DNA of 40,871 bases from positions 1 through 40,871 of the forward strand of contig JAJTGZ010000033.1 of the NCBI GenBank assembly GCA_021299385.1. Reading direction: 5' to 3'. The translations under genes and the position numbers were made by a program. Positions 1 to 40,871 of the stretch are shown here, piece after piece. Numbering within the stretch: the stretch's first letter is position 1; the number at the start of each line of letters is the position of its first letter. The notes under the pieces are model-generated. The model made no database searches and had not been told where the DNA came from. It worked only from the letters and a program-made list of their open reading frames with translations. The stretch is from Phycisphaeraceae bacterium (GTDB lineage: Bacteria > Planctomycetota > Phycisphaerae > Phycisphaerales > UBA1924).

Positions 1-61
1 CGGGAAATCCAAGCATGGACGCCACTCTTTGAGTTGTCAATACCTAACAATGGCGCAACAG

Positions 62-90
62 GCTCCCGAGGGGAGGGGCAGGGGTGGGGT
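62..90 (+). repeat. G-rich dispersed repeat, family 2
   Basis: The segment reads GAGGGGAGGGGCAGGGG followed by TGGGGTT. The same block is at 3992-4027, in inverted orientation at 18898-18932, and in decayed form at 40730-40753. The longer copies begin with a CCCCTCCCCCGAGGGG palindrome that could fold as a hairpin. Position outside genes and inverted copies suggest a REP-like element. The function is unknown. Confidence 0.65.
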
Positions 91-120
91 TCGCTCATCG
101 CTCATCGCTCATCGCTCACC
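91..120 (-). repeat. Heptamer tandem repeat (GATGAGC) at the end of the pagL-like gene
   Basis: Read on the minus strand this is GGTGAGC followed by three GATGAGC-type units. The TGA stop codon of the upstream gene (116-118) lies in the first unit. The same 30 bases occur without a mismatch at 25105-25134, between the ABC ATPase and permease genes. The array runs straight into a G-rich palindromic repeat at about 62-90. Confidence 0.8.
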
Positions 121-850
121 ACGCCCACTGCACCCCGACGTACCCCATCGGCGCGTCGAAAGCGGGGTTGTCGCTGTCCCCGTTGATGCGGGCGTTGGAG
201 ACGTGCTGCCAGCGCGCGCCGATGATCAGCCGTGTGCCCGAGTCGTCCAGCCGGAACGTCGCCCCAGCCCCCACCGTCGGCAGGACGTTTACATCGGTCC
301 CCCCAGGGGGCACCGCGCCGCTCGAAAACAGCATCCCGATCCCACCCTCGGCAAAGATCGTCCAGTCGAGCTTCTCCGGCGCGTTGTCGCTGTAACTGCC
401 ACCAAATACATGCCAACGCCCGATGAACCGGAACGACCCGCCACCCTCCGACCCGCCCTCGGCACCGACCTCCGTCGAACTCTGGTCAAAGTACCACGCG
501 CTTAGTTCCACCCCAAACTCAAAACGCTCGGCCAGGAACCACGAGGGCATCACCGCCAACTGATAGTGCGTACCAGGGTCGCTGTCCCCCGCCACGCCGA
601 GCGTTACGCTGATCCAGTCGGGCTTGCGGAGCGGCCCGTTGATCGACGTCCCCGGCGCACGCTTGCCAAACTCCAGCACCCCCGGCGTGGCAACCACCAA
701 CGGCACACCCTGCTCCTGTGCAATCGACGCCGTGCCCTTGGGCGCCTGCGCCATCGCCGAGGCGTTGTCGAGCGTCAGCGACCCCGCCGCGGGCAACCCC
801 TGGCAGATCGGCACCAGTATCAGCGAAAGACCAGCGAGCGATTCAAGCAT
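116..850 (-). CDS. PagL-like acyloxyacyl hydrolase (lipid A deacylase family)
   Basis: The 244-residue product looks like an outer-membrane beta-barrel with an N-terminal signal-like stretch (about 1-35) and alternating hydrophobic strands that end in VGVQWAW, a terminal aromatic typical of barrels. Near the C-terminus, HVSNA (His216, Ser218, Asn219) matches the PagL signature, where the His and Ser are catalytic. In PagL the catalytic Glu sits 14 residues after the His; here that place is Ala230, so activity is uncertain or the acid is supplied elsewhere. The family removes the 3-O-acyl chain of lipid A, which implies an LPS-bearing outer membrane. The ATG at 850 is the first possible start, because an in-frame TAA lies two codons upstream. 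The signal region lacks the usual early basic residues. Confidence 0.72.
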   Translation of the reverse strand: MLESLAGLSLILVPICQGLPAAGSLTLDNASAMAQAPKGTASIAQEQGVPLVVATPGVLEFGKRAPGTSINGPLRKPDWISVTLGVAGDSDPGTHYQLAVMPSWFLAERFEFGVELSAWYFDQSSTEVGAEGGSEGGGSFRFIGRWHVFGGSYSDNAPEKLDWTIFAEGGIGMLFSSGAVPPGGTDVNVLPTVGAGATFRLDDSGTRLIIGARWQHVSNARINGDSDNPAFDAPMGYVGVQWAW

Positions 851-1020
851 CCATTACGCTAGGCCGACTCCCCCCAACGCACCCCGGCTATCCCCGCCCC
901 GTCGGCCGCCCCGCCGACGGCGACCACTTTGCCCCCCCGCGCCCCGCGTGCTATGATCCCCCCGCCGACGGCGACGATCGCCCCCGGCAGACAATCAGGC
1001 GGTCCTAGGCCGTACAACCT

Positions 1021-1095
1021 GGGGGCATAGCTCAGTTTTGGTAGAGCGCATCCATGGCATGGATGAGGTCAGGGGTTCGAGTCCCCTTGCCTCCA
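1021..1095 (+). tRNA. tRNA-Ala (anticodon GGC)
   Basis: The acceptor stem GGGGGCA pairs with TGCCTCC and contains the G3:U70 wobble pair that is the identity element of alanine tRNAs. The D stem GCTC/GAGC, the anticodon stem CATCC/GGATG with loop ATGGCAT (anticodon GGC), and the T arm GGGGTTCGAGTCCCC are all present. The discriminator base is A1095. The 3' CCA is not encoded. Confidence 0.95.
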
Positions 1096-1189
1096 CTTTC
1101 GGTGGAGAGATTGCAACCCCAATCCCCGGCGGCGCACGCCCCGGCGTAGGAAATCCCACAAATCACCAGGCACGGCCCGCCTCCACCCC

Positions 1190-1580
1190 GCCCCAACGGG
1201 GCGACGGGGTGCAGCCACGGGTGGAGCGCGGCGCAACCCGTGGAAGCATTTTCGTTTACGTCGCCCGCCCCGGCAGGGGCGGAGGAACCGATGAGATCAC
1301 GCGCTCCGATATGCGAACAGGCACTACCTCTGCCCCTCCGGGGCAGGTAGAAGATTCCGAACCCGCTTCCACGGGTTGCGCTCCGCCCGCAAAGACGCGG
1401 GCTGCGCTCCACCCGTGGCTACATCCCGCGGCCCCGTTGGGGCCAAAGGCCGCAAATCACGATGTGCGTCCCGCCGCCACCCCGCCCCAACGGGGCGACG
1501 GGGTGTAGCCACGGGTGAAGCGCAGCGCAACCCGTGGAAGCAGGCCCGTTGACGCCGCCCGCCCCGGCAGGGGCGGAGGA
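1190..1580. repeat. Three copies of a palindromic dispersed repeat (family 1)
   Basis: The 545 bases between tRNA-Ala and the nuclease gene hold no convincing gene but contain three copies of one repeat. Each core has CCACGGGT and ACCCGTGG arms around a GCGCAGCGC-like centre: 1215-1243 (direct), 1369-1418 (inverted, with about 21 extra bases) and 1509-1537 (direct). The direct copies are preceded by CCCCAACGGGGCGACGGGGT and followed by GCCCGCCCCGGCAGGGGCGG, so the full unit is roughly 95-100 bases. A fourth core lies at 2855-2883. Spacing and orientation do not fit a CRISPR. Confidence 0.8.
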
Positions 1581-1640
1581 GTTGGTTTTTCAGAGCGGGG
1601 GTGCCGGGAGGCGGCAGCCGTCGGCACAGGGCGACTCGGC

Positions 1641-2756
1641 TCACTCAGGGATGCCGAACCTCTGCTTGAGACGGTCAATCGTGTACGGCCACTTTGCGTC
1701 TTTGGGTTCCGCCACGCAGTTCTGATTACCGAAGAAGCCGGGCTCCCGCACACCCTCCGAGAGGGGAACAGACTTAATCCATTTCACTCGCGCGACATAT
1801 TCGCTCAGATCGGGATCGTCAGCGTTATCGCCCATGTTGGAAGAAACGATTCCCGCCTCTAACAGGGGCACGTCTTGGCCCTGCTGGTTCTTGACCATGA
1901 ACTCTTTCACCGGCACGGCGGCATCCTCAACAATTCCCACGCCGACATATCCGGTCCCGCCTGGAACGTTGACCCAGATGCGGTTCCCGCGTTCAAGGCG
2001 TTGAATGGCATCGCGATAGTTGGGACCATGCCCTGCGCTGACGAAGCCGAACTTGACGGCGTCATCCCAGCGGCGATGGTCTCCCTCACCAAAGTTGACG
2101 TAATACTCACCGTTAAACGGCACACGTTCGCGAGCGGTGGGTGCAGGCGAATCGGCGGCTTCCATCGCGTCGCTGTCCCGCAGCCATGCGCGGGTCAGGT
2201 ATTCCCGCTCCCCGTCCCTGAAAACTCGAAAAAATACAGCCTTGATGCGCACGTCGTACTCGTCGGCCAAGTACTGGACGATCCTCTCCGTGGCGGCGTC
2301 AAGCGTGGCGGCGACGATGACCAGCTCGTGCGAACTGTTCAGCTCGTCGGGCATCGGCTGGCCCTTGAAACGAGCTGCAAATGCTTGCTCAATCGTCTTG
2401 GGCGGAGCGTCGCCGGCGAAAGCCTTCTGGTACTTGTCGAAGATGCGCCTCACCTCGTCCGCATTGATAGTCCTCACGTGCGATCCATAGTCGAGTGTCT
2501 GCGCCACGATCTCGCGTTCTGTTTTGTCTCGTTTAAGCTCGAGCACGATCAGCCGGCCTTGAATGTCGATGCAAAGCAGATCAATCAACTTGCCCCAGCG
2601 AGTAGGCACCTGCCGCCCGATCACCATCCAGTGTGGCGATGCGATCGAGATATCTCGCGCGAGCATGGACTCCAAGCGTTCTTCGAGATTCATGGTGGTC
2701 GGCTCAATCCGCGCGAGTCCCGAATCGATGCGCCACATAGAGACTTCGGTAGGCAT
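1641..2756 (-). CDS. NucS/DUF91-type endonuclease domain protein
   Basis: The protein has 371 residues. Residues about 55-90 carry a PD-(D/E)xK-type nuclease core: W-G-K-L-I-D-L-L with Asp59, then L-E-L-K with Glu73 and Lys75, then Gln86 in the following helix. This is the layout of NucS-like (DUF91) endonuclease domains. The middle (about 140-185) looks like the family's second alpha/beta segment. The C-terminal third (about 215-280) contains FGEGDHRRWDD and GGTGYVGVGIVEDA, which look like a separate small nucleic-acid-binding domain. Such proteins are often accessory, in DNA repair or defence. The exact substrate is unknown. The gene stands alone between two sets of palindromic repeats, one gene away from tRNA-Ala, which suggests an acquired segment. 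The ATG at 2756 is the first plausible start. Confidence 0.75.
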   Translation of the reverse strand: MPTEVSMWRIDSGLARIEPTTMNLEERLESMLARDISIASPHWMVIGRQVPTRWGKLIDLLCIDIQGRLIVLELKRDKTEREIVAQTLDYGSHVRTINADEVRRIFDKYQKAFAGDAPPKTIEQAFAARFKGQPMPDELNSSHELVIVAATLDAATERIVQYLADEYDVRIKAVFFRVFRDGEREYLTRAWLRDSDAMEAADSPAPTARERVPFNGEYYVNFGEGDHRRWDDAVKFGFVSAGHGPNYRDAIQRLERGNRIWVNVPGGTGYVGVGIVEDAAVPVKEFMVKNQQGQDVPLLEAGIVSSNMGDNADDPDLSEYVARVKWIKSVPLSEGVREPGFFGNQNCVAEPKDAKWPYTIDRLKQRFGIPE

Positions 2757-2854
2757 GGGGGCATCGTATATCGCGCACGCCGGGGGCTGCCTCCCCCGGG
2801 TACCCCCGCCGGGGCATGATCGGACGCGGCGGGTGGGTCAATGCATCACCTCTA

Positions 2855-2911
2855 CCACGGGTTGCGCTTCGCTCCACCCGTGGCTACACCCCCGCGCCCC
2901 TTCGGGGCGAA
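2855..2911 (-). repeat. Palindromic dispersed repeat, family 1, fourth copy
   Basis: CCACGGGT (2855-2862) and ACCCGTGG (2876-2883) flank a GCG-rich centre, followed by GCGCCCCTTCGGGGCG. It is the same element as the three copies near 1.2-1.6 kb and lies in the opposite orientation to the two direct ones. Together they bracket the nuclease gene. It lies upstream of the UbiA-family gene, which argues against very early start codons for that gene. Confidence 0.75.
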
Positions 2912-2982
2912 GATCGCCCCCACCCACCTTCCCCTCCCAACACCCCCTCCCCACACCCCCTCCCCCCGCCTTACCCTACCCC

Positions 2983-3960
2983 GTGCCCGCGCAAACACCC
3001 GATTCAACCCTCCACACCCCGCCCGCGCTCGCGCGGCCTCTTCCCTGGTCGCGTTGCGTTCGCCTGGCCGCGGCGGATATCAAGCTCAGCCACTCGGTCT
3101 TTGCGCTCCCCTTTGCCCTGCTGGGCGCGCTCGTTGCGCACGAGCCGTCGCAGCGGTGGGGCAAGCTCATTGGGCCGCTGGTGCTCGTCGGCGTGTGCAT
3201 GGTCGCCGCACGCACGTGGGCGATGCTGGTCAACCGCCTGGCCGACGCGCGGTTCGACGCGGCCAACCCGCGCACCGCTCGCCGGGTGATCGCGTCGGGC
3301 CAACTGCACGCCCGGCAGGGCTGGACGCTCGCCGTCGCCAGTGCCGGGGTCTTTTTGCTCGCATGCTCGGCGTTCTGGTACCTGTACAACAACCCTTGGC
3401 CCATCGCCCTCGCGCTGCCGGTGCTCGGGTGGCTGGCGCTGTACAGCTACGCCAAGCGTTTCACCGCGCTCTGCCACGTGCTGCTCGGCTCGGCGCTGGC
3501 GATCTCCCCGATCGCGGCAGGGCTGGCCGTGGACCCTGCGCGGGCCTTCTCGGGCACGAGCGTCCTGCTGGCCGGGTTCGTGATGCTCTGGGTGGCGGGC
3601 TTTGACGTGCTCTATGCGCTGCAGGACGAGGCCTTCGACCGCCAGGCCGGGCTGCACTCGATACCCGCGGCGGTCGGCGCACGCCGGGGCGTTGTGCTCG
3701 CACGCATCCTCCACGCCGGGGCGAGCGTCTGCCTGTTGCTCGCATCCCTCGGCGCACGCGGGCCACTCGCCCTCGGCGATCCGCGCTTCGGCGCCCTCAT
3801 GCTCCTGGCCTGGGTGCTGGCGACGGCCCTGCTCGTTGTCGAGCACGTTGTGCTCGTACGAAGGGGCCTGGCCGGGTTGCCCGTGGCGTTCTTCACGATC
3901 AACGGCGTGCTGAGCCTGGCCGTCGGCACGCTCGGGGCGATTGATATTGTGCTGGGCTAG
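2983..3960 (+). CDS. ubiA: UbiA-family prenyltransferase (menaquinone/ubiquinone-type)
   Basis: This integral membrane enzyme of the UbiA superfamily attaches a polyprenyl chain to an aromatic quinone precursor. Both Mg-diphosphate motifs are visible: Asn84-x3-Asp88-x3-Asp92 (NRLADARFD) and Asp208..Asp215-x3-Asp219 (DVLYALQDEAFD). Eight or nine hydrophobic segments surround them. It most resembles the putative 4-hydroxybenzoate polyprenyltransferases of bacteria making menaquinone by the futalosine route (MqnP-like), but the substrate cannot be read from sequence. The frame is open far upstream through a repeat. GTG 2983 is preferred as the last good start before the conserved region, giving 325 residues, close to the family length. 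No clear ribosome site was seen, so the start is uncertain. Neighbours give no pathway context. Confidence 0.85.
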   Translation: MPAQTPDSTLHTPPALARPLPWSRCVRLAAADIKLSHSVFALPFALLGALVAHEPSQRWGKLIGPLVLVGVCMVAARTWAMLVNRLADARFDAANPRTARRVIASGQLHARQGWTLAVASAGVFLLACSAFWYLYNNPWPIALALPVLGWLALYSYAKRFTALCHVLLGSALAISPIAAGLAVDPARAFSGTSVLLAGFVMLWVAGFDVLYALQDEAFDRQAGLHSIPAAVGARRGVVLARILHAGASVCLLLASLGARGPLALGDPRFGALMLLAWVLATALLVVEHVVLVRRGLAGLPVAFFTINGVLSLAVGTLGAIDIVLG

Positions 3961-4308
3961 GGCCAACAGCCGGGTGTGCGGCTGTTCATAGAACCCCTCC
4001 CCCGAGGGGAGGGGCAGGGGTGGGGTTGATTCCGGCAAAAAGCTCGGCAAATGAGGTTCGCGGAGGGGGCGGAGGTTAAGTGAGCAACGCGGAGTAAATG
4101 CAGGGGGAGCTGGTCGCTGTTTCCAAAATCATCCCCGTATCCAACCCCAATATTACAACTCTGAAAACCTCCACCCCTCAGTCCTCTGAGTACATTCCCT
4201 CTGGGTCCTCGGGGACTCTGGAGTAAAAACGCTCTTGTGTTCCCGATAGCCGGCCCGCACGGGCGCACGATGGTCGGCTCGGAGAGCCGACCTACCCAGT
4301 AACGAACC
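3961..4308. repeat. Gene-free spacer with dispersed repeats
   Basis: This 348-base spacer lies between two convergent genes. It contains a copy of the G-rich family 2 repeat (3992-4027), then GAGGTTCGCGGAGG (4053-4066) and AACGCGGAG (4086-4094). The same arrangement recurs at 40730-40833. A less GC-rich stretch (about 4130-4175) follows. Near the end, GGTCGGCTC/GAGAGCCGACC (about 4270-4292) can form a hairpin and could terminate transcription of either gene. I see no gene in it. Confidence 0.6.
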
Positions 4309-5109
4309 TCACTCCGCCGCGCCCCCCTCCGCCTCATCACCATCCCGTGCCAGCACCGGCGACAGCCGCACCGACCCATCGTGCTGCTCGGCTAGCCCCA
4401 GCGCCAGCAGCGCGCACAACGCCGCACTCTGCTCGGCGGCCTTCTTGCTCGCGCCCCAGCACGCCGGGTGCGTGTGCCCATCGAGCGACACGGCGACCTC
4501 AAACTCCTTGGCATGGTCAGGCCCGCGCTGCCCCACCACCACATATACAGGCGTCTGCCCCAAATGCTGCTGCGAGTATTGCTGTAGCAGGCTCTTGTAG
4601 TTCTCCTGGTGCCCGCTGGCAACCGCCTGCGCGATCCTCGGCTCGACCAACGGCAGCAAGAACGCCCGTGCCGGCTCCAGCCCCCCGTCGAGATAGATCG
4701 CCGCCACCAACGCCTCGACCGCCGCCGCCGCAAGGCTGCGGGGCAGGCATGCCTGCCCGCGCATCCCGTTGCCGAGCACCAGGTGCTTTTCAAGCCCCAA
4801 CTTGCGCCCAATCTCCGCGCACGTATCCCGGCTGACGACCGCGCTCTTGACCTTGGTCATCTCCCCCTCGAGCAGGTGCGGGAAGAGTTCATAAACCCGC
4901 TGGCAGACGACCAGCCCGAGCACCGCGTCGCCGAGGAACTCCATCCGCTCGTTGCTGTTGACCCGCGCGTCGGCCATCGACGAGTGCCGCAACGCCTGCT
5001 GGATCAGGGATTTGTTCTTGAAGTGATACCCGGTCAACTGCTCGACTGGATGCGCGCGCTCTCGATCGTCCACAGGCCCATCCCCATTCCGGGCCGTGAC
5101 TTGGCCCAT
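4309..5109 (-). CDS. rnc: Ribonuclease III
   Basis: RNase III cleaves double-stranded RNA in rRNA maturation and mRNA decay. The nuclease domain (about 18-155) carries the signature NERMEFLGD (53-61), with three of the acidic ligands (Glu54, Glu57, Asp61), and Glu132 of the second acidic cluster. The double-stranded-RNA-binding domain is at about 170-238, with KSLLQQY, GPDHAKEF and SKKAAEQSAA. The aspartate normally three residues before the second-cluster glutamate (E. coli Asp114) is Ala129, in a run of alanines. The DNA reads GCG at this site. A short acidic tail (about 250-266) ends the protein. The ATG at 5109 gives 266 residues, near family size; the frame stays open to 5292, but that part looks like repeat-derived spacer. 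GTG at residue 13 is an alternative start. Confidence 0.92.
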   Translation of the reverse strand: MGQVTARNGDGPVDDRERAHPVEQLTGYHFKNKSLIQQALRHSSMADARVNSNERMEFLGDAVLGLVVCQRVYELFPHLLEGEMTKVKSAVVSRDTCAEIGRKLGLEKHLVLGNGMRGQACLPRSLAAAAVEALVAAIYLDGGLEPARAFLLPLVEPRIAQAVASGHQENYKSLLQQYSQQHLGQTPVYVVVGQRGPDHAKEFEVAVSLDGHTHPACWGASKKAAEQSAALCALLALGLAEQHDGSVRLSPVLARDGDEAEGGAAE

Positions 5110-5524
5110 CAATGCCGAGGGGTGAGAACCCCCGGCCGTCCACGCCGATCTCTGGTCGGTCGCTGGCCTGAACCCTGTACGCCGGTGCCCCAAACGGGGC
5201 CGGGGACAGGGCTGAGGCAAGAAACCAGACCCACGCCAGCACAACGGGCGTGCCGGCACCAATGCCGGGGTGTGCCCAACAGGGGCACACATATCCCCTC
5301 CACCCTACGAGGCTCCCCCTGGATGGGTTGCTCGTGGGCAGCCCATCGGCGCAGCGAAGTGCAGTTTATAGGCCCATGGTGCGGGTTTGGGTGCCCGGGG
5401 CCGGGCAGAAAGTGCGGATCAGTTCCCCCCGCTCGACGCCGAGGGGCGGGGGGCCTACCATCTAGGCCCTTCCCGGAACCCCAGGCGTGGCCTGGGCCAT
5501 GCAGTCTTTGTCAGGAGTCCCCCC
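5110..5524. other. Divergent spacer between rnc and rpmH with hairpins
   Basis: The 415 bases between these divergent genes should hold promoters for both. A perfect hairpin is present at 5270-5290 (GTGTGCCC, loop AACAG, GGGCACAC), next to CCGGCA/TGCCGG at 5253-5268. A TTTATA-like hexamer near 5364-5369 is a weak -10 candidate for rpmH. No coding sequence could be supported. Confidence 0.4.
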
Positions 5525-5671
5525 ATGGGTATGGCCTATCCGAAACGGCAGAGCAAGGTCAAGCGCAAGCGGAAGATCGGCTTCCGCGCCCGCATGGCCA
5601 CCAAGGCCGGCCGCAAGATCATGAACAACAAACGCCGGGTCGGCCGCTCACTGAACGTCGCGGACAAGTAA
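5525..5671 (+). CDS. rpmH: 50S ribosomal protein L34 (bL34)
   Basis: The product is a 48-residue, strongly basic protein. The core KRKRKIGFRARMATKAGRK followed by an arginine/lysine-rich VGRSL end matches bL34, a small protein of the large ribosomal subunit buried in 23S rRNA. AGGAG at 5513-5517, seven bases before ATG 5525, fixes the start. The longer open frame upstream (from 5387) has no ribosome site and unlike composition. In many bacteria rpmH is followed by rnpA near dnaA. Here the next gene is the unrelated, oppositely oriented hicB, so the usual rpmH-rnpA pairing is absent. Confidence 0.9.
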   Translation: MGMAYPKRQSKVKRKRKIGFRARMATKAGRKIMNNKRRVGRSLNVADK

Positions 5672-5683
5672 GGCTCCCTCCTA

Positions 5684-5728
5684 GGTGGCGCGGGCTTCCA
5701 GCCGGTGGCGCGGGCTTCCAGCCCGCGC
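5684..5728 (+). terminator. Tandem 20-mer ending in a strong hairpin downstream of rpmH
   Basis: A 20-base unit, GGTGGCGCGGGCTTCCAGCC, occurs twice head to tail (5684-5703, 5704-5723). The second copy runs into a perfect hairpin, GCGCGGGCT (5708-5716), loop TCC, AGCCCGCGC (5720-5728), followed by TT only. It lies between convergent rpmH and hicB and could act as a bidirectional terminator. The absence of a T-run and the tandem copy suggest a repeat element as well. Confidence 0.5.
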
Positions 5729-5749
5729 TTCCCCAGTTGAGCACCCACC

Positions 5750-6232
5750 TCACCCAGCCCGGCCCAGCGACGCCGCACGCATAAAATCCGACAACGACCG
5801 GAACCCCTGCTGCTTGCTCACGGCCTCTAGGCGGAGTTTCTCCATCGCCGTCAGGCGGATGTTGACCTGCTGGGTGCGCTGGTCATCGTTGGTCGGCAGG
5901 GGGATGTCCTCCCCCTCTTCGATCTTATAAACGAGCGCAATTTCCAGGCACCCCTGATAGTCGGCCATCGCCTCTTGGGGGGTATCGCCGAAGGCAACGA
6001 CCGAGGGAATCTCAACACAGCGCATCGCAAAGGAACCATCGTCGTATGTCAGCACGCTGGAATAGCGCTTGGCGATATCCCTGGCACGCTTAAGGTCCGC
6101 TGGGTCGATCGGGCGGGCGGGGTCCTTGGCCGCCGGTGAGGCCCGCTTAGTTGATCGGCCTTTGCCGCGCGAACTTCGCGTCGATCTCGCGGGTGCCGGC
6201 GATCGCTTTGAGCGTTTGTTTGTAGTAGACAT
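5750..6232 (-). CDS. hicB: HicB-family antitoxin with C-terminal DNA-binding tail
   Basis: This 160-residue protein neutralises the HicA RNase and probably represses its own operon. The partly degraded RNase-H-like HicB fold spans about 58-110 (YDDGSFAMRCVEIPSVVAFGDTPQEAMADY). The C-terminus (about 120-156), with QQVNIRLTAMEKLRLEA and SLSDFMRAASL, looks like a ribbon-helix-helix DNA-binding segment. The first 40 residues are a basic, Ser/Arg/Lys-rich extension. It follows hicA, and with the ATG at 6232 the two genes overlap by 86 bases, unusually long. A GTG at about residue 57 would remove the overlap but would cut the helix DLKRARDIAKRYSS preceding the domain, so the ATG is kept. Identity is strong because both partners are adjacent. 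Confidence 0.85.
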   Translation of the reverse strand: MSTTNKRSKRSPAPARSTRSSRGKGRSTKRASPAAKDPARPIDPADLKRARDIAKRYSSVLTYDDGSFAMRCVEIPSVVAFGDTPQEAMADYQGCLEIALVYKIEEGEDIPLPTNDDQRTQQVNIRLTAMEKLRLEAVSKQQGFRSLSDFMRAASLGRAG

Positions 6233-6380
6233 GCTTGCACTGCCCTCGATGGACCGCCAGATTCAGATCGGCCCTTCCAACTTTCGCCCACAAAGCGTGC
6301 GAACTTGACATACGCAGAAACGTCCAGCCGTTGTCAAGCAACAGCTTCTGCAAGTCCCGATACGGCACCGTGTTCGACAC
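6147..6380 (-). CDS. hicA: HicA-family mRNA interferase toxin
   Basis: This small toxin of the HicA/YcfA family has a double-stranded-RNA-binding-like fold and cuts mRNA when free of HicB. The core has YRDLQKLLLDNGWTFLR, then SSSHALW with the conserved catalytic His28, then LAVHRGQCKHVYYKQTLKAI. A 17-residue tail follows and is encoded within the overlap with hicB. GTG 6380 is chosen because GGGAGG (6386-6391) lies five bases upstream; GTG 6383 would leave only two bases, and the ATG at 6446 lies upstream of the candidate promoter. The result, 77 residues, fits the family. The order hicA-hicB is the classical one. Confidence 0.85.
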   Translation of the reverse strand: MSNTVPYRDLQKLLLDNGWTFLRMSSSHALWAKVGRADLNLAVHRGQCKHVYYKQTLKAIAGTREIDAKFARQRPIN

Positions 6381-6407
6381 CACAACCTCCCAACCGGGCT
6401 GCAAGCA

Positions 6408-6436
6408 AGTATACCCCACGCTATACACGTTTGCCA
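6408..6436 (-). promoter_or_regulatory. Candidate hicAB promoter and operator
   Basis: On the minus strand, TATACT (6408-6413) sits about 28 bases upstream of the hicA GTG, a suitable place for a -10 box. A weak TGGCAA lies 17 bases further upstream. The -10 overlaps an inverted repeat, GTATA (6409-6413) and TATAC (6422-6426), separated by eight bases. Such a site would suit repression by the HicB C-terminal domain. The placement is seen; the function is inferred. Confidence 0.4.
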
Positions 6437-6452
6437 CCCACCCCACCCAGAT

Positions 6453-7622
6453 TCAACGCCCCAGCAGCCCATCCATCCGCCGGCGCATCTCCCGCTCGCG
6501 CTCATCGACCACGCCCGACAGTTCATCCGCCTGGTGGTCGGCGTGGTAACTGCTCCGCACCAGCGGGCCGCTCTCAACCACCTTGAAACCCTTGGCCAAC
6601 CCCGCTGACTTGTACGCCTCAAACTGCCCCGGCGTAACAAACCGCTCGATCGGCAGGTGGTTCCGCGTCGGCTGCAAGTACTGCCCGATCGTCAAGATAT
6701 CGCACGACCCTCGGCCTGCTGCACCCTCTGCTAAAACCTGACCCCCAACCCCTAAAACCTCCGTCCTCTCTAGCAGCTCATCCATCAACCCCAGCACCTC
6801 GTCGTCGTTCTCGCCGATGCCCACCATGATCCCCGTCTTGGCGACCAGCCCCTGCTCCTTGACGCGCCGCAGCAGTTCCAGGCTTCGGTCAAACTTCGCG
6901 CTCGGGCGCACCGCCGGGTACATCCGCCGAACCGTCTCGAGGTTGTGGTTGATGATGTGTGGCCGCGCATCGATGACCATCTGCAGCGCGCCCCAGTTGC
7001 CCTCAAAGTCCGGGATCAGCACCTCGATGCTCAGCCCCGGGCAGGCGTCGCGCGTGCGCGTGATCGTCTCGGCCCAGATCCCCGCGCCGCCGTCGGGCAA
7101 CTCATCGCGGTTGACGCTTGTGATGACGATGTGCCGAAGCCCCGACCCCTGCATCATCACCCGCAAACTCTCGGCCACACGCCTGGGCTCGTCCTTGTCC
7201 AGCCCCGCCGGGCGCCCGGTCTTGACGTTGCAGAACCCGCACGCCCGCGTGCAGGTGTCCCCCAGGATCATGATCGTCGCCACGCCGCGCGACCAGCACT
7301 CACCCATGTTCGGGCACCCCGCCTCTTGGCAGACTGTTACCAGTTTGGCATCGGCCAAAAGACCCTTGAGTTTTTCATACTCCGCCCCGCCGGGCACCTT
7401 GGCCTTCAGCCACGGGGGCTTCTTCCTTGGTGCCAGCTGCTGGTTCCCCTGGGCGTTGTTGAGCACCATGCCCGAGAGCGAAAACGCCGGGGCGTCCAGC
7501 CGCCGAAGCGGGTCCCCGCCGGCCGGCCTGGGGTGCCGGGCGATCGTCTTGGCAAGCGCGGCGGCCAACCCCTCTGCATGGCTTTGCGGGTTGCTCGTCG
7601 GCATCGGTGGGGTGCTGCTCAT
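6453..7622 (-). CDS. lipA: Lipoyl synthase (radical SAM)
   Basis: LipA inserts two sulfur atoms into the octanoyl group on carrier proteins to make lipoate for the 2-oxoacid dehydrogenases and the glycine cleavage system. Both iron-sulfur cluster motifs are complete: the auxiliary cluster Cys98-x4-Cys103-x5-Cys109 and the radical SAM Cys124-x3-Cys128-x2-Cys131. RSSYHAD near the C-terminus carries the conserved serine ligand. The protein has 389 residues against about 300-330 usually. The excess is a roughly 50-70 residue N-terminal extension and a 20-odd residue insertion before DILTIGQYLQP, encoded near 6710-6775. That stretch, with TAAAACCTGACC and CCCCTAAAACCTCC, is unlike the surrounding codons. 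No lipB was seen nearby. The start at 7622 is the longest supported; Met52 is an alternative. Confidence 0.95.
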   Translation of the reverse strand: MSSTPPMPTSNPQSHAEGLAAALAKTIARHPRPAGGDPLRRLDAPAFSLSGMVLNNAQGNQQLAPRKKPPWLKAKVPGGAEYEKLKGLLADAKLVTVCQEAGCPNMGECWSRGVATIMILGDTCTRACGFCNVKTGRPAGLDKDEPRRVAESLRVMMQGSGLRHIVITSVNRDELPDGGAGIWAETITRTRDACPGLSIEVLIPDFEGNWGALQMVIDARPHIINHNLETVRRMYPAVRPSAKFDRSLELLRRVKEQGLVAKTGIMVGIGENDDEVLGLMDELLERTEVLGVGGQVLAEGAAGRGSCDILTIGQYLQPTRNHLPIERFVTPGQFEAYKSAGLAKGFKVVESGPLVRSSYHADHQADELSGVVDEREREMRRRMDGLLGR

Positions 7623-8030
7623 GGGTCGCCAGCAAGTTTAGCGCGATGCACCGGACCCCGCCCCAGGCCCCACCCCCGGCCCCCGACCCCCATCCAAAGC
7701 TCAATCCCCTCGCGCAGTAACTGCGCTAGCCCACCCCAAACGCGCACAGGCCACTCCCACCGCCCCCCCGACTCTCTCTTTCATGCCCCCGCCACGCCCG
7801 GCAAACCCCCATCGACCTGCAACCGAGCCTGGGCGAAAGTCCATCAAGGAGAGAGAACAACAGAAAAGGTTGCTAACCTGTACACAGATCGGCATGGATT
7901 TCCGATCCATGCCACAAGGCACTCGTGCCGGTGGTGGTGCTTTGCTGATGCAAGCAATCCCACCGTTGCCCATTGCTGGGCACCGGTCAGCAGGCACCGG
8001 GGCAGCAGGTTGGATTCAAGGAGCAGGCTC
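7623..8030. other. Spacer upstream of the exopolysaccharide locus
   Basis: This 408-base region lies between divergently transcribed lipA and the export lipoprotein gene. It begins with C-rich sequence of no clear content. From about 7840 it becomes less GC-rich (AAGGAGAGAGAACAACAGAAAAGG), consistent with a promoter or leader, followed by the hairpin listed separately at 7891-7913. No gene could be supported. Confidence 0.4.
7891..7913 (+). promoter_or_regulatory. Perfect inverted repeat in the leader of the EPS/exosortase locus
   Basis: GGCATGGAT (7891-7899), loop TTCCG, ATCCATGCC (7905-7913) is a perfect 9-base palindrome. It is followed by a short GGCAC/GTGCC hairpin (7918-7929). It lies about 118 bases before the export-lipoprotein start. 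With no T-run it is more likely an operator or an RNA leader structure than a terminator. The sequence does not match a riboswitch I recognise. Confidence 0.45.
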
Positions 8031-9842
8031 GTGAGCTACGTCCGTCGCCCGAACACCCCCCAACGCCCGCACCGCTCACCGGCCAAGCTCCTGTGCAGGT
8101 TGGCCCTGGGTGCCACCCTTTTGGTCCCCCTCTGGGCGTGCGAGAACGACTCGTACATGAACCCCTCGGTCGTCGGTCGGTGGGAGGACACGCCGACGCT
8201 GGTGCCCATCCTCGACCGCCTGGCCGTCGTCGAGGGGACCAACAACCCCGACTTCGGGGAGTTCAGCGAGATCACACAGGCCGACCTGATCCCCGAGGTC
8301 GATCCCTACCGCATCGACGCCGGCGACGGCGTGCAGGTCTTTGTCAACGAACTGTTCAACCCCAACCAGCCCGAGACGTACGAGCGCGTCGTCGACCGCC
8401 GGGGGCATATCGACCTGCCCAACATCCCCGCCGTCTTCATCGCGGGCAAGACGACCGACGAGGCCGCCGCCGCGATTGCCGCGGCGTACAAGGCCAAGGG
8501 TGTGCTTAACGAGCCGGTCGTTTCGATCACAGTTCCTGCCCAGCGTCGCCAGACGTTCAACCTCATCGGGGGGGTCAACTCCCCGGGCACCTACAGCATC
8601 CCCAGGCCCGAGTTCCGCCTCCTGGAAGCGATCTCCCAGGGTGGGCGCTTCTCCGAGTATGTCCAGTGGGTCTATGTCATCCGGGGCGTTCCGCTCACCG
8701 ACCGCGCTGCCGGGAGGTATGCGGAAACGACCACGCCCACACCGGGCGTCAACGCCAGCACCCCAGGCACCGGCCCGGCTGTGAACCTCCCCAACGATCC
8801 CAACGCCCAACCCGGTCAGGGAAAGCCCGGCGAGGTCAAAAAAGAGAGCGTTCTGGACCTCATCGAGTCCCTCGGCGGCCCGGAGGCCCAGCCCGCACCT
8901 GCCCCCGCGCCAACACCCACGCCCGCGCCAGCACCTGCCCCCTCCCCAACCCCAGGCATCGCCCCGGGGATGATGCAGCCCGCCCCGGACGCGCCGGTCC
9001 CCGCACGCCCCCCGGTCATCGACCTAGAGGCCATCGCCAACCCCGAGGGCAAGCCCGCCGCCAAGCCCCCCCAGCCGACACCTGCACCCACCCCTACGAC
9101 CGCGCCAACTGAGGCTGAAGCAGGCACCCAAGCCACACCCGCCTCACCGCCGGCAATCGAGCTTCCCCCGACGCTGGGGCGCGCCGATTCTCCAGCCAGG
9201 CCCCCAACGCCCGCCCCGCAGGCGACCGCTACTCCGTCGCCTCGATGGGTCTTTGTCGATGGTCAGTGGGTCCCCGCCGGCGCAGCTTCCTCTAGGGGGA
9301 GCAAGCCGGGCAAAGCCGGCACGCCCAACCCCGCAACCGATGTTCTCTCCCAGCGTGTCATCCGCATCCCGATGAGCGCGCTTTTGGGTGGGTCGGCGAT
9401 GTACAACATCGTCATCCGCCCGGGAGATGTCGTCCGCGTTCCCTCCCCGATGGAGGGTCTGGTGTATGTGGCCGGGCAGGTCGCCAGGCCTGGGCCGTAC
9501 TCGCTGCCGGCCGTGGGCAAGCCGTTGACGCTCATCCGCGCCATCGACTCGGCCGGGGGCTTGTCTGATACCGCGATCCCCGAGCGCGTCGATATCACCC
9601 GGTTTGTCGGTCCTGACCGCCAGGCGACCGTTCGGCTGAACTTCCGGGCCATCGCCGAGGGAACCCAGCCCGACTTGTACATGCGCGAGGGGGACCGGAT
9701 CAACGTCGGGACCAACTTCTGGGCCTTGCCGCTGGCGGTCGTCCGCAACGGGTTCCGGGCCAGCTATGGCTTTGGGTTCATCCTCGACCGCAACTTTGGC
9801 TATGAGATCTTCGGCCCGCAGAATACCGGGTCGATCAGGTAA
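8031..9842 (+). CDS. Wza-type polysaccharide export lipoprotein
   Basis: This is the outer-membrane channel component of an exopolysaccharide export system. The signal peptide ends in a lipobox, PLWAC with Cys37 as the lipidated residue. A polysaccharide-export domain follows (about 85-180: YRIDAGDGVQVFVNELFNP, then VDRRGHIDLPNIPAVFIAGK). A first SLBB-like domain (about 180-225: FNLIGGVNSPGTYSIPRPEF) precedes a long Pro/Ala/Thr linker (about 240-440). A second SLBB-like domain (about 465-560: VYVAGQVARPGPYSLP) ends the protein. The GTG at 8031 is chosen because AAGGAG (8018-8023) lies seven bases before it; the frame is open much further upstream but lacks lipoprotein sense. The 603-residue size exceeds Wza (about 380) because of the linker. 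It precedes the exosortase gene. Confidence 0.88.
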   Translation: MSYVRRPNTPQRPHRSPAKLLCRLALGATLLVPLWACENDSYMNPSVVGRWEDTPTLVPILDRLAVVEGTNNPDFGEFSEITQADLIPEVDPYRIDAGDGVQVFVNELFNPNQPETYERVVDRRGHIDLPNIPAVFIAGKTTDEAAAAIAAAYKAKGVLNEPVVSITVPAQRRQTFNLIGGVNSPGTYSIPRPEFRLLEAISQGGRFSEYVQWVYVIRGVPLTDRAAGRYAETTTPTPGVNASTPGTGPAVNLPNDPNAQPGQGKPGEVKKESVLDLIESLGGPEAQPAPAPAPTPTPAPAPAPSPTPGIAPGMMQPAPDAPVPARPPVIDLEAIANPEGKPAAKPPQPTPAPTPTTAPTEAEAGTQATPASPPAIELPPTLGRADSPARPPTPAPQATATPSPRWVFVDGQWVPAGAASSRGSKPGKAGTPNPATDVLSQRVIRIPMSALLGGSAMYNIVIRPGDVVRVPSPMEGLVYVAGQVARPGPYSLPAVGKPLTLIRAIDSAGGLSDTAIPERVDITRFVGPDRQATVRLNFRAIAEGTQPDLYMREGDRINVGTNFWALPLAVVRNGFRASYGFGFILDRNFGYEIFGPQNTGSIR

Positions 9843-10078
9843 TGGACACCCCCGGCCTGTGGCCGGGTTGACGGCTTGGGCGCACGGGTTCAACCCGAGC
9901 ACTCGGGGCTTGCGGCGGGTGGGTTGGCGCGGGCTTAGGGGGGGGCAGACCGATATCCCCGGCACGCCCCGGGTTCGGGCCTGTTTTTAGGAGCAATCGA
10001 CGCTTCAGTACGCAATCTTCGCGCCCTTGTCCCTAAGGCCCGAACTCCCCCGCGGGACGGCCGCGTAATAGAGCATAC

Positions 10079-10084
10079 AGGAGG
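10079..10084 (+). promoter_or_regulatory. Ribosome site deciding a TTG start
   Basis: AGGAGG here is four bases before TTG 10089 and nineteen before ATG 10104. The spacing supports the rare TTG as the start of the exosortase gene. Confidence 0.5.
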
Positions 10085-10088
10085 CCGT

Positions 10089-12053
10089 TTGCAGAGTCCG
10101 CAGATGCACGTTGACGACCACGCCCCGAGCCAGCCGGTGGTGGCAGCGCCCACCGCAGTGGGCGGTGCGCGCGTGCCGGCGGCGGAAGCGGCTGGGGGGT
10201 TGGTCCCCCCATGGCCTGTGGTGGCGGTTGTTGGGCTGGTGGGGTTGGCGTTTATTGGGCTCTTCCACTTTGTGCTGATCCAGCAGGGCCGGCTGAGTTG
10301 GGGCAACGCCGACTGGCAGCACTCGTTTGTGGTCCCGGTGATCAGTTTGTACATGCTCTGGCAGTGGCGTCAGAAGATTTTGTCGTTGCGTCCGGTGCTC
10401 TTTTGGCCGGGGTTGATCCCGCTGCTGTTGAGCGTGCCGTGTTATTTGCTGTTCCAGGTTGGTGCGTTTTCCAACCACATGGGCCAGGGCATCTCGATGC
10501 TTTTGGGGTTGTTCGGTGTGCTGCTGCTGCTGCTTGGGCCGAGGATGATCCAGCCGGTGTTTTTGCCGTTGGCGTTTTTGGCCTTCGGGATCACCGTCAG
10601 CGAGATGATCATGATCGAGATCACCTTCCGTCTGCAGGGCCTGGCGGCGCACGGGGGGTACGTGGTGCTGAACCTGCTGGGTGTGGTTACGGATATAGAC
10701 GGGCACACGCTGCGTGTAACGCACCCGCGGACGGGCGTGGTGATCCCGCTGAACATTGCCGAGGCGTGCTCGGGGATGCGGATGCTGATCGCGTTTTTGG
10801 CCCTGGGCGTGGCCGTGGCGCTGGTTGGGCTTAAGCACTGGTGGCAACGGATCGCGTTGATCGCCTCGGGCGTGCCGGTGGCGCTGGTGATGAACATTGT
10901 GCGTGTGGCGGTGCTGGGGCTTTTGAGCCTTCAGAACCCCGAGTGGGCCAGGGGGCAGGCGCACATGTTCATCGGCTTTGTGCTGCTGGTGGGTGCGTTT
11001 ATGCTGTTTTTAGGCCTCGCGTGGGTGCTGCAGAAGGTCGTCAACGAGGATGACGCCTCGGTGTCAGCCAAGGCGCTTGCCGACAAGGGGAGCAAGGCCA
11101 CGGCCAAGGCCCCGGCGGACAAACCGTCGTCGGCGGTTGCGTGGCCGGCGGTGGGGTGGTCGGTGTTGCGCCAGCCCGGCGTGCTGGCCGTGCTGGTGGT
11201 GCTGGTCTTCTCAGCCGTGAGCATCGGTGGCGCGATCGCGGCGTTGGGGATCAACCTGCGCAAGTTGCCGATCCAGGCGGCGGGGGACCGCAAGGTCGCC
11301 GCGATTGTGCGCGAGACGGAGAACTGGGTGCAGGTCGGGCAAGACGAGGTGCTCTCTGAGGAGATGCTCGAGGAACTCGGCACGCACAACTACCTGACGC
11401 GGACGTACATCCAGCGCTCGGCCGACAAGACGCGGAGCGGTGGCCCGGCGGTGGTGAACCTGCACCTGACGTACTACACCGGGATGATCGACACGGTGCC
11501 GCATGTGCCCGAGCGGTGCATGACGGGTGCGGGGTTTGCGATGGTCTCAGCGCCCAAGGTGTTGGCGGTCCCGTTGCAGCGGTCGCGGTGGGTGCTCGAC
11601 GAGGATGCCTCAGCCGTGGCGGGTGTGCCGATCTATGGCGCCAGGACGGGGCCTTACAGCGACCTGCCGATGCGCGTCCGGCTGCCTAGGGGGATCGAGG
11701 ATTTGCAGATGAGTTTCAGTTCCTTTGCCAACGGGGGTGGGGGAGGCACGGCACACGCGGGGTACTTCTTCATCGCCAACGGGGGCTGGACGGCCTCGGC
11801 TAAGGACGTGCGGGTTCTGGCCTTTGACCTCAAGGCGGATTACGCTTACTTCCTGAAGGTGCAGATCAGTTCCTCGTCGGTCGCGTCGGCAGAGGAGTTG
11901 GCAAAGTTGGGTGGGAGTCTGCTCTCGGAGTTGCTCCCGGAGATCGCCCGGACGACGCCTGACTGGATCGAGGTCCAGCGGGGTGCGTACCCGCCCGATA
12001 ACCCTCGCAAGGGTGGATCGGATTCGGCTCGGGGGGAGCCTGCGAAGCCCTGA
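10089..12053 (+). CDS. Exosortase fused to an EpsI-type domain
   Basis: Exosortases are membrane cysteine transpeptidases thought to cut PEP-CTERM-like sorting tails and pass the proteins to the envelope. Residues about 42-315 form a polytopic membrane domain. It holds the proposed catalytic triad: Cys227 in EACSGMR, Arg272 in VMNIVRV and His292 in AHMFIGF. A charged, Lys/Ala-rich linker (about 318-355) and another membrane segment (about 362-385) lead to an EpsI (DUF3485) domain. That domain contains HVPERCMTGAGF (His472, Cys477), the family's conserved H-x-P-E-x-C. EpsI-type proteins often accompany exosortases in exopolysaccharide loci. The export lipoprotein, giant TPR protein and Wzz/kinase neighbours fit this. 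No PEP-CTERM-type substrate was seen in the window. The TTG start is discussed under the ribosome site. Confidence 0.9.
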   Translation: MQSPQMHVDDHAPSQPVVAAPTAVGGARVPAAEAAGGLVPPWPVVAVVGLVGLAFIGLFHFVLIQQGRLSWGNADWQHSFVVPVISLYMLWQWRQKILSLRPVLFWPGLIPLLLSVPCYLLFQVGAFSNHMGQGISMLLGLFGVLLLLLGPRMIQPVFLPLAFLAFGITVSEMIMIEITFRLQGLAAHGGYVVLNLLGVVTDIDGHTLRVTHPRTGVVIPLNIAEACSGMRMLIAFLALGVAVALVGLKHWWQRIALIASGVPVALVMNIVRVAVLGLLSLQNPEWARGQAHMFIGFVLLVGAFMLFLGLAWVLQKVVNEDDASVSAKALADKGSKATAKAPADKPSSAVAWPAVGWSVLRQPGVLAVLVVLVFSAVSIGGAIAALGINLRKLPIQAAGDRKVAAIVRETENWVQVGQDEVLSEEMLEELGTHNYLTRTYIQRSADKTRSGGPAVVNLHLTYYTGMIDTVPHVPERCMTGAGFAMVSAPKVLAVPLQRSRWVLDEDASAVAGVPIYGARTGPYSDLPMRVRLPRGIEDLQMSFSSFANGGGGGTAHAGYFFIANGGWTASAKDVRVLAFDLKADYAYFLKVQISSSSVASAEELAKLGGSLLSELLPEIARTTPDWIEVQRGAYPPDNPRKGGSDSARGEPAKP

Positions 12054-12188
12054 CGATGGGGTGCGTGTTGGGGATGGGGGGTGGGGGGCGGGGTTGGTGC
12101 CGGGATCGGTCGATACTGCCCCGGCGTGTTTGGAGGTCATGGTCAATCAACGGGTCGGGCAGGCCCCTCGTTGCGAGCAAAGGACGTT

Positions 12189-15100
12189 ATGGCATCGAAT
12201 GTGAACAAGAAGTTTGTGGTCCTGCTGGCGGTTGGGACGCTGGTGCTGGTGGGCCTGTCGGCTTTGCTGCTGTCGTTTGGTATCCCCAGCGCCCGGGAGC
12301 ACGCCCAGGCGGGGGACGCGCTGATGGCCAAGGGGGAAGCGGTCAAGGCGGCGGACAGGTACGCCAAGGCCGTGAGCAAGGAGAGCAACAACGTTGAGTA
12401 CATCGGCAAGTGGATCAAGGCGATGTCGTCGATCACGCCGGTGGGGAGGCAGGAGTACACCGACCGGTTCCGGGAGTTGGTCGGGGCGATGAACCGCGTC
12501 GCGGAGGTCAAGCGCACGGACTTGTCTGCGCACCGGGCGATCTTGGACCCGACGCTGGCGGACCTGCGGCGTGGGGGTGGTAGTGATCAGGTGGCGGCGG
12601 GCCTGATGCAGCAGGTCGAGCGTTCGATGAAACTGATGCCGGCGGGGGACAAGAACGCCGACGGGCTGCGCCGGTATCGCGGGCTGGCGCGGGTGGCGTT
12701 GCTCTCGGGTGGGCAGCGTCTGAGCGATGAGGAGTTGGCCCAGGCCCGCGAGGACCTCGAGGCGGCTTTGGCGTTTGACCAGAGCGACGAGATGTCCGCG
12801 GCGGGCTTGACCGATTACCTGCGCTTGATGTCGCTGCGGGCGCGCACGGGCAACGACCCGGAGGGTGCCGCCACGCTGCTGGGCGAGGCTCGCGCGAAGA
12901 TCGATGCGTTTATTGAGCGTCAGCCCGGCTCGGCGGTGGCGCGTGCGGCGCAGTTGAACGTGCGTTTGGCAGAGTTGGCGGCCTCGGGGCCGGGGATCAG
13001 CGGGGCGGAGGTGTCGGCGGCGGTTGGGCCGTTGGTTGAGGGGTTGCTGGCCAGCATCGAGCAGGCGGACCCGGCGAAGGTGGACCTGCCGACGGTGCTG
13101 CTGGCAGCGGACGCCGCACTCGGTGCCCGCGTGCCCGACGCTGTGGCGCGAGCGACGGTGGTGCTGGACAAGGTGGTCGCGGCGCGGCCTGGGGAACCGA
13201 TGGCGCAGTACCTGCGGGCGTCGTTCTTGCACGGCTCGCAGCAGTACCGGCAGGCGGCCGACGCGTTCGGCAAACTTGCCGAGATGCCCAACCTGCCGGT
13301 GGGCTTTAACGGGATGGTGCTGTGGGGTTTGCGCGACAGCGCGGCGGTGCGCCGGGTTGATGCGCTGCTGGGGGTGTGGGAGCAGGCCAAGGAGCCTGCA
13401 CAGCGCCAAACGCTGCTGGCGGAGGTCAAGGCCGCGCGGGAGGGCGTGCGTGCGCGGGCGTCGGTCGATGAACTGGCCAAACTGTTGATGGACGGGAAGG
13501 TGGCGTTGGCTGAGAACGACCTGGCCGGGGCGCGGAAGTTGCTTGCGCAGTACAACCAGCGTGTGCCGACGGTGAACACCGACGCGCTGCTGCTGCTGGC
13601 GCGGGTGCTCGAGCGTCAGGGATTGCAGGGCGAAGCCCGGCAGTGCTATCAGAAGATCATCGACGCCCGGCGTGCGAACCTCTTGACGTACGTGCAGAAG
13701 GCGGCTCTGGAGATCGAGCTGAAGAACTACAAGGTGGCGTACAACGACCTGCAGAGCGCGCTGGCCTTTGCGCCCGACAACGAGGCGATCAAGAAGCAGA
13801 TCCAGAGCGTGGTGGCGGTGATGGGGGACGCGCGCGGGGCGTTGCCCGGCGCTGAGCAGGTTGCCGACCCGTTGACGAGGCTGTGGGCGGAGGCGGAGAA
13901 CCTTGCCAACCAGACCCCGCCGGACTTTGCGGGCGCGGCAGAGAAACTCAAGGAGGCGCGCCCGCTGGTGAGCGAAGCGCGGCAGTACATGGTGATGGCG
14001 CGGATGCTGTTGAACTTCAACAACATCCCCGAGGCCTTGGCAACGGTGGCCGAGGGGGTGGCCAAGTTCCCCGACGATGCTTCGCTGGCCGAGCTCAAGA
14101 AGGCGTTGGAATCGACCGACCCGGTCGCGGACGCGAAAGCGCGGATCGAGGCGTCGAGCCTGTCGGCTGCGGGCAAAGAGATCGAGTTGTCGCGGCTGTA
14201 TGCGCGTGCGGGCAAGCAGGACCTCGCGGCCGAGCACATGGACAAGGCCGAGGCTTTGGACAAGGACAACCCGGTGGTGATCGGCACGCGGTTCGAGCAG
14301 GCCCTTGCCAAGAAGGACGTTGGCAAGGCTCAGGAACTGGCCGGTCGGGCCAAGGTGTTGGACCTGGACAAGGCGGGCGGGAAGGTTTATGCCGCGCGCG
14401 TGCTGCAACTGGAGGGCAAGCCCGGCGAGGGAGCGTTGCTCGTGCAGCAGGCGGCGGAGGCGGACCCTGCCAACCCGGGTCTGCACCGGCTGCTGGGGCA
14501 GTTGTACCTTGGCATGGGGGATTTGCCCAAGGCATTGGCGTCGTTGGAGCGGGCGTTGCAGATTCAGCCGAGGGACCCGCAGACGCTGGCGTTGTCGATG
14601 CGTGTGCTGCTGGCGATGGGTCGTGCGACGGTGGCGCTCGAGCGTGGTCGGGAGGCGTTGAGGTTTGGGATCAGCGAGCCGGAGTTTGTGCAGTTGTGGC
14701 TGACGCTTGAGTATGAGGTGGGGGACAAGGCGCGTGCGGTGCAGGGGCGGCAGGAGATCTTCGCGCGCAACCCGCAGGACGTGGAGAACGCCTTTGCGCT
14801 GGCGACGATTTTGGTGCAGGAGCAGAAGGCCGAGTTGGCCGAGCCTGTGGTGGCGTCGCTGGAGGGCAACCTCGACCGTGCGCTCGGGGACGCGTTGTTC
14901 GGGGCGGGGGACTTTGCCAAGAGCCTGGAGGCCTATGGGCGGGCGCGGGCGAGCGTGAAGGAGGACCGTGAGGGTTTGCTGGTCAAGCGGATGATCGAGT
15001 GCAACCTCCGGCTGGAGCGGTTGGAGGAGTCGGAGAAGTTGCTGGCCGGGCTGGACGTGGACAAGACGGCCGACGTGCAGGTGATGCTGCTGGGCGCGGA

Positions 15101-16499
15101 GGTGGCGCAGCAGCGTGGGGACAAGGCGCGTGCGCGTGCGTTGCTGGACCGGGCCGTGGCGGCGGAGCGGAACGCCGAGTTGCCGTTGATCCGGCGTGCG
15201 GACACGAACATGGCGGACGCGAAGTTGCTCGAGGACGCGCTGGCGGACTACGAGGCGGCTTTGCGTATCAACCCGCAGAGCACGCGTGCGCGGCTGATGC
15301 TGGCCGAGTGCTACCTGCGCAAGGGGGACGCGCAGCAGGCGCTCGGGCAGTTGCAGTCGGGGCTGCGTCTGGACCCGCTGAACGCGGATTGGCGGAGCGC
15401 GGAGGTGCAGTTGCTGCTGAACACCAGCCGGGGTGGGGAGGCGCTGGCATCGCTCAACGAGATGATGGGCAAGACGACGGACCCGCGGTGGGCGCAGATG
15501 GCCGGGTCGATCTATATGGCCGCGGGGGATGCAGGCTCGGCCGTGAAGATGTTCGGGCGTGCGTGGGAGGGTGGGCGCGACCCGGCGTCTGGCAAGGGGC
15601 TGGTCGATGCGTTGCTGGCGCTCAAGCCGATGGACCTGCAGGGGGCCAGGAAGGTGGTTGATGCGCCGGAGTTCAAGGCGGCGACGGACCCGGTCTCGCG
15701 GCTCTCGCGGGCGCGGGTATCGATGCTGGAGAACAAGCCCGCCCAGGCGGCCGAGGACGTCAGGGGTGTGCTGGGGATGGTGGACCTGACGGTGGTGCGG
15801 AACGGGTTTGTGCTTATGGAGGAACTGCGGCGGGTGTGGGAGTCGCCGCAGGAGCTGCTCTCGGCGGTCGAGTCGCTGCAGCCGGAGGGGGGGTGGACAG
15901 AGCCGATGCGTGTGCAGCTGGCGATGCAGCGTCTGCGTCTGCCGGGGGAGAAGGCCAGGGGTCTGGCGGAGTTTGAGGAACTGGCAAAGTCATCGAGCAA
16001 GGAGATCGCGGTTCTCAGCGCCAGCGTGCTGGGGACGACGTACTTCAATGACGGGGACGCGGCACGGTCGGTAGCGGCGTACCAGCGCGGTTTGGTGCTG
16101 GACGCGAACAACAAGGAGCTGCTCAACAACATGGCGTATGTGATGAGCAAGGGGCTCAAGCAGCACGCCGAGGCTTTGCCGCTGGCGCAGCGTGCGGTGG
16201 AGCAGGACCCTGCGAACCCGAGCCTGATCGACACGCTGGGGGCGATCAGGTTGGAGCTTGGGCGTGTGGAGGAGGCGGGTGCGGACTTTGAGCGTGCGCG
16301 GTCGTTGACGGCTGACGCGCTGGTGCAGACGATGCCGACGGTGCACCTGATCGAGGTTCGGCTGCGTCAGGGGAAGGTTGCCGAGGCGGACGTGCTGCTT
16401 AAGGAGTTAGAGGAGGGTGAACGGCGTGACCCTCGGGTGAGGCAGAGTTATCAGGCCGAGATCGATCGTGTGCGTGAGTTGCGCAAGCAGGCACGCTGA
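12189..16499 (+). CDS. Giant membrane-anchored TPR protein of the exosortase locus
   Basis: The product has 1436 residues. A single membrane anchor (about 9-31) follows a short basic start. Nearly all the rest is helical repeat of TPR type, for example PGLHRLLGQLYLGMGDLPKA and a set near the C-terminus (YFNDGDAARSVAAYQRGLVL, then NNKELLNNMAYVM). No catalytic motif was seen. Long TPR proteins such as PrsT occur beside exosortases in other bacteria, where they may scaffold polysaccharide synthesis or export; this one is analogous in place, but orthology is not shown. The start ATG 12189 has AAAGGA (12179-12184) four bases upstream and directly precedes the anchor. Codons strongly prefer G at the third position. 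It is 135 bases after the exosortase gene and probably co-transcribed. Confidence 0.85.
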   Translation: MASNVNKKFVVLLAVGTLVLVGLSALLLSFGIPSAREHAQAGDALMAKGEAVKAADRYAKAVSKESNNVEYIGKWIKAMSSITPVGRQEYTDRFRELVGAMNRVAEVKRTDLSAHRAILDPTLADLRRGGGSDQVAAGLMQQVERSMKLMPAGDKNADGLRRYRGLARVALLSGGQRLSDEELAQAREDLEAALAFDQSDEMSAAGLTDYLRLMSLRARTGNDPEGAATLLGEARAKIDAFIERQPGSAVARAAQLNVRLAELAASGPGISGAEVSAAVGPLVEGLLASIEQADPAKVDLPTVLLAADAALGARVPDAVARATVVLDKVVAARPGEPMAQYLRASFLHGSQQYRQAADAFGKLAEMPNLPVGFNGMVLWGLRDSAAVRRVDALLGVWEQAKEPAQRQTLLAEVKAAREGVRARASVDELAKLLMDGKVALAENDLAGARKLLAQYNQRVPTVNTDALLLLARVLERQGLQGEARQCYQKIIDARRANLLTYVQKAALEIELKNYKVAYNDLQSALAFAPDNEAIKKQIQSVVAVMGDARGALPGAEQVADPLTRLWAEAENLANQTPPDFAGAAEKLKEARPLVSEARQYMVMARMLLNFNNIPEALATVAEGVAKFPDDASLAELKKALESTDPVADAKARIEASSLSAAGKEIELSRLYARAGKQDLAAEHMDKAEALDKDNPVVIGTRFEQALAKKDVGKAQELAGRAKVLDLDKAGGKVYAARVLQLEGKPGEGALLVQQAAEADPANPGLHRLLGQLYLGMGDLPKALASLERALQIQPRDPQTLALSMRVLLAMGRATVALERGREALRFGISEPEFVQLWLTLEYEVGDKARAVQGRQEIFARNPQDVENAFALATILVQEQKAELAEPVVASLEGNLDRALGDALFGAGDFAKSLEAYGRARASVKEDREGLLVKRMIECNLRLERLEESEKLLAGLDVDKTADVQVMLLGAEVAQQRGDKARARALLDRAVAAERNAELPLIRRADTNMADAKLLEDALADYEAALRINPQSTRARLMLAECYLRKGDAQQALGQLQSGLRLDPLNADWRSAEVQLLLNTSRGGEALASLNEMMGKTTDPRWAQMAGSIYMAAGDAGSAVKMFGRAWEGGRDPASGKGLVDALLALKPMDLQGARKVVDAPEFKAATDPVSRLSRARVSMLENKPAQAAEDVRGVLGMVDLTVVRNGFVLMEELRRVWESPQELLSAVESLQPEGGWTEPMRVQLAMQRLRLPGEKARGLAEFEELAKSSSKEIAVLSASVLGTTYFNDGDAARSVAAYQRGLVLDANNKELLNNMAYVMSKGLKQHAEALPLAQRAVEQDPANPSLIDTLGAIRLELGRVEEAGADFERARSLTADALVQTMPTVHLIEVRLRQGKVAEADVLLKELEEGERRDPRVRQSYQAEIDRVRELRKQAR

Positions 16500-16640
16500 C
16501 AGGGGCCTTACGATGGGCGGGCAAGGGAGTGCCAGGAAGAAGTGTGGTGCCCGGAGGACGGGTAGCCGATCAACCAACAGCGACTGAACAACCTAGCCGA
16601 GCGAGTGTGCTGGCTGGGAAAGCGATGTCAGGAAACACAT

Positions 16641-18857
16641 ATGAGTAGCGCACCGACAACCCGTACGCCCCAATCCCCGGCCCGTCCTGCCCCGGCTAGC
16701 CCGATGGGGCTGGTGCCGATCGACCCTGTGCGGCTGCTGAGGCGGTACTGGGTGGCCCTTGTGGTGGCGGTGGGGGTGGGTGCGGTGATTGGTTTGCTGG
16801 CGAACTATGTGCTTGGAAAGCTCACGCCGAGGTGGAAGACGGAGGTAACGTACCAGGTCAGCCCCCCGATGCAGGACCCGAACAAGGGTGGTCCTGTCGT
16901 GGAAGACAAGGACGAGATGGAGCGTTTCATGCTCACGCAGGTGCGTGTGATGATCAGCGACCGGATCTTGCGTGAGGCACTGGTCAAGAACGCCGAGCAG
17001 TTCAAGGACAAGAAGATCATCGGGTGGGGGCAGCGGATATTGGACGATCAGGGTGAGGTGAACGTCGGCAACGGCCTGGCTGAGTTGCGGAATATCGTCG
17101 GGTCCAGCGTGCTGACGGGGACGAACCTGCTGCAGTTTACGGTAACGACCAACAGCCCATCGGACTCGGCGGCGATTGCCGCCACGATCCACGATCAGTT
17201 CTGGAGCGACTGGAAGCAGCAGTCGGGGAACATGGGCAGCGAGAACCGTGTGCCGATCGACAGGGAGATCGCCCGGCTTCAGGCGGAGTTGGCCCGGATC
17301 GATGCGCAGCGCGACAAACTGCTGCAGAACCAGAACATCAACGATCTGCAGAGCGTCAGCGGCTCGGCGGAGGACATCTTGATCGGCTCGCTGACGCCGC
17401 AGGTGTCGGCGGCGGCCGAGCAGGTGAACCGGTACGAGACGCTGATCAGGCAGTACGAGGCGATGTCGGCCGGGCCTGGGGGCGTGGTGGAGTTCCCGGC
17501 AGAGCTGCGGGACGTTGTGGAGCGCGATCCGGTGGTCGTCGAGAGCAAGCAGCGTGTCAACGCACTGCGGAACGAGCTGCGGGCCAACACGCAGTTGGGT
17601 GCCGAGCACCCGTTCAACAAGTCGCTCAGGAGGAGGATCGAGAGTTCCGAGAGCGAGCTGGCCCTGACCCGGCAGGAACAGTTGAGCAAACTGTTTGACA
17701 GCGAGCTGGACCGTGCCCGCCGGGGGGCTGATGCGGCCAGGGGGGTCTACAAGGAGCAGAGCGAAAAACTCGCGACGGCGACGGCCCGTAAACAGGACAT
17801 CACGCGGACGCTGGCGACCTATGAGCAGCTGAACTTGGACCGCGAGCGCATCGCGGCGGAGATCGACCAGAACAAGCAGGCCCTGGCGGCGATCCAGCGG
17901 ACGACGAACGTCGGTGGTGGCTCTTCGCGGTGGGACCGTCTGCGGATACTGCAACCGCCTGCCAAGCCTGACCAGCGGGCCTTCCCGCGGCTGTCGATGA
18001 CGCTGCCGGTGGGGGTTCTGCTCGCGCTCGGGCTGACGGCTGGGTTCTTGGTCGCGCGGGAGCTGCTTGACCAGCGGATCAAAGGCCCGTCGGACCTGCT
18101 GACGATCCCTCGGCTGAGGTTGCTGGGTGTGATCCCGGCGACGGGGGTGGAGGGTGGGCCGTCGGCGCCGCCGGAGTTGGCGTTCAAGGATGCGTCGATG
18201 GGGGCGATTGCCGATGCGTACCGGCAGGTTCGTGTGCCGCTGGTCAAGCGGATGCACCAGGCGGGGTTCAAGAGTTTGCTGGTGGTGGCCGCGTCGCCTG
18301 GGGCTGGGGCGACCAGCGCGGTGTGCAACATCGCGACGGGTTCTGCGGCGTCGGACCAGCGTGTGCTGATGATCGATGCAAACTTCCGCCGGCCCTCGCT
18401 GCACAAGGTCTTCAAGCTTGGGGAGGGGCCCGGGCTGGGGGAGGTGCTTGCGCGGAAGACGACGGTGGACCAGGCGGTGCAGCAGACGAGCGTGCCGAAC
18501 TTGTGGTTGCTGTCGGCCGGGGCGGCGGCGAACCGTGGTGTTCCCGAGCGTTTGAGCACGGCGTTGATGTCGGAGATTCTGGCGGAGGTGGGGGGGAAGT
18601 TTGATCTGGTGGTGATTGATTCGTCGCCGGCGACGATCGCGGGGGATGCGTTTGCGCTGGCCAACCGTGTGGATTGTTCGGTGCTGGTGGTGCGTGCCAA
18701 GAGCGAGAAGCGCGGGCTGATCGCGCGGGTGCGGGACCAGTTGGCCGAGACGCACGGGGAGTTTTTGGGTGTGATCGTCAACGGCGTCGAGGTGATGCGC
18801 ACCGGGTACATGCGTAAAAACATCGAGGCGGCCAGCACGTATTCCAAGAGCGCGTGA
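16641..18857 (+). CDS. Wzz-domain/BY-kinase-like protein with degenerate P-loop
   Basis: The 738-residue protein has the architecture of a polysaccharide co-polymerase fused to a bacterial tyrosine kinase. It has a membrane segment at about 36-58, a long coiled-coil periplasmic region (about 70-435), the RILQPPAKP motif and a second membrane segment (about 450-475). A MinD/BY-kinase-like ATPase domain occupies about 510-738. In that domain the Walker A site reads ASPGAGATS (about 551-559), where the P-loop lysine of the usual GxGKS/T is alanine. The A' motif (IDANFRRP, Asp579) and Walker B (LVVIDSSPA, Asp660) remain. The C-terminus (TGYMRKNIEAASTYSKSA) has only two tyrosines, not the usual tyrosine cluster. 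It may regulate chain length without kinase activity. ATG 16641 follows AGGA by about seven bases. Confidence 0.85.
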   Translation: MSSAPTTRTPQSPARPAPASPMGLVPIDPVRLLRRYWVALVVAVGVGAVIGLLANYVLGKLTPRWKTEVTYQVSPPMQDPNKGGPVVEDKDEMERFMLTQVRVMISDRILREALVKNAEQFKDKKIIGWGQRILDDQGEVNVGNGLAELRNIVGSSVLTGTNLLQFTVTTNSPSDSAAIAATIHDQFWSDWKQQSGNMGSENRVPIDREIARLQAELARIDAQRDKLLQNQNINDLQSVSGSAEDILIGSLTPQVSAAAEQVNRYETLIRQYEAMSAGPGGVVEFPAELRDVVERDPVVVESKQRVNALRNELRANTQLGAEHPFNKSLRRRIESSESELALTRQEQLSKLFDSELDRARRGADAARGVYKEQSEKLATATARKQDITRTLATYEQLNLDRERIAAEIDQNKQALAAIQRTTNVGGGSSRWDRLRILQPPAKPDQRAFPRLSMTLPVGVLLALGLTAGFLVARELLDQRIKGPSDLLTIPRLRLLGVIPATGVEGGPSAPPELAFKDASMGAIADAYRQVRVPLVKRMHQAGFKSLLVVAASPGAGATSAVCNIATGSAASDQRVLMIDANFRRPSLHKVFKLGEGPGLGEVLARKTTVDQAVQQTSVPNLWLLSAGAAANRGVPERLSTALMSEILAEVGGKFDLVVIDSSPATIAGDAFALANRVDCSVLVVRAKSEKRGLIARVRDQLAETHGEFLGVIVNGVEVMRTGYMRKNIEAASTYSKSA

Positions 18858-19215
18858 TATGGATCACCGCTGAATGTTGTGCGGTCGAAGTGGCTAGCCC
18901 CACCCCTGCCCCTCCCCTCGGGGGAGGGGTTCTGCGCGAGAAATATTGGCGATGCGTCTAAGGCCCATGGCGGGGTGGGGCGGGGTGGGGCGGGGTGGGG
19001 TGGGGTGTGAACCGGGGTTGGGGTGCGAGCGTAAGCGGGGTGCTGGTGCCCGGTTTTGTTTAGCCCGGCGTGCCTTTGGTTGGCTTGGCCGCTACGCTTG
19101 CCGCGTTCCGTTCTGGAAGCGTGTGGGTGGGGGTGGCTGAGAGTGTGTGTGTTCCCGCGCGGGTTGACGCGGCGGGTGTGTTGGGATTGTTGTTTGGCCC
19201 TATCGAGAAGACCGC
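18858..19215. repeat. Spacer with inverted family 2 repeat and G-rich decamer array
   Basis: The 358 bases separating the exosortase and SPFH operons hold no gene. They contain an inverted copy of the G-rich family 2 repeat (18898-18932). They also contain three exact head-to-tail copies of CGGGGTGGGG (18971-19000) followed by TGGGGTG. The runs of four G could form G-quadruplexes on the + strand. The promoter of the SPFH operon probably lies in the remaining 150 bases. I could not pick out its boxes. Confidence 0.7.
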
Positions 19216-21312
19216 ATGAAAGGCGACCATCGTTCGTACGCACGGGCCACGTCCACGAGCCTTCTGGGGCTGGCGGCGCAGGTGACCTTGGGGTTGGGGC
19301 TGCTGATCTATGCGGTGGTTGGGCGCGACAACGCGGCGTTTAGCGCCAGTTTGCATGTGCTGGTCATGTCGCTGGTCTGGGTGGTGCTGGTGGTGGTCTT
19401 TGACCAGCACCGGCGCGAGCGGCTGGAGGCCCTGGAGGCCGAGAGCCTGGACGCCTCGGCGGCACGGGAGGCATCGGTCTTTGGGACCAGCAGCGACGAC
19501 CTGCGGGTGAACGCCAAGCGCCTGGCGTGGATGCACCGGGTGCTGGTGCCCGGCGCGAGCGTGCTGCTGGCGTTGCTGCTGATCGGGCTGGGGGTATGGC
19601 GTTATCTGGATGCAACGCGTGCAACGACTGCGAAGACTGGGACCGATGTGGCGACTGGTACCGAGGTGATTCCGAGCCAGTTGGATTCGTTTGTGGGCCT
19701 GCCGCTGCGTGGGTGGGCGATTGCGCTGGGCCTGGGCCTGGCGGTGGTTGGGTTCGTCTTTGCCCGGTACTGCTCTGGGATGGCCCGGCAGGGTGTGTGG
19801 GGGTTGCTGCGTTCGGGTGCGGGCGCGGTGGTGTGTGTTTCGCTGTTTGGGCTGGCGATTGCGCTGGGGCAGTTTGCGGAGATTCTGGGTGCCGACAAGA
19901 TCAGCCGGTGGCTGCTGGTGGGGTTCCCGATCGCGTCGGTGGTGTTGGGCGTTGAGGTGCTGCTGAACTTTATGCTCAACCTCTACCGGCCGCGGAAGGC
20001 TGGGGAGTTGCCCAGGCCTGCGATGGAGAGTTGGCTCCTGGCGTCGGTGGCGGCGCCGGATCAGATTGCGCGGTCGGTGGGTGGGGCGATCCAGTATCAG
20101 TTTGGTGTGGATGTGTCGGGGTCGTGGGCGTATGCGAGGCTGCGGGCTTGGCTGCCGAGGTTGGTGGTGCTGGGGATCGCGGCGTTGTGGCTGATGACGG
20201 CGGTGACGGTCGTTGGGCCTGATGAGCGTGGGGTGCGCGTGCGGCTGGGTGAGCGGCTTGGTGAGGTGCCGCCTGGGCTAGCGCTGGAGTGGCCTTGGCC
20301 TGTGGGGAGGATTGAGAAGGTGCAGGTGACGGAGTTGCAGTCGATCGCGCTGGCGACGCCCAGGCCGCCGGAGAAGGTCAAGCATGTGCTGTGGACGAAC
20401 GACCACCAGGTCAAGGACGAGACAAAGTTGCTGGTGCGTACGGCCAAGAGCATCGGCGGGACCGATGATGCCCGGTCGTTGATCGTTGTCGAGGTGCCGA
20501 TGACGTTCCGGGTCAAGCAGGTGGCTGGTGCGGGTGGTGGTGATGGGTTTGAGTTGGGCAAGTATGAGGGTCTGGCGGTGCCGGCGGCGCGGGACAACTA
20601 CATCCGCGCGGTGGCCAAGCGTGAGGTGCTCCGGTTTTTGACGACGCTGGACGAGGACCAGATCATGGGCGCCCGGCGGACAGAGGCGGGCGCGGAGCTC
20701 AAGAAGCGGATCAGCGCGGCGCTGGACGGGATCAACTCGGGCGTCGAGGTGGTGTTTGTGGCGATCGAGGGTGTGCACCCGCCGCGTGGGCCCGAGGGTT
20801 CGACGGCGTTGTCGTACGAGTCGATTGTCAGCGAGCAGGTGCGTGCGACGGCGGTGAAGCAGTACGCGGAACTCGAGGCGACGGCCCAGCTCATCAAGGC
20901 TGCGGGGTCGGTGGAGGCGGCGCGAGCGATCGTTGCGGAGATCGACCGGCTGGCGGAGCTGACGGCGGCGAAGGCGAGCGAGGGTGAGGTGAACGCGCAG
21001 CAGGCCAGGCTTGATGCGTTGATCACCGCGGCCGGTGGCGAGGCGGCGCAGATATTGGCTCGGGCGCAGGCGGATCGGTGGACGCGCGTGATGGCCGCGC
21101 GGGGGCGTGCGGAGGCGTATGCGGGCCGGCTGGAGGCGTTCAACGCGAACCCGGGGTTGTACATGTACACGGCGTACCTGGACACGCTGACGGATGTCTT
21201 TAGGAACACCCGGCTATACATCGTGCAGGACCAGGTGGAGGACCTGCGGATGCAGATGGACCTCAAGGACCTCGGCTCGACGGTGGACGTGTTTTCGAGC
21301 GAGAACAAGTGA
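19216..21312 (+). CDS. Polytopic SPFH/HflK-like membrane protein
   Basis: The 698-residue protein has two parts. Residues 1-310 contain six predicted membrane segments (about 15-35, 44-62, 108-128, 166-186, 198-218, 231-256). A seventh (about 313-333) leads into an SPFH/band 7 domain, starting GPDERGVRVRLGERLGEVPPG. The SPFH part continues through a helical, Ala/Glu-rich stretch (about 535-640) and ends with DTLTDVFRNTRLYIV, typical of HflK-type proteins. Canonical HflK has one membrane segment and about 420 residues, so the N-terminal half is an unusual addition I do not recognise. HflK/C proteins form large membrane cages around the FtsH protease. Two more SPFH genes follow. ATG 19216 is preceded by a GAGAAG site. 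Confidence 0.8.
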   Translation: MKGDHRSYARATSTSLLGLAAQVTLGLGLLIYAVVGRDNAAFSASLHVLVMSLVWVVLVVVFDQHRRERLEALEAESLDASAAREASVFGTSSDDLRVNAKRLAWMHRVLVPGASVLLALLLIGLGVWRYLDATRATTAKTGTDVATGTEVIPSQLDSFVGLPLRGWAIALGLGLAVVGFVFARYCSGMARQGVWGLLRSGAGAVVCVSLFGLAIALGQFAEILGADKISRWLLVGFPIASVVLGVEVLLNFMLNLYRPRKAGELPRPAMESWLLASVAAPDQIARSVGGAIQYQFGVDVSGSWAYARLRAWLPRLVVLGIAALWLMTAVTVVGPDERGVRVRLGERLGEVPPGLALEWPWPVGRIEKVQVTELQSIALATPRPPEKVKHVLWTNDHQVKDETKLLVRTAKSIGGTDDARSLIVVEVPMTFRVKQVAGAGGGDGFELGKYEGLAVPAARDNYIRAVAKREVLRFLTTLDEDQIMGARRTEAGAELKKRISAALDGINSGVEVVFVAIEGVHPPRGPEGSTALSYESIVSEQVRATAVKQYAELEATAQLIKAAGSVEAARAIVAEIDRLAELTAAKASEGEVNAQQARLDALITAAGGEAAQILARAQADRWTRVMAARGRAEAYAGRLEAFNANPGLYMYTAYLDTLTDVFRNTRLYIVQDQVEDLRMQMDLKDLGSTVDVFSSENK

Positions 21313-21394
21313 TGGCCTGCCGGGCCGAGGGCGCGGCGGGTGGATGGGTTGGTGCGGTGTTGTGAGTTGATGTTGATTTACACGGGTTAGACCT

Positions 21395-22411
21395 ATGCAA
21401 AAGCCACTGCGTATTTTCGTTGCCCTGGTCGTGCTGCTGGCGATCCTGGCGTTCATGATGACGTTCACCGTCCGGTTTACCGAGGCGGCGGTGGTAACGA
21501 CCTTCGGGCGGGCGACCGAGAGGGACGTGATCAAGGAGGCGGGGCTGAACTTCAAGATGCCCTTCCCGATCCAGTCGGTTACCAAGTATGACACGCGGCA
21601 GCGGTATGTCGAGACGCGGAGCGAGACGCTGGCGACGGCGGACAACCGGCAGGTGATCTTGCAGAGTTACATCGTCTGGCGCGTCGTTGACCCGCTCCGG
21701 TTCTTTCAGAGTTACGGCAACGTCGGGTCGCGCGAGGATGAGCATGTGCGTGCGGCCGAGGAACTGCTGCGGGCGAAGTTGCGCAGCGCTCTGGCCGAGA
21801 CGAGCCAGTTTAAGCTGACGGACCTGCTGACGACCGACGCGGGTGGGAGCAAGCTGCCCGAACTGGAGGCGCGGGTGCTGGCGGCGATCACGTCGGGGGC
21901 GGGCAGCTCGGCGCTGGCGGCATCAGGGATCGAGGCGGTGGTGGTGGGGATCAACAGCATGGAGCTGCCCGAGAGTGTTACCGAGCAGGTCTTTAAGCAG
22001 ATGGAAGCGCAGAGGCGGACGATCGCGGGGAAGGCTGCCAACGAGGGGACGGCGGCGGCGGCAACGATCCGCAACTCCGGTGAGGAGTCTGCGAGGAAGA
22101 TACGGAGCTTTGCCGAGCGGCGGGCGGATGCGATCCGCGGGCAGGCCGACAGTGATAGCGCGCCGTACCTGGCGCTGCAGAGCAAGGACCCGAGGCTGGC
22201 GGTGTTTTTACAGAACATCCGGTTCATGCGTGATGCGCTGAGCAAGCGGACGACGCTTGTGCTGCCGACGAGCCTGCCGGGGTTGCACCTGTTGGACCCG
22301 AGCATTGCTGAGAAGCTTGGGCAGGGTGAGATCCCGGAGCCCAGGGGCGTCGGTGAGACGGGTGAGAAGAAGGACGCCAAGCCAGCCGATGAGAAGGGGG
22401 GCGTGCGGTGA
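21395..22411 (+). CDS. hflC: HflC-like SPFH membrane protein
   Basis: This 338-residue protein has one N-terminal membrane segment (about 6-27), followed by an SPFH domain (TEAAVVTTFGRATERDVIKEAGLNFKMP, described in part: FT-E-A-A-V-V-TTFG then K-M-P-F-P). The middle has the helix region with SFAERRADAIRGQADS, a feature of HflC where the conserved ERRADA-type stretch sits. The C-terminus includes FLQNIRFMRDALSKRTTLVLP, whose pattern matches the HflC end. HflC and HflK together regulate the membrane protease FtsH; no ftsH is in the window. It lies 82 bases after the first SPFH gene. Its stop overlaps the GTG of the next gene by four bases, so those two are translationally coupled. Confidence 0.85.
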   Translation: MQKPLRIFVALVVLLAILAFMMTFTVRFTEAAVVTTFGRATERDVIKEAGLNFKMPFPIQSVTKYDTRQRYVETRSETLATADNRQVILQSYIVWRVVDPLRFFQSYGNVGSREDEHVRAAEELLRAKLRSALAETSQFKLTDLLTTDAGGSKLPELEARVLAAITSGAGSSALAASGIEAVVVGINSMELPESVTEQVFKQMEAQRRTIAGKAANEGTAAAATIRNSGEESARKIRSFAERRADAIRGQADSDSAPYLALQSKDPRLAVFLQNIRFMRDALSKRTTLVLPTSLPGLHLLDPSIAEKLGQGEIPEPRGVGETGEKKDAKPADEKGGVR

Positions 22412-23820
22412 GCGATCAGATACAGGAACCAGCGGGCGCAGGTGAGGCTGCGGGTGCAAGCCCGGCGATGGTGCGTCGGCGTGGGGCGAGCGTGCAGTTG
22501 CGGGCCAGCGAGGGCGCGGTGCGACCCGAGGAGAGCGCCAACCAGGCGCTCGGTGAGGCGCTGCGTGTGGTGTACCGGTTTTTACAGGTGGGGATGCTGA
22601 TTTTGATCGGCGTCTTCCTGCTCTCGGGTTTGCAGAGCGTGCAGGAGGGTGAGCGCGGGGTGCGAGTGAGCATGGGGCGGGTGGTGGCTGATGATCTGAT
22701 GCCGGGGTTCCAACTCTCGCTGCCGAGGCCGTTGGGGGAGATCATCAAGGTGAACGTTGGGAACCGGAGTTTGGACGTCAAGGAGCAGTTCTGGCCTGCG
22801 CAGGGGGACCCGGCGCAGCGGTTTGCCGACGACTCGGTGATTGCGAACTCTGGGCGTGGGAAGCTGGACCCTGCACAGGACGGGATGTTGTTGACGGGTG
22901 ATTTTTCGATCGCGCACGCGACGGCAAAGGTGGAGTATGCGCGGGACCCGGAGAAGGTCAGGAAGTTTGTCTCGACCGTGCGCGACGAGGTGGCCGAGCA
23001 GGGGATGGTGCTGTCGGCGGTGCGTCAGGGGATGGTGCGTGCCTCGGCGGGGGCGACGATCGACCAGTTCCGCAAGGAGCAGACGGTGCAGCGGCTGGCG
23101 CAGGAGATCGCCCAGCAGCAGCTGGACAAGATGGGCAGCGGGCTGACGATCCGGAGCCTGGTGATCGACCGGCGGATGATGCCGCCGAACTTGATCCGGA
23201 TTTTTAATGAGGTGGACAACTCGATTGCCAAGAGTGCTGAGGAGATCAATAAGGCGAACCAGGAGCGTCAGGCGAAGCTCTCGGCGGTGGCCGGGGACGC
23301 GGCGGAGGATTTGCTGCGCCTGATCGACGCGTACGACCACCAGACCACGGCCGGTGAGACGGCCAAGGCGGAGGCGACGCTGGCGGAGATCGACCGGCTG
23401 CTCTTGGGTGGTGCGATCGCTGCCGACGGGCTTCGGCCTGGGGCTCGGGTAACCGGCGAGGCGACGGGGATTCTTTCGACGGCGCGTGGGGACGGGACGC
23501 GGACGCTGGCGCGGGCGCAGGCGTCGGCCCGGCTCTTTGATGCCAAGCTCGAGAACTTCAAGGCCAACCCGGGCGTGGTGCTCACGAGCGATTGGGCGGA
23601 TGCGTTTGCGCAGTTTGTCGGGCGCGACAGCGTGCAGACGTTCATGCTGCCGCCTGGGACCAAGACGCTGGAGCTGCTGGTCAACCGCGACCCGGAGGTG
23701 CAGAAGGAGCAGGAGCGCCTACGCAACGAGCAGATCCGCAGCGAGCGCGAGCGTGAGGCGGCCAAGAGCGCGATCGAACGCGGGCTGATGACCTCGGACC
23801 CGGGCGCCCCGCCGCGGTAA
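22408..23820 (+). CDS. hflK: HflK-like SPFH membrane protein
   Basis: This 470-residue SPFH protein has a cytoplasmic N-terminal stretch (1-55), a membrane segment (about 58-76), then VQEGERGVRVSMGRVVADDL starting the band 7 domain, similar to HflK. The middle contains RKEQTVQRLAQEIAQQQLDK and FNEVDNSIAKSAEEINKANQ, a helical SPFH extension. The end is charged (RSEREREAAKSAIERGL). The start is GTG 22408, overlapping the hflC-like stop as GTGA, which fixes it. HflK usually precedes hflC in bacteria; here a polytopic SPFH protein precedes and an HflK-like one follows. The ABC genes come next, suggesting the trio works with the transporter. Confidence 0.82.
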   Translation: MSDQIQEPAGAGEAAGASPAMVRRRGASVQLRASEGAVRPEESANQALGEALRVVYRFLQVGMLILIGVFLLSGLQSVQEGERGVRVSMGRVVADDLMPGFQLSLPRPLGEIIKVNVGNRSLDVKEQFWPAQGDPAQRFADDSVIANSGRGKLDPAQDGMLLTGDFSIAHATAKVEYARDPEKVRKFVSTVRDEVAEQGMVLSAVRQGMVRASAGATIDQFRKEQTVQRLAQEIAQQQLDKMGSGLTIRSLVIDRRMMPPNLIRIFNEVDNSIAKSAEEINKANQERQAKLSAVAGDAAEDLLRLIDAYDHQTTAGETAKAEATLAEIDRLLLGGAIAADGLRPGARVTGEATGILSTARGDGTRTLARAQASARLFDAKLENFKANPGVVLTSDWADAFAQFVGRDSVQTFMLPPGTKTLELLVNRDPEVQKEQERLRNEQIRSEREREAAKSAIERGLMTSDPGAPPR

Positions 23821-23866
23821 GAACCACACCCACACACATCCGCACTTGGTCAGATGAGGAGAACCG

Positions 23867-25096
23867 ATGGTCAGCACGGCAGGCGGGCAGAACGTGGTGG
23901 TGGTGCAGGGGCTGGTCAAGACGTTCAAGGACTTTTGGCTGCGCACTCGCGCACGCGGCGTCGATGGGCTGAGCTTTGATGTGCAGCGCGGGGAGGTCTT
24001 TGGCCTCTTGGGCCCGAACGGCTCGGGCAAGAGCACCACGATCAAGATCATCCTGGGCCTGCTCAGGCCGACGGCCGGGCGGGTGGCGGTCTTTGGCAAG
24101 CCGGCGACGGACGTGGGGATCAAGAAAAGAATCGGCTACCTGCCCGAGGAGAGTTACCTCTACCCGTTCTTGAACGCGCGCGAGACGCTGGATTACTACG
24201 GCAAGCTCTTCCAGCTCGACCGCAGCGTGCGCGTCAAGCGGATCGACGAGCTGCTGGACATGGTCGGGCTGACGGGTACGCAGTACCGCGCGGTCAAAGA
24301 CTATTCCAAGGGGATGCAACGGCGGATCGGGATCGCGCAGGCGTTGATCAACGACCCGGAACTGCTGATCCTCGACGAGCCGACGACGGGGCTGGACCCG
24401 ATCGGGACAAGGCAGGTCAAGGACTTGATCGTGGAGCTTGGCCGGCGTGGCAAGAGCGTTATTTTGTCCAGCCACCTGCTGACGGACGTGGAGGATTGCG
24501 TCGACCGTATGGTGATCCTCTATGGCGGCAAGAAGCAAGCGGAGGGGACGTGCGAGAGCCTGCTGACGGTCGGGAGCAAGAGCGTCATCGAGGCCGAGGG
24601 GCTTGATGAGGCGACGATCAGCCGGGTTGATGAGTTGATCCGGCAGCGGTCGGGCGGTGAGCAGGGGATCGGGCGTGTGTACAAGCCCCGGCAGCGGCTG
24701 GAGGACTTGTTTGTCGATATCGTCAACCGTGCGACGCGGGAGAAACTGCGGACGAGCGGGGCGAGCCACGGCGGGCAGACAGCCGAGTTTTTGCGGGCAC
24801 GCGAGGGTGAGGGGCTGCTGGCGGCGCTGAGCAGCGACGCGCCGGCGGAGGTTGCGGCGGTGCCGGTGGCGGCGCAGCCCGTGGCCGCGGCCGTTGGACC
24901 GGATAGGGGCGTGCTGGAGGGGTTGGCCGCGGTTACGCCGGGAGGGAAGGCGCCGGTTGGTTCGCCCGCACCTGCGCACGCGCCGGCACCGGCTGCCGGC
25001 ACGCAAGGGGCGCGGGTGGAGAAGCCCGCAGGCAAGCCCGGCGGTGATGATGTGGACCGGGGGATGCTCGACTCGCTGACGGGTGGGCAGAGGTAG
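23867..25096 (+). CDS. ABC transporter ATP-binding protein
   Basis: The ATPase domain (about 10-235) is complete: Walker A GPNGSGKST (49-57), a Q-loop region near YLPEESYLYP, signature YSKGMQRRIG (146-155), Walker B LLILDEP (166-172) and the switch histidine His203. It resembles the CcmA/NatA-type subfamily used by exporters and lipid or Gliding-type systems. The last 100 or so residues (about 305-409) form an Ala/Pro/Gly-rich tail of low complexity, absent in standard subunits. AGGAG lies eight bases before ATG 23867. It follows the third SPFH gene by 46 bases, and the permease follows, so it is likely in the same operon. The substrate is unknown. Confidence 0.92.
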   Translation: MVSTAGGQNVVVVQGLVKTFKDFWLRTRARGVDGLSFDVQRGEVFGLLGPNGSGKSTTIKIILGLLRPTAGRVAVFGKPATDVGIKKRIGYLPEESYLYPFLNARETLDYYGKLFQLDRSVRVKRIDELLDMVGLTGTQYRAVKDYSKGMQRRIGIAQALINDPELLILDEPTTGLDPIGTRQVKDLIVELGRRGKSVILSSHLLTDVEDCVDRMVILYGGKKQAEGTCESLLTVGSKSVIEAEGLDEATISRVDELIRQRSGGEQGIGRVYKPRQRLEDLFVDIVNRATREKLRTSGASHGGQTAEFLRAREGEGLLAALSSDAPAEVAAVPVAAQPVAAAVGPDRGVLEGLAAVTPGGKAPVGSPAPAHAPAPAAGTQGARVEKPAGKPGGDDVDRGMLDSLTGGQR

Positions 25097-25104
25097 TGAT
25101 GAGT

Positions 25105-25139
25105 GGTGAGCGATGAGCGATGAGCGATGAGCGATGAGT
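25105..25139 (+). repeat. Heptamer tandem repeat (GATGAGC) between ABC genes
   Basis: Five GATGAGC-type units lie in the 78-base gap between the ATPase stop and the permease ATG. The first 30 bases are identical to the inverted array at 91-120. Because it sits in an operon spacer 35 bases before a start codon, changes in copy number could alter the spacing. Confidence 0.8.
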
Positions 25140-25174
25140 AGTGCTGTGGGTGGTGTTGGTTTGAGGGTGTTTGT

Positions 25175-27175
25175 ATGAGGTTGGGTGAGTTGCTTGGAAA
25201 GATTGATCGGGTGCAGCAGTCGCTGACGTTCAAGGTGGTCGCGTCGATCATTGCGGTTGCGATTGCGGTGGGTGTGGTCGTTACGTACAGCGTTCGTCAG
25301 GCGGCGATGAAGGGGCAGATGGAGTCGCTGCGGGGCACGGACTTTGTGGGGGCAGAGCCCGCGGGGGCCGAGGCGCCCAAGGCGGGGTCGCCGGAGGCAG
25401 AGGCTCGGAAGGTGGTTGTGCAGCAGGCCGAGGCATTGGCGCGGTTTAACAACAAGCTGCGCAGCCGGCAGTTGTCGATCGTGGGTGTCGGGGCGACGGT
25501 GGGGCTGGTGCTGGTGCCTGTGCTGGGTGTGGTCTGGTTGGGTGTGGGGTTGACGTACCTGGGGCTGGGGGTGCTGGCGGCGGGGACGGTCTGGCCGATG
25601 GTGCAGTTTGGCAGTGCGCGTTGGCAGGGGATCGGTGTCTTTATTGGCGGGGTGCTGGTGCTGGCGGGGAGTTTTAGTGCGCTGCTGCAGTTGCTTCGGC
25701 TGCTGCTGTCGGCGTCGCTGCCTGTAACGGCGATTGCGCGGAACGTGGTGGCCGAGGGCGTGCGGATGAAGATCAGCCTGGTCTTTATCGTGCTGCTGAT
25801 TTTGGGGCTGAGCGTGCTGCCGGGGCTGCTGGACCCGGCGACGCCGTTGCGGTACCGGGTGCAGAGTTTTTTGCAGTACGCCACGGCGGGGACGTTCTGG
25901 GTCTCGGCGATATTGGTGCTAACGCTCTCGGCGGCGAGCGTCTGCTTCGAGCAGCGCGACAAGATCGTCTGGCAGACGATGACCAAGCCCGTGCGGGCGT
26001 GGGAGTTTGTCCTGGGCAAGTGGCTGGGTGTCTTTGGCGTCGCGGCGGTGCTGGTGGGGGTGAGCTGCACGGGGATTTTCTTCTTTACCGACTACTTGCG
26101 CAGGACGGGCGTGGCGGTCGAGGAGGTCAGCCCGTATGTGCCCCAGGACAGGGGGCGGATCGTTACCGATGACCGGCTGGCGCTAGACAGCCAGGTGCTG
26201 GTGGGCCGGCTGAGCGAACGGCCGAGGATTCCTAATGACCTGGCGGCGGAGCTCGACCAGGTGGTGAAGTTGCGGCTGGCCGAGGCGGTCAAGAAGTATG
26301 AGCAGTCGCGCGATCCGGCGATGGTGCCCGACGAGGCGAAGATCCGCGCCGAGGCGAGCAACGAACTGCTGACGAGTTTTTTTTCGCTGGCGCCCGGGGC
26401 GGTGCGGGAGTACACGTTCTATGGGCTTGAGCGTGCCAAGGACTTTGACTTGCCGATGACGCTGCGGTACAAGGTGAACGTGGGTGCGAGCAACCCGACG
26501 GACTTTGGTATGGTTACGTTCTTTCTGAAGAACACCGCGCCGCTGGTTCGGCGTGTGCCGGCCGGGCAGGTGATGAGCATGCCGATTTTGAGCAGCGCGA
26601 TCGAGGAGCGGGAGGAGGATGGGAAGAAGGTCGCGGTGCTGGCGCTGGCGATCGGCAGCGGGGACGGGAGCCCGGTGCGTGAGGGGGATAAGAGCATCAG
26701 CCTGCCCTTTGATGGCTTTGAGGTAACGTTTGTGGTCAGCTCGTTTGAGGCGAACTTTCTGCGTGTGGCGTTGGTGATGCTGTTGAAGTTGGGCCTGCTG
26801 GGGATGGTGGCGGTGGTGGCGGGGACGTTTTTGGCGTTCCCTGTGGCGTGCCTGCTGAGCTTTGGTGTGATGCTGATGGCCGAGGGCGCGGGTGCCGTGG
26901 GCAAGGCTCTGGATTTGTTCGACCCTATCGACGGGCAGACGCGCGAGGTGAGTTACTGGAAGTACCCGGTGCAGTGGATCGCCACGCCGGTGTCGCAGAT
27001 GTTCGGGTTTTACAGCCGATTGGACCCGACGGGCAAACTCGTCGAGGGCCGGCTGGTCAGTTGGGGTGATGTGGGGTATGCGGCGCTGATTTTGGGTGGT
27101 GTTACAGTGGTGTTGGGGATTGTCGGGTCGGTGATTTTTAGGAACCGCGAACTGGCGACCTACAGCGGGCAGTAG
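25175..27175 (+). CDS. ABC transporter permease (ABC-2 type) with a large extracytoplasmic domain
   Basis: The 666-residue protein has an N-terminal membrane segment (about 21-40), then several more (about 98-115, 120-140, 150-175, 200-222, 240-262, 285-310). A soluble region of about 210 residues follows (about 315-530), with Glu/Asp-rich stretches and TFYGLERAKDFDLPMTLRYK. It closes with two or three membrane segments (about 535-580 and 640-660). This matches ABC-2 type permeases with an inserted extracytoplasmic domain. The adjacent ATPase is the obvious partner. CVEQ-like sequence CFEQRDKIVWQTMTKPVRAWEFVLGKWLG, in part (KPVRAWEFVLGKWLG), resembles the ABC-2 permease segment before a membrane helix. 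It may export a lipid or polymer, but the substrate cannot be read. The ATG at 25175 is the first after the repeat. Confidence 0.82.
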   Translation: MRLGELLGKIDRVQQSLTFKVVASIIAVAIAVGVVVTYSVRQAAMKGQMESLRGTDFVGAEPAGAEAPKAGSPEAEARKVVVQQAEALARFNNKLRSRQLSIVGVGATVGLVLVPVLGVVWLGVGLTYLGLGVLAAGTVWPMVQFGSARWQGIGVFIGGVLVLAGSFSALLQLLRLLLSASLPVTAIARNVVAEGVRMKISLVFIVLLILGLSVLPGLLDPATPLRYRVQSFLQYATAGTFWVSAILVLTLSAASVCFEQRDKIVWQTMTKPVRAWEFVLGKWLGVFGVAAVLVGVSCTGIFFFTDYLRRTGVAVEEVSPYVPQDRGRIVTDDRLALDSQVLVGRLSERPRIPNDLAAELDQVVKLRLAEAVKKYEQSRDPAMVPDEAKIRAEASNELLTSFFSLAPGAVREYTFYGLERAKDFDLPMTLRYKVNVGASNPTDFGMVTFFLKNTAPLVRRVPAGQVMSMPILSSAIEEREEDGKKVAVLALAIGSGDGSPVREGDKSISLPFDGFEVTFVVSSFEANFLRVALVMLLKLGLLGMVAVVAGTFLAFPVACLLSFGVMLMAEGAGAVGKALDLFDPIDGQTREVSYWKYPVQWIATPVSQMFGFYSRLDPTGKLVEGRLVSWGDVGYAALILGGVTVVLGIVGSVIFRNRELATYSGQ

Positions 27176-27211
27176 ACAGTGCGTGGGTGTGCGAGCACGA
27201 AGGGCTTTTGC

Positions 27212-29203
27212 ATGATGGGCCGAGGGTATGTGCAAGTCTGGGCGCTGTTGGTGCTCGTCGCGGGCGTGGTCGGGAGCACGCTGCTGACGGTGCGCCTCTC
27301 GGCCAGCGCGGGCCGGCACCAGTTGGTCTACACGACCAAGGCCGAGGCCGGGATGACCAGCGAGGAGGCGTTGGGGATTGCTGCGGGCGCGTTCCGTGGG
27401 TTGTTTGTCAACATGCTGTGGATGCGTGCGCAGGCGCTCAAGCAGGACGGGAAGTATTGGGAGGCGACGGACCTGGCGCGGACGATCACGCGGTTGCAGC
27501 CGAGGTTCCCGCGGGCGTGGGCGTTTCATGGGTGGAACCTGGCGTACAACATCTCTGTGGCGACGCAGACGCCCGAGGAGCGTTGGCAGTGGGTCGACAG
27601 CGGGGTTCGGCTGCTGCGCAACGAGGGGATCCCCAAGAACCCCAACGACATGCTGCTGCACCGCGAGCTGGCGTGGATCCTGCTGCACAAGGTGCAGGGG
27701 CGGATGGACGACGCGAACAACTATTACAAGGCCCGGTTTGCGCGCGAGTGGACGGTGGCGGTTGGCCCGCCGCCGGAGCGGAGCAAGGAGAACCGCGAGC
27801 GCAGCAAGTACATCGAGGAATCAGCGGCACGGATGGATCTGATCGCCAGCGGGGTGGGGACGGTCGAGGAGTTGCGTGCGAAGTATCCGCTGGCCGGGGA
27901 GCTGGCAGACGCGCTGCTCAACGATGCGAAGATTGACATCCGCACGGCCGAGGGCCGGCTGAAGTTGCTGGAGCAGCGCGAGCTGATCCGGAGCGTGCAG
28001 CGGCGGATGCGGCTGCTGAAGTTGGGGCAGTCGGGCATCCCGCCGGAGGTGATCCCGGAGGTTGCGCGGATGTTCAGCGACCCGTCGATTGTGCAGAACG
28101 GGCTGATGCCGTTGATCGCGCATGTGCGCAAGCGGGTGCTCGTCGAGCAGTACAACATGGAGCCCGAGCGGATGGCGCGGTACATCCGCAAGTACGGCCC
28201 GCTGGACTGGCGGCACCCGGCGGCGCACGCGCTCTATTGGGGCGCAAAGGGGGTTGAGGCGGGTCAGACCCGGGTGCAGGACCAGAACCGGGCGGACTTT
28301 GACTTCATCAACACCGACCGCATCGCGATCCACGCGCTGCAGGAGATGTACCGGACGGGTGTGGTGCAGTACGACATTTTGATGCCGCAGCGGTTCTTTG
28401 TGCAGATGACGGCGCCGGACTTTATCAAGAGTTACGACGACAACGTGCAGGAGTTGCTCGACCGCGAGGCCGAGCAGATGAAGCTGACCAAGGGCGTGGA
28501 CATGGCAGGCCGGGTGTACCGGTTCTACTCGGCGGGGTATGAGAACTTCCTTGCCGATGCGATCGTGCTGATGTACCGGCGTGGTCAGCTTGACGAGGCG
28601 CGTGCGTACAAGGACAAGTTGGCGTCGTGGCAGGGCCGCAACCAGAACGACTACCGCCAGGAAGCGATCCGCACGATGGACCTTGAGGAGTATGTTGCCG
28701 AGCAGATCAAGGAGCGGACCAACGCGCCGAACCTGGCGTTGCAGGAGGTGTATGGGTCGTTGCAGGGTGCGTTCTACAACGGGCTGCTGGCCGGGGACGA
28801 TGAGCTGTTCCGGACGCAGTACGAGTTTGCCCGCAAGTTCCACCGCGTGTTCATGGAGCAGCAGTATCGGCAGACGAACGTGGACCCGAACGACCCTGGG
28901 CGCATGGCCGGGGTGATGAGCGCGAACTTTGCGGACGTTGCCGGGCAGGTGCTGTACATGACCATCGAGCTGCTTGGGCCGATCGACGGCTCGGCGATCT
29001 TCAGCCGAGCGCCCGAGGAGGCCCGGCTGGTTGCCTTCGACCTCATCGAGCTGGGGATGGAGCGGGACGAGAAGGGGAACATCATCGCTAGCGACATGCA
29101 GCGTCTGTTCCCCGAGCCGGCTGGGTTCAAGGCCTTCCGCGCCCGGCGGGAGGAAGAATTTAACCGCAAGAAGATCGAGCGGGGGCAGCAGGAACTGAAG
29201 TAA
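27212..29203 (+). CDS. Membrane-anchored protein with probable TPR-like helices, ABC operon
   Basis: I do not recognise a named family. The 663-residue protein has one N-terminal membrane anchor (about 7-27) and is otherwise predicted soluble and mostly helical. SEEALGIAAGAFRGLFVNML and the segment with FPRAWAFHGWNLAYNISV, then LHRELAWILLHK, look like TPR-type repeats. Tyr, Arg and Glu are frequent (EMYRTGVVQYD, RFFVQMTAPDF). It follows the permease by 36 bases and ends the operon, so an accessory role for the ABC exporter or the SPFH complex is inferred. ATG 27212 is chosen, with AAGGG about eight bases before. A GTG at 27179 would add 11 residues without a ribosome site. Confidence 0.75.
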   Translation: MMGRGYVQVWALLVLVAGVVGSTLLTVRLSASAGRHQLVYTTKAEAGMTSEEALGIAAGAFRGLFVNMLWMRAQALKQDGKYWEATDLARTITRLQPRFPRAWAFHGWNLAYNISVATQTPEERWQWVDSGVRLLRNEGIPKNPNDMLLHRELAWILLHKVQGRMDDANNYYKARFAREWTVAVGPPPERSKENRERSKYIEESAARMDLIASGVGTVEELRAKYPLAGELADALLNDAKIDIRTAEGRLKLLEQRELIRSVQRRMRLLKLGQSGIPPEVIPEVARMFSDPSIVQNGLMPLIAHVRKRVLVEQYNMEPERMARYIRKYGPLDWRHPAAHALYWGAKGVEAGQTRVQDQNRADFDFINTDRIAIHALQEMYRTGVVQYDILMPQRFFVQMTAPDFIKSYDDNVQELLDREAEQMKLTKGVDMAGRVYRFYSAGYENFLADAIVLMYRRGQLDEARAYKDKLASWQGRNQNDYRQEAIRTMDLEEYVAEQIKERTNAPNLALQEVYGSLQGAFYNGLLAGDDELFRTQYEFARKFHRVFMEQQYRQTNVDPNDPGRMAGVMSANFADVAGQVLYMTIELLGPIDGSAIFSRAPEEARLVAFDLIELGMERDEKGNIIASDMQRLFPEPAGFKAFRARREEEFNRKKIERGQQELK

Positions 29204-29252
29204 GAGCCTTTACGCTTGATCGTTCCATGCCCAGCGCGGGGGCAGGTCGAGC

Positions 29253-29308
29253 GGGTTGCCAAGGGCGGGGCACCGAAGGAACCCTTCCCGCTTGGGCGTT
29301 GGCAAGCC
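29253..29308. terminator. Imperfect inverted repeat between convergent operons
   Basis: GGGTTGCCAA (29253-29262) and TTGGCAAGCC (29299-29308) form a stem with a perfect 7-base core (TTGCCAA/TTGGCAA) and one mismatch. GGGCGGG and CCCGCTTGGG between the arms can extend or rearrange the fold. It lies in the 108-base gap between the two convergent operons, where a bidirectional terminator is expected. No T-run accompanies it. Confidence 0.4.
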
Positions 29309-29311
29309 GGC

Positions 29312-29929
29312 TCACCCCGCCGAGCGGCTGATGCGCTGCTCGGCCTTGATCTTCTGGTTGAGCAAATAGGTCTTCCACTGCGGGTCGGTCTCAAGATAGA
29401 CGGCCCGGCGGATGCGCTGCAGGGTGGTGTCGTCGTACTTGTCGCGGAGCTGATCGACCTCGATGGACTTGCGGAGTGCCGGGAGGTAGCGGTCGCTGCG
29501 TTCGAGGGCCTTGGTGTAGTACTTGGCGGCCTCGTCGTAGTGCAGGAGCTCTTGTGCGAGCATGCCCATGGCGGTGTAGGGGCGCGGGTCTGTCAGGTCG
29601 TTCTCGGCAGCGACCTGAAAGGCGGTGGCGGCGTCGAGGTTGTTGCCACGCTTCATCAGCAGCACGCCCATGTTGTGCCAGCCCGGGGCGTAGGTGGGTG
29701 CGACGCGCACGGCCTGCTGGTAGATGCTGATGGCCTCGTCGAGTTTGCCTTCGCGGTCCTTGGCCTGTGCTTGCTTGGCCAGCTCGTTGGCCTCGTTGAG
29801 TCGGCTGGCGGGCGAGTCGATCACCTGTGGGCTCGTGGTGGCGCAGGCACTGAGCGACAACACCATGGGCAGCGCGAGTGTGAGCGTGCAGGCCAGGAGC
29901 AGGGTGCGGGCGCGTGTGTGGGGGTTCAT
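29312..29929 (-). CDS. TPR lipoprotein at the end of the pseudopilin operon
   Basis: The 205-residue product has a signal peptide with lipobox LSAC (Cys29), then a TPR array: SRLNEANELAKQAQAKDREG, then YQQAVRVAPTYAPGWHNMG, then LHYDEAAKYYTKALERSDRY. The last part (about 160-205) is helical and basic. The start, ATG 29929, overlaps the stop of the GspM-like gene as ATGA, a coupled start; longer versions are not coupled. Small TPR lipoproteins help assemble secretins or pili (PilF/PilW for type IV pili, and type II pilotins that are not TPR), so a pilotin-like task is a reasonable inference. No secretin gene is present in the window to test it. Confidence 0.82.
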   Translation of the reverse strand: MNPHTRARTLLLACTLTLALPMVLSLSACATTSPQVIDSPASRLNEANELAKQAQAKDREGKLDEAISIYQQAVRVAPTYAPGWHNMGVLLMKRGNNLDAATAFQVAAENDLTDPRPYTAMGMLAQELLHYDEAAKYYTKALERSDRYLPALRKSIEVDQLRDKYDDTTLQRIRRAVYLETDPQWKTYLLNQKIKAEQRISRSAG

Positions 29930-30516
29930 GGTGCTTGCTTCTCCCAGCGTGTAAAGACGGCGTCGAGCTTCCACCCGGGTTTATCGTCGGCCGTGGCCTG
30001 GGAGGGGCGGAACTCCAGGCGTTTGACCTGCACGCCGGGCAGTTCGGTGGTGGCCTTGTGCAGCCAGTTGAGCAGCCCCTCGGCTGGCTGGGCCGTGAGG
30101 GTGAAGGTGTAGACCTTGCGGCTGATATTCGGGGGGCGTGGGCGTGTGTCCTCTGCTTCGCTCTCGGTGGCGATGGTCAGCCCCAGGTCGCGTGCGGCCT
30201 GGCTGATCTTGCCGAGCATACGTGGGTCGGGCGCGAGCAGTTCGGCGCCGCCGAGGGCGGTCTCAAACTCGCCGGCCTCTTTGAGCCGGCCGATCTCGAA
30301 GGCGATGGACTCGGTCAGCTCGCGCTCGCGGGCAACCGCGCTGCCCACGGCCGCCCGGCGGGCGACCTGCACGCCGGTGAAGATGAGCGCCAGCAGCACG
30401 CCGAGCGCGCCGAGCCAGACGAGCCAGCGCGGGCGGTTGGCCCGCTCGGCACCGGTGGCCGAGCTTTGCAGCTCGGCGCGGACCTCGTCGCTGACCATCA
30501 GGGGGCGGTCGCTCAT
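29926..30516 (-). CDS. GspM/PilO-like inner-membrane protein of the pseudopilin operon
   Basis: The 196-residue protein has a cytoplasmic start (1-30), one membrane segment (about 31-50), a helical stretch (about 60-95) and a small alpha/beta domain (about 105-190). That domain has RKVYTFTLTAQPAEGLLNWLH and VQVKRLEFRPS. This order (short cytoplasmic end, membrane helix, coiled coil, ferredoxin-like fold) is that of GspM and PilO. In type II secretion, GspM pairs with GspL at the inner membrane. Its ATG overlaps the GspL-like stop (30513-30516) and its stop overlaps the TPR lipoprotein start. Sequence similarity is weak, so the name rests on architecture and position. Confidence 0.65.
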   Translation of the reverse strand: MSDRPLMVSDEVRAELQSSATGAERANRPRWLVWLGALGVLLALIFTGVQVARRAAVGSAVARERELTESIAFEIGRLKEAGEFETALGGAELLAPDPRMLGKISQAARDLGLTIATESEAEDTRPRPPNISRKVYTFTLTAQPAEGLLNWLHKATTELPGVQVKRLEFRPSQATADDKPGWKLDAVFTRWEKQAP

Positions 30517-32492
30517 GGTGTGCCCTCCGGCGTCGGGGTTGGGGCAGGCTCGGGGGATGTGGGGGTTGCGGGGGTTGCCGGGAGGATTTCGGGTGCGGGC
30601 GTTTCGGGTACTGGCGTAGGTGCGGGCACGGGTGCGGTGGGTGCCGGTGTTGGGTTGCCCTGTGTGCTCTCGGGTGTCGTGGGTGTCGCGGGTGTTGTTG
30701 TGGGGGTGGGCGTAGGGGTGGGCTTGGGCAGTGGTGGTAACGGTGGCGTGTTCTTGGGTGCGTCGTCCATGCGGGCCGAGAGGTTAAAGCGTCGGCGTGT
30801 GCCGTCGACGCCGATGGTGCGTCCGTCCCAGCGCAGTTCGCGTGGCGCGCCGGTGCGCGTGGCGCGGATGCGTTCTAAGAACGTCGGCCCGGCGTCTTCC
30901 TGGGCCAGGAACTCAGCGGTGGCAAGCATGCCCGAGTTGAGCGACAGGGCGCGAAGCTCCAGGCCCTGTACGCCCTCGCTGGCTTGCAGGAAGCGTGCCA
31001 ACTCGGCGATGAGTGGGTCCTCCTCGCGCAGTTCGCGGCGCTGGGCGAGTTTTTCGTTGACCTTGCTCCGCAGCAGGGCGACGGGTTCTGGTGTCGCCGG
31101 CGTTATGACCGCACCATATTTTTTGGCCTTGACAAAGAACTCTTCGCGCGTCGCCACGATGCCGTCGAGCTGCCCGGTGAGTTCCTTGGCCGAGCGACCG
31201 GCGCGGACACCCAGCACGGCAACGGCGGCCCCCCCGGCCAGCAGGGCCAGCCCGCCCCACAGGTGCAGCTTGCGCGAGGCACGCCCGGGGCGCGTCGAGA
31301 GGGTCGTGATGCTCTGGCGTGGGTCCACGGCCATGGGGCCCGCGGGCAATAGCGTGCCGAGGTTCTCGACATCGATCATGCGGCGCAGGGTGGTGGCGAC
31401 GGGGTCGTCGTTGACAGCCGCGGCAACGGGCACGCCGGGCCACGCCTTGCCGATGCCGGCGGCAACGGCGGCCACGCCGAGCATGTCGGGAAGGTCAAAC
31501 TCCAGCCCGTTGCATGTGATGCTCGATGCCCCGGCGACGCTGATGCGCTGCGGGGCCAGCCCGGTCTGCACGCTCCACCCGAGCCAGTCGGTGGCCAGGC
31601 GGCCGATGTCGCTGCGGCCGACCTCGACGACGCTGGTCGGTGGCTCGCCGGGGGGCTGGTCAGGGTCTTGCGCGTCGATCAGCCGGAGGTTCCCCCGGCC
31701 CGGGGCAGGCTCGACGGCGGGCGGCTCATCGACGGACTCGCGCAGTTTGATCGAGCCTGCGCACAGCAGCGCACCACCCTGCGACCACGTCCAGAGGATT
31801 TCCCCCGGCGGCTCCTGGATCAGCACACTGGCGATGACGTCGTCGACGGTTGTTGTCGTGGAATCGGCGACGATGCGGGGGGGAGCGGGGGTGGGTGCCG
31901 GGGTAGTCGGCTTGGTCTTTTCAACCTGTGCCGCGGCGAGGGCGTGCCAGATCGTGCAGACCCGCCGCACGCGGATGCCCGCGCCGTCGAGCGCGTCGAG
32001 CACCAGCCGGATCGGCGCATCGGGCACGCTCATGATCCCTAGACGCTGCCGGCGGATCGTATGCTTGGCACTCTTCTGTCGCGGGATCGTAACGTCCGCC
32101 AGCGCCTGCACGCTCGTTGCGCTGCCCACCTCTGATGGCCCGACCCACTGGCCCATCCACGCCAGGCTCGGGGAGGTGTCCTCTTCAGAGTCCCCCAGCG
32201 CGTCGCGCACGGCGGCGCGGACGACCTCCGGCTGGGGGCTTTCCGCGGTGATCCACCCGCACCCGGCACCGTCAGAGTCCAGCACGATGATGACCTCGGG
32301 GTTCCCTGGTGAGGCCTTCGCCTGCACGGCGATCCACTCGACGAGCATCTCGGCTGCACGCACAGGGTCTTCGATGGCCTTGCCCGGTGCAAGCCCGAGC
32401 CAGGGGGACTCACCCTTGAGGTCAAACCATCGCGCGCCGGTGATGGCCAGCCCACCGCCGGCTCGGGAGATAAAGCACGCGGCAACGGTCAC
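30513..32492 (-). CDS. GspL-like (PilM/PilN-like) inner-membrane assembly protein
   Basis: The 659-residue protein has a large N-terminal cytoplasmic part (1-400) of actin-like style (EVIIVLDSDGAGCGWI, VGRSDIGRLATDWLG, NGLEFDLP). A single membrane segment (about 410-429) and a helical, periplasmic region (about 430-560) follow. The end is a Pro/Thr/Ala tail (about 578-659). In type II secretion, GspL recruits the ATPase GspE and pairs with GspM; in pili, PilM and PilN share that role, so this could be a fused form. The GTG at 32492 overlaps the preceding stop as GTGA, which fixes it. The Pro-rich tail gives the opposite strand long false open frames. Confidence 0.65.
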   Translation of the reverse strand: MTVAACFISRAGGGLAITGARWFDLKGESPWLGLAPGKAIEDPVRAAEMLVEWIAVQAKASPGNPEVIIVLDSDGAGCGWITAESPQPEVVRAAVRDALGDSEEDTSPSLAWMGQWVGPSEVGSATSVQALADVTIPRQKSAKHTIRRQRLGIMSVPDAPIRLVLDALDGAGIRVRRVCTIWHALAAAQVEKTKPTTPAPTPAPPRIVADSTTTTVDDVIASVLIQEPPGEILWTWSQGGALLCAGSIKLRESVDEPPAVEPAPGRGNLRLIDAQDPDQPPGEPPTSVVEVGRSDIGRLATDWLGWSVQTGLAPQRISVAGASSITCNGLEFDLPDMLGVAAVAAGIGKAWPGVPVAAAVNDDPVATTLRRMIDVENLGTLLPAGPMAVDPRQSITTLSTRPGRASRKLHLWGGLALLAGGAAVAVLGVRAGRSAKELTGQLDGIVATREEFFVKAKKYGAVITPATPEPVALLRSKVNEKLAQRRELREEDPLIAELARFLQASEGVQGLELRALSLNSGMLATAEFLAQEDAGPTFLERIRATRTGAPRELRWDGRTIGVDGTRRRFNLSARMDDAPKNTPPLPPLPKPTPTPTPTTTPATPTTPESTQGNPTPAPTAPVPAPTPVPETPAPEILPATPATPTSPEPAPTPTPEGTP

Positions 32493-33286
32493 TTATCCTC
32501 CTGCCTCTCGCTCATGCCGCTCTTGTCCATGTTCTCCTTCATGAATGACTGGAACTCTTCATCGTTCCCACTCTGAAGGATCGCGCGGGCCTTGTCTGCG
32601 ACGGGCCCATCCATGCGGCCTGATCGCTCCATCATGTCGATGCGCTCCATGCGGGCCATGATGTTGTCAAACTTGGCCTGCTCGTTCGGGGTGCGCGAGG
32701 CAAGCCTGCGCTGGGCCGCGATCTGGGCCGGCGTCTGAGGCCCCCCGGGCTGGCCCGCCGCGGGCATGCCTTGGATGATGGGGGGGGTCTGGGCCGTAAC
32801 GATCTTGAGCGCCCCGCTCTGGCGTGGGGCCAGGTCGATGCGTTCGCGGGCATCACCCCGGGCCAGGATCAGGTGGTCCTGGGCAAGGGTGATGACGGTC
32901 GCGCCCTCGACGGTCTGACCCTCGCGGACAAAGCGTTGCCGATCGTTGACGGCCACCAGCCCGTGCATCCCCCTCGGGGTGATCAGGCTGCCGAGGTAGC
33001 GCCATGCCGGGGGAGGGGGTGGGGGTGGCTCTGCGGCCTTGGAATCGGGCTTGGCGACGACGACGACCGGGGGGGCCATGGCCGTCAGGGAGGCGGCGGA
33101 GACAACCGGCTGCATCGGGGGCAGGGCCTGCTCCTTCTCGGCCTTGGGCTTCGCCTCGGGGATCGTGATCGGGGTCGGGTCAGAGGCGCTGACCGGAACA
33201 AACGCCGCTCCCACGGCCACGGCCACCAGCAACCCCGCAGCCAGTTGGATACGCATGATCCGAGATTGGGCCTGATCTACGTGCAT
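32489..33286 (-). CDS. GspC-like inner-membrane protein of the pseudopilin operon
   Basis: The 265-residue protein has a membrane segment near the start (about 12-29), a Pro-rich periplasmic linker (about 30-90) and a small beta domain (about 92-145: RYLGSLITPRGMHGLVAVND, then REGQTVEGATVITL). That domain resembles the homology region of GspC/PilP, which contacts the secretin. After it come a Gln/Ala-rich stretch and a helical end with many Met and Asp (DNIMARMERIDMMERSG). ATG 33286 is taken as start; GTG 33295 is possible, and neither has an ideal ribosome site. Its stop overlaps the next gene as GTGA. The role in linking inner-membrane platform and outer-membrane channel is inferred from the family. 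Confidence 0.6.
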   Translation of the reverse strand: MHVDQAQSRIMRIQLAAGLLVAVAVGAAFVPVSASDPTPITIPEAKPKAEKEQALPPMQPVVSAASLTAMAPPVVVVAKPDSKAAEPPPPPPPAWRYLGSLITPRGMHGLVAVNDRQRFVREGQTVEGATVITLAQDHLILARGDARERIDLAPRQSGALKIVTAQTPPIIQGMPAAGQPGGPQTPAQIAAQRRLASRTPNEQAKFDNIMARMERIDMMERSGRMDGPVADKARAILQSGNDEEFQSFMKENMDKSGMSERQEDK

Positions 33287-33364
33287 ATGGAACACTCTTC
33301 CTCGGCCAGATATCTACAAGGGCATGAGTGTATGGATGCAGGTGGGGGGTGGGGACAAGTAACT

Positions 33365-33404
33365 AAATGGTCAAATGTTCAAATGGTCAAATTGCCAAAG
33401 GGAC
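33365..33404 (+). repeat. Octamer tandem repeat inside the pseudopilin operon
   Basis: Five 8-base units run head to tail: AAATGGTC, AAATGTTC, AAATGGTC, AAATTGCC, AAAGGGAC. The array is AT-rich in an otherwise GC-rich segment. It lies in the 156-base spacer between the gspK stop (33443) and the GspC-like start, the only sizeable gap in this operon. Confidence 0.7.
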
Positions 33405-33442
33405 AACTGAAGAAGTGGCAGAATGGCAGAGGTGCAGGGGGC

Positions 33443-34276
33443 TTAGCGGGTTGCCAGTGCGGCGGCGAAGGGCTCGCCTTTGGGCAGGTCGGCCCAGAGC
33501 TCGATGGACCACGAGCCGCTGCTGGTCCCCGTGCCGGGCTTGAGTGAGCCGGTGGCAAACCCACCCTGGCGTATCAGTTCGCGCCCGTTGGGGTCGATGA
33601 CCCGGGCCTCGAGCCACCAGAAGTTTGGGTCAGCCGTGGTTACGGCGGTGAGCAGGTCCAGCTTGTTGCCGCCGATGCGGGCTTTGCTGCCGGCGTTGCG
33701 GATGTCATTGTCGTTGAGGTCGCGTTTGGCGCGTTCTTGGACGATCTGGTTGACAAACTCGCGTGCATCGCACGCCGGATCGACGGCCTGGGCGAGCGCG
33801 GCGAGGGCCTCCGGCTCAGACCCGTGCACGCTCACGCGCGGGGGGCCAAAGACGCGGATGTAGCGCAGGTCCAGTTCCTTGCTCTCTTGCAGGATCACCA
33901 CGGCACGCCCGAGGACCTGCCCGCGGATGCTCCCAGGCTCAGCCGTGGCCAGGATCGAACCGCCCAGGTCCTTGAGCCGGACCTCCATCCGCAGGTTCTG
34001 CTCCAGGTCGAGGTTGAAGCCAACGACCCCCCCGGCGATGTTCGATTCCTTGGTGCGTTTAGCCGTCGTCAGAAAGACGCTGATGAAGTCCTTCAGCCCC
34101 GCCTGGATGTGGTGCGAGACGTACCCGTCAGACTGCTTCTTGACGGCCACGCGCGCGCTGCTGCGGCGCGTGAGCAGGACTGTTACCAGCACCGACGCGG
34201 CCAGTAGGAGCATCAGCACCAACGGGAGCGCAAAGCCCGGCTGTCGCAGTCGTTTGTGGCATCGACGGGCCTGCAT
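33443..34276 (-). CDS. gspK: GspK-like minor pseudopilin
   Basis: The 277-residue protein begins with a basic leader and a prepilin-peptidase site, Gly14|Phe15 in RQPGFALPLVLMLLL, followed by a hydrophobic helix (15-37). Unlike the other pseudopilins here it lacks Glu at position 5 of the mature protein, as is usual for GspK. The rest is an alpha/beta domain with DLNDNDIRNAGSKARIGGNK, LDLLTAVTTADPNFWWLEAR and other stretches. GspK caps the pseudopilus tip, with GspI and GspJ. It is shorter than typical GspK (about 320). It starts three bases after the GspJ-like stop. Confidence 0.85.
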   Translation of the reverse strand: MQARRCHKRLRQPGFALPLVLMLLLAASVLVTVLLTRRSSARVAVKKQSDGYVSHHIQAGLKDFISVFLTTAKRTKESNIAGGVVGFNLDLEQNLRMEVRLKDLGGSILATAEPGSIRGQVLGRAVVILQESKELDLRYIRVFGPPRVSVHGSEPEALAALAQAVDPACDAREFVNQIVQERAKRDLNDNDIRNAGSKARIGGNKLDLLTAVTTADPNFWWLEARVIDPNGRELIRQGGFATGSLKPGTGTSSGSWSIELWADLPKGEPFAAALATR

Positions 34277-34279
34277 TGC

Positions 34280-35290
34280 TTACTCGTCCCCGCCCCCGCC
34301 ACCGTTCAGGCGTGCGATCAGGCGCATGGCCATGGCCAAGGCCTCACGCAGACGCTGGGCATCGGCTGCGGGGTCGCGCGCCTGCGGATTGCCCGTGCCT
34401 GGCCCCCCAGTGCCCGTGCCAGGATCGGTGTTGGTGGGCGGATTGCTCGTACCCCCGCCGGCGAGTTCATTTTGCAGCCTGTCGGTGATGTCTCTGGGCA
34501 AGTCAGCATCGGCGGAATACCCGCCGCCCCCGGCGACCTGGCCTGGTGTCTGCCCACCCTGGGCGGCAACCTCAAAGAGCCAGCTGGTCTGCTGACCGTC
34601 GGTCATCTGCACCGAGGCCTCGACATACGCCGGCACCTGGTCCCACCCGGCGATCTCGGCCGTGCGCTGGCGCTCCAGCGTCTTGTTCTCACCGGTGCGA
34701 TAAAAACTCACGCCCATGCTCTGGATATTGCCCGCAATCCGCACCCCCTTGGCCTGCTGGCGTTGGTCCAGCTCCGGCTTGCCCGTCTCCTGGGCGTAGG
34801 GTGTCCACCAGAGCTCAAGGGAGGATTCGTCCGTCATGGCCGAGCCGTCGCTGAGGAGTTTGATGGGCCTGCGCAGTTCCAGTGCGCCGACGGCCGCGGA
34901 GTTCTGTGCCTCCAGGGACATCGGCTTGCCGTCGATAACCCCGAGCACGGGTGGACGCATCAGCGTCAGTTCCAGGCGTGGCCCAAGGCCCCCTTCGAGC
35001 AGGGCGATGCGCGCTTGGCGTGCGTCGCCGGGCTTGGGGGGCGTGGTGTCCAGGAGCATGGTGCGGAAGGTGTGCTGGAACGCCCGGTGGATGCGCGACA
35101 TATCAACCATCACTGCCGTGCGCTCGGCGCTGGCGGCGTCGGCGCGCGTGAGCGTGAAGACGAACCCAAGACAGGCGCCCGCGACGATCGCCGAGAGCAT
35201 CCCGGCTAGGACCACCTCGATGAGCGTAAAGCCCCGAGAACGGTGTGCGCGACTCATGGCCTGTGTGGTGCGGGTTGCTGCGGTAATCAT
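34280..35290 (-). CDS. gspJ: GspJ-like minor pseudopilin
   Basis: A basic leader of 20 residues ends at the cleavage site Gly20|Phe21 in SRGFTLIEVVLAG, with Glu25 as the conserved fifth mature residue. The membrane helix follows (21-45). The C-terminal domain contains ELWWTPYAQETGK and RQQAKGVRIAGNI. The end (about 275-336) is a Gly/Pro/Thr-rich region with GTGTGGPGTGNP. ATG 35290 overlaps the previous stop as ATGA, a coupled start; the ATG at 35257 would give a shorter leader. With 336 residues it is larger than GspJ elsewhere. The assignment to J rather than I rests on gene order and size. Confidence 0.8.
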   Translation of the reverse strand: MITAATRTTQAMSRAHRSRGFTLIEVVLAGMLSAIVAGACLGFVFTLTRADAASAERTAVMVDMSRIHRAFQHTFRTMLLDTTPPKPGDARQARIALLEGGLGPRLELTLMRPPVLGVIDGKPMSLEAQNSAAVGALELRRPIKLLSDGSAMTDESSLELWWTPYAQETGKPELDQRQQAKGVRIAGNIQSMGVSFYRTGENKTLERQRTAEIAGWDQVPAYVEASVQMTDGQQTSWLFEVAAQGGQTPGQVAGGGGYSADADLPRDITDRLQNELAGGGTSNPPTNTDPGTGTGGPGTGNPQARDPAADAQRLREALAMAMRLIARLNGGGGGDE

Positions 35291-36045
35291 TTGGAACTCC
35301 CCGGCTTTCTTGCGCCGCTGAATGGGTTGGAGGAAGAACCAGAACTCGAACCGGAAGAGCTAGACAGTGAGTCCGATGACGAGCCTGACGAACCGCCCGA
35401 GGCAGAACCACCCCGACTACTACTCCCACTTCCACTGCCACTTCCACTCCCACTGCCACCCTCGGCCTGGCGCTGCTCGACGAGGCGCAGGATGTACGCC
35501 AGCAACTGCTCAGGGTTGGCCGCCAGGCGGGCCATGGTGTCGGGGTTGCGTGTGATGAGGCTCAGCGGGTTGTGGATGCGAGCGAGCGTCGCCATCTGCT
35601 CGCCGGCGCGGTAGCCCCCCAGCCCATCGGGCAGGCCCGCCCAGACGGTTACGGAGATGAGCTTGGTCTGGTCGATCGCCGAGGCGGTGGTCTGGTTGCT
35701 GGGGGTCTCGAAGATCGAGTTGTCGGGGTAGGAAAGCTTGACAGGCGTCTCCGTCAGCTTGAAGCGGTAGGTGCCCATGCCCTGGTTGATGTGCGTCTCT
35801 TGGCTGGGCATCTTTTCTTTGTCGTCAAGGAACTGCAGCAGGAGGCGGTTGGCCAGTTCAAGGCCTTCGAGTTGCTGGCGTGCCCGCAGATCGGCGCTCG
35901 TCACGGCCGTGATCGCCCCGACGATCATGGTGATGGCAATCGCCAGGATCAGGCTGGCGCAGACGACCTCGATAAGCGTACTACCACGCCCGGCACGCCG
36001 GTGTAGGCGTGGGGTTGATGGTCGTGTTTGCGCGTGCGTGTGCAT
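35287..36045 (-). CDS. gspI: GspI-like minor pseudopilin with a Ser/Gly tail
   Basis: The 252-residue protein has a prepilin site Gly21|Ser22 in GRGSTLIEVVCAS with Glu26, and a hydrophobic helix (22-47). ADLRARQQLEGLELANRLLL follows, which resembles the GspI segment. The last 60 residues are almost all Ser and Gly, encoded by GGAAGT, GGCAGT and GGGAGT hexamers (35415-35460 on the plus strand). The tail should be disordered. I see no canonical GspH-like gene, so the operon runs G, I-like, J-like, K. Its start, ATG 36045, follows the gspG stop by 24 bases. Confidence 0.75.
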   Translation of the reverse strand: MHTHAQTRPSTPRLHRRAGRGSTLIEVVCASLILAIAITMIVGAITAVTSADLRARQQLEGLELANRLLLQFLDDKEKMPSQETHINQGMGTYRFKLTETPVKLSYPDNSIFETPSNQTTASAIDQTKLISVTVWAGLPDGLGGYRAGEQMATLARIHNPLSLITRNPDTMARLAANPEQLLAYILRLVEQRQAEGGSGSGSGSGSGSSSRGGSASGGSSGSSSDSLSSSSGSSSGSSSNPFSGARKPGSSK

Positions 36046-36069
36046 GAGGGCGCAGAGGCGGTGAGGGGG

Positions 36070-36531
36070 TTATTTCCCTTCGTAGACCGTCCAGATATCG
36101 ATATCGTCGGGTGTGTTCAGCTGCTTGTCGCGCCCGAGGCTCTTGAGGTCGAAGGGGCGTTCGGCATCGTTCCCTGCCGATGGGAACTGGTAATAGAAGA
36201 CGCTCCCCCAATCATCCTTGGGGACGCGCTCGAGGTCTTTGGTGATCCCCTTGGCCAGGGGGTCAAGGCCAAGCTCGGTGGGGGGGAAGGTGCCGAACTG
36301 GTTGCTGTAGCCGATCAGGGCGTTGTTGATCTGCTTCATCTTGGCAATGGTGGCGGTCCGTTTGACCTGCTCGCTCTGCCCGCCGAAGGAGATGACCACG
36401 ACACCCATGAGGATGCCCATGATGAGCACAACGAGCATCATCTCCAGCAGCGAGAACCCCCGGCGGGCGTGCCCGGCGTGCCTGCGTGCGGACGTCTGCC
36501 TAGGGGTGGTAGGGGTATGGGTGGTCTTCAT
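36070..36531 (-). CDS. gspG: Type II secretion major pseudopilin
   Basis: GspG is the main subunit of the pseudopilus that drives substrates through the secretin. The leader ends at Gly25|Phe26 in RRGFSLLEMMLVVLIMGIL with Glu30 as the fifth mature residue. The helix continues (26-50), and the GspG-specific part TATIAKMKQINNALIGYSNQ and FPPTELGLDPL follows. The final part, LGRDKQLNTPDDIDIW, matches the calcium-binding loop region of the family (GxDxxxGxxDDI). It has 153 residues after choosing ATG 36531, with GGAG about eight bases upstream; the frame stays open to 36612. It heads the - strand operon. Confidence 0.93.
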   Translation of the reverse strand: MKTTHTPTTPRQTSARRHAGHARRGFSLLEMMLVVLIMGILMGVVVISFGGQSEQVKRTATIAKMKQINNALIGYSNQFGTFPPTELGLDPLAKGITKDLERVPKDDWGSVFYYQFPSAGNDAERPFDLKSLGRDKQLNTPDDIDIWTVYEGK

Positions 36532-36756
36532 GGTGGAAGGCTCCGGGGCCACTCTGGCCCATCTGGTCGTGCGGACAAGTTCTGCTACGTCTGGGGCAAG
36601 ATCAAGTTGCATTACGCCGGTGGTTTAGGCCAACAATCGCACGGCAACCGGGGGATGTTAGTGCCGGTGCCCCCCCGACGACCGGAACAACCCCCCCAGG
36701 ATGCGTGAAGATTCGCCGGGCTATGCCCGCAATGCCCGGATAACCCCCGCCCGGTG

Positions 36757-36764
36757 TATAGGAT
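36757..36764 (+). promoter_or_regulatory. Weak -10-like box upstream of the AhpD/CMD gene
   Basis: TATAGGAT is about 32 bases before ATG 36796 and would suit a -10 box. No convincing -35 was seen, so this is tentative. Confidence 0.25.
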
Positions 36765-36795
36765 GCTGCACGCACACTTTTTTCAGGAGCATCCC

Positions 36796-37326
36796 ATGAA
36801 CCGACTCGGCCAAGTTGACCCCGCCGCCGCGACCGGGCAAGCCAAGGAAATCTTCGACGGCCCACTCAAGGGCAAGCACTTTAACATCTTCAAGAGCATG
36901 GCCCAAAGCCCCGCCGCCTTGCAGGTCTATCTGGGCATGTCCGGCCCGCTCAGCCAGGGCGTGCTCAGCGCCGCCGAGCGCGAGGTGATCCAGCTGGCCA
37001 TCGGCCAAGCCAACAACTGCGGGTATTGCGTCGCGGCCCACACCGTCATCGGGAAGATGAGCGGGCTGACGGCCGAGCAGACCGTCGAGGCCCGCCGGGG
37101 GACGATGGCCAACGCCAAGCTCAACGCCCTGACCAAGTTCGTGCTGACGATCCACGAGAAGCACGGGCACATCAGCGACGCGGACCTCTCGGCGTTCAAG
37201 GCCGCCGGGTACACCGACGCCCACGCCGTCGAGGTGGTGGCCAACTACGCCCTGGCGGTGTATACCAACGTCTTCAACCACGTCAACGACACGCCGAGCG
37301 ACTTCCCGGCGGTTGGGGGGGTCTGA
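36796..37326 (+). CDS. AhpD-like/carboxymuconolactone decarboxylase family protein
   Basis: This 176-residue, all-helical protein has the CxxC active-site motif NNCGYCVAAHTVIG (Cys75, Cys78, His82) with acidic residues upstream, as in AhpD and related peroxidase-associated proteins. Such proteins reduce peroxides or act as alkylhydroperoxidase-like thiol proteins. The start ATG 36796 has AGGAG (36785-36789) six bases before. It has no neighbours of the peroxide system in the window. The specific substrate is unknown. Confidence 0.9.
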   Translation: MNRLGQVDPAAATGQAKEIFDGPLKGKHFNIFKSMAQSPAALQVYLGMSGPLSQGVLSAAEREVIQLAIGQANNCGYCVAAHTVIGKMSGLTAEQTVEARRGTMANAKLNALTKFVLTIHEKHGHISDADLSAFKAAGYTDAHAVEVVANYALAVYTNVFNHVNDTPSDFPAVGGV

Positions 37327-37398
37327 GGTGTGGTGTAAGGGTGGGGGGGTAAGATGGTTGCGGATAACCGGCTGGTGGTTTGATAGGTTCCTGTCCCC

Positions 37399-37884
37399 TC
37401 ACCCCATCCCCGCCGCCGAGCGCAAAAACTCGGCCATCGTCCGCTCGGCAAAGTACGCAGCCGCGGCGTGGGTCTCTGCCGGGTCTATCCCCCAGCAGCA
37501 CGCTACCAGCTGCTCAAACTCAGGTTGCACGTGCACGGCGTATCGATCCGCCACGGCAAAGACCGGCGGCACGCGTCCGACGATCATCGCCGACATCGCG
37601 TTCACGGCCGGGGCACCGACCGCCACTGTCGGGCGCATCCGCAGGTGGGCGTTGTTCAGGTACCACAGGTCCGTAATGCAATACGCCCCCGGCACGGGCC
37701 GGCCCGTCTTTGCGGCGTGCGCACCCGCCCAGGCGTTGATCCGCTCGACGAGGTACCGGGCGATCGGGCGGTCATAGACCTCAGCCGCGGGGTCGGAACC
37801 GACAACCACCACCGCCAGCGGCGCGTCCAGATCGACGGGGGGTTGTGCGTGGGGATGCGGGTGGGGTGCGTTTGTTGCGGGCAT
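37399..37884 (-). CDS. Uncharacterised protein divergent from clpS
   Basis: I do not recognise the family. The 161-residue product begins with a Pro/His-rich stretch (3-18), then LAVVVVGSDPAAEVYDRPIA. The middle has YCITDLWYLNNAHLRMRPTV and GAPAVNAMSAMI, which look like an alpha/beta domain with a hydrophobic core. CCWGIDPAETHAAAAYF follows. The ATG at 37884 has AGGTGG upstream. A longer open frame (to 38415) would cross clpS on the other strand and is rejected. It is 43 bases from the divergent clpS start, suggesting shared regulation. No signal peptide was seen. Confidence 0.6.
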   Translation of the reverse strand: MPATNAPHPHPHAQPPVDLDAPLAVVVVGSDPAAEVYDRPIARYLVERINAWAGAHAAKTGRPVPGAYCITDLWYLNNAHLRMRPTVAVGAPAVNAMSAMIVGRVPPVFAVADRYAVHVQPEFEQLVACCWGIDPAETHAAAAYFAERTMAEFLRSAAGMG

Positions 37885-37927
37885 CAGTCCACCTACTATC
37901 GGGCCGAGTTCGATCAGGAGTGCAGCG

Positions 37928-38290
37928 ATGAGCCAGCCCCAGCCGCCGATGCCAGCAGTAGCACCCCCCGCACCAGCCCCCGCACCGGCCCCTGCACCGG
38001 CAGGCCCGGCTGTCGCCACGCCCCCCGCGCTGGCCAAGACCCCGCCGGCCCGGCAACCGTTGGACCAATACAAAGTCCTGTTGCACAACGACGACACCAA
38101 CGACATGTTGTTTGTTGTCCAGTCGATCGTCCAGATCGCCCACCTCCCGACGCCCCGCGCGCTCAAGGTGATGCTCGAGGCCCACAACACCGGCCTGGGC
38201 CTGGTAACGATCACGCACCGGGAACTTGCCGAGTTGTACCTCGAGCAGTTCACCAGCAAGGGCCTCTCGGCAACGATCGAAAAGGCCTGA
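37928..38290 (+). CDS. clpS: ClpS-like Clp protease adaptor
   Basis: ClpS delivers N-degron substrates to ClpAP. The 120-residue protein has an N-terminal Pro/Ala-rich stretch (1-45), then the ClpS core: YKVLLHNDDTNDMLFVV with Asn54, Asp55 and Asp56. His86 in MLEAHNTGLG corresponds to the substrate-pocket histidine. The end is AELYLEQFTSKGLSATIEKA, in place of the usual AE-x-K. Most ClpS proteins start directly with the core, so the Pro-rich extension is an addition. AGGAG (37916-37920) lies seven bases before ATG 37928. clpA is not adjacent. Confidence 0.9.
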   Translation: MSQPQPPMPAVAPPAPAPAPAPAPAGPAVATPPALAKTPPARQPLDQYKVLLHNDDTNDMLFVVQSIVQIAHLPTPRALKVMLEAHNTGLGLVTITHRELAELYLEQFTSKGLSATIEKA

Positions 38291-38377
38291 TGCCCTGCCC
38301 GTTGCTGAACTTTGCACGGGCCGCTATGCTTTGCCCGTCCTGCTGCTTCCCATGCTTTACCGCCGGGGAGCTCTGCC

Positions 38378-38449
38378 GGTCCCATCGTCCAACGGCTAGG
38401 ACGCGACCCTTTCAAGGTCGAGATGAGGGTTCGATTCCCTCTGGGATCA
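38378..38449 (+). tRNA. tRNA-Glu (anticodon TTC)
   Basis: The acceptor GGTCCCA pairs with TGGGATC. The anticodon arm GACCC..GGTC carries loop CTTTCAA with anticodon TTC, and the T arm AGGGTTCGATTCCCT is intact. The discriminator is A38449. The 3' CCA is not encoded. It lies between clpS and the HAD phosphatase gene. Confidence 0.95.
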
Positions 38450-38517
38450 TTCCGTAAAACGCCCCCTGAACTTCACCGCCGCACCGGGCCAACCCTGGCA
38501 GGCCCGCAGAGGAACCC

Positions 38518-39078
38518 ATGCCCCGCAAGGCCGTTTTTCTTGACCGCGACGACACGCTCCTGAACACCCTCCCCGACACCGCTGACCTGCCCGTGCCCGG
38601 CGATCTGCTCGACCCCTCCCGCGCACACCTGCTGCCCGGCGTGGGCCAGGCGTGCCGACGCCTGCTCGACGCGGGGTACCTCATCGTCCTCTACACCAAC
38701 CAGGGGGGCATCGCGCGTGGCTCGGGCACGCTGCGCGGCTTCGAGGCCGTAGACGACCGCCTCCGCGAGCTACTCCAGCCCTTCGGCGTAACACTCGCAG
38801 GCGTTTATGCCTGCCCATTCCACCCCGTCGGGAGCGTGCCGGAGTTTACACAAGAGCACCAGTGGCGCAAGCCCGCGCCGGGGATGCTCGCCGCGGCAGT
38901 CGCGGAACTGGACCTGGACCTAGCCCAGAGTTGGGCCGCGGGGGACAAGCCGCGCGATGTCGAGGCCGCCGTCTCAGCGGGTATCGCACGCGAGCGCTGC
39001 TTTCTGCTGGCAACATCGGGCGAGGTGGGCGCCCGGTGCGTAGACCTGCCCGCAGCCGTGGAGATGATCCTGGCCTGA
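38518..39078 (+). CDS. GmhB-like HAD phosphatase lacking zinc ligands
   Basis: The 186-residue HAD hydrolase of the GmhB/HisB-N group would remove the 7-phosphate of heptose bisphosphate in LPS or S-layer heptose pathways. The HAD motifs are complete: DRDDTL (Asp9, Asp11), TNQGG (60-64), KPAPGM (Lys118) and GDKPRDVEAA (142-151). Its zinc-binding loop is changed: where GmhB has Cys-x-His and Cys-x-Cys, this has CPFHP (Cys99, Phe101) and EHQWRKP (His114, Trp116). Only one of four ligands is clearly kept. The protein may be zinc-free with altered substrate use. GAGGA lies before ATG 38518. Confidence 0.85.
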   Translation: MPRKAVFLDRDDTLLNTLPDTADLPVPGDLLDPSRAHLLPGVGQACRRLLDAGYLIVLYTNQGGIARGSGTLRGFEAVDDRLRELLQPFGVTLAGVYACPFHPVGSVPEFTQEHQWRKPAPGMLAAAVAELDLDLAQSWAAGDKPRDVEAAVSAGIARERCFLLATSGEVGARCVDLPAAVEMILA

Positions 39079-39092
39079 CGATCAACGCGGTG

Positions 39093-39971
39093 CTATTTCT
39101 GCGCGGGGGGCTCATACCCCGTCGGGCTGGCCGCGCTCTCGTTGGGCGGCTCGGGCCAGAAGGGGAGGTATTCCCACGTGTATTTATCCCGGCTGAAAGC
39201 GGGATACACATACGGCAACCTGCCCGCGAACGGTGCCGGGGTCGCCAGGAACGCGCTCCACGCCTTGGCATCAAATCCAAAGTCCTTACCCGTGAGCGTC
39301 CGCAGGCTCCGCCGGGCGTTGCGCGAAACGAGCAGGTCGTCATCGCTCAGCCCCTTGACCAGCGCCGCGGCGGCAACCGGGTCAGCATACTGCCCCAGCG
39401 CATCAGCCGCGGCGGCGCGCACGTCCTTGTCCGGTTCGGGTATGAGCAGCGCAGGCCGGCCGACGATCGGCGGGCGGTCCGGGTCGGGCCGCCCGAGCAG
39501 GGCCTCGACCAGTGGGCCGATCGCCTCGGTGTTGTGCACACGCTGCAACGCGCGAGCCGCCTGTTGGCGCACGCGCGGGTCCGGGCTTTTCAGCAGCGGG
39601 AGGATCAGCTTGACTTGGTCGGGGGACCCGTGGTTACCAAGGGCCTTGGCGGCGACGCCACGCACCCCGGCGTCGTCATCGTTCTGGATCGCCTGTGCAT
39701 AGATGTTGACGTAGACATCCTCACCACCCCACGGCGCGGCGCTGATGCGCGACATGCCTCGGTAACGCTTGTCCGGGTCGAACGGGTCAACCATGTCCCG
39801 TGCCGCCGCACCGGGGCTGGGTGGGCCGAAGAGCTGAAAGATGCTGTTGACATCCTCACCCTTGGCCGTCTTGCCGCTGGTGCACCCCGCCTGCATGCAG
39901 GCCAGCGCGAGCACCGCGCAGGCACCCAATGATCCGGGCATGCAAACGCGAGTGAACATCCTTGGCCGCAT
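39093..39971 (-). CDS. HEAT-repeat lipoprotein
   Basis: The 292-residue protein has a signal peptide with lipobox MQAGC (Cys30). The body is HEAT-repeat-like, with AGVRGVAAKALGNHG, PDPRVRQQAARALQRVHN, then DKDVRAAAADALGQYAD and LVSRNARRSLRTLTG. The end is aromatic- and proline-rich (YPAFSRDKYTWEYLPFWPEPP). HEAT-repeat proteins bind other proteins; the partner is unknown. The start ATG 39971 precedes the signal sequence; ATG 39959 is nearly as good. It is divergent from the next gene, whose start overlaps or nearly abuts the upstream region. Confidence 0.82.
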   Translation of the reverse strand: MRPRMFTRVCMPGSLGACAVLALACMQAGCTSGKTAKGEDVNSIFQLFGPPSPGAAARDMVDPFDPDKRYRGMSRISAAPWGGEDVYVNIYAQAIQNDDDAGVRGVAAKALGNHGSPDQVKLILPLLKSPDPRVRQQAARALQRVHNTEAIGPLVEALLGRPDPDRPPIVGRPALLIPEPDKDVRAAAADALGQYADPVAAAALVKGLSDDDLLVSRNARRSLRTLTGKDFGFDAKAWSAFLATPAPFAGRLPYVYPAFSRDKYTWEYLPFWPEPPNESAASPTGYEPPAQK

Positions 39972-39999
39972 AAGTGGAGGGTATCCGATCCCGGCGTGG

Positions 40000-40695
40000 T
40001 TGTGGCCCAGGGCCCAGAGATTTTCCACCACCGTGCTGCTGGCCGTCGCCCTGGCCATGTTCATCCCCGCCGCCGGGTGCCGATCGGCCGAAGCGCACGC
40101 AACCGCGGGCCAGCCCCCGGCGATCACCACGCTCCAAGCCCCCCAAGAGGGCGTGGCCGAGCACGCTCAGTTCACCACCCCCGACGGCTCGGCCAGGCTC
40201 AACGTAACGACCTGGACGCAAACCGACGGCCAACGCCTCGTCCGCCGGCGCATCACAGGCGGCCCACAAGACGGGGCCGAGGTCCGCATCCTCACACGCC
40301 CAGGGCACCGCGGCCTCCCAGAGATCGTGCAAATCTACGAAGGCTCACAGCAGGCGACCATGCTCTTTGATACACCCCTGATGCAGGCACACCCGGCCAT
40401 CTCGCCGGAACTCCCCCCGCCGCAGAGCACCGCCGTGCGCATCATCCGCGACGGGAGTGAATCACTCGGCAAGGCCGAGCAGACTATTACACCCGCGCCC
40501 AACCCGGCGGACGCACCACCGGGTGCAACCAGCATCCTGACGGAACTGTTGATCTCCATCGGCCCAAGCCGAACAGCCACCCGCACCACACGCACCTACG
40601 ACGCCGAGGGCATGCTCATCGTTGAACAACGCGAACTGACCGTCCGCGTGCTGGGCATCAACATCAATCGCACGCGGGAGCAGTGGCAGCGCTGA
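40000..40695 (+). CDS. Lipoprotein of unknown function
   Basis: The 231-residue protein, if started at TTG 40000, has a signal peptide with two early arginines and a hydrophobic core ending in a lipobox PAAGC (Cys27). The body contains AEHAQFTTPDGSARLNVTTW, RLVRRRITGGPQDGAEVRIL and QQATMLFDTPLMQ, then TELLISIGPSRTATRTTRTYD. I recognise no family. The ATG 39940 and GTG 39952 upstream would overlap the divergent lipoprotein's coding sequence, so TTG is preferred, but there is no ideal ribosome site (GGAGGG at about 39977 is too distant). The start is therefore uncertain. Confidence 0.65.
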   Translation: MWPRAQRFSTTVLLAVALAMFIPAAGCRSAEAHATAGQPPAITTLQAPQEGVAEHAQFTTPDGSARLNVTTWTQTDGQRLVRRRITGGPQDGAEVRILTRPGHRGLPEIVQIYEGSQQATMLFDTPLMQAHPAISPELPPPQSTAVRIIRDGSESLGKAEQTITPAPNPADAPPGATSILTELLISIGPSRTATRTTRTYDAEGMLIVEQRELTVRVLGININRTREQWQR

Positions 40696-40871
40696 ACATA
40701 AGAACCCCGCACCCAGAACGTCCTGGCAGCGAGGGGTAGGGGTGGGGTCGATCCCCGCCGAACTCCAACTCAATCAACGGATCTTCGTAAAGAGGTTCGC
40801 GGAGGTCGCGGAGGTAGAGAGAGGAACGCGAAGGAATTGCTGGGTGCGGCTTCCAGTGCCTCCAACCCCTC
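40696..40871. repeat. Gene-free end with decayed composite repeat
   Basis: GAGGGGTAGGGGTGGGGTCGAT (40730-40753 region) is followed about 40 bases later by GAGGTTCGCGGAGG (40792-40805) and AACGCGAAG (40825-40833). This is the same order as at 3992-4094. No gene is seen before the window ends. Confidence 0.55.

Follow-up and report, generated by a model that had tools for sequence, protein, structure and literature searches.

Locus and gene neighbourhood

The window, by which we mean the whole stretch of 40,871 nucleotides analysed here (contig JAJTGZ010000033.1, Phycisphaeraceae bacterium), carries at 16641..18857 on the forward strand a gene for a Wzc-like PCP-2a protein of 738 aa with a probable pseudokinase domain. 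With the NCBIfam model TIGR01007 the protein reaches 117.2 bits (cut-off 108), and a PDB search with the protein sequence matches the solved structures of CapAB, BceF, VpsO, Etk and Wzc. Three genes precede it on the same strand: an ORF with a Wza-like export protein (Poly_export, SLBB; 6945..9842, the true start probably lying after about 7.7 kb), an exosortase fused to an EpsI/DUF3485 domain (10089..12053; Pfam EpsH 7.5e-42, DUF3485 2.7e-7) and a PrsT-like TPR protein (12081..16499). This succession of Wza-like exporter, exosortase/EpsI, TPR protein and Wzc is kept in related loci throughout the class, in lineages with the P-loop lysine (K-bearing) as well as in those without it (K-less), and thus supports the orthology of the proteins compared below. 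Wzy_C-like matches in the window genome fall under the curated cut-off, which leaves the polymerase partner uncertain.

A lipoyl synthase gene (6453-7622, reverse strand) points away from the export operon. The two lie together in 59 of 116 related loci and have no obvious functional link. About 110 bases past the stop codon of the wzc-like gene lies a G-rich tandem repeat (18969-19041, GGCGGGGTGG and variants). Downstream of the operon lies a run of three Band_7/SPFH-domain genes, of which the first scores just under the Pfam cut-off, and then come genes for a GldA-like ABC ATPase and an ABC-2-like permease (19216-27175, forward strand); this cluster was not seen beside related loci. Three long, putatively coding ORFs at 27179-32544 (forward strand) have no Pfam match, and two tRNA genes are located at 1021-1095 and 38378-38449 (forward strand).

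Architecture and motifs of the Wzc-like protein

An AlphaFold2 model built on 50 sequences (mean pLDDT 87) predicts two TM helices around a large periplasmic part, fused to a cytoplasmic P-loop domain. This is the PCP-2a layout and agrees with the alignment to full-length Wzc; at a pTM of 0.52, the relative placement of the domains is uncertain. The first TM region (residues 28-61, 16722..16823) comprises predicted helices 29-35 and 37-61 and the invariant residues D28 and G51, the periplasmic part covers residues 62-450 (16824..17990), and the second TM helix is predicted at residues 451-476 (17991..18068). Although no Pfam Wzz model matches the window protein even at E-values up to 10, its predicted fold aligns with full-length Wzc K540M structures over residues 26-738, so the earlier description of an intact Wzz part holds for the fold and not for the Pfam models. 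The kinase core is modelled with a pLDDT of about 95 and has a BY-kinase fold: 2ved, the CapAB K55M mutant, ranks first among the structural matches (Z 34.8 over 252 residues), 3la6 reaches a Z of 34.3, and Foldseek gives concordant matches. A model of the kinase domain folded from its single sequence had a mean pLDDT of 40 and was discarded.

As a yardstick for the catalytic motifs we used the BY-kinase consensus from the cited papers and general knowledge of the family. The reading frame and the P-loop motif ASPGAGATS were correctly given in the original prediction. Residues 550-559 read AASPGAGATS (18288..18317, on the forward strand like all features of this gene), with PGAGATS where BY-kinases have PGEGK[ST], and the pattern GxxGxGK[ST] is absent. 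The in-frame codons are G554 at 18300-18302, A555 at 18303-18305, G556 at 18306-18308, A557 at 18309-18311 and T558 at 18312-18314; the position of the P-loop lysine is thus taken by Ala557 (codon GCG), as had been claimed. Asp579 and Asp660, said to remain, are indeed kept (97% and 100% in the order). What had been overlooked is Asn581 (18381-18383) in the Walker A' motif VLMIDANFR (18363..18389), which stands in place of the second Asp, equivalent to D564 in E. coli Wzc. Instead of hydrophobic-DxDxR, the motif reads DAN-F-R, i.e., DxN. Walker B (DLVVID, 18603..18620) is a regular hydrophobic stretch ending in Asp660, followed by SSP where TPP is usual.

Outside the Walker motifs, the EX2RX2R ring-contact motif occurs as D525AYRQVR531 (18213..18233), with Asp at residue 525 against Glu in 99% of the order; R528 is found in 100% and R531 in 76% of the order. 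Residues 629-636 (18525..18548) no longer show the PPNP[AS]E motif that is usual in this segment, with order-specific changes at 630, 632, 634 and 635. The C-terminal tail (18801..18854) ends with GYMRKNIEAASTYSKSA and is predicted to form a helix at 722-737. Its sole tyrosines are Y723 and Y734, so that the tyrosine cluster, described before as nearly absent, is in fact cut to two; these two are practically invariant in the order (99% and 100%, with N727 at 96%), a point which that description missed.

Distribution and history of the lysine loss

Whole-genome searches recovered an ortholog in all 100 genomes of the family (best E <= 2.3e-75) and in 141 out of 151 genomes of the order (E < 1e-50); of the ten genomes outside this threshold, seven are less than 90% complete and three are 91-97% complete. 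The resulting order set comprises 182 distinct orthologs from six families of Phycisphaerales-type MAGs, and family counts depend on even genome sampling, with many of the genomes being MAGs. Residue 557 is A in 73 of these orthologs, T in 58, S in 20, V in 16, G in 8, C in 4 and N in 3, while neither K nor R occurs in any of the 182. An ortholog from the genus of the window genome (59% identity) shows AGSGATS at the P-loop. In other families of the class, aligned through a profile derived from sequences of the order, 50 sequences carry K (33), R (13), A (2) or T (2), this set including one weak match (family c21) that is maybe no ortholog. K occupies the position in all 23 homologs taken from the phylum outside this class and in all 20 paralogs from genomes of the order. 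The alignment within the phylum that had been proposed as a check therefore confirms a clade-wide loss. Asn581 is distributed differently: it is found in 99% of the order and, in the same class-level alignment, in essentially all (100%) class orthologs, whereas the phylum set has D in 100%. We conclude that the change from DxD to DxN came first and the lysine was lost later.

In a tree of 104 sequences, from which columns 557 and 581 had been removed, the order forms one branch (SH-aLRT 100). By this comparison of sequences, the loss is an ancient state common to the order and not a local event; census and tree together rule out a recent or strain-specific loss. On the tree, position 557 must have switched at least 11 times between K, R and small residues. 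Outside the order, one further family and single members of two others have small residues too, so the lysine was probably lost more than once. Several sister families show K replaced by R at this position (L125, L129, L130, L131, L133, L135, L141 and others), an exchange that apparently arose more than once. The titles Leptolyngbya sp. PLA1 and Vicinamibacteraceae bacterium PLA1, given to two records with a Phycisphaerales-type operon, are probably misassigned.

The mean pairwise identity of the kinase core is 0.432 in the K-less order versus 0.431 in the other families of the class, which mostly have K or R, and exceeds that of the periplasmic part in the order (0.215). For the cytoplasmic part, dN/dS lies between 0.04 and 0.16 (NG86, 14 close pairs). 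Judged from these values, the kinase domain is under strong purifying selection and is not decaying; core identity equal to that of K-bearing relatives and the low dN/dS exclude decay. Besides D660 and Y734, G556 is invariant in the order, and T/S558 (100%), N581 and R583 (both 99%) are practically fixed. The acid at 555 (D/E to S/A), Thr549 and the PPNP motif around 630-635 disappeared along with the lysine, while E/D at 689 was gained, and so was R632 in four of the six families (73% R in the order, N elsewhere).

Interpretation and known systems

The order-wide loss, the second changed catalytic residue, the reduced tail and the strong purifying selection make the assignment as a pseudokinase well supported at the level of sequence comparison. 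The domain lacks catalytic residues and the Tyr-rich tail, as is characteristic of BY pseudokinases. The original suggestion that the protein may have become a pseudokinase was thus right in kind and too local in scope, since the state is ancient and extends over the order. As the domain is tightly conserved apart from the lysine, it probably plays a structural part without phosphorylation. We regard it as rather probable that the protein is a single-chain PCP-2a of an exosortase-linked exopolysaccharide export operon, the kinase domain of which has been dead since the common ancestor of the order and is kept as a structural module.

The BY-kinase domain would have turned into a catalytically dead pseudokinase in that ancestor and would be incapable of autophosphorylation. 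It may form a cytoplasmic ring that holds the PCP oligomer. Wzc K540M is a stable octamer that binds ADP-Mg (PMC8285477), and CapAB K55M, which retains ADP-Mg through purification, crystallises as an octamer (PMC3795738). In non-phosphorylated Wzc, tail tyrosines inserted into the site of the adjacent subunit hold the oligomer together (PMC8285477), and the Wzc octamer becomes less stable upon phosphorylation (PMC11986026). Since the lysine mutants form octamers and non-phosphorylated Wzc is tail-docked, we infer that the natural K-less proteins are unphosphorylated and ring-competent. The ring state would resemble that of unphosphorylated Wzc, with each tail docked on the adjacent subunit; this docking is drawn by analogy, the tail here being predicted as a helix. 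Mg-nucleotide may be bound in this state, which is plausible because both lysine mutants still bind ADP-Mg. The protein would then assemble and come apart around the polymerase and Wza under some control other than a tyrosine phosphorylation cycle. The pseudokinase would act as the scaffold, as has been proposed for the BY pseudokinase EcpK (PMC12004946). Two points count against this main reading: the two (nearly) invariant tail tyrosines would fit a remaining phosphorylation role, and the polymerase partner is weak in the window genome.

The same pocket could also serve as a nucleotide sensor, in which ADP/ATP-Mg is held by Thr558, both acidic residues and the backbone of the P-loop, and ring stability follows the nucleotide state with no transfer of phosphate. 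The (nearly) invariant Gly556, Thr/Ser558, Asp579 and Asp660 and the nucleotide bound by the K-to-M mutants of CapB and Wzc (PMC3795738, PMC8285477) are in line with this reading, which we hold possible but rather unlikely: the acid at 555 and the PPNP motif went along with the lysine, so that the pocket may have changed its use. A related and similarly doubtful view is that the site was rebuilt and not just lost, as the small residue at 557, S/A at 555, the acid at 689 and R632 in four families might indicate, and now acts as a nucleotide- or ligand-binding, non-catalytic switch for ring assembly of a phosphorylation-independent single-chain PCP.

Readings that retain phosphorylation appear improbable. 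If another kinase phosphorylated Y723 or Y734 in trans, the cycle could persist without catalysis by the protein itself. The conservation of both tyrosines would fit, as would the low-molecular-weight phosphatase-fold proteins in 100 of 100 family genomes; being present in every one of them, however, this fold is uninformative as evidence for a partner, and no phosphatase was found in the window operon. Moreover, no further BY-kinase-type domain (E <= 1e-10) was found in 45 of the 100 family genomes, among them the window genome, so these have no BY-kinase partner available, and Wzc is controlled by a cluster with many more tyrosines than the two single ones here. In the window genome, the TIGR01007 profile at this threshold matches the window protein only; a candidate second kinase with 35% identity over only 121 residues was rejected as apparently ParA/MinD-like. 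Slightly less credible still is an active kinase in which a relocated basic residue replaces the lysine, as in WNK kinases. R632, R685 and R691 are enriched in the order, but R632 is missing from two equally lysine-less families, R691 and R696 occur about as often in K-bearing relatives, and the comparison of the order with these relatives found no relocated lysine common to the whole order. Asn581 in place of the active-site Asp and the missing acid at 555 also argue against this reading. We give practically no credence to a sequence error or a decaying pseudogene, for which nothing was found in favour and which the ortholog census refutes. The error at 18294-18314 that had been named as a possible refutation does not account for the alanine: from Lys (AAA/AAG) to GCG at least two base changes are needed, so one sequencing error is no explanation. 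Orthologs from six families agree, the frame is intact and dN/dS is low.

With E. coli Wzc, the window protein shares the domain order, the fold over residues 26-738, the ring motif and an adjoining Wza-like exporter. Wzc has GxGK, DxD and a tyrosine-rich tail and autophosphorylates, whereas the window protein has lost the K, carries DxN and keeps two tail tyrosines. The lab mutants CapAB K55M, the best structural match, and Wzc K540M lack the equivalent lysine, but these are engineered single changes with an intact DxD and tyrosine tail. EcpK of Myxococcus xanthus (PMC12004946) has a BY-kinase fold without catalytic residues, a link to PCP-2 and a helical C-terminus as well; it is a separate protein in which none of the three Walker motifs survives and the tail lacks tyrosines, while the window domain is fused and keeps most of the pocket. 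HfsB/HfsA of the Caulobacter holdfast, as far as described in PMC12004946, resembles our reading as a phosphorylation-independent PCP-2 with a pseudokinase, although formed by two separate proteins. A PCP joined to a dead kinase-like domain within a single chain, as here, is found in R. leguminosarum PssP2 (PMC4182512) and, according to the citation in PMC12004946, in S. meliloti SMc01795 and others. By its published description, PssP2 is without Walker A, A' and B, whereas here only specific positions are changed, throughout an order. BY pseudokinases are hence a known kind, as EcpK, HfsB and fused examples have been described. New within the literature searched are the order-wide fixation, the stepwise series from K over R to small residues in one class, the earlier change of DxD to DxN, and a mostly retained pocket with two fixed tail tyrosines. 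Our search, which covered few subscription papers, found no paper on lysine-less BY-kinases in Planctomycetota.

Current models have PCP-2 proteins work by tyrosine phosphorylation cycles. Here, a whole order appears to run its Wzc-type protein, often the only one, without phosphorylation chemistry. The intermediates in the sister families (K, R or a small residue, with DxN throughout the class) form a natural series in which to ask what part of the cycle is required. From a practical point of view, the locus is also a case of database mislabelling, as TIGR01007 calls the window protein a tyrosine autokinase with a score above its cut-off.
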